37,554 nt of DNA, taken from an uncultured Caryophanales bacterium (GTDB lineage Bacteria; Bacillota_I; Bacilli_A; Acholeplasmatales; Anaeroplasmataceae). Positions 1 to 37,554 of this stretch are shown piece by piece. The translations under genes and the position numbers were made by a program. The notes beneath the pieces are model-generated. The model searched no databases and was not told the origin of the DNA. It saw only the letters and a program-made list of their open reading frames with translations. The stretch's first letter is position 1. Every line of letters begins with the position of its first letter. The stretch spans positions 1-37,554 of the forward strand of contig CAMOUB010000005.1 in the NCBI GenBank assembly GCA_946626345.1, written 5' to 3'.

Positions 1-36
1 CGTGGGTCGCAGGTTCGAATCCTGTCCGAAACGCCA
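1..36 (+). tRNA. 3' part of a tRNA gene (T-arm, acceptor 3' strand, encoded CCA); truncated by window edge, isotype not determinable
   Basis: GCAGG-TTCGAAT-CCTGT T-arm followed by CCGAAACG and CCA at 34-36. Confidence 0.85.
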
Positions 37-47
37 TAATAGAAATT

Positions 48-73
48 AAAGCACCTATGATTGGTGCTTTTTT
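48..73 (+). terminator. Rho-independent terminator after the tRNA
   Basis: AAAGCACC-TATGATT-GGTGCTTT stem-loop followed by T-run. Confidence 0.8.
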
Positions 74-109
74 CATTTTATATAAAAAAATTAGACCTAT
101 TTAAACGGT

Positions 110-403
110 CTATTTTTTCATTGAAGGATCTTCATTATCTTTTTTACGTGGTTCTTTTTTATATAATGTTAGCATAATTAATAAAAATGTAATTGCGAAA
201 GCAAGCATTGCTAAAATAGTTAATGATTCATATTCTGTATTCATTAAGAAAAATCCTAATATACCAAAGCCAATAAATAAGGCTGAATGTATAAATGTTA
301 ATACAGAAAATAATATCTTTTTCTTTTTTAATAATGTTAAAATACCAAAAGCTAATAAAAGTAAACCAACAAAAATACTAGCAATATTATAAAAAAGATT
401 CAT
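110..403 (-). CDS. Small hypothetical integral membrane protein
   Basis: 97 aa ORF with about three hydrophobic segments and a charged C-terminus. Confidence 0.6.
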   Translation of the reverse strand: MNLFYNIASIFVGLLLLAFGILTLLKKKKILFSVLTFIHSALFIGFGILGFFLMNTEYESLTILAMLAFAITFLLIMLTLYKKEPRKKDNEDPSMKK

Positions 404-526
404 AAAAACACCTCATTTTGGAAATATTATATAATATTTTACGATTTTTTTAAATATTATATTTCAAAAAAAGAAATATGAGAGTATAATATTTAATAAG
501 ATTTATAAAGAAAAGGGGTTATTTTT

Positions 527-1597
527 ATGCTTAATATTAAATATGTTAAGAAAGATAAATTAAAAGAAAAGCCAGATCAAAATAATCTAGGCTTCGGTAA
601 ATACTTTACAGATTATATGTTTATAATGGATTGGGATGAAGGAAAAGGATGGCATGATGCAAGAATCGTTCCATACGGACCACTAGAGATGTCTCCTGCA
701 TCTACTGCATTACATTATGGTGCTGAAATATTTGAAGGTATGAAAGCTTATCATACTGCAGATGGAAAAGTACAATTATTCCGTCCATATGAAAATGCTA
801 AGAGATTAAATTCTTCAGCTGAAAGATTATGCTTACCTGAATTACCTGAAGATGATTTCGTTGAAGCTGTTAAAGCTTTAGTATCAATTGATAAAGATTG
901 GGTTCCTACTCAACCTGGTACATCTTTATATGTTAGACCATTTATGATTGGTGATGACCATACTCTAGGTGTTCATGGTGTTCATCATGCAATGTTCATT
1001 ATAATTTTATGTCCAGTAGGATCATATTATAAAGAAGGCTTAAACCCTGTTTCAATTATGATTGAAACTGAAGATGAGCGTGTTGCTGGTAAAGGTGGTA
1101 CAGGTTATACTAAGTGTGGTGGTAACTATGCTGCTTCTACTCGTGCTGGTAAGAAGGCTGAACAAAAAGGCTATTCACAAGTATTATGGTTAGACTGTGT
1201 TTATAAAAAATACATCGAAGAGGTTGGAGCAATGAACGTAATGTTTAAGATTAATGGTGAAGTTGTAACTCCTTCATTAGTTGGTTCAATCTTACCTGGT
1301 ATTACAAGAAAGTCTTGTATTCAAATTTTAAAAGATAAAAATATTCCAATTGTTGAAAAGAGAATTACATTAGATGAATTAACTGCCGCAGTTGAAAATG
1401 GTACACTTGAAGAAGCTTGGGGTACAGGTACTGCTGCTGTTATCTCTCCTATTGGCTTACTTGAAGTTAATGGTAAGAAATATACAATTAACAATGGTAA
1501 AATCGGTGAAGTATCACAAATGCTATATGATGAAATCACTGGTATTCAATCAGGAAAGAAAAAAGATGTATACAACTGGACTGTTGAAGTAAAATAA
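527..1597 (+). CDS. ilvE: Branched-chain amino acid aminotransferase
   Basis: Class IV aminotransferase motifs (LHYGAEIFEGMKAY, GGTGYTKCGGNYAAS, EVGAMNVMF); RBS AAAGGGG upstream. Confidence 0.93.
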   Translation: MLNIKYVKKDKLKEKPDQNNLGFGKYFTDYMFIMDWDEGKGWHDARIVPYGPLEMSPASTALHYGAEIFEGMKAYHTADGKVQLFRPYENAKRLNSSAERLCLPELPEDDFVEAVKALVSIDKDWVPTQPGTSLYVRPFMIGDDHTLGVHGVHHAMFIIILCPVGSYYKEGLNPVSIMIETEDERVAGKGGTGYTKCGGNYAASTRAGKKAEQKGYSQVLWLDCVYKKYIEEVGAMNVMFKINGEVVTPSLVGSILPGITRKSCIQILKDKNIPIVEKRITLDELTAAVENGTLEEAWGTGTAAVISPIGLLEVNGKKYTINNGKIGEVSQMLYDEITGIQSGKKKDVYNWTVEVK

Positions 1598-1603
1598 GAA
1601 ATA

Positions 1604-1635
1604 AAAAAGTTTCGGGGTAAAATCCGAAACTTTTT
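1604..1635. terminator. Bidirectional terminator between ilvE and the convergent M16 peptidase gene
   Basis: AAAAAGTTTCGG / CCGAAACTTTTT perfect 12-bp stem. Confidence 0.85.
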
Positions 1636-1639
1636 ATTT

Positions 1640-4513
1640 TTAAACTAAATTTCTAATAGACTTAAATAAATCTTTAGATTCTTCTACTTTATTTTTATTT
1701 CCAATTGTTGTAATTGATGGATTAGCTAGGGCCTCTATAAAGGCCTTTTTATATTCTTTAAAATCTGTTGTCTTAGCATTAATTACATCATTGATTTCAT
1801 TAATTCTAATTTCATCAGTTACACCCTTAAAATAATATGTTCTTGCAGTTTCTGCCTTATCTTTATTATGTAAGACTAATATAACATTTCCAATCGCACC
1901 AATTTTTAATTTTAATAATTCATCATCTGTTGGATTAAATGAATCAATATAATTAGTTATATTTTTATATGTATCATATGTCTTTTTAATATTAGGATCT
2001 CGATATGATACTAATACAATAAATCCATCACGTCTGATTTGTGGCATGACACCATATGCACCGCCTTTAACTCTAACTTCAGTCCATAGGTAATCATTAT
2101 ATAATGAATTTAATAATACACCCATACCACTATTATATGGAATATCATATTTTCCTACTAGAGCGTTAAATGATACATCAAATGATGCCATAATACCTTC
2201 ATTTAAAATATTTTCTTTAAATTCTTGTTTATCATAAGATACATTTGATTTTAATGAATTATAGAATTTATCAATTACAGGTGATACTTTAGAAAGCATT
2301 TCTTTATTACCAGTAAATGCTGCAGTAAAATTATCTTTTGCAAGTAATTTTTTTACATTTAATAAATTTGAAACAATTGCATCTTTCTTATTATCAAAAT
2401 CATTACATAATTCTGTTATAAAATCTAAATATCTAATACCAGATACTAAATCTCCTACATAATTTTCATGATTAATAGCTGACATAGCTCTTCTTGCTGC
2501 AAATCTATGTCCATTATTAGAAATACTCATAGTTATTGTATTTTTGATTTCTAATAATCTTTCTTTTAATCTCTTATAATCATCAAATATAGTATTATTA
2601 ATTACATCTTCTAATAATTCTTCAACAAAATTAACATTCTTAGTTAAGGCTGAATATCCATAAACTAATTGTAAATATAAGCTCTTATCTAATCTTGTAG
2701 CGTAATTTAATGTATTATAGATTCCACCACTATATCCTTGAATTAATTGATTTATTTCTAAATAGTTATGATTTTTTGTAGATAGATTAAATAATAAATC
2801 ACTATATAATGATACATATTTTAAATCATTATCATTTAATTTTTCTATATCAAAATAATATTTAACATAGGCAATATCATTAGTATGATAATTTGAGAAT
2901 AATAATTTATATTTATTATCAATTACTTCTAAATTATATTTTTCAGGAGTCATTTTAATATCTTCTAAAGATAATTTAGGTAATGTATTAATTTCTTCTT
3001 TAGTTGATGGTTCACTTTGATATTTCTTTAAATCTTTATTTATCTTAACTAATTCATTTAATTCCTTTTCACTTAAAGATTTTTTATAATTAGCTAATTT
3101 TTCTTTAACTATCTTTTCTTCTCTATTTGAATAATCTAAAGAAGGAATTAATGTTACATATGCTTTATGATTATTATTTAAGATATAATTTTTAATTATA
3201 TTTTCAAAATAATCAGTTTTTAAGTCTTCTCTTAATTCATTATAATATTTTAATTCAATTAGCTTTAAATAAGGTAATTTATCATCATATAGATATGAAT
3301 CTAAGCTTCTTAAAATAATATTTAATCCCTTAGGCATTCTAGGTGAGAATAAATCCTCTCTTGATTTAAATTCAAAGAAATTAATATTAGCAAGTAATGC
3401 TTCTTTATCTAATCCTGAATCTAATATAGCCTTAAATTCATTATCAATTACTTCAATGAATTTATTTAATGATTCCTTATTTGAATTTGATGCCATAATT
3501 GTTAACATAGGCATTAACATTCCATCATCAAATATTGCATCTACATCTTCTGCAATATTAGCATCGATTAATGCTTGTTTTAATCTTGATCCCGGTGTTA
3601 ATAAAATATTATTTAATAATAATTTTGTTGCGATAATAAGCTTATAATCAAGTGTAGTTGGGAAAGCTACGTTATATGATAAGAATGTTGAATTTTCAAG
3701 CTTATCTGCTTGATATTCATATTCTTCATATACAGGCTTTAAAAAAGGCTTTTGAGCAACTATTTTAGTATCAAAATCAATATGATTAAAATTAGATAAA
3801 TATTCTTTATCTAGGTATTCTAATCTTTCTTCCATATCCATATCTCCATATAAATAGATATATGAATTAGATGGATGATAGAATTTTGAATGGAAATCTT
3901 TAAACTGTTCATATGTTAAATCAGGAATATATTTAGGATCTCCTCCTGATTCTAAGCCATATGCATTATCAGGATATAATGAATGCATTATATTTCTATA
4001 TAATACTTGTTCAGGATCTGAAAATGCTCCTTTCATTTCATTATATACAACACCATTATAGAATATATCTTCATTAACATCATTTAATTCATAATGCCAG
4101 CCTTCTTGCATGAAGATTTCTTTTTTAGTATAAATTCTTGGATAAAATACTGCATCTAGATATACATCCATTAAGTTTTTAAAATCCTTATCATTTATTG
4201 ATGCTACAGGATAGCATGTTTTATCTGGGAATGTAAAAGCATTTAAAAATGTATTTAATGATGACTTTAATAATTCAACAAATGGATCTTTAACAGGATA
4301 TTTTTTAGAACCACATAATACTGAATGCTCAAGTATATGAGTTAAGCCTGTACTATTAATAGGTGGAGTTCTAAAACCAATTAAAAATACTTTATTTGGA
4401 TCATCATTTTTTAGTGTTACAATTCTAGCTTTAGTTTTATTATGTGAATAAACTCTAACATTAGAATTGATTTCATCTATAAACTTTTCTTCGATTAATG
4501 TGTAATTATTCAT
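1640..4513 (-). CDS. M16C-family zinc metallopeptidase (presequence protease / insulinase-like)
   Basis: Inverted zinc motif HxxEH (THILEHSVLCGS), length 957 aa, PreP-like sequence (KDPFVELLKSSLNTFLNAFTFPDKTCYPVAS). Confidence 0.93.
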   Translation of the reverse strand: MNNYTLIEEKFIDEINSNVRVYSHNKTKARIVTLKNDDPNKVFLIGFRTPPINSTGLTHILEHSVLCGSKKYPVKDPFVELLKSSLNTFLNAFTFPDKTCYPVASINDKDFKNLMDVYLDAVFYPRIYTKKEIFMQEGWHYELNDVNEDIFYNGVVYNEMKGAFSDPEQVLYRNIMHSLYPDNAYGLESGGDPKYIPDLTYEQFKDFHSKFYHPSNSYIYLYGDMDMEERLEYLDKEYLSNFNHIDFDTKIVAQKPFLKPVYEEYEYQADKLENSTFLSYNVAFPTTLDYKLIIATKLLLNNILLTPGSRLKQALIDANIAEDVDAIFDDGMLMPMLTIMASNSNKESLNKFIEVIDNEFKAILDSGLDKEALLANINFFEFKSREDLFSPRMPKGLNIILRSLDSYLYDDKLPYLKLIELKYYNELREDLKTDYFENIIKNYILNNNHKAYVTLIPSLDYSNREEKIVKEKLANYKKSLSEKELNELVKINKDLKKYQSEPSTKEEINTLPKLSLEDIKMTPEKYNLEVIDNKYKLLFSNYHTNDIAYVKYYFDIEKLNDNDLKYVSLYSDLLFNLSTKNHNYLEINQLIQGYSGGIYNTLNYATRLDKSLYLQLVYGYSALTKNVNFVEELLEDVINNTIFDDYKRLKERLLEIKNTITMSISNNGHRFAARRAMSAINHENYVGDLVSGIRYLDFITELCNDFDNKKDAIVSNLLNVKKLLAKDNFTAAFTGNKEMLSKVSPVIDKFYNSLKSNVSYDKQEFKENILNEGIMASFDVSFNALVGKYDIPYNSGMGVLLNSLYNDYLWTEVRVKGGAYGVMPQIRRDGFIVLVSYRDPNIKKTYDTYKNITNYIDSFNPTDDELLKLKIGAIGNVILVLHNKDKAETARTYYFKGVTDEIRINEINDVINAKTTDFKEYKKAFIEALANPSITTIGNKNKVEESKDLFKSIRNLV

Positions 4514-4916
4514 TTAAACCTCCATAACATAATCTATATAAATTCTCTATATAATCACTATCTAGATTTACTAAAGAATTCAATGATTTTTCTAAAATTT
4601 CTTCAAATTTATTATTTTGATACATTTGAGTAGTAGATATTATTACTGCTTCATTTGCGTAGCTATAATAAGCTTTAAAATATTTAGAATATCTATTAAA
4701 TTCATTTAATGATTTTAATAAATTATTAGTACATGATACTTCTGAAAAAAATAGGTCTAATCTAATATTAAAATCATCAGTTGTTAAAATTATTTCGCTT
4801 TGAAATCCATCATAATCAATAATAAAAGTTGTTACGAATCCTTCATCTTCTTTAGTAGTAGTTTCATCTACTCCTAAAGAATCGAAATAATTTTCAATTC
4901 TACTTCTTGTAATCAT
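4506..4916 (-). CDS. Hypothetical small protein, YbjN / secretion-chaperone-like fold suspected
   Basis: ORF overlaps the M16 start; the track start (4928) is a GTG within the likely RBS AAGGTGAT, so ATG at 4916 is preferred; resembles ORF 30440..30829. Confidence 0.6.
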   Translation of the reverse strand: MITRSRIENYFDSLGVDETTTKEDEGFVTTFIIDYDGFQSEIILTTDDFNIRLDLFFSEVSCTNNLLKSLNEFNRYSKYFKAYYSYANEAVIISTTQMYQNNKFEEILEKSLNSLVNLDSDYIENLYRLCYGGLNE

Positions 4917-4967
4917 ATAATTAATCACCTTTTTAATTTTATCATAAATTAGATTTAAAAAAAAGAA

Positions 4968-4987
4968 AATGCGACCTAAATCGCATT
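4968..4987 (-). terminator. Terminator of the P-II / DUF1538 operon, overlapping the last codons
   Basis: AATGCGA-CCTAAA-TCGCATT stem; minus-strand U-run (TTTTCTTTTTTTT) follows. Confidence 0.7.
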
Positions 4988-5404
4988 GTTTTCTTGGTTA
5001 GTAGGATCAGCTATTATTTTGTCCTCTAATTTATCTTCTTCTGGTTCTTTCTTTTTTTCTTCTTTTGCTTCAGATTTTTTCTTTTTTTGTTGATTTAATA
5101 AATTATCTGATGCGTGTGTAACAGGTAATGTAAAGAATATTCCTTGAGCCTCAGACATTGATCCTGCCTTATCATATAATTTTTCTAAAATAGGCTTTAC
5201 TAATGCTTCTTTTACTAAAATAAATACTATTTCTTTTTCAGGGTGTATATCTAATCCATATAATTTAGCTGCCTCATCTGAAACACCACCATTTGCAGGA
5301 ATGATTGTTCCACCCTTTGCACCATTATCTTTTGCAATTTCCATAACATTATCTGAAAAGCCAGAATTTACAACAGCAACAATATTATATAATTTAATAT
5401 CCAT
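4976..5404 (-). CDS. P-II-like regulatory protein with charged C-terminal extension
   Basis: VVNSGFSDNVMEIAKDNGAKGGTIIPANGG ... HPEKEIVFILV resembles P-II (GlnB/GlnK superfamily); Lys/Glu-rich tail. Confidence 0.8.
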   Translation of the reverse strand: MDIKLYNIVAVVNSGFSDNVMEIAKDNGAKGGTIIPANGGVSDEAAKLYGLDIHPEKEIVFILVKEALVKPILEKLYDKAGSMSEAQGIFFTLPVTHASDNLLNQQKKKKSEAKEEKKKEPEEDKLEDKIIADPTNQENNAI

Positions 5405-5406
5405 AA

Positions 5407-5730
5407 TTACTTACCTCCGCGTGATAACATCATATAGCTTTGTGCACCAATTATACTATCTAGTGGAATAGCATATACCATTGATACTTTACTATTAAAT
5501 GTTGCAAATTTATCTTCAATAGCTAATATTGCATCCTTTACATAATTTTCTTTTATGATGCAAAACATTATTCTTTTTGTATATCCTGTATCTAAAGATC
5601 CTCTAGCAACTGTTGTTAAATAAGCAATAACATCAAATTTTTCTAATATATCAGCAATTATCTCTTTTTTTCCTCTAGGTACTGATAATACTAATACATA
5701 TAATCTAGTTAATTTCGTATTCTTTTTCAT
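5407..5730 (-). CDS. P-II-like protein (second copy)
   Basis: Small alpha/beta ORF in a tight cluster with the P-II-like gene and DUF1538 gene; start moved to the ATG after GGTGA. Confidence 0.6.
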   Translation of the reverse strand: MKKNTKLTRLYVLVLSVPRGKKEIIADILEKFDVIAYLTTVARGSLDTGYTKRIMFCIIKENYVKDAILAIEDKFATFNSKVSMVYAIPLDSIIGAQSYMMLSRGGK

Positions 5731-5731
5731 A

Positions 5732-7258
5732 TTAATCACCAAAGGAGATAATTATCTTATCTTCTTCCTTTAATACCTTCTTAATTTCTTTTGACTTCTT
5801 ACGCTTATTACTAAACATTGAATATACACCTAGAATTTCAATAGATAATAATGGGCTTAAAGCTACAAGAGCAACTATACCAAAGCCATATGATAATACT
5901 TCATTTGCCTCATTTAATTGTACACTTATACCTAAAGCTATCGGTAAAATAAAGCTTGATGTTAAAGGTCCTGATGCAACACCACCAGCATCAAAGGCAA
6001 TTGCTGTATAAATCTTTGGAATAAAGAATGATAATATAAAACAAATAATATAACCTGGAACAACTATATATAAAATAGAGAATTTAAATATAATTCTTAT
6101 CATTGCAAGGCTTATTGATACACCAACACCAAAAGCTAGTGTTATTAATAAATGTTTTCTTTTAATTAAGCCATTAGTCATTTCTTCTACTTGTGAAATT
6201 AATATTTTAATTGCAGGTTCTGCAAGTACTGTTAAACATCCAATTACAAATGCGATTAAAATAATCACAAAAGTATTTGCGCTAGACAATTCAAGTCCAA
6301 TAGCAAAGCCAACACCAATATATGTTGAATCTACTGCAGCTAAGAATAATACTAAGCCAATATAGGCAATCATTAAGCCTTTTATCAATTGTAATATCTT
6401 TTTTATTCCAGAATGTAAGAATATAAATTCAATTACTAAATAGCAGGCTAAAAGTAAGCCCATTGATAATCCTACTTCTTTTAATTTAACTAATACAGCA
6501 GTGAAATATGATATAAAGAAATTATCACTTAATTCATAATTTTCAGGCACATAATCTAATGTTTTATTAGATACTAAAGATAATATAAGCATTACTATAA
6601 CTGGTCCAATAGATGAAAATGCGATAAATCCAAATGATGCATCCTGTTCGCTTTTTCTAGCTAATACAGATGCAACACCGGCACCTAGAGCCATTAAAAA
6701 TGGAACAGTCATTGGTCCTGTTGTAACTCCACCTGAATCGAAGCATAAGGCAACTAAATTTTCTTTACCATTATATGCAAGTAGAGCAATTAAACCAAAT
6801 GATACCATATATAATGTACTTAATATTCTAATTAAGTTAATCTTTTTTAATATTTTAAGTAAGGCTAGTAACAAGAAAAAGCCTACTGATAATCCAATTG
6901 AAATAATTATTATTGGTTTATCAAAAATTGTTTTTGTTTGTTCTGCTAAAACTGATAGGTCTGGTTCTGCAATCGTAATAAAGAAGCCAAAAAAGAAAAC
7001 AACCAATAATAAAACCCATTTTTTACCTTGTTTTGTTAATCCCTTACCAACCATTCTACCGATAGGCGTCATGGCATGTTCTGCACCATAATTAAATAGT
7101 GAAATACCTAATATAACAAATATTGTTGCTAATGAAAATGATAAAATTTCATAGCTAGACAAATGAATTACCCTACAAATACATAAAATGATAACTAATA
7201 TATATATTGGTAAAACAGAAAATGAGGATTTTTTTATCTCTGTCAATAATTCCTTCAC
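5732..7258 (-). CDS. DUF1538-family membrane protein with two tandem homologous halves
   Basis: Internal repeat: FDSGGVTTGPMTVPFLMALGAGVA vs FDAGGVASGPLTSSFILPIALGIS; multiple TM segments. Confidence 0.8.
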   Translation of the reverse strand: MKELLTEIKKSSFSVLPIYILVIILCICRVIHLSSYEILSFSLATIFVILGISLFNYGAEHAMTPIGRMVGKGLTKQGKKWVLLLVVFFFGFFITIAEPDLSVLAEQTKTIFDKPIIIISIGLSVGFFLLLALLKILKKINLIRILSTLYMVSFGLIALLAYNGKENLVALCFDSGGVTTGPMTVPFLMALGAGVASVLARKSEQDASFGFIAFSSIGPVIVMLILSLVSNKTLDYVPENYELSDNFFISYFTAVLVKLKEVGLSMGLLLACYLVIEFIFLHSGIKKILQLIKGLMIAYIGLVLFLAAVDSTYIGVGFAIGLELSSANTFVIILIAFVIGCLTVLAEPAIKILISQVEEMTNGLIKRKHLLITLAFGVGVSISLAMIRIIFKFSILYIVVPGYIICFILSFFIPKIYTAIAFDAGGVASGPLTSSFILPIALGISVQLNEANEVLSYGFGIVALVALSPLLSIEILGVYSMFSNKRKKSKEIKKVLKEEDKIIISFGD

Positions 7259-7319
7259 TTAAAACACCTCACAAAAGATTATATAACAAGTTATATAAAA
7301 AATACATAAAAAAATAAAA

Positions 7320-7338
7320 AAGCCACAAAATGTGGCTT
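7320..7338 (-). terminator. Terminator downstream of ddh
   Basis: AAGCCACA-AAA-TGTGGCTT stem with A-rich (minus-strand U-rich) flank. Confidence 0.75.
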
Positions 7339-7343
7339 AATAA

Positions 7344-8321
7344 TTATAATGTATGTTTTAATAATTCAGAATAATCAACTATAGCTAAATCCTTAGGTGC
7401 TATATCGAATACTGTTTTACATCCAAAATCAGCTCTCTTATATAATCTAGCTGCTGCTCTTGCATATGCAACTAAAATAGAACCTGTAAATTCTGGATTT
7501 GAATCTAATTTTAATGAATATTCAATAACATGCTTTACATTATCAGATGTAGAACCTGTTCTAATAACGAATCCTCCATGAGGAATACCATTATGATTCT
7601 TCTTTAATTCTTCAAGTGAAATGAAATTAACTGTTGTATCATAATCAGCAAAATAATTAGGCATTTCTTTAATTTCTTTTTCAATTAAAGCTTTATCTGC
7701 CCCCTCTTTTGCAACAACATAACATAATCTTGTATGCTTTTCTCTTACTGATAATTCAGGGTTCTTACCACTTCTTACAGCCTCTAATGCTTTTTCAACA
7801 GGGCAAGTGTATTGTCTTGCATCAACAACACCATTAATTCTTCTTATTGCATCACTATGTCCTTGGCTTACACCCTTACCCCAGAATGTATAATCCTTTC
7901 CATCAGGTAAGATTGATTCCATAATGCATCTATTAAGTGAGAACATTCCTGGATCCCAACCTACAGATATAATAGCTACATGCTTTGATGCATTTGCACT
8001 ATTATTAACATTATTATAATGTGTAGGCACATTTGCATGTGTGTCAAATGAATCAATAACATTAAAATTCTTTGCAAGCTCTGGTGTCATTTCTGGTAAG
8101 TCAGTTGCTGAACCACCACAAATAACCATAACATCAATTTTATCTTTATAATTTAAAACGTCTTTAATATTTACAACCTTAGCTTTTGATGTTTCAATAG
8201 TTAAGCTTTTAGGATCTCTTCTTGTAAATACTGCAACAAGCTCCATATCGCTATTTTTCTTAATTGCTTTTTCAACACCTTTTCCAAGGTTTCCATATCC
8301 ATAAATACCAATTTTTATCAT
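7344..8321 (-). CDS. ddh: meso-diaminopimelate D-dehydrogenase
   Basis: MIKIGIYGYGNLGKGVEKAI nucleotide-binding start; VGWDPGMFSLNR, FWGKGVSQGHSDAIRRI motifs of Ddh. Confidence 0.93.
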   Translation of the reverse strand: MIKIGIYGYGNLGKGVEKAIKKNSDMELVAVFTRRDPKSLTIETSKAKVVNIKDVLNYKDKIDVMVICGGSATDLPEMTPELAKNFNVIDSFDTHANVPTHYNNVNNSANASKHVAIISVGWDPGMFSLNRCIMESILPDGKDYTFWGKGVSQGHSDAIRRINGVVDARQYTCPVEKALEAVRSGKNPELSVREKHTRLCYVVAKEGADKALIEKEIKEMPNYFADYDTTVNFISLEELKKNHNGIPHGGFVIRTGSTSDNVKHVIEYSLKLDSNPEFTGSILVAYARAAARLYKRADFGCKTVFDIAPKDLAIVDYSELLKHTL

Positions 8322-8458
8322 ATTATTACCTCATTTCGAAATCATTTTATCACAAAGATATTAGTTTGTTAAGTAAAACTTTTCATTTTTTCGAAAAAAA
8401 TTTTACAAAATAATAAAAAAGACGTTTTTTATTCAAAATATACGCCTTTTTTAGCAAT

Positions 8459-8851
8459 TTATTCGCAATTTTTTGAATTTTCGTTATTTTTGTCTATAGA
8501 CTTTTTGAATTCTATGAAATATATAATATCTATTCCTGTAATTAAAATCACTTCAAATAACATAAAATAAAAATTAAAATCTGTTTCTAATCCTGTTGAT
8601 ACAATTTGAATTAAATTAATCATTAGTAATATAAATGGTAATATTCCTAAAATTAATGTTAAAGGATGAATTAGTTTTTTATCTTGATTAGATAAGTATG
8701 TAAAAAATACTAATATTATTAAAAGTGCTATCCAACAAAAATCAAAGAAATTTGACTCACCAATTGTTATTTGATGAAATAATCTTAAAAAATCAAAAAA
8801 TAAGATTACTGATAAAGCTATAAATGATTCTTTATAATAAGTTCTTTTCAT
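8459..8851 (-). CDS. Small hypothetical membrane protein
   Basis: 130 aa, about four hydrophobic segments; 1-nt gap to upstream gene. Confidence 0.6.
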   Translation of the reverse strand: MKRTYYKESFIALSVILFFDFLRLFHQITIGESNFFDFCWIALLIILVFFTYLSNQDKKLIHPLTLILGILPFILLMINLIQIVSTGLETDFNFYFMLFEVILITGIDIIYFIEFKKSIDKNNENSKNCE

Positions 8852-8852
8852 A

Positions 8853-9725
8853 TTACACCAATTGATTTTCTAACTTTTTATTATTTAAATATAATTCTAT
8901 TCCACTAATAATCGCATTAGCCATTTTATCTAATGCTTCTTTTGTATTAGCACCTACATGAGGTAAAATGATTACATTTTCCTTTAATATATTGGAATTT
9001 AAATCTATAGGTTCTGGGTTATATACATCTGATGCATAGCCTTTAATTAATTTATTATGTAATGCATTATATAAGTCTTCATTATTTACTATTGCACCTC
9101 TAGATGAATTAATTAAATATGGCTTATTAGCCATTTTATTAAATGCATTTTTATTAATCATTTCTTTAGTTTTTTCATTTAAGGCAATTGTAATAAATAT
9201 ATAATCACTTAATTTTAATACATCATCTAATGGTAATAATTTAATAATGGATTCCTTTTTAGTTCTATTATAGCCAATTATATTAGTATTAAATCCTTTT
9301 AATATATTTGCAGTTTTTATAGCTATATTTCCACATCCAATAAAACCTATTGTTTTATTTTCTAATTCGCTACCCATAACATTAATATCGCCTAATATTC
9401 TTGTTTTAATAGTATCTTCATATTTTCTTGCAAGCATTAAGGCAAGCATTATATTTAATTCAGCTACCGCATTAGTATTTAAATTAGGTGTATTAAATAC
9501 CTTTATATTTTTTTCTTTAGCATAATTAATATCAATCATATTATAGCCTGTTCCATGAACAGCTATTAATTTTAGATTTTTTGCATTATCTATTTCTTTT
9601 TTTCCTATTTCTTTATTTCTAGATATTGCTATATCTGCTAAATTTAGGTCAGTAACTATTTTATGGTTCTTATTTAGATAATCTATTAAAATATCAGATA
9701 CTGGTTCAGTTAAATAAACATTCAT
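8853..9725 (-). CDS. D-isomer-specific 2-hydroxyacid dehydrogenase (3-phosphoglycerate dehydrogenase-like)
   Basis: IGFIGCGNIAIKTANIL Rossmann motif, LINSSRGAIVNNEDL, ILPHVGANTKEA; ATG 9725 preceded by GGAAG. Confidence 0.85.
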   Translation of the reverse strand: MNVYLTEPVSDILIDYLNKNHKIVTDLNLADIAISRNKEIGKKEIDNAKNLKLIAVHGTGYNMIDINYAKEKNIKVFNTPNLNTNAVAELNIMLALMLARKYEDTIKTRILGDINVMGSELENKTIGFIGCGNIAIKTANILKGFNTNIIGYNRTKKESIIKLLPLDDVLKLSDYIFITIALNEKTKEMINKNAFNKMANKPYLINSSRGAIVNNEDLYNALHNKLIKGYASDVYNPEPIDLNSNILKENVIILPHVGANTKEALDKMANAIISGIELYLNNKKLENQLV

Positions 9726-9726
9726 T

Positions 9727-12700
9727 TTATCTTCCAACTTTTTTTAATATTTTATTATTTCTTAAATCTAAATCTGCAACATCAATTAATTCATCTATAT
9801 ATTCTAGATTAGCATTTTCAATTCTAATTGGATTTGCTTTGGCAACACCAATAGTAATTTCAATATTGTATTTAGAATCAATATTAGCTAATCTTTCATT
9901 GATTTTAGTTGAAATTAAATTAATATCCTTATCCTTTGGATAATTTAATAATAATACAAATTCATCTCCACCAAGTCTATATACAAAGCCTTTATATTGA
10001 TTTTTAATATAATCTAATACTTCAGCTATATTCTTTAAGGCCTTATCTCCTTCTAAGTGACCATATGTATCATTAATATCTTTAAAATAATCAGCATCTA
10101 ACATAATTAAATATTGGTCCATATTTATATTAACCATGTCTTTAATCTTTTCAAGACTCATTTTTAATCCTAATCTATTATTTAAATTAGTTAATGTGTC
10201 ATAATAAGCAAGATGCTCTAATGTCTTAATCTTTTCATTTAATCTATTTTCTAATAAAACTGATTTAGATATATCTGTAGTATAAATTGCTATAGATTTA
10301 GAATTATCAGAATTCAAAATTAATTTACATTCAGTTAAGAAGTTTCTTGGTTCATCTTTCATTTCATATCTAGATCTATATTTATAAGTTAACGGCTTAT
10401 AAGGCTCTAATTTTAATAAGCTATCATATTGTAATTCATCATATAATTTTTCTCTTATATCATCTTCTACAACAAATGAGAGATCAAATTTTAAGACCTT
10501 ATTCCAATCATCACTTAGTTTTGTATATTCAATTTGACCATTAACATCTGAAAATTTATGAATTTCACCTGTATCAAGCTCGATTTTAGTTAAATCAATA
10601 AAATCCTCAGTAAATATAGAAATCAATAATTCTTTAAGCTTATTTGCCTCAAGCATTCCTGTGTAATTTGCTCTAATTAATTCTGTATTATCAATTAATA
10701 GGGCAATTAATGTTCTTTCTCCATTCTTTTCTAATATTTGTAATCTAATAGATGTTGAATGTAAGAATTTATCAGGATAATTTTGTCCTAGACAATCATA
10801 TGACTTAATTTCAAAATACTTTATTTGTCCAGGAATTAAATTATCAATTTCTTCTTTAACATTAATATTTGGTTTTTCTATTGCGTTATCTATAAATTCG
10901 CATAATACATCAAATACTGTATTATCTTCAACAATATATGGCTTATTATCTACAGGCTTATAATAACAGCCTTTTTTATCAGTAAAATTATATTTTATTA
11001 TTCTTACTGAAATACCCTTTATGGCAGATAATATTAAGCTTAAAAAATAATTAGTCTCAAGATGAGCCTTAGATATTTCTTCATATGCTAATCTTAATTC
11101 ATTTTGTTTTTTATTATTAGCTGCCCTAATAATATCATTTCTTTTTCTATAAACTACTAAATGTAGAGTTCTTCCTAGCATCTTTAATGCTCTTCTTTCG
11201 GCTAAAGTCCACTTTTTAGCCTTTTTATAATTAATAAATCCTATAGTACCATCAGTATAATTTCCTCTTGTAAGACCATAATATAAAATTGATTTAAATG
11301 GCCTACCCTCAAGAGGAATACCTGGAATTTCAGATAATCCTTCATCATCATATAACATGCATTGTGATATATATTGTTCTAATGTAATAGGCGCTGAAAG
11401 CCCTGTTAGATCATATGCTTTATCCTTATATGCAACATTTGTAAATATACAGTTATCTCCATCTGCAGATGCTATATTTATATATACTGCATCTACATTT
11501 AATTCAACTCTATATTTTTCAAGTAATCTATTAATATCTGAATCCTCTATACTTGCATAATCCTTTGCTATATCTAAAAATTCAGCTATAGCTTCTTCTA
11601 TATGATGAATATTTAAATGATTTAAATTAGGAGTATTTTCAGGTATACAATCCTTTTTACATAGCTTATTAAATTCTTCTATACATAAAGGCTTAGAATA
11701 ATAAAATCCTTGGGCATAATTACAGCCATATTTCCTTAATAACTCAATATATTCATAAGTCTCTACACCCTCAGCTATTGCAGGGATATCTATTGCGTGT
11801 GCTATATCTAAAACTGATTTAATAATATCTTGACTCTTTTTATCATTTCTTGAGAAGAATTTTAAATCAATTTTAATAGCATCAAATTCTACATCCTTTA
11901 ATACATTTAATCCAGAATAGCCTGAACCAAAATCGTCCATTAAAATTTTAAATCCACTTTTTCTTAATTTCATTACAGTATCTTTTATTAATGATACATC
12001 AGAAAAAATACTTTCAGTTATTTCAAGCTCTAAATATTTTTTAGGAACATTATATTTTTCAACTAGATTAATAATATCATCTATAAATGTATTCATAGAT
12101 AAAAATACTCTAGATACATTAACAGATATACCAAATAAAGGTAATTTATTATCCATTCTCCATCTGATATATTTAACTGTTTCTTCCCATACATATCTAT
12201 CTAGCTTATCAATTAAGCCATTTCTTTCAAAGATAGGAATAAATTCACCAGGTGATATAATAGATCCATTTTTACCCCATCTAACTAAAGCCTCGGCTCC
12301 TACTATTTTTTCTAAAATAATATCATATTTAGGCTGTAAGTATATTACAAATTCATTATTCTTTAATGCATTATCAAATGATGAGATATAATTTTGTTCT
12401 AAAGCAACATCTTCTCCAAGCTTATCATCATATTTTAGATATAGAGGTCCAATTATACCTTTAATCTTTTTAGCTGCTAATCTTGCAAAAGATAACATCT
12501 CTTGAATATCTAAGCTATAATTAGTTACTTCATAAACTCCAAATGTTAATTCAATATTATATTCTAAATTAAATTCTTTTATTCCATTTTTAATATTAGA
12601 TATAATATCATTTAAATCTGAATCATTACCATTTAATAAAAAGGCAAAAAAATCTTCAGATAATCTACCATATGTAATATCAAATATAAGGCTTTCAGCT

Positions 12701-13272
12701 GTTAATAGTTTAGATATATATCTTAATACATCCTCTGCATACTTTAATCCAAAGAAATAATGAATCATTGAATATTTATTTATATCAAATATAACCATAT
12801 AAAAATGTTCATTATTTAATCTATTATCTATTCTTTTTCTTACTTCCTTTAATAATGTATCTTCATTATATATTTCACATAATCTATCGAATGTAGGACG
12901 TTCTATTAAGCTTCTTGGATGTGATAAGACATCAATGGCTTCATTGATTCTTAAATTTAATATTTTTTTATCTGATGATAGTTCAACAAAATCATAGGCT
13001 CCAGCGTTAACATAATTTCTTACCATTTTATAATCGATTTTTAAAGAAATAACAATTACTGGTATTAATTCAGTTAAGCTTGATTTTTTAAGTTCAATAA
13101 TAGTATTAATATCATCTGTATAATCTAGGATACATAAAATATTATTTTTTTCTACAATTTGAAAAGAATCATTTAGATTTGACCTATAAATATTAAAGTC
13201 TTTTTCTAATATTTTAATAATATCTTGTTTTACTTCTTCTTTATTTTCGATAATTAAAATATCTCTTAACAT
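9727..13272 (-). CDS. Multidomain c-di-GMP signalling protein: receiver-like domain, degenerate GGDEF, EAL, central sensor region, C-terminal GGDEF
   Basis: EALVRW, LELEITES, DDFGSGYS, AEGVET (EAL); C-terminal RLGGDEF; first GGDEF site reads GRLSEDFF; N-terminal CheY-like ILIIENKEE...ILDYTDD. Confidence 0.88.
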   Translation of the reverse strand: MLRDILIIENKEEVKQDIIKILEKDFNIYRSNLNDSFQIVEKNNILCILDYTDDINTIIELKKSSLTELIPVIVISLKIDYKMVRNYVNAGAYDFVELSSDKKILNLRINEAIDVLSHPRSLIERPTFDRLCEIYNEDTLLKEVRKRIDNRLNNEHFYMVIFDINKYSMIHYFFGLKYAEDVLRYISKLLTAESLIFDITYGRLSEDFFAFLLNGNDSDLNDIISNIKNGIKEFNLEYNIELTFGVYEVTNYSLDIQEMLSFARLAAKKIKGIIGPLYLKYDDKLGEDVALEQNYISSFDNALKNNEFVIYLQPKYDIILEKIVGAEALVRWGKNGSIISPGEFIPIFERNGLIDKLDRYVWEETVKYIRWRMDNKLPLFGISVNVSRVFLSMNTFIDDIINLVEKYNVPKKYLELEITESIFSDVSLIKDTVMKLRKSGFKILMDDFGSGYSGLNVLKDVEFDAIKIDLKFFSRNDKKSQDIIKSVLDIAHAIDIPAIAEGVETYEYIELLRKYGCNYAQGFYYSKPLCIEEFNKLCKKDCIPENTPNLNHLNIHHIEEAIAEFLDIAKDYASIEDSDINRLLEKYRVELNVDAVYINIASADGDNCIFTNVAYKDKAYDLTGLSAPITLEQYISQCMLYDDEGLSEIPGIPLEGRPFKSILYYGLTRGNYTDGTIGFINYKKAKKWTLAERRALKMLGRTLHLVVYRKRNDIIRAANNKKQNELRLAYEEISKAHLETNYFLSLILSAIKGISVRIIKYNFTDKKGCYYKPVDNKPYIVEDNTVFDVLCEFIDNAIEKPNINVKEEIDNLIPGQIKYFEIKSYDCLGQNYPDKFLHSTSIRLQILEKNGERTLIALLIDNTELIRANYTGMLEANKLKELLISIFTEDFIDLTKIELDTGEIHKFSDVNGQIEYTKLSDDWNKVLKFDLSFVVEDDIREKLYDELQYDSLLKLEPYKPLTYKYRSRYEMKDEPRNFLTECKLILNSDNSKSIAIYTTDISKSVLLENRLNEKIKTLEHLAYYDTLTNLNNRLGLKMSLEKIKDMVNINMDQYLIMLDADYFKDINDTYGHLEGDKALKNIAEVLDYIKNQYKGFVYRLGGDEFVLLLNYPKDKDINLISTKINERLANIDSKYNIEITIGVAKANPIRIENANLEYIDELIDVADLDLRNNKILKKVGR

Positions 13273-13381
13273 CCTATCACCTTCATCGTTTTAAAATAGT
13301 AACTATTATAATAATTTTATAATGAATTTATGTTTTTTACAACATTTTAGCTAAGAAAGTTGTATTTTTTATTCTAAAATC

Positions 13382-13401
13382 TATATTCTTTTAAGAATAT
13401 A
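13382..13401. promoter_or_regulatory. Inverted repeat overlapping the predicted -35 region of the channel operon; candidate operator
   Basis: TATATTCTT-TT-AAGAATATA; TATAAT at 13414-13419, RBS GTGGGAG at 13428-13434. Confidence 0.4.
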
Positions 13402-13440
13402 TGTTAAAATATATATAATTTATTCAAGTGGGAGATTATA

Positions 13441-14619
13441 ATGGATAAAAAAGAAACTACCCCAGTAAAAAAGATTTGGGGCTTCATTAAAAAATTTCAT
13501 ATCCATACGATGTTTATAATACTATTTATATATTTTATATTAGTATTAATATCATGGCTAGTTTTAAAATTTACTGGATATAAAAATGAATCTGGTGATG
13601 CCTATTCATTTATAGATGTCTTTTTATGGAATTTCTTAACTGTTGCCGGTAATGATTATATGTTTGTTGATTCAGCGTGGGCAAGAATACTTGGTATATT
13701 ATTCCTATTATTCTCAATGTTTGGTCTATCAGCAATAACAGGCTATATATCATCAGCTTTAGTTGAAAGAAAAATACACAATAAGAAAGGACTTAAAAAG
13801 ATGCAAAATATGAAAAATCATATCATCATTTGTGGATGGAAAAATGATATTAAAATATTAATACTTAGTATATTAAAAAAGAATAATAAATTATCTTTAG
13901 ATGATATTATCTTAATCAATTCTGTTGATGAAAATAAGATGCAAAATATATTAAACGATGAAAATTTAAAGGGAATTAATTACCTAAAGGGTGATTATAC
14001 TGAAGAACAAACATTAATTAACGCAAATGCTAAATATGCATCTAAAGTATTAATTATAGGTGAAAACCATGATAACCTAGATGCAGAGCTTGTAGATTCT
14101 AGAGTATTCGTTTGTGCATTAATGATAAGAAATATCAATCCAAAATGTCATATCTGTGCTGAGGTTAAAACTGAAAGATATAAAAATTATCTAGAAGCAC
14201 AAAATTGTGCTGAGGTTATATATACTGAAGAATATACAAGATATATATTATCTACTTCTACTAATTATAGTGGTATGTCTAAGGTTATGTCATCATTTTT
14301 AGATAATGGTGATGGTATATCAGTTCAAATTCAAAAGCTTGATGATTTATGGGTTGGAAAGAATTATAAAGAACTATTTAATTATTATAAAGAAAAAAAT
14401 ATTTTAGTTTTAGGTATTTTAGAAAATATGGGTGTTGAAAAAGAATTAAAGCATCAAATATTATCTGAAGCTCAAAAATCTACTAATTATGGTGAGATTG
14501 TACAAAAACTTAAAACTGTTAAAGAAATGGAAACTAATTGTCCTAAATTAAATCCTAATGACGATTATATAATTAATAAAAATTCAGGAGCTATAATACT
14601 TGGGGAGGAATCTAGATAA
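13441..14619 (+). CDS. 2TM potassium-channel-like protein with cytoplasmic RCK (TrkA_N/TrkA_C) domains and atypical pore filter
   Basis: Two TM segments flanking a P-loop (FLWNFLTVAGNDYMF), then HIIICGWKNDIKILI RCK Rossmann motif and TrkA_C-like C-terminus; overall MthK-like layout. Confidence 0.8.
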   Translation: MDKKETTPVKKIWGFIKKFHIHTMFIILFIYFILVLISWLVLKFTGYKNESGDAYSFIDVFLWNFLTVAGNDYMFVDSAWARILGILFLLFSMFGLSAITGYISSALVERKIHNKKGLKKMQNMKNHIIICGWKNDIKILILSILKKNNKLSLDDIILINSVDENKMQNILNDENLKGINYLKGDYTEEQTLINANAKYASKVLIIGENHDNLDAELVDSRVFVCALMIRNINPKCHICAEVKTERYKNYLEAQNCAEVIYTEEYTRYILSTSTNYSGMSKVMSSFLDNGDGISVQIQKLDDLWVGKNYKELFNYYKEKNILVLGILENMGVEKELKHQILSEAQKSTNYGEIVQKLKTVKEMETNCPKLNPNDDYIINKNSGAIILGEESR

Positions 14620-15101
14620 TGACAAATTTTGAAATATTAAAATCAATTCCTCTTCTATCTAATATTAAAGATGAAGATTTAATGGCATTAACTAAATTAG
14701 TTAAGGAAGAATCATTTAATGCAGGTAGCAATATTATTACTGAAGGTGATTATGGTAGTGTAATGTATATATTAACTGATGGTGTAGTTGATATTATTAA
14801 AACTACTATTTATAAAGACCAATTTGTATGTGCGACCCTTGATTCAAAATCACATGCGATGTTTGGTGAAATGGCACTTTTAGATAATGATAAAAGATCA
14901 GCAACAGTTAGGGCAAAGTCTGATTGTAAGACATTATCAATTAATAGTGAATCATTTAATAAATTCTTAGATGAATATCCTAAGGCTGGTATTATATTAC
15001 TTAAATTTATGAATATTAATTTAATTAGAAATATTAGAACAGAAAATGATAATCTAAGATTAGTATATCAAGCACTAATTGAAGAAATCGAATCAAATTA
15101 G
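14619..15101 (+). CDS. Stand-alone cyclic nucleotide-binding domain protein
   Basis: Phosphate-binding cassette FGEMALLDNDKRSATVRA; no DNA-binding or kinase domain in 160 aa; TAATG overlap with channel gene. Confidence 0.88.
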   Translation: MTNFEILKSIPLLSNIKDEDLMALTKLVKEESFNAGSNIITEGDYGSVMYILTDGVVDIIKTTIYKDQFVCATLDSKSHAMFGEMALLDNDKRSATVRAKSDCKTLSINSESFNKFLDEYPKAGIILLKFMNINLIRNIRTENDNLRLVYQALIEEIESN

Positions 15102-15111
15102 AGGTGTTATA

Positions 15112-17550
15112 ATGCATTATAAAGTTGATGAACTACTTCTTTTGGAAATAGCTACTTATTTTTCTGATATAAGTCCATTTAAAAGAATTATAGATACAAA
15201 AGCAAAAACAATTGAAGAATATATAAATGAATTTAATATTGATGAGATCATTGATGATAAAGATTATGCTAATTTAATGAATGGATATGATTTTAAAAAT
15301 ATCTTAGAAGCATACAAGAATAACAATAGAATATTAGAAGCTAAAATATATGAAGCACATCTAGATGATGCCTATGGTGCTGGTGGTGGTATTTCTGTTG
15401 TCTTTATAAATGATAAATTAAATGAGGCAGTTATAACCTTTAGAGGTACTGCATCAAATGAATGGATTGATGATTTTGTTGGTGCTAACCAAGTTGATTC
15501 CCTACAACAAATTAATGCCTTAGAATGGTATAAAATGGTATATCAAAAGCTTAATTTAGAAAATTATTATGTTACTGTTATAGGACATTCAAAGGGCGGA
15601 AATAAAGCTAAATATATAACTATATTGAATGATACAGTAAATAGATGTGTATCATTTGATGGTCAAGGCTTCTCTGATAAATTCTTTGAGGAATATAAAA
15701 ATCAAATAATTAAAAGACAAGATATAATTGAAAATCATAATATCGATTATGATTATGTAAATATATTAATGAATGATGTAGGTAAAAAAACATATTATGT
15801 TGGGTTTGATTATGGACGTGGAGGATTTGCTGAAAGCCACTGTCCTAATACATTCTTTAACTTCTATGATAAAGGAAAATATAATATGCAAATAAATCCT
15901 AATGGCCAAAGACCTGAAATGCAAATTTTAGATCAATTCATTAATTCTATGATTCGTTCTGCCATAAACGAAAAGGAACGTAGTGAAAACAATAAGCTTG
16001 TAGGATCTTTAGTTGAAAAAGCATTCCAAATTGGCGCTCCTGGTAATTCTTTCCAAGAATATGTATCTTATTTAGTTGATATGCTAGGAGATCCTAATTA
16101 TGTTGATAATGCAGCATATTTATTAACATATTGTATTAAATATTCACATCAAAATCCTGATTTTTTAAATGCATTAAGAGATATAATGATTCATTTTAAA
16201 TCTGAGGGTGTAGTTAAAATCATTGATATGCTAGATGATTTAGTTAATTCTAAGAAATTAAATGCATTAATTAATTTATCTAATTTCTTAATATTACATG
16301 TTAATAAAATCGTTGTTAAAAAGATTCAATCAATTGCTAAAAAGAAATATGATGTAATATTATCTAAAGAACAAATCCAAAAGGTATTACAAGTAATATC
16401 TATGACTAAAGGTATGCTAAAAACATTAGAATTAAATATGGATGGTTCTGATATTGAATTAGACAAGATAGATTTAGATTTAGAATTTAAATTACCTGAA
16501 AATTTAAATATTGTTGTTCTTGCAGGAGGCCTATCTAATGAAAGAAATATTTCTTTAAATACAGGTGTATTTGTTACAAATGTATTAAAGGAAAAGGGCC
16601 ATAAGGTAATATTATTAGATTCTTATATGGGCTATAGTGATAATGAATTAATGATTGAAAATGCCTTTCTAGATCCTGATAAATATTCATTAGAACCTAA
16701 TTTAATTACTGATGCCTTACCAGATTTATGGGCTGTTAAAAAAAGACGTATGGATCAATCTAATTCTTATTTTGGTCCTAATGTATTACAAATATGTAGA
16801 CAATCAGATTTAGTATTTATAGCATTACATGGAGCAGAGGCTGAAAATGGTAAAATTCAAGCAACATTTGACCTACTTGGTATAGATTATACAGGATGTG
16901 ACCACTTCTCTTCTGCAATATCTTCTAATAAAAATGTTTCAAAACAAATATTTATAGATAATGGTATTCCTGTAGCTAAAGGATATTTAATTAAAAAAGG
17001 CGAAAAAATTAAAGAGCCAATGGATAACAATATTAATTATCCTGTTATTATTAAACCTAATAACGGTGGTATAGGTCTTGGTATAACAGTTGCTAACGAT
17101 AAAACTGCATTCCTAAAAGCTATTAAAGAAGGCTTTAGATGGGATAATGAAGTTTTAGTTGAGGAATTTATAACAGGAAGAGAATTCTCTGTAGGTACAA
17201 TTGATGGAAAAGCATTACCTGTATTAGAGGTATTACCTTTAAAAACTAAAGAGGCTAATCAAGGAATGACTCTAGGTGGAGAAAAACAAAAAATATGTCC
17301 TGCAAATATATCAAAGGAATTAACTAAAAAGCTAATGGAAACTGCTGAAAAAGCATCATATATTTTAGGATTAAAAACATATTCAAAGACAGATTTTATA
17401 TTAAAAAATGATGGTTCATTTATATGTCTTGAATGTGATTCATTACCACACCTAAATCCTGATTCTCAGCTTGTAGCTGAAGCAAATGCGAATAATATAT
17501 CATTCGCAGATTTCTGTGAAAAAATTATTACAATAAGCTTAACAAAATAA
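15112..17550 (+). CDS. Fusion: Mbeg1/DUF2974-like alpha/beta hydrolase, helical linker, D-alanine--D-alanine ligase-like ATP-grasp
   Basis: GHSKGG nucleophile elbow with FDGQGF and ESHCPN; C-terminal AGGLSNERNISLNTG, ALHGAEAENGKIQATFDLLGIDYTG, EEFITGREFSVG. ATG 15112 with RBS GAGGTG preferred over 15079. Confidence 0.85.
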   Translation: MHYKVDELLLLEIATYFSDISPFKRIIDTKAKTIEEYINEFNIDEIIDDKDYANLMNGYDFKNILEAYKNNNRILEAKIYEAHLDDAYGAGGGISVVFINDKLNEAVITFRGTASNEWIDDFVGANQVDSLQQINALEWYKMVYQKLNLENYYVTVIGHSKGGNKAKYITILNDTVNRCVSFDGQGFSDKFFEEYKNQIIKRQDIIENHNIDYDYVNILMNDVGKKTYYVGFDYGRGGFAESHCPNTFFNFYDKGKYNMQINPNGQRPEMQILDQFINSMIRSAINEKERSENNKLVGSLVEKAFQIGAPGNSFQEYVSYLVDMLGDPNYVDNAAYLLTYCIKYSHQNPDFLNALRDIMIHFKSEGVVKIIDMLDDLVNSKKLNALINLSNFLILHVNKIVVKKIQSIAKKKYDVILSKEQIQKVLQVISMTKGMLKTLELNMDGSDIELDKIDLDLEFKLPENLNIVVLAGGLSNERNISLNTGVFVTNVLKEKGHKVILLDSYMGYSDNELMIENAFLDPDKYSLEPNLITDALPDLWAVKKRRMDQSNSYFGPNVLQICRQSDLVFIALHGAEAENGKIQATFDLLGIDYTGCDHFSSAISSNKNVSKQIFIDNGIPVAKGYLIKKGEKIKEPMDNNINYPVIIKPNNGGIGLGITVANDKTAFLKAIKEGFRWDNEVLVEEFITGREFSVGTIDGKALPVLEVLPLKTKEANQGMTLGGEKQKICPANISKELTKKLMETAEKASYILGLKTYSKTDFILKNDGSFICLECDSLPHLNPDSQLVAEANANNISFADFCEKIITISLTK

Positions 17551-17551
17551 T

Positions 17552-17598
17552 AAAAAGACAGTTAGAATTCTATATTTTAGGTTTCTAACTGTCTTTTT
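17552..17598. terminator. Bidirectional terminator between the two convergent signalling operons
   Basis: AAAAAGACAGTTAGAA / TTCTAACTGTCTTTTT perfect 16-bp stem. Confidence 0.9.
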
Positions 17599-17605
17599 TA
17601 CTTAA

Positions 17606-20155
17606 TTATACTTGAAAATAATAATAAATATCATACATCTTTGATGGATCACTCTTAGATACTAATCTAATTTTTTGGCCAAAATCAAGTGTAATATTTT
17701 TATTATCAACCATAACTAATGTTTCTTCACCAGATTTATAAACATTATAATCACTAATATCTATATCAAATGTAAATCCTGGATAATTACCATTATTTGA
17801 ATATTCATCAATTTGATATGAATCATTATCACTATTATATGAGAATACTAATCTATTATCTCCTTCTGTTTCATATATTGATTTAAATATTAAATTATTA
17901 TTTGATTCAATTATATCAATGCTTGAAATATTAGAATTCAAATAGAAATCATTTGACATATTCATTGTGGCAATCTTTTTACCAACAACAACATTAAATC
18001 CACTATTCAATGTATATTTATCATTTTGGAAACTATATGATATATAATATCTTCCTTCATTATCAAAATCAATAGAATCTACTACTGCGCCATTTTGAGT
18101 GCCTACTCTTATTTCAATATCTGCTGCTTCAAATGGAATTTCAAAAGTGCTTGTAGCAAATACAAATTCTAATTCATTACCTACTGTTGTTATTATCTCA
18201 GGTACTGATGCAGCATCTGTTATTAATGTTTTTGTATTAGATTCAATTTTATATAATCCAAAATTATCATTACTATCATATAATTCAAATTTAGGTTCAA
18301 CATTAATATGTCTATTAGGTATTAAATCAAATCCATTTTTAATTGATAAGAATTCATTTGTATCTTTATCATACCAACCAATAAATGTATATGATGAAGA
18401 ATTATTATCTACATAATTATATGTTAATACCATATGATTAGAAATAGTTGCGTTATTATTTACAATAATATCATTAAATGAACCAGTGAAATCTGAATAT
18501 TCACCATATAGTTCAGCAATATTATCCATTCCTGGCCATACTGCAATTTCATATCTTCCTACTTCTAATGTTAAATTCTTAGATACCTGTTGATTTTCAT
18601 TAAATGAATAAACTAATGAATATCTACCAATACTAGATGTATCAATTGAATCTACATCATATACATTTTCAGTATAAGTATATTGTAATTTATATGATAA
18701 TAATTTAGAAATTAATATATCATCTAATATAACTGTATTTCCTGTATTATTATCACTAAGATAGAAGCTTATTTTTGGTAAATCGTTACTTGAACCAATA
18801 TCATAAAACTTTTTAGTCATTACTTTACTTGATTCATCTAAGGCATCAAATTCAAAATATCTATTAGATTTATCAATATAAATAGCTTTAATTTTAATAG
18901 ACTTTGTAGGTGTAAATGAATATGTCTTATCAGTTGATATTAGGTTTTGTTTATTATTAGTTATATCATACCAACCAATAAATAAATATTTATCATCACC
19001 TGTATATTCCATAGTTATTTTATCTTTTACATCATTTAATGTCTTAGCTGAATTAATATATGAATCATTTACTTTAACCATATTATCATATGTAGATGAA
19101 TTTACTTCTACATTAATTGCATCTTCTTCATAAATTGGTTCAATTAAGCATGATTCTTTTATATTTAATTCTAATATTTCACCATTAACTTCTTTATTAT
19201 TAACTAACCATTTTTTAACTGAATATCCATCTTTATTTTTAGCTGTTGCCTTAATTGAATATTCTTTATTGCTTTCATATTTAAATACACTTCTTAATAT
19301 AGTATTTTTATTTTCTATAACATCAAATGTTGAATTAATAGATATAACTCTATTAAATCCTTCATCATGATTTGTAGGTATTTTTCTTAAGATATCTTCA
19401 ATATCTTCTAATTCTAATTCTCTAAATACTATTTCTAATATATTTTTAGAATCATAATCTTTTAAATCATTAATTACTGTTGTATTAGATTCTTTAATAT
19501 CATTAATTGCGTTTGTTAAATTAGTTCCAGTTAAAGAATCATCTATAGAGGCATACATTGATAATTCTTCCATTGGATTTAATACAAATTTTGATGCTTC
19601 TATATTACCATCAACATTTTTTATCGCAAAAATTTCAATCTTACCTTCTACTAAAGAATATGTAGTTCTTATTTTACCATCTTCATTATAGACACTAACA
19701 CCAAATGTTGTACCTCTAATTGCCATTGTTGAATTAGGTGCTTCAACATCGAATTCTTCTAAATCAGATAATTTATTTTTAACCTCAGTAACAATACTTC
19801 CCTCATTTACTCTAATTACTGTTTTTGTTGAATCCTTTTCACTAGATGTTAAATCAATTGAAGAATTGTTACCTATATAAATATATTTATCTAAATCAAG
19901 CTTTAATATGGTATGTGAATCATCTTTTGTTTTTATATTATCTCCATTTTTAAGATTCATACCTTTATATGCTTCATTTTCTTTATTATTTCTATTGATT
20001 AATACATTACCATCTATTTCTTGGATTTGGATTGTTCTAAATCCTTTTTCTTTTGGTTTATTATTTAAAATAATAACTGTTACAATTATTCCTACAATAA
20101 TTAAAACTGCAGCAATTATAGATGATATTAATATTATCTTTTTCTTTTTATCCAC
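17606..20155 (-). CDS. Membrane-anchored FecR-domain protein with InlB/Listeria-Bacteroides-like repeats
   Basis: N-terminal TM; FecR-like VLINRNNKENEAYKGMNLKNGDNIKTKDDS ... NSTMAIRGTTFGVSV; repeated FIGWYD(I/K) units. GTG start in TAGTG overlap with upstream gene. Confidence 0.8.
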   Translation of the reverse strand: MDKKKKIILISSIIAAVLIIVGIIVTVIILNNKPKEKGFRTIQIQEIDGNVLINRNNKENEAYKGMNLKNGDNIKTKDDSHTILKLDLDKYIYIGNNSSIDLTSSEKDSTKTVIRVNEGSIVTEVKNKLSDLEEFDVEAPNSTMAIRGTTFGVSVYNEDGKIRTTYSLVEGKIEIFAIKNVDGNIEASKFVLNPMEELSMYASIDDSLTGTNLTNAINDIKESNTTVINDLKDYDSKNILEIVFRELELEDIEDILRKIPTNHDEGFNRVISINSTFDVIENKNTILRSVFKYESNKEYSIKATAKNKDGYSVKKWLVNNKEVNGEILELNIKESCLIEPIYEEDAINVEVNSSTYDNMVKVNDSYINSAKTLNDVKDKITMEYTGDDKYLFIGWYDITNNKQNLISTDKTYSFTPTKSIKIKAIYIDKSNRYFEFDALDESSKVMTKKFYDIGSSNDLPKISFYLSDNNTGNTVILDDILISKLLSYKLQYTYTENVYDVDSIDTSSIGRYSLVYSFNENQQVSKNLTLEVGRYEIAVWPGMDNIAELYGEYSDFTGSFNDIIVNNNATISNHMVLTYNYVDNNSSSYTFIGWYDKDTNEFLSIKNGFDLIPNRHINVEPKFELYDSNDNFGLYKIESNTKTLITDAASVPEIITTVGNELEFVFATSTFEIPFEAADIEIRVGTQNGAVVDSIDFDNEGRYYISYSFQNDKYTLNSGFNVVVGKKIATMNMSNDFYLNSNISSIDIIESNNNLIFKSIYETEGDNRLVFSYNSDNDSYQIDEYSNNGNYPGFTFDIDISDYNVYKSGEETLVMVDNKNITLDFGQKIRLVSKSDPSKMYDIYYYFQV

Positions 20156-21597
20156 TATAATCCCTCCTGCATATTAGAAAAGTGATTAACTAATGTATAA
20201 TCTAGTTTTCCTTCTTTTACCATTTCATTTAAAATGAATAAAGCCTTATCCTTTGGCATAGGCTTTTTATATGGCCTATCTGTCGATATAAGTGATTCAT
20301 AAATATCTACTATAGTTATTATTCTAACTAATAGAGATAATTCATTATCAGATTTATGGTTTGGATAGCCTGTTCCATTTAAATATTCATGGTGATTACA
20401 TGCGATATCTTTAACATGCATATATTTTTTACCAAAATTAATATTTCCTAATATTTCTTTAGTATATATAACATGCTTTTCAATCTCTTCTCTTTCTAAT
20501 TTAGTTAATGTACCTTTCTTTATTAATGCATCTTCTAATTCATTATCATCTAAGATATTTAATATGCCATATTTTGTATCATATGATTTATTCTTAATTA
20601 ATTCTATATATTTTAAATCCTTTTCATCTAAAAATGACATTTTATCTAATTTAATAATAAATTCTTTAACGTCTTGAATGAAACTCTTTTCTTTTTCATA
20701 TTCTTCCTTAGATAATTTATGATTAAAATAATCATTACAAATACATGAATCAATTAAATCATATCTTAATAGCATATTATCTAATTTTCCTTCAAATCTT
20801 GTTGCCTTATTTAATATATTTAAAGGAATAATCATTTTACCTACATCATGTAGCATTGCTGCTAGATATAGTTCTTCTTTTTCACTATCTTTAATTTCAT
20901 ATCCATGATTATTTAAATAATCTATAAATGATATACATATTCTTGCAACATTTATAGTATGAAAAGCATTATATGGTGTTCTAGATTCAATTGCTTTAAC
21001 CATTGCATTAACAAATGAATCTAATAATTCCTTGATATTATCATATAATTCCATATTATTTAATAATATACCTGATAAAGATGCTAATGAATAAATAATC
21101 TTTTCTATATCCTTAGAAAATTCAATTATTTCATTATCCTTATATGCATTTATTAATTGCATTACACCAAGGACATTATTATCTCTATCTAATAGTGGTA
21201 ATACTAATACAGATTTAGTATGATATCCTGTAATAGAATCATATTTTTTAGGACCATCAAAATTATATTTAGTATCAGTATATACATCAGCTACATTTAT
21301 AATAGTCTTTTCTCTTGCAGATAATGCTGCAACACTTTGGCTTAAAATATTAACAGGTGGTAAATCAATTTCATTTATATTACCACCATTTTTTATATTT
21401 AATGATTTTGTTACCATAAAGAAGAATTTTAATTCATCATTATCTAATAGGTATAGAGTTCCTCCATCTGCATTAGATATTTCCATTGCTTCTTCTAAAA
21501 TATCAGTAAGTAATTTTTTATAATCATGTTCTTTAGATAATTTTATAGTGATATTTAATACCTTTTGTAAATCTTTATTCAAAAGCATTAAAACCAC
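20155..21597 (-). CDS. GAF domain plus HD-GYP phosphodiesterase-like protein
   Basis: GAF-like N-terminus (ISNADGGTLYLLDND), HDVGK, NHHEYLNGTGYP, DIYESLISTDRPYKK. Confidence 0.87.
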   Translation of the reverse strand: MVLMLLNKDLQKVLNITIKLSKEHDYKKLLTDILEEAMEISNADGGTLYLLDNDELKFFFMVTKSLNIKNGGNINEIDLPPVNILSQSVAALSAREKTIINVADVYTDTKYNFDGPKKYDSITGYHTKSVLVLPLLDRDNNVLGVMQLINAYKDNEIIEFSKDIEKIIYSLASLSGILLNNMELYDNIKELLDSFVNAMVKAIESRTPYNAFHTINVARICISFIDYLNNHGYEIKDSEKEELYLAAMLHDVGKMIIPLNILNKATRFEGKLDNMLLRYDLIDSCICNDYFNHKLSKEEYEKEKSFIQDVKEFIIKLDKMSFLDEKDLKYIELIKNKSYDTKYGILNILDDNELEDALIKKGTLTKLEREEIEKHVIYTKEILGNINFGKKYMHVKDIACNHHEYLNGTGYPNHKSDNELSLLVRIITIVDIYESLISTDRPYKKPMPKDKALFILNEMVKEGKLDYTLVNHFSNMQEGL

Positions 21598-22348
21598 CAG
21601 CCTTTAAATAATTAATAGAATTCACTGTTTTTTCATAATCACTAATTTCAATTAATATTGTAGTATCATCAGGTAATTTATTAATATATTTAAATGCTTC
21701 TTCAAAATCTAAATTACCAAGACCTAATTCTTGATGTGAATCAACAATTCTATCATTATCATTAATATGAATATGCTTAATATAATTACCTAATACTCTA
21801 AACCATTCCTTTAATTCAACATCAGATATTGATGCGTGTGCTATATCTAGACATACACCAATTCTTTTGTTGTTAATAGATAACATTAATTCTCCTAATA
21901 AATATGGATTTAAATCAAACATATTTTCTACATAAATATCAATATTTGGGTATTCTTTTATAAGCTTTAAAAAGATTTCTTTATGAACATTCACCCAATT
22001 ATTTCTATATTCCTTAGTTTTCATCCAAGTGATATAGTTTGTATGAAATATAACTCCCTTACAATTCAATTTTTTAGCTATTTCCATAGAGGACTTAACT
22101 CTTAAATATGAAACATCTTTAATTTTAGGATCAACTGAATCAAGGCAAATATCATAAAATACACCATGTAATGTATCATTTGTTCTGCCTAAAATTTTAT
22201 ATTGATTTATAGTTTCATCTAATTTAGCTTTATTATCTAGTAATAAAGGATTATAAAATTCATTATATTCAAATCCTAAATTATATTTTTTAGCTAAATC
22301 GAGATATTTATCTATTTCATTTATATTTGGAATAACATAATATCTCAT
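21575..22348 (-). CDS. Xylose-isomerase-like TIM-barrel protein (sugar phosphate isomerase/epimerase / AP endonuclease family 2 superfamily)
   Basis: YVENMFD, CLDIAHA, IKHIHINDND, DSHQELGLGNLDF, LIEIS metal-site motifs. Confidence 0.83.
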   Translation of the reverse strand: MRYYVIPNINEIDKYLDLAKKYNLGFEYNEFYNPLLLDNKAKLDETINQYKILGRTNDTLHGVFYDICLDSVDPKIKDVSYLRVKSSMEIAKKLNCKGVIFHTNYITWMKTKEYRNNWVNVHKEIFLKLIKEYPNIDIYVENMFDLNPYLLGELMLSINNKRIGVCLDIAHASISDVELKEWFRVLGNYIKHIHINDNDRIVDSHQELGLGNLDFEEAFKYINKLPDDTTILIEISDYEKTVNSINYLKAGGFNAFE

Positions 22349-22350
22349 AT

Positions 22351-24150
22351 TTACTCCCCCTTAATCCCAATAACTTTATAAGTTATAACTTCTTTACTCT
22401 TTCCTTTTAAAGATAATCCTCCAATGCATATTGCATCTATTCTATCTTTAACGCTATTATATAACTCCTCAGAAATTAATATTTCACCTGCTTTAGCATT
22501 TGCTTCTAATCTAGCTGCAGTATTAACTGTATCACCTATAGCTGTATAATCAATTCTTGTTTTAGAACCAATATTTCCAACTACTGCATATCCTGAATTA
22601 ACTCCAATACCAAATGATACATGCTTACCAAATCTTTCCATTGCTATTCTATCTATTTCTTCTGATCCTTTAGCAATTAACCAGGCAGCCTTAACTGATT
22701 TAAATTCATAATCATCTAAGTCAAATGGTGCATTAAATATAGCCATTGTGGCATCACCAATAAATTTATCAAGTGTACCTCCAACAGAGAATATTGAATT
22801 AGTTGTTAATGTTAAATATTCATTTAAAATAGATACAACTGCTTCTGGTTCTAATCCTTCTGATAAAGGAGTAAATCCTCTAATATCTACAAATAAACAA
22901 GCAATATGTCTTTTTTCTCCACCAACGTTTACTTTATAATCTACATTTTTAAGTGCCTTATCAACAACTTGTGGTGCGACATATTTTTTAAATACATTTA
23001 CTGTTTTAAATCTAGTTACTAATTCTTCACCATATTTAAATCCTATATAAGCTATATAAGTAATTATTAACGCTAATATTAAATCCATAAATGGATAATA
23101 TATCTTATTTACATATAATAATGTTTGAATTCCAAGCAATATTCCTATTGATAAAATTTCAGATACTGAAGATATTATTATATTTGATCTAAATATTAAA
23201 TATGCAAATAGTACTAATACTATAAATATTACAAAAGTCATTAAAATATTATTTGCATCAACTAATGTATCAGATCTTAAATATGCATCTATAATATTTG
23301 CATGAATAGTAACTCCATATGCTAATTTAGATGATTTAATTGGTGTATAATAATTATCTTGTAATATTGCAGCATATCCACCAATTAAGACAATTGAATC
23401 TTCTATATCAAATAAATTAATTTTATCATTATAAACATCTGAAAATGATACTACTGTATATCCATCATTTGGTAATGTTGCATAATTAAATCTATAAGCT
23501 TGGTTAGGAGCATATTTATTTTTATTCAATCCAAGCATATTGGTATACATATCGTAGATTTTATAAGAGAAGGATGTATATGTATTACCATCATATTGCA
23601 TTAAAGGTACAACCTTTCTTGCAATTCCATCTGATTTATCTAAAAATGAATCTGTATAGCCATATTCTGTAGTATTTGCTAAATCCTCATATGGTAATAA
23701 CTCTCCTTTTACCTTTGAGGTAGCTGTAAACTTTTCATTATTAATGACAAGCCCAAAGTCTAGCTTTGATCCTACAACTACATTTTTATCTTTACAGGCA
23801 TTCACTAATTCTAAATCATATTCTGGATGTTCTTTTGTTTCACCGCTAAAGACAACATCTATTCCTATTACTGCTGGGTTATATTTATTTAAATTATTTA
23901 TAACCTTAGCATAATATCCTCTATTCCAATCATCATATCTACCTAATTCTTCAATGGATTTGTCATCAATTGCCACTATAAATATGTTAGTATTTTGTGC
24001 TTTTGGCCTTTGATAAATCCTATCCATAAAAAAATTGTTTAATCCATCAAAGGCAAAAGCAACATGAAGAAATAAGAAAAAAAATGAAATTGTTAGAGAA
24101 AAAATTACTCCCTTGATTCCTCTTTTTGTGATTATTTTTTTCATAAACAT
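22351..24150 (-). CDS. CHASE2-domain class III adenylate cyclase
   Basis: CHASE2 (FIVAIDDKSIEELGRYDDWNRGYYAKVINNL...IGIDVVF), TM cluster, cyclase CLFVDIRGFTPLSE, TLDKFIGDATMAIF, RIDYTAIGDTVNTAARLE. Confidence 0.92.
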   Translation of the reverse strand: MFMKKIITKRGIKGVIFSLTISFFFLFLHVAFAFDGLNNFFMDRIYQRPKAQNTNIFIVAIDDKSIEELGRYDDWNRGYYAKVINNLNKYNPAVIGIDVVFSGETKEHPEYDLELVNACKDKNVVVGSKLDFGLVINNEKFTATSKVKGELLPYEDLANTTEYGYTDSFLDKSDGIARKVVPLMQYDGNTYTSFSYKIYDMYTNMLGLNKNKYAPNQAYRFNYATLPNDGYTVVSFSDVYNDKINLFDIEDSIVLIGGYAAILQDNYYTPIKSSKLAYGVTIHANIIDAYLRSDTLVDANNILMTFVIFIVLVLFAYLIFRSNIIISSVSEILSIGILLGIQTLLYVNKIYYPFMDLILALIITYIAYIGFKYGEELVTRFKTVNVFKKYVAPQVVDKALKNVDYKVNVGGEKRHIACLFVDIRGFTPLSEGLEPEAVVSILNEYLTLTTNSIFSVGGTLDKFIGDATMAIFNAPFDLDDYEFKSVKAAWLIAKGSEEIDRIAMERFGKHVSFGIGVNSGYAVVGNIGSKTRIDYTAIGDTVNTAARLEANAKAGEILISEELYNSVKDRIDAICIGGLSLKGKSKEVITYKVIGIKGE

Positions 24151-24356
24151 GCTCCCACATACATTCCATTTAATAAAATGTACGATTATATTTTATTATT
24201 ATTATTTAAAAATAAAATCAGCCAAACGGATGATTTATTTAATATATTTTAAAAAAAGCCACAAAACTAGTTTAATATTTACATAAATTTATGATATTTA
24301 TACAAATATAAAAATAATTTTTATATTTTTTGAATAAAATACTTTACAGTTTAATA

Positions 24357-24381
24357 ATATCAAAGTAAAATATCAAAGTAA
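24357..24381 (+). repeat. Tandem direct repeat upstream of purF
   Basis: ATATCAAAGTAA at 24357-24368 and 24370-24381. Confidence 0.5.
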
Positions 24382-24413
24382 TTATAAAATTATATTTTAT
24401 AAGGAGAGATAAT

Positions 24414-25838
24414 ATGTTTGATAATATTCATGAGGAGTGCGGTGTTTTTGGTATCTTTGAGCCAAAAGCTACAAATGTTGCTGAAACAACATATTTAGGA
24501 TTATATGCATTACAACACAGAGGTCAAGAATCTTGTGGTATAGCTGTATGTGATGATGGAATATTTCGTCAACATAAAGGCATTGGCCTTGTTAGTGAAG
24601 TATTTAGTAAAAAGAATTTAGACGAATTAGGTTTAGCTAATATGGCATTAGGTCATGTTAGATATTCTACTTGTGGTGGTAATAATATTAATAATGTTCA
24701 ACCACTTGTAGTAAGACATATTAAAGGAAACCTAGCATTAGCACATAATGGTAATTTAACTAATGCTTCTGAATTAAGAAGTCATTTTGAATTAAATGGT
24801 GCAATATTCCATACTACTACTGATAGTGAAGATATTGCTTATTCAATTGTCGCAGAAAGATTACAATCACGTTCAATTGAAAACGCAGTTGAAATGGCAA
24901 TGTATAATTTAAAGGGTGCTTATTCTTGTTGCTTAATGAGCCCATCAAAATTAATCGCCTTTAGAGATCCTAATGGATTTAGACCATTATGCTTAGGTAT
25001 AACTAAAACAGGAGGATATATTATATCTTCTGAATCTTGTGCAATTGATGCAGTAGGAGCTAAATTCATAAGAGACATCTTACCTGGAGAAATATTAGTT
25101 ATTTCTGAAGAAGGATTAAAATCTATAAAAACTCACTCAACTAAAAAAACTTCCTTATGTGTATTTGAATTTATATATTTCGCAAGACCTGATTCCATTA
25201 TTGAAGGCTCAAGCGTTCATGAAGCTAGAAAGGAAGCAGGAAAAATTCTTGCTAAAGAATCACCTGTTGATGCAGATGTAGTAATTGGTGTACCTGATTC
25301 AGGACTTGATGCTGCACTTGGTTATTCTATTGAAAGTAAAATTCCTTATGGAATTGGATTTGTTAAAAATAAATATGTTGGTAGAAGTTTTATTAAACCT
25401 ACACAACTTGAAAGAGAATCAACTGTTAAAATTAAATTAAATGTAATTAGAGAGACAGTTGAAAATAAAAAAGTAATCTTAATTGATGATTCAATTGTTC
25501 GTGGTACAACTTCTGCAGGTATCATTAAATTATTAAAGGATTTTGGTGCTAAAGAAGTTCATGTTAGAATTTCTTCTCCTGCATTTAAATATCCATGCTA
25601 TTTTGGTACAGATATTGATTCAAAGGATAAATTAATTGCTAACCAATATAAATCAACAGATGAAATCGCAAAGGCTATTGGTGCTGATTCTTTAGCTTAC
25701 CTATCAATTGAAGGAGCACATAAGTTAGCTAAGAATACAAAATGTCAATTCTGTGATGGATGCTTCAGTGGAAATTATCCAATTGAAGTACCTGAAAATG
25801 AAGAAAAAAACATTTTTGAACAAAAAATTAATAGATAA
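24414..25838 (+). CDS. purF: Amidophosphoribosyltransferase
   Basis: CGVFGIF N-nucleophile, ALQHRGQESCG, PRPP motif VILIDDSIVRGTT, C-terminal CQFCDGCFSG. Confidence 0.97.
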   Translation: MFDNIHEECGVFGIFEPKATNVAETTYLGLYALQHRGQESCGIAVCDDGIFRQHKGIGLVSEVFSKKNLDELGLANMALGHVRYSTCGGNNINNVQPLVVRHIKGNLALAHNGNLTNASELRSHFELNGAIFHTTTDSEDIAYSIVAERLQSRSIENAVEMAMYNLKGAYSCCLMSPSKLIAFRDPNGFRPLCLGITKTGGYIISSESCAIDAVGAKFIRDILPGEILVISEEGLKSIKTHSTKKTSLCVFEFIYFARPDSIIEGSSVHEARKEAGKILAKESPVDADVVIGVPDSGLDAALGYSIESKIPYGIGFVKNKYVGRSFIKPTQLERESTVKIKLNVIRETVENKKVILIDDSIVRGTTSAGIIKLLKDFGAKEVHVRISSPAFKYPCYFGTDIDSKDKLIANQYKSTDEIAKAIGADSLAYLSIEGAHKLAKNTKCQFCDGCFSGNYPIEVPENEEKNIFEQKINR

Positions 25839-25865
25839 AAAATGGACATCAATTGTCCATTTTTT
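25837..25865. terminator. Bidirectional terminator between purF and the VanZ-like gene
   Basis: AAAAAATGGACA-TCAAT-TGTCCATTTTTT. Confidence 0.87.
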
Positions 25866-26415
25866 CATTTTCTATTTCTTCTATTTCCAAAGTATTATCT
25901 AATTTTTCTTTATTTTTTAAAGTTTTAAATATAATTATAAAGAATATCAAAACTACTATTGATACCGATGTTATGAATCCTAAAAAATCTATAAATACAT
26001 CAGATATTACTCCTGCTCTATCAGGTGTAAAATATTGAATAATTTCTGTTATTCCTGCAAATATAAATCCAAATGAGAATAATGAAATTACCTTTATTAT
26101 AAATACCTTCCATGTTCTATATCTAAAATACATCATAAATGAAAGTGCTGCAAAAATACCCATTATTAAAAATGCACCATAATGACCAATTAGCTTTCTA
26201 ATAAAAAATCTAAATTCATTTAAATTAGTTATTTTAGGCTTTTTTGATACAGCTTCACTAAAATCATTTATTACTTTAGCTATAGTATCACTTATAGCAT
26301 TAGATTTATTTGCTGAATTAATACCAGGAGTTGCTGCTTCTATTATCAAAATAATACAGCATATTATGAATAATATTAAAAATATTAATCTTATAATCTT
26401 ATATTTTTTAGACAT
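25849..26415 (-). CDS. VanZ-like family membrane protein
   Basis: Multiple TM; ITEIIQYFTPDRAGVISDVFIDFLGF matches the VanZ core pattern. Confidence 0.8.
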   Translation of the reverse strand: MSKKYKIIRLIFLILFIICCIILIIEAATPGINSANKSNAISDTIAKVINDFSEAVSKKPKITNLNEFRFFIRKLIGHYGAFLIMGIFAALSFMMYFRYRTWKVFIIKVISLFSFGFIFAGITEIIQYFTPDRAGVISDVFIDFLGFITSVSIVVLIFFIIIFKTLKNKEKLDNTLEIEEIENEKMDN

Positions 26416-26469
26416 TACCACACCACTCCTTTAAAGATATTATACATTAAATTCTTTGATATAAAAATA

Positions 26470-26493
26470 AAATGGTTGATTTCCAACCATTTT
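26470..26493 (-). terminator. Terminator downstream of ORF 26496..26822
   Basis: AATGGTTG / CAACCATT stem with T-rich flanks. Confidence 0.65.
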
Positions 26494-26495
26494 TA

Positions 26496-26822
26496 TTAAG
26501 CCATTAGGCTTTCACATTTATCTAAAATAATTCTTAAATCAAATGAATCAATCTTAATTAAATAAATCTTCTTTAAGAAAGATTTCTTGAATTCAGCTGA
26601 TTTTAAAACAGGAAATAATGACTTAGAAAAATATTCCATAAGCTTATTTCTCTTACTACCTAAATTATAAGAATTTAAAGCTTCTGCTTGAGGCATAATT
26701 TGGTCATAATCTTTAACCTGTAATTGCTGATATTCAACCATGTTTTCACCAAACATAGGTTTCATATTTCTTAAGACATGAATAATATTTTCTAAAATAT
26801 GATTGTAATATGAATCTTGCAT
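26496..26822 (-). CDS. Hypothetical protein
   Basis: 108 aa ORF with own terminator; no motif recognised. Confidence 0.55.
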   Translation of the reverse strand: MQDSYYNHILENIIHVLRNMKPMFGENMVEYQQLQVKDYDQIMPQAEALNSYNLGSKRNKLMEYFSKSLFPVLKSAEFKKSFLKKIYLIKIDSFDLRIILDKCESLMA

Positions 26823-26918
26823 TTTTCCCCATCCTTTTATTATCTAATTTTTTCGCACAAGACATATTATATAATATAAATATTATAAATCAATATTAAT
26901 TTTTATTTAAACGCTTTC

Positions 26919-28676
26919 TTAATTATTTTCATTTAATTTTGTGTGAATTTTTACCGCAACATCTTCAGGTATACCAAGACTTCTTATTTCATCTACTGAA
27001 GCATTTTTTATATTATCAACAGTAATGAAATGCTTAATCAATGTTTCTTTTCTCTTTTTACCTAATCCAGAAATTCCATCTAGGTATGATGCGAAGAATC
27101 CTTTAGCCTTTTCACTTCTAAAGAATGATATTGCAAAATCATGTACTCTTTGAGAAATATCTGCAAGCAATAAATATATTGCTGAATTTTTATCTATATT
27201 AATTAATTTTTCATTAAAAAATAAAATTGTTGCCTTATGGTGATCATCCTTTTGGATACCTAATACTGGTATATCTAAATTTAATGATTTAATAACATCT
27301 AAACAGGCATGAACTTGGATTTCTCCACCATCCATTACAATTAAATCAGGCATTTTAGAATCTTCCATTAATAATCTATAATACCTTCTATAGACTACCT
27401 CTTTCATCGATTCATAATCATTTGCGCCTTCAACAGTCTTAATATGATATTTTCTAAATTCCTTAGGTGCTGCTTTACCATTTATATATGTAACCATTGC
27501 TGATACAGGGTATTCACCAAATAAATTTGAGTTATCAAATGCTTCAATTCTATATGGTGTATTAATACCTAAAAGCTTACCTAATTCTTCTATTGTTTCA
27601 ACCTTTTTTAATACTGTATTTTTATAAATGTTTCTTTTATTTTCTAAATTGAATTTAGCATTATATAATGCCATATCTAATAATTCTTTTTTCTTGCCTG
27701 TTTTAGGCTCTATGATATCTGATTCAAGTAATGTTTCAAAAGGCTTTAAATCAAGCCCTATTGCGCAAATTTCTTTAGGATTATCATTAATATCATAATA
27801 TTGAATTATATAATTTGATACAGGATCTTCTGATGCATCATCTAAGCTTAATATTGTTTGATGATTTCCTATAATGTTTCCAAGTCTTGTAATAATTATA
27901 TTTATTGATATATCTTCATTATCCTTATATATACCAATATAATCTCTACTTGTTAAATCATTAATAGATATTTTTTGTCTTAATATTGTATCATTTATAG
28001 AATTAATTAAATCTCTATATTCTATGGCTTTTTCAAAATCCATATTTAAACTTGCATCTTCCATTTTTTCCTTTAGATTAGATATTAAATTAGATGCATC
28101 TCCATTTAAAAATGATGCAATTTTATTCTTATAATCTGTATAATCTATTTTTTCTTTATTTATACAAGGACCTAAGCATTGATGCATATGATAATAAAGA
28201 CATGGCTTATCAGGAATTCTATTACATTTTCTTAATGGATATATTCTATTTAATATATCTACTGTTAATCTTGCTGATCTAACATTAGGATATGGTCCAA
28301 AATATCTTGCTTTATTCTTTTTTCTTCTATCTCTTGTAACAATTAATCTTGGATGTAATTCATTAGTTAAGGCAATATATGGGTATGTTTTATCATCTGT
28401 TAGGGCAATATTATATTTAGGTTCATATTGCTTAATCAGATTTATCTCTAGTACGTAAGCTTCTAATTCAGATGCTGTAATAATATAATTAAAATCTCTA
28501 ATCTCTGATACAAGCTTAGTAGTTTTAGCATTATGAGCACCATGAAAATAGCTTCTAACACGATTTTTTAAATTTTTAGCTTTACCAACATAAATTATTT
28601 TACCACTACCATCAAGCATTTGATATGAACCAGGTAGGTCAGGTAATAATTTAAGCTTTTCTTCTATTATTCCCAT
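26919..28676 (-). CDS. uvrC: UvrABC system protein C
   Basis: GIY-YIG start (PGSYQMLDGSGKIIYVGKAKNLKNRVRSYF), CLYYHMHQCLGPC, IVMDGG, C-terminal HhH. Confidence 0.96.
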   Translation of the reverse strand: MGIIEEKLKLLPDLPGSYQMLDGSGKIIYVGKAKNLKNRVRSYFHGAHNAKTTKLVSEIRDFNYIITASELEAYVLEINLIKQYEPKYNIALTDDKTYPYIALTNELHPRLIVTRDRRKKNKARYFGPYPNVRSARLTVDILNRIYPLRKCNRIPDKPCLYYHMHQCLGPCINKEKIDYTDYKNKIASFLNGDASNLISNLKEKMEDASLNMDFEKAIEYRDLINSINDTILRQKISINDLTSRDYIGIYKDNEDISINIIITRLGNIIGNHQTILSLDDASEDPVSNYIIQYYDINDNPKEICAIGLDLKPFETLLESDIIEPKTGKKKELLDMALYNAKFNLENKRNIYKNTVLKKVETIEELGKLLGINTPYRIEAFDNSNLFGEYPVSAMVTYINGKAAPKEFRKYHIKTVEGANDYESMKEVVYRRYYRLLMEDSKMPDLIVMDGGEIQVHACLDVIKSLNLDIPVLGIQKDDHHKATILFFNEKLINIDKNSAIYLLLADISQRVHDFAISFFRSEKAKGFFASYLDGISGLGKKRKETLIKHFITVDNIKNASVDEIRSLGIPEDVAVKIHTKLNENN

Positions 28677-28679
28677 ATT

Positions 28680-29429
28680 CTAGTCCTTATTTTTTATTTT
28701 ATTTATAAATTCCTTTAAACTTATTTTATTCTTATTTTTAATTATTTTTAAAGATGGATATTTAATATTAATTTTATCTAGCTTCTCTTTAAATTTATTA
28801 TAATAATTATTTAATAATTCTTTTGCTTCATCAATTTTATTTGATATTGTATCTGATGCCTTATCCTTAAGCTGGTTAAGCTTAGATATAATTTTTGCGA
28901 TATTAACATGCTTAATAGTTGAGAATATAAAATCTACTATTAAACCAATAAATAATAATATAGCTATAATATATGCAAGAATTTCTATATTAAATGCTAG
29001 ATCAATAAATTTTATAATTACTGGATTTAAAACATATACTACAAGTACTACAAGTAGCATAAATAATGTTGAATTTCTTAAGCATACTCTACCATTAATA
29101 TTTAAAAATTTATCTGAATAATCCCACCATCTCATATGGAATATTTTTTCCATAACAAAGCTTGTTATATATTCTAATAATGTAGGAAGTATAAATCCTA
29201 TTATTATTACTAAATACCACCTATCTATTATGAATTTACCAAATTCAAAATAAGTTAATGGTAGCATTATAAACAAAGCACCAAAGGCATAAATAGGCAC
29301 AATTGGGCCATATAAATATCCTCTATTTGTTAATTTTTTAGTTAATATAAATACATATATAACTTCAGCTATATAGCCTAAAAAGCCATATATTATAAAC
29401 ATTAAAAAAATCTTTGTAATATTTTCCAT
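28680..29429 (-). CDS. Putative ABC-transporter-permease-like membrane protein (CmpB/PF06541-like)
   Basis: FIIYGFLGYIAEVIYVFI...NRGYLYGPIVPIYAFGAL; ATG 29429 preceded by AGGGG. Confidence 0.7.
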   Translation of the reverse strand: MENITKIFLMFIIYGFLGYIAEVIYVFILTKKLTNRGYLYGPIVPIYAFGALFIMLPLTYFEFGKFIIDRWYLVIIIGFILPTLLEYITSFVMEKIFHMRWWDYSDKFLNINGRVCLRNSTLFMLLVVLVVYVLNPVIIKFIDLAFNIEILAYIIAILLFIGLIVDFIFSTIKHVNIAKIISKLNQLKDKASDTISNKIDEAKELLNNYYNKFKEKLDKINIKYPSLKIIKNKNKISLKEFINKIKNKD

Positions 29430-29451
29430 AAAACCCCTATAGAAAAATAAA

Positions 29452-29471
29452 GTGGTTAATAAATTAACCAC
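29452..29471 (-). terminator. Terminator after rpoZ
   Basis: GTGGTTAA-TAAA-TTAACCAC stem. Confidence 0.65.
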
Positions 29472-29477
29472 TAAATC

Positions 29478-29699
29478 TTACTTAAATGTAATTTTTGTTT
29501 TATCCTCTAAAATTTCTTCTAGAGCGATACCAATTGATTTAACACAAAGTGAATCCTCAAGTGGTGTCCAACCTTGTTCCTCTTCAATAATTTTAGCACG
29601 CTTTGCAGCAGCATATGCTAATTTATATTTAGAATTTATTTTCTTTAATAATTCATCTACTGATGGGTATCTCATACCATCATATTCTCTATCTAACAT
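29478..29699 (-). CDS. rpoZ: DNA-directed RNA polymerase omega subunit
   Basis: MRYPSVDELLKKINSKYKLAYAAAKRAK; adjacent to gmk as in many Firmicutes. Confidence 0.88.
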   Translation of the reverse strand: MLDREYDGMRYPSVDELLKKINSKYKLAYAAAKRAKIIEEEQGWTPLEDSLCVKSIGIALEEILEDKTKITFK

Positions 29700-29750
29700 A
29701 CCTAAAAATCCTCCGTATCGTATTATATCACAACATTATTTTTAAATCAA

Positions 29751-30374
29751 TTATTCTTCTTCGCCGATTAGTTCTAAATACTTATGTATTGTTCTTGCTG
29801 TTTTAGCATGCTCAGCACGAATAATAGCCATAATTCTATCAGCAGCATTATTTACTTCATCGTTTACAACTATGTAATCATATAAATATGCCTTTTTGAA
29901 TTCTCTATTAGCCTTAGCTACACGTTCTTGAATAATTTCTTCTGATTCAGTACCACGCTTTTTTAATCTATTGTATAAGTCTTGTTTAGATGGTGGGGCA
30001 ATAAAAATCATTACACAATCAGGCATTTTTTCTTTAACCTGTCTTGCACCTTCAACCTCTATTTCAAGTACTACTTCAGATCCTGCTTCAAGCTTTTCAT
30101 TTACCTTATCTAGTGGAGTACCATAATAATTACCAACAAATTCGGCATGCTCTAATAATTTACCTTCTTTTATTTTCTTTTCAAATTCTTCTTTTGACAC
30201 GAAATAATAATCTTTTCCATCTACTTCACCAGGTCTAATTTTTCTTGTAGTCATAGAAACACTATAAGTTAAATTATGATTTGGCATATCAAATAATGCT
30301 TTTCTTACTGTACCTTTACCAACACCAGATGGTCCTGATATAACTACTAATAGTCCACGATTATTAAGCTTCAT
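29751..30374 (-). CDS. gmk: Guanylate kinase
   Basis: VISGPSGVGKGTV P-loop, YSVSMTTRKIRPGEVDGKDYYFVS. Confidence 0.97.
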   Translation of the reverse strand: MKLNNRGLLVVISGPSGVGKGTVRKALFDMPNHNLTYSVSMTTRKIRPGEVDGKDYYFVSKEEFEKKIKEGKLLEHAEFVGNYYGTPLDKVNEKLEAGSEVVLEIEVEGARQVKEKMPDCVMIFIAPPSKQDLYNRLKKRGTESEEIIQERVAKANREFKKAYLYDYIVVNDEVNNAADRIMAIIRAEHAKTARTIHKYLELIGEEE

Positions 30375-30439
30375 ATTATGTCCTCCTTAATTTGTTTTAT
30401 TTTAAACTATTATAACTAAAATTTCAATATAATAATATC

Positions 30440-30829
30440 TTAGATATTATCAATTGCGTCTTTTAATTCTTCTAATGAATCTAATACTAAATCAAATATG
30501 TCCTTTAGATTATCATTAAATACTGTATTATATTCTAAATATAAAATATTAGATGCAAGCTTTAATGTAAAATATTGGCTTATTTGATTGAATTGATTTA
30601 TTCTTTGATATATGTCAGATGATTCTTTTTCAATCTTTTTTATATTAATTACAATTGAAAAATAATTATTCTCTTCATCTATTTCAAAATAAGGATATAA
30701 AGAGAAAGCTTTATCCTTAAATTGAATAGCACATTCTAATTTAGAATTATTTTCTTCAACTGAAATATTTTTTTCTTTTAAATATTTTATTAATTTGTCC
30801 TTTTGTTTAGAATGACTAAATAATCCCAT
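30440..30829 (-). CDS. Hypothetical small protein, possible paralogue of 4506..4916
   Basis: 129 aa; shares the INQFNQISQYF / LNEFNRYSKYF pattern and similar length. Confidence 0.55.
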   Translation of the reverse strand: MGLFSHSKQKDKLIKYLKEKNISVEENNSKLECAIQFKDKAFSLYPYFEIDEENNYFSIVINIKKIEKESSDIYQRINQFNQISQYFTLKLASNILYLEYNTVFNDNLKDIFDLVLDSLEELKDAIDNI

Positions 30830-30918
30830 AGATATTACCTCAGTATAATTATACTACAAATAATTCACTAATTATAGATAATTAGTATAAAAAATGATAT
30901 ACTTATTTCGGTGATTTT

Positions 30919-32571
30919 ATGTTTGATGGAATATTTTTATACAAATTAAAAGATGAATTTAATATTTTAAAAACAGGAAGAATCTCTAAAATTAATGAAT
31001 CAGGTGATACTGATTTTATTATTACAATTAGAAGTCAAAGAGTTAATTATAATTTAATGATATCCTTCTCTTCTGAATTTTCAAGAATTCATTATACTAA
31101 TAGAATTTATGATTCAGAAATTAAACCTAAAAGCTTTACTATGTTTTTAAGAAAGCATATTGAAGGATATTTTATTGAAGATATATTTCAGCATGAAACT
31201 GATAGAATATTAGTATTTAAATTAACAGGATTTAATGAAATGCAGGATAAAAATACTAAATATTTAATTTGTGAATTAATGGGAAGATATTCAAATTTAA
31301 TTTTAACTAATGACAATTATGTTATTATAGATTCCTTAAAGCATGATGGTGTTGGTGAATATAATAGAACAATATTACCTAATGCGATATATGAATATCC
31401 TAAATCAAATAAATTAAATCCATTTAATTATAATATGAATGAATTAGATGAGATATTTATAAATAATAAAATAGATTCTCCAAAAAGATTAATTGAAATA
31501 TTTAATGGAGTATCATTATCTTGTGCATATAGTGCTTTTTTATGTGATATGCATTCAAAAAAATTTTATGAAATACTAAATAGTAAAATTAAACCTTCTA
31601 TCATAAAAGGATTTAATAATAAAACTGATTTTTATTATAATCCATTATCATACGAAATAATTAAAGAATATAATACCTTATCAGAGATGCTTGATGATTA
31701 TTATTATGAAATTGATATGAAAGCTAAGGTTAAAGCTAAGACAGATGATTTAGTATCATTTGTTAAAAAACAAATCAAAAAGCATGATGAAAAGATAAAA
31801 AAATTAAATATACTATTAGATGAAACTACTCAAGCAGATGAATTAAAAATTAAAGGTGAATTATTATTATCTTCTCCTTCCTTAAAAGAAAAGAAAAAAT
31901 ATGAGGATGTATTTAATTATTACACTAATAAAATGGATAGAATTTTATTAGATGATAAATATACTATCTTAGAAAATTCAAATAGATTCTTTAAGAAATA
32001 TCAAAAGATGAAAACATCTATTAAATATATAAATGAACAAATTGAAATAGCTAAAGATGAAAGAGAATATTTTAATATTTTATATTATCAGCTATTAGAT
32101 TCAACTATCAATGAAGCATTAGATATAAAGGATGAATTAATAAATAATAAATATTTATTTAAACCACTATCTAATAAAAAATCAAAACAAAAGCCTAAGC
32201 TTTTAACTTATATTTTAAATGATACATTAATTTATGTTGGTAAAAATAATATTCAAAATGAATATTTAACTCATAAATTTGCAAAGCCAAATTATATGTG
32301 GTTTCATGTTAAAAACGCACCAGGAAGCCATGTTGTAATAGCTAAAGATGGTAATTTATTAGATGATGAAATAAGAATGGCGGCAATGCTTGCTGCAAAT
32401 TATTCATCACAAAAAGAATCTTCTTCTATTCCTGTTGATTATACATTAATAAAATATATTAAAAAGATACCAGGAAAAAGAGCTTGCTTTGTATCATATA
32501 AAAACCAAAAGACAATATATATTGATATAGATTTAGATATAATAAATAAATTAGAGGTTAAAAAGCAATGA
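30919..32571 (+). CDS. rqcH: NFACT-family protein, Rqc2 homologue RqcH (fibronectin-binding protein A-like)
   Basis: MFDGIFLYKLKDEF NFACT-N start, ETDRIL, C-terminal YMWFHVKNAPGSHVVI NFACT-R. Confidence 0.9.
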   Translation: MFDGIFLYKLKDEFNILKTGRISKINESGDTDFIITIRSQRVNYNLMISFSSEFSRIHYTNRIYDSEIKPKSFTMFLRKHIEGYFIEDIFQHETDRILVFKLTGFNEMQDKNTKYLICELMGRYSNLILTNDNYVIIDSLKHDGVGEYNRTILPNAIYEYPKSNKLNPFNYNMNELDEIFINNKIDSPKRLIEIFNGVSLSCAYSAFLCDMHSKKFYEILNSKIKPSIIKGFNNKTDFYYNPLSYEIIKEYNTLSEMLDDYYYEIDMKAKVKAKTDDLVSFVKKQIKKHDEKIKKLNILLDETTQADELKIKGELLLSSPSLKEKKKYEDVFNYYTNKMDRILLDDKYTILENSNRFFKKYQKMKTSIKYINEQIEIAKDEREYFNILYYQLLDSTINEALDIKDELINNKYLFKPLSNKKSKQKPKLLTYILNDTLIYVGKNNIQNEYLTHKFAKPNYMWFHVKNAPGSHVVIAKDGNLLDDEIRMAAMLAANYSSQKESSSIPVDYTLIKYIKKIPGKRACFVSYKNQKTIYIDIDLDIINKLEVKKQ

Positions 32572-33269
32572 AAAATGCATATAAAAAATTCGCATATTAT
32601 TATGATGAGATAATGCAAGAAATGAATTATGACTTATGGGTTGAATTTGTTGAACCATATTTAAAAAAAGATGATAAAATTTTAGATTTAGCATGTGGTA
32701 CAGGTACATTTGCTACTATGCTAAAGCTAAAGGGATATGATGTTTCTGCATCAGATTTATCTGAAGAAATAATTGAAATAGCTAATGAGAAAAGAAAAAT
32801 TAATAGATTAGATATTAATTTTTATGTTGCTGATATGACTAATTTTAGAGTAGATGAAAAACAAGATGTAATTACTTGCTTTTTCGATTCAGTTAATTTC
32901 TTAAAGGATAAAAATGAAGTTAAAAAATTATTCAACTCTGTTTATAGTGCACTTAAAGAAAATGGATATTTCATATTTGATATATTCTCAAAAGAAATGC
33001 TAAAGGAATATTCAGAAAATGAATTAAATGAGGATTATGAAACATTTAAAATACATTGGAAAACTAGTTTAATTAAGCCTGATACACTAAAGCATAATAT
33101 TGAAATCACTGAAGATGATGAATCTATTAAAGAATCATATTATGAATATTATTATGATATAAAAGATGTATTAGATAATAGATTTGATGTTATTAAAATC
33201 AGTGGTGATTTTAATGATGACCTAGAAGATGAAGATGAAAGAATATTAATAGTATTAAAGAAAAAATAG
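32568..33269 (+). CDS. Class I SAM-dependent methyltransferase
   Basis: ILDLACGTGTFATML motif I; overlaps rqcH stop. Confidence 0.88.
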   Translation: MKNAYKKFAYYYDEIMQEMNYDLWVEFVEPYLKKDDKILDLACGTGTFATMLKLKGYDVSASDLSEEIIEIANEKRKINRLDINFYVADMTNFRVDEKQDVITCFFDSVNFLKDKNEVKKLFNSVYSALKENGYFIFDIFSKEMLKEYSENELNEDYETFKIHWKTSLIKPDTLKHNIEITEDDESIKESYYEYYYDIKDVLDNRFDVIKISGDFNDDLEDEDERILIVLKKK

Positions 33270-33293
33270 AAGCTCAAAATGCTTCTATTTTTT
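33261..33293. terminator. Bidirectional terminator between methyltransferase and MBL genes
   Basis: AAAAAATAGAAGC / GCTTCTATTTTTT perfect 13-bp stem. Confidence 0.87.
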
Positions 33294-33294
33294 A

Positions 33295-34188
33295 TTAGAA
33301 TTTATCTTCAAATGCTTCTTTAGATATGAATACTAGCTTATTATCTTTAAAATAATTTTTAATTTTTCCATCATTTGATAAATATGATAAATAGCTTCTT
33401 ACTGTATAAGATATAAGCATATATTTATTATATGTTATTCTTAATTCATAATGATTAAATATATATGCACATACCTCATCTGATGTTCTTTCTTGATCTA
33501 AATAATCAAGTATTAGATTTATTATTTCATTAATTTTATTTTTATTATAAATAACAAGATCAGAAATATCAGTTGTAACCTCACTATGTGAAGGCACTAT
33601 AATGTTTCCATTTAAAGTATTAATATAATCTAATGATTTTAAATATCCTTTTACATCATATATAACTACTACATGTTGTGAATCTAATAAATCCTTAGAT
33701 ACAATTGAATCTGCAATAAAATAAACACCATCAGATGTCCTAATACCAACCATACCATAATGATGTCCTGCAAGATAGAATGGATGCAAATCTTTAGGTA
33801 ATTCATTTAAAGAATAGATTTCTTTTTGATCATCTATATGCATTAATTTACTATCATATTCATCTAAAGGATAGCCACCATATAAAAAACCTATATCTAA
33901 TGTAGAATCTCTTAAAAAGGCTCTTTCTATTCTAGATGTAACAATTTTACAGCCTGTTTGTTTCATTAAATATAAATTAGCTCCACTATGATCTGCGTGT
34001 GAATGAGTATTAACAATATATTTTAATTTTAATTTATATCTTCTAAGTAATGACTCTAATACGGGGCCTTCTTCTTTATGACCACAATCAATTAAAACAC
34101 AATCTGTATCATTTAATTTATATAAACCAACATTTGTAGGTCCATCAATATAATATGTATTACCTTTTAAATGATGTAAATCATACAT
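33295..34188 (-). CDS. Metallo-beta-lactamase-fold hydrolase
   Basis: NTHSHADHSG zinc motif, LAGHHYG, VPSHSE. Confidence 0.87.
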   Translation of the reverse strand: MYDLHHLKGNTYYIDGPTNVGLYKLNDTDCVLIDCGHKEEGPVLESLLRRYKLKLKYIVNTHSHADHSGANLYLMKQTGCKIVTSRIERAFLRDSTLDIGFLYGGYPLDEYDSKLMHIDDQKEIYSLNELPKDLHPFYLAGHHYGMVGIRTSDGVYFIADSIVSKDLLDSQHVVVIYDVKGYLKSLDYINTLNGNIIVPSHSEVTTDISDLVIYNKNKINEIINLILDYLDQERTSDEVCAYIFNHYELRITYNKYMLISYTVRSYLSYLSNDGKIKNYFKDNKLVFISKEAFEDKF

Positions 34189-34247
34189 AAAAATCATCTC
34201 CTTTTAGCGAAATAATTATACAAAAAAAATATTTTTTTGTAAAGAAA

Positions 34248-34266
34248 AAACAGGCAATGCCTGTTT
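34248..34266 (-). terminator. Terminator after AraC-family gene
   Basis: AAACAGGC-AAT-GCCTGTTT. Confidence 0.65.
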
Positions 34267-34271
34267 ATATA

Positions 34272-35099
34272 TTATAAATATTTTTTTCTATATTCAATTG
34301 GGCTTATTCCTACTATTCTTTTGAATGCTTCTGAGAAATTTGATTGAGTTTTATATCCAGACATTTTAGCAATTTGTTCTAAGGATAATGATTTATTTTT
34401 CATTAATTCTTTCGCTTTTGATAATCTTAATTTATTTAAGTGATTAATAGGAGTATCACTCATATATCTTTTAAAAGCTTTTGTAAAATAAGTGTATGTA
34501 TAATTAGAATGTTTAGATATATCTTCTATTGTTAAATCAGGATCAAGATAATTATTCATCATATAAATAATACTTTCATTCATATTAGTAAAATATTTTT
34601 TATCAGGCTTTCTTGCATCCTTATCAAGACTTAATCCATCATTAATTAATGTAGAAACAATCTTTTTAATTAATTCTTCATTTTTTGTTATTACATATAT
34701 TTGTATAAATGTAATTAATTCTTTACTAACTAAAAATCTAGTATAAAAATATTTATTTTCAAATCCTAATTCTTTTTTTATTTCATCTAGATATTTTATA
34801 TCTATTACTATATCAATTAAATTAGAATCTAGGTCAAATTCTATTCCATGCATTACATTTGGATTAACAGGATAGCAATATCCTACTTCTCCAATATAAA
34901 TTGCATTTTCATAGTGCATTAAAGGAATGGTATTAAAAGGAATAATGAATTCATATGCCTCATGTTTATGAGTAAAAGAAGACATTTTTCTCTTAGCATT
35001 TGATTTATATTCTGCAATACTAAAAACATTTGTAGTAATTATTTTAGTATATGTTTCGATTTCTCCCTCATTTAATCCATGAGCCATTCTTAAATTCAT
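34272..35099 (-). CDS. AraC-family transcriptional regulator
   Basis: Two C-terminal HTHs (LTIEDISKHSNYTYTYFTKAFKRYMSDTPINHLNKLRL; LEQIAKMSGYKTQSNFSEAFKRIVGISPIEYRKKY). Confidence 0.9.
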   Translation of the reverse strand: MNLRMAHGLNEGEIETYTKIITTNVFSIAEYKSNAKRKMSSFTHKHEAYEFIIPFNTIPLMHYENAIYIGEVGYCYPVNPNVMHGIEFDLDSNLIDIVIDIKYLDEIKKELGFENKYFYTRFLVSKELITFIQIYVITKNEELIKKIVSTLINDGLSLDKDARKPDKKYFTNMNESIIYMMNNYLDPDLTIEDISKHSNYTYTYFTKAFKRYMSDTPINHLNKLRLSKAKELMKNKSLSLEQIAKMSGYKTQSNFSEAFKRIVGISPIEYRKKYL

Positions 35100-35115
35100 A
35101 ATTTTCTCCCTAATT

Positions 35116-36162
35116 TTATAACTCTTTATTCTTTGTATATAATACTAAAGCAATTAAATTACTTAAAGTAGATAACAATACTAAATCATTTTGTTGCCAT
35201 AAACGACCTGTGTTTGTAGCAACCATATCAACTCTTAAATATCCATATAATTTATCATAAACCTGGATTGCAGCTAAAAATGACGAATAAATTTTTTGTT
35301 CATCAAATTCTTTAAATAATTGACATTTTTGTTTTTCATAAGCTCTATATGTTACGTTATTATAGCAAATTCCTTGGATATCAAGCTTTTCTTGAATTGC
35401 ATCATAGCCAAAAGGAAAATATCCTTCCTCCCTCTTTCCTAAAGGATGGACATATTCAAACCTTAATCTATCTTTTGTTTCGATACAAACATGTTCAAGC
35501 ATTAATATTGAACCAATAAAAGCAAGTGAATCTGCAATTGCTTTTTCTACATTATCAGTATTTGTAAGCATTTGGAATAATTTATTAGATATATACATAG
35601 TTGTATATACCTTATCTCTTTTAGATAATAAATTTATATCCTTATGCTTTTCAGGCAAGTAGATAATAAAACAATTTCTCCCCTTCATTTTACCTCTATA
35701 TAGTGCCTTATCTGCTAATGTAAATAAATCATCTAGATTAGATGTATTTAATGGAAATCTAGACATACCTAATGTATAAGATATAGATAAATTACTAACT
35801 GATTTAAATACTAATGATGGTGGTGATTTAATTAAATCATAGCCAAGCTTCCATGTATCGTCATATTCTGTGATATTTGGGAAAACAAATATAAATTCAT
35901 CTCCGCCATATCTTCCAACAACGCCTTTATCTTTAACTAATTCTTTTAAAGATTTAGCAACTGTTTGTAAGACTTCATCGCCTGTTAAATGTCCATAATT
36001 ATCATTAATAAATTTGAAATTATCTACATCTAGTATAGCAAATACAAAAGGAATCTTCTTTTGAATTAAATGATCAGCATATGAAGTTATTACTCCTCTT
36101 TCATATACCTGGGTTAATTCATCTATTTTCTTTTCTTTTCCTTTTAAAAACGACAGATCCAT
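35116..36162 (-). CDS. GGDEF-domain diguanylate cyclase with C-terminal GAF-like domain
   Basis: RYGGDEFIFVFP; ILDVDNFKFINDNYGHLTGDEVL; GAF-like C-terminal half. Confidence 0.88.
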   Translation of the reverse strand: MDLSFLKGKEKKIDELTQVYERGVITSYADHLIQKKIPFVFAILDVDNFKFINDNYGHLTGDEVLQTVAKSLKELVKDKGVVGRYGGDEFIFVFPNITEYDDTWKLGYDLIKSPPSLVFKSVSNLSISYTLGMSRFPLNTSNLDDLFTLADKALYRGKMKGRNCFIIYLPEKHKDINLLSKRDKVYTTMYISNKLFQMLTNTDNVEKAIADSLAFIGSILMLEHVCIETKDRLRFEYVHPLGKREEGYFPFGYDAIQEKLDIQGICYNNVTYRAYEKQKCQLFKEFDEQKIYSSFLAAIQVYDKLYGYLRVDMVATNTGRLWQQNDLVLLSTLSNLIALVLYTKNKEL

Positions 36163-36182
36163 ATTGATCACCCTTTTCTATA

Positions 36183-37151
36183 CTAAACTATTAATAATTG
36201 TAATAATGTTGTTACCTTATTTCTATTTTTTGTTCTTAAAACATTTTTATAAATGTTATAGTAAGTAAATCCTGAGATAAATAAAAGCTTATTATATAAT
36301 TCTAAAGCCTTCTTTTCTTCATTTGAGGCATTATAATTCTTTAGCATATATGCCATTTTTTCTCTATGGTCATTTAATATTTTATTTCTTATTTCTGCTG
36401 CAGATAAATCTAAGAAATCCTCTTCTGATAGATTAGGTCTAGCTTCATTAACCATATAATTAACAATTACTTCACTACCACAATATTCAAAATTCTTAAA
36501 TCCTGCGAAATGATTATCCTTAATATAGATATTTCTACTAGTTAAAATACCACTATAATTACATCTTGGTAATTTTTTAAATATTAATTTTAATTCACTT
36601 CTTACATTTTCGTTAAATTTTTCTAATTTATTTTTTAAATCAACAAATCCAGCTTTTTTAAGTGTATCTAATAACATATTAAGATTAGCTTGTTTTTCAT
36701 CTACCTCTGAATCTAGGGGAGATAAATCAATTACTGTATGAGTTGTTCTAAAAGGGAAGATATCTTGATTTTTATATTTAGTTGAATATGATGCAATATA
36801 ATCATATACTTCTTTATTAATATCAAGATAGCTAACATTTGATTCTTTTAAAGTTTTATATGGAATATATTCTTTTACTAAGCAATAGTTATTTTCAAAA
36901 GAATATATAAAATCACCATCTAAATTTGCAATATATTTTGGTGCTAGAAGTCCAAATTCTTTATATCTATCTACAAGCTTATTAATATATATAATCTTGT
37001 TTTCAGTTAAATATTCAGAATTATTAACCTCAAGAATATATTTATCATCTATAATATATTCCATTTTTTCTTCTTCTGAAGTTATTAATTTTGGTTTACC
37101 AAAGTCCAAAATCCCATAAGTACTAAGTACTTTTTTAATATCTATTGCCAT
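36183..37151 (-). CDS. Aminoglycoside-phosphotransferase/CotS-fold protein lacking catalytic residues (predicted pseudoenzyme)
   Basis: APH-like bilobal pattern; CNYSGILTSRNIYI at the HGDLHxxN position and GFKNFEYCG at the (I)DFE position. Confidence 0.5.
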   Translation of the reverse strand: MAIDIKKVLSTYGILDFGKPKLITSEEEKMEYIIDDKYILEVNNSEYLTENKIIYINKLVDRYKEFGLLAPKYIANLDGDFIYSFENNYCLVKEYIPYKTLKESNVSYLDINKEVYDYIASYSTKYKNQDIFPFRTTHTVIDLSPLDSEVDEKQANLNMLLDTLKKAGFVDLKNKLEKFNENVRSELKLIFKKLPRCNYSGILTSRNIYIKDNHFAGFKNFEYCGSEVIVNYMVNEARPNLSEEDFLDLSAAEIRNKILNDHREKMAYMLKNYNASNEEKKALELYNKLLFISGFTYYNIYKNVLRTKNRNKVTTLLQLLIV

Positions 37152-37241
37152 AAAAATCGCCTCGCCCTTTATATTATGATAACATATATTGAAAATTCTT
37201 TCAATTATTCAATTATATATATAATTAAATAAGCGTTAAAA

Positions 37242-37261
37242 AAAGCCCTAAAAAGGGCTTT
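37242..37261 (-). terminator. Terminator after ppdK
   Basis: AAAGCCCT / AGGGCTTT stem, A-rich (minus-strand U-run) flank. Confidence 0.75.
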
Positions 37262-37269
37262 AATTCTAA

Positions 37270-37554
37270 TTATTTTCTTGGGAATTTTATGTTAGCTTGT
37301 GCAGCTGCAAGTCTAGCAACTGGCACTCTAAATGGAGAACATGATACATAATCTAAGCCAGCATTATGATAATATTCAATACTTCTTGGATCTCCTCCTG
37401 TTTCACCACATACACCAACATGTAAATTGCTTCTTGTGCTTCTTCCTGCCTTAACTGACATACTAACTAATTTACCAACGCCTTCAGTATCTAATGTCTT
37501 GAATGGGTTGAATTCTAAAATCTTAGTTTCATAATATGAAGGTAAGAATTTTTG
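37270..37554 (-). CDS. ppdK: Pyruvate, phosphate dikinase, C-terminal fragment (continues beyond window)
   Basis: VGVCGETGGDPRSIEYYHNAGLDYVSCSPFRVPVARLAAAQA; open to window edge in the minus-strand frame. Confidence 0.92.
   Translation of the reverse strand, partial: QKFLPSYYETKILEFNPFKTLDTEGVGKLVSMSVKAGRSTRSNLHVGVCGETGGDPRSIEYYHNAGLDYVSCSPFRVPVARLAAAQANIKFPRK

Follow-up and report, generated by a model that had tools for sequence, protein, structure and literature searches.

The window, that is the whole stretch of 37,554 nucleotides analysed here, harbors two tightly packed gene clusters that converge on each other, as had been proposed in an earlier sequence-only reading; all seven open reading frames were recovered at the positions given there, and its domain calls hold at the Pfam level for every one of the proteins. 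The plus-strand arm encodes a 2TM-RCK channel (Slo-like_RCK/TrkA_N), a free-standing cyclic-nucleotide-binding domain (CNBD) predicted to be of the cAMP type (cNMP_binding) and an α/β-hydrolase fused to a D-Ala-D-Ala-ligase-like domain (Mbeg1-like hydrolase and Dala_Dala_lig). The minus-strand arm consists of a predicted CHASE2 adenylate cyclase (CHASE2 and Guanylate_cyc), a TIM barrel (AP_endonuc_2), a GAF-HD-GYP protein (GAF and HD_5) and a FecR-domain protein (FecR). In the TAATG at positions 14617-14621 the ATG of the CNBD gene overlaps the stop codon of the channel gene, and neighboring genes of the minus arm either overlap by about 20 bp or are separated by gaps of 2–3 bp. Between the arms lies a bidirectional intrinsic terminator with a 16-bp stem (about 17552..17598), which was likewise claimed before and is confirmed by folding, with energies of −23.5 kcal/mol on the plus and −21.0 kcal/mol on the minus strand (z = −8.7 and −7.6, respectively; equally stable shuffles 0/200). 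A chimeric assembly at the arm junction is unlikely, because UvrC in the right flank is 84% identical to its counterparts in the sister genomes G003 and G025, the GC content is uniform and the terminator is positioned exactly at the junction.

The first gene of the plus arm (13441..14619, plus strand) encodes an ion channel of 392 residues with two transmembrane helices and a pore helix followed by an RCK domain, the architecture of MthK-type 2TM-RCK channels. This assignment is based on Pfam (Slo-like_RCK, E=4e-15), on the sequence match to MthK (E=1e-6) and on a Foldseek comparison of the AF2 model (mean pLDDT 69) with MthK (E=1.7e-12); the model also matches Slo2.2, GsuK and the gating ring of LjCASTOR. 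The TM-pore-TM and RCK fold is common to MthK, GsuK, Slo, the plant CASTOR/POLLUX channels and the window channel, which differs from all of them in being partnered with a CNBD protein. A TVGYG-type K+ selectivity filter is absent from the channel, where TVAGNDY is found in its place with GNDY invariant in 9/9 homologues, while ordinary 2TM-RCK relatives within the class contain TVGY. The filter of CASTOR reads A-D-S(A)-G-N-H-A and includes Asp265, and the window channel resembles it in its AGN-type segment (PMC6697748). However, the position equivalent to 265 is non-acidic in the window channel and an acidic residue directly follows the GN instead, so that the CASTOR/POLLUX type (AD-S/A-GNHA) is not present either. 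Judged by its residues this is no K+-channel filter, and the ion species that would be conducted is one that we infer. Apart from G000 and G019, no channel with a GNDY-type filter was found in a 395-genome sample of the class, and among 120 related genomes such channels are confined to the genus of the window and to family f2.

The following gene (14619..15101, plus strand) encodes a protein of 160 residues that consists of the CNBD alone (Pfam PF00027, E=1e-18) and whose best solved matches include the CNBDs of PKA, PKG and HCN. Its phosphate-binding cassette, FGEMALLDNDKRSATV, displays the GE and R-S/T-A features of such cassettes and is conserved in 9/9 homologues (GEMA and KRSAT); by these residues it is of the cAMP type, with cAMP as the putative ligand. 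The protein is always and only found beside the channel (9/9 genomes). SthK and MlotiK1 are bacterial cyclic-nucleotide-gated K+ channels with a fused CNBD, and they are similar to the window pair in combining a tetrameric-type pore with a cAMP-type CNBD. In contrast to these, the CNBD of the window is a separate 160-residue protein, the channel carries an RCK domain and its filter is TVAGNDY rather than TVGYG.

At the far end of the minus arm (22351..24150, minus strand) a class III cyclase of 599 residues is encoded, with a CHASE2 domain (E=2e-41) N-terminal to the catalytic domain (Guanylate_cyc, E=2e-21); the nearest solved structure is that of P. aeruginosa CyaB (E=6e-34). An alignment with about 40 relatives depicts the motifs FVDIRGF, DKFIGD and DYTAIGDTVNTAARLE, and both metal-binding aspartates, the lysine of DKFIGD, the threonine of DYTAIG and the transition-state Asn/Arg pair are present in nearly all of them. 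These residues indicate ATP as the substrate and hence cAMP as the probable product. The cyclase and the CNBD were previously described as the only ones seen in the window, on opposite arms: the former is indeed the sole class III cyclase of the metagenome-assembled genome (MAG; only PF00211 match), whereas a second CNBD protein, CRP-sized with 219 residues, is encoded on contig C90. Genes for ion transport (Na+/H+ exchanger, TrkA_C, MgtC) are neighbors of the cyclase in G008, G009 and G002. Among Lachnospiraceae, one operon unites this cyclase family and FecR with a STAS protein, an RsbW-like ATPase and a CNBD-SpoIIE phosphatase and ends in GGDEF proteins, and a CNBD effector is present in the cyclase operon at 14/27 Lachnospiraceae-type loci. 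This arrangement of cyclase, FecR and CNBD-SpoIIE provides independent support for an output from cAMP to a CNBD. Together with the ATP-type cyclase residues and the cAMP-type cassette, it is in line with the cAMP synthesis and sensing predicted by the sequence-only reading.

A class III cyclase and a CNBD protein are also what the window has in common with Pycsar, and it could be argued that another nucleotide (cCMP, cUMP or none) is made and that the pair acts against phages, with the channel killing or depolarising the cell. PADLOC models of PycC match the cyclase domain (E=4e-27) and those of PycTIR the CNBD (E=9e-13), and the distribution is patchy and mobile, but the PADLOC matches reflect shared domains only. 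The cyclase lacks the residues described for pyrimidine selection by PycC (PMC11224242) and has the adenine-type Lys/Thr pair instead, along with a CHASE2 sensor; its relatives are located with FecR, phosphatase/STAS and GGDEF regulators. Pycsar effectors have the CNBD fused to TIR or TM parts, while in the window it is a separate protein. Membership in Pycsar is rejected in view of cyclase residues and architecture, and an anti-phage role of this kind is considered very improbable.

The FecR-domain protein (17606..20155, minus strand; 849 residues; Pfam E=9e-9) is membrane-anchored and extracellular with a repeat region, and a homologue directly follows the cyclase gene in most genomes of the genus. 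With FecR anti-sigma systems it shares the FecR domain alone, and neither an ECF sigma factor nor a TonB receptor is found among the Pfam matches of the window. The putative GAF-HD-GYP phosphodiesterase (20155..21597, minus strand; 480 residues) has the architecture of the solved GAF-HD-GYP protein 4mcw (E=8.5e-34) and possesses both the HD and the GYP motif, the latter in the variant HHExLNGxGYP of HHExxDGxGYP, with NG in the genus versus the canonical DG in the other family. That its GAF domain might bind cAMP is suggested by matches to PDE-type GAFs, but the NK...F...DE motif is incomplete (LINA...FSKDIE). The TIM barrel (21575..22348, minus strand; 257 residues) is of the xylose-isomerase-like AP_endonuc_2 type (E=3e-24), and its solved relatives are uncharacterised. 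TIM barrel and HD-GYP are paired in most loci, while beside the channel in G019 and G020 the TIM barrel alone is seen. The proposal that HD-GYP and FecR give a second output is speculation; FecR adjoins the cyclase and looks more like a part of the extracellular input.

An adjacent divergent gene of uncertain membership (9727..13272, minus strand), omitted from the sequence-only reading, encodes an EAL and GGDEF protein of 1181 residues (Pfam) and has a counterpart at the corresponding position next to the plus arm of the related genome G025 (65% identity). Its synteny there and the GGDEF proteins ending the Lachnospiraceae operon would suit a minus arm that senses cyclic dinucleotides through HD-GYP and EAL-GGDEF, with the cyclase being incidental. 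This is improbable, as the cyclase-FecR pair is kept where HD-GYP and EAL-GGDEF lie elsewhere and G000 and G025 are the only genomes in which an orthologous EAL-GGDEF gene was seen next to the plus arm.

The last gene of the plus arm (15112..17550, plus strand), with its likely start at ATG 15112 and not at TTG 15079, encodes an 812-residue fusion of an α/β-hydrolase, a helical middle part and a D-Ala-D-Ala-ligase-like ATP-grasp domain (Pfam). The hydrolase motif GHSKGG is invariant in all homologues covering that region. The C-terminal half matches DdlA strongly (E=2e-44 by sequence, 5e-25 by Foldseek), and wherever a Ddl_N match occurs in the genus, the genome contains a single one, either as the fusion or stand-alone. 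Both observations could be taken to mean that the fusion is a genuine envelope enzyme, a ligase of peptidoglycan precursor synthesis or recycling, and that the locus regulates wall synthesis. However, the substrate residues (GSS serine, K-Y loop and Arg) and the metal-site D/E/N of a functional D-Ala-D-Ala ligase are not all retained in the fusion. In the window protein GSS is replaced by GGI, no K-Y loop is left, and R and N are changed to K and D, respectively; in G008 the metal-site D/E has disappeared, and G002 and G013 show changes there. MurC-F, the peptidoglycan precursor ligases, were not found in the fusion-bearing genomes, which contain 0-1 Mur_ligase_M matches (FolC-sized) versus 4-6 in their walled sisters, and the latter use a separate stand-alone Ddl. 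The fusion-bearing species are therefore predicted to be wall-less. With key residues for the substrate gone, and metal ligands too in some species, the Ddl half is, by its sequence, a repurposed enzyme not engaged in envelope synthesis. A role as wall enzyme is rejected in view of the absence of MurC-F and the active-site loss, which leaves regulation of wall synthesis quite improbable and renders the former label of an envelope-type enzyme misleading. Ddl and MurC-Ddl fusions share the Ddl fold with the C-terminal half and differ in that the window protein is fused to an α/β-hydrolase, has an eroded active site and occurs in hosts without MurC-F. In a 392-genome sample of the phylum Ddl-domain matches only were obtained, except for G000 and G019, and the hydrolase half was absent from the four loci checked among them.

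According to the sequence-only reading, independent occurrence of the two arms with no co-occurrence above chance would speak against a common system. In 120 related genomes, several of which are incomplete MAGs, this was not observed: within the genus, Fisher p values are 5e-6 for fusion and TIM barrel, 3e-5 for cyclase and TIM barrel, 8e-5 for fusion and cyclase and 1.6e-3 for channel and cyclase, and the cyclase is present in 9/9 genomes with channel and CNBD. On an rpoB tree, built leaving out two odd rows, the genes are gained or lost jointly: 4-5/5 independent pairs point in the same direction and none in the opposite for fusion-cyclase and fusion-TIM, where with so few informative pairs a sign test cannot reach p<0.05 by itself. 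In 4/10 lineages no more than 10 kb separate the TIM barrel from fusion or channel (chance 7e-5), and in 5/11 no more than 10 kb separate it from the cyclase (chance 1e-7). Channel and CNBD are missing from 6/12 fusion-bearing genomes of the genus and from five cyclase-bearing genomes, and the cyclase must therefore have other effectors there; the 98% complete G010 contains fusion and TIM-HD-GYP and lacks the cyclase. A conserved two-operon island is not supported, as the convergent arrangement exists in the window genome only and the genes of its relatives are scattered or reordered. Fusion and channel of the window genome are 64-66% identical to those of the other family, compared with 52% for UvrC and about 68% for RpoB, while many pairs within the genus show 50-63% for the fusion at 75-86% for RpoB. 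Moreover, the cyclase copy G059b of the other family falls inside the genus clade. Horizontal transfer is clearly indicated by these comparisons.

Such transfer, and the separation of the arms in most genomes, would also be expected if channel-CNBD-fusion, CHASE2 cyclase-FecR and TIM-HD-GYP were two or three separate mobile units that a shared niche or shared transfer had brought together in wall-less gut hosts, with no single pathway being formed. We regard this as rather unlikely, given that Fisher p values are still 3e-4 to 9e-3 for the same four pairings within wall-less members of the genus alone, that TIM-HD-GYP recurs beside genes of both arms and that Lachnospiraceae have a CNBD effector in one operon with the cyclase family. 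The reading we prefer, and hold to be fairly probable if by no means certain, is a cAMP signalling module that moves horizontally among wall-less gut Bacilli and gates a non-canonical cation channel. The CHASE2 cyclase, probably with the FecR surface protein and in sister species also with a giant BspA-type LRR lipoprotein, would convert an extracellular cue into cAMP. The nucleotide would bind to the free-standing CNBD protein, which may regulate the co-encoded channel in trans through its RCK gating ring and with it the flow of cations. Contact between CNBD and channel is likewise a prediction, and the module may contribute to ion or volume homeostasis, which would be plausible for cells without a wall. 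As an effector linked to this relay, the fusion would probably hydrolyse lipids or esters and may now use its former Ddl domain for binding or regulation, and GAF-HD-GYP and TIM barrel would form a paired nucleotide-turnover or effector unit. More tentatively, and with doubts prevailing, the module may combine a cAMP sensor as a separate subunit, a pore of neither K+ nor CASTOR type, an outward-facing cyclase and a hydrolase with a captured dead wall ligase as regulatory domain in a second-messenger circuit controlling volume or ions that arose after wall loss and spread by transfer.

In Sinorhizobium meliloti the CHASE2 cyclases CyaD1, CyaD2 and CyaK act with Clr in a cAMP pathway reported to respond to an external host signal, and the FecR-domain surface protein SMc02177 is a Clr target in this pathway (PMC5498481, PMC13001267). 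The CHASE2-cyclase architecture and the involvement of a FecR-domain surface protein are similar to the window, while in that different phylum a CRP-type transcription factor provides the output and has FecR in its regulon; in the window, FecR is encoded next to the cyclase, and the CNBD is partnered by a channel. To our knowledge, cAMP signalling in Bacilli is poorly documented, and no description of it in wall-less Bacilli was found in a search of the literature. If the relay is real, its channel would be gated by cAMP through a sensor acting in trans, the coupling of external cues to ion flux in wall-less cells could be tested directly, and the fusion would exemplify a cell-wall enzyme that was retained when peptidoglycan had been lost and was put to a new use. 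The Lachnospiraceae relatives of the cyclase resemble Rsb partner switching (RsbU/V/W) in having CNBD-SpoIIE phosphatase, HATPase and STAS in the operon, whereas the window contains no SpoIIE or STAS protein and its CNBD output is the channel. With its RsbU-type phosphatase linked to this cyclase family, that operon leads one to expect partner switching under the control of cAMP in common gut Clostridia, a named strain being Eubacterium sp. MSJ-21 (L070).

All seven genes from which the sequence-only reading had drawn a two-operon cAMP-signalling island were recovered in place, on the strands and with the close packing described there, and each domain assignment is backed by Pfam. On the plus strand the channel gene (13441-14619) is followed by the gene of a cyclic-nucleotide-binding (CNBD) protein (14619-15101), whose start codon overlaps the channel's stop, and by a fusion of an alpha/beta-hydrolase with a D-Ala-D-Ala-ligase-like (Ddl) domain, which more likely starts at ATG 15112 and ends at 17550. 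On the minus strand the order of transcription is CHASE2 cyclase (24150-22351), TIM barrel (22348-21575), GAF-HD-GYP protein (21597-20155) and FecR protein (20155-17606). The arms meet at a 16-bp stem, predicted by folding on both strands (z = -8.7 and -7.6). The cyclase, noted as the only one in the window, is the sole class III cyclase even of the entire MAG (1.43 Mb, 76% complete), but the CNBD protein is not unique, as a second, CRP-sized one of 219 residues is encoded on another contig. Divergent from the channel, 9727-13272 encodes an EAL and GGDEF protein of 1181 residues with a receiver-like N-terminus, syntenic in G025, a genome of the same genus. At 4976-8321 a P-II-like protein lies near a DUF1538 membrane protein, followed by diaminopimelate dehydrogenase, in a host genome predicted to be wall-less.

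The cyclase resembles P. aeruginosa CyaB and carries adenylate-type residues, namely the Lys of DKFIGD and the Thr of DYTAIG. All nine homologues have an intact CNBD cassette FGEMALLDNDKRSATV, and the GAF-HD-GYP protein shares its architecture with the solved protein 4mcw. Both 2TM-RCK channels and channels with a fused CNBD are already known; a channel with the CNBD as a separate gene was not found in searches of open-licence papers, which targeted some of the combinations. The channel of the window is a 2TM-RCK protein with a modelled fold near MthK, Slo and the CASTOR gating ring (mean pLDDT 69, moderate confidence). Its filter reads TVAGNDY, of which GNDY is invariant among the homologues, and distant relatives possess TVGY-type or AGN/PGN/PNA-type filters. 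The CASTOR filter, A-D265-S(A)-G-N-H-A, likewise lacks TVGYG (PMC6697748), but its Asp is located at a different place than that of the window channel.

Among 120 relatives surveyed, the full-length cyclase is confined to the window's genus and a second family, f2, and it is present in 9/9 genomes harboring the channel. TIM is found in 14/27 genomes of the genus, with HD-GYP adjoining it in most loci read. Within the genus the parts co-occur (Fisher p: fusion-TIM 5e-6, cyclase-TIM 3e-5, fusion-cyclase 8e-5, channel-cyclase 1.6e-3, channel-fusion 3e-3), also if only its wall-less members are considered (3e-4, 1e-3, 2e-3, 9e-3 and 0.017, respectively), with the caveat throughout that absences may reflect incomplete MAGs. 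On an rpoB tree of 22 rows the fusion changes state at least five times, and among five independent pairs cyclase and TIM shift in the same direction in 4-5 and oppositely in none, these pairs being too few for significance alone. None of the gene set was found in G003, the nearest species by rpoB (91% complete).

The convergent layout of the proposed island was seen in the window's genome only. G025 retains the genes to the left (EAL-GGDEF, 2-hydroxyacid dehydrogenase, Ddh) as well as the plus arm, with the cyclase on a separate contig. In G008 and G009, FecR, cyclase, HD-GYP and TIM lie close to a fusion gene oriented away from them; fusion and TIM-HD-GYP are divergent in G010, as are channel-CNBD and TIM in G019 and G020. 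In f2 (G055, G059) the minus arm has the window's order with one additional gene before FecR, and the plus arm resides on a different contig. TIM has the fusion or the channel within 10 kb in 4/10 lineages (chance 7e-5) and the cyclase in 5/11 (chance 1e-7), as calculated by a simple binomial with a genome size of 1.6 Mb. In most genomes of the genus cyclase and FecR are followed by a BspA-type LRR lipoprotein of 2000-2600 residues; such giant proteins are located downstream of FecR at loci L094, L096-L101 and L104, but the window has none in this position. In G014 (among loci L108, L228 and L229) channel-CNBD-fusion separates an RNase J gene from its neighbour, resembling a cassette insertion; in G011 and G013 these two genes are adjacent, with TIM-HD-GYP beside the RNase J gene.

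Between the window and f2, fusion and channel are 64-66% identical, UvrC 52% and RpoB about 68%, while in many same-genus pairs the fusions share 50-63% and RpoB 75-86%. Moreover, one cyclase from f2 groups within the clade of the genus; it belongs to a second cyclase-FecR-LRR set (L093, G059:C55), a cross-family transfer. The module has thus passed from lineage to lineage.

GHSKGG, the hydrolase motif, is invariant in every fusion member covering that region, whereas the Ddl-like half has an altered substrate site and, in some species, an altered metal site as well. Each genome of the genus with any Ddl_N match has exactly one, either in the 800-residue fusion (11 genomes; G006, a twelfth, carries just the N-terminal part of the fusion, at the end of a contig) or in a stand-alone Ddl of about 335 residues (five genomes). 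Fusion-bearing species are predicted to be wall-less because they possess 0-1 Mur-ligase-family genes (of FolC size), including in genomes 98-99% complete, versus 4-6 with stand-alone Ddl. This pattern agrees with the presence of both walled and wall-less species in Anaeroplasmataceae (PMC10868615), here side by side in one genus. Ten genomes of the genus have neither a Ddl_N match above threshold nor the fusion, and one of these (G021) keeps Mur ligases. A hydrolase-Ddl fusion in wall-less species was not found in these searches of open-licence papers, which again targeted some of the combinations.

From the observed gene set, motifs and linkage we infer each step of a path from cue to channel. 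Most likely, an external cue would act on the CHASE2 cyclase, joined at the input by the FecR and LRR proteins of the surface, the cAMP formed would bind the free CNBD protein, and this in turn would act on the RCK channel. CHASE2 cyclases with a FecR-domain member of the pathway have been described in S. meliloti (PMC5498481, PMC13001267). The weakest step, a possible role in balancing ions or volume, draws on wall loss and on the Na+/H+ exchanger, TrkA_C and MgtC genes that neighbour the cyclase in G002, G008 and G009.

Cyclases 39-43% identical to that of the window occur at 27 loci in Lachnospiraceae and related Eubacteriales records, 14 of which (L070:8804-14686 as well as L064, L065, L068, L069, L071-L073, L076, L080, L085, L087, L089 and L090) have a CNBD-SpoIIE phosphatase gene directly upstream. 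Thus this cyclase family is again linked to a CNBD effector, in quite different bacteria, which lends independent support. FecR lies upstream in these operons and TIM is present in several; where the contig extends that far, some ending before the last genes, they run on with RsbW-like ATPase, STAS and GGDEF, which suggests cAMP-controlled partner switching. In G008 SpoIIE-HATPase and STAS genes lie beside the cyclase, and this locus bridges the versions of Clostridia and of the window's genus.
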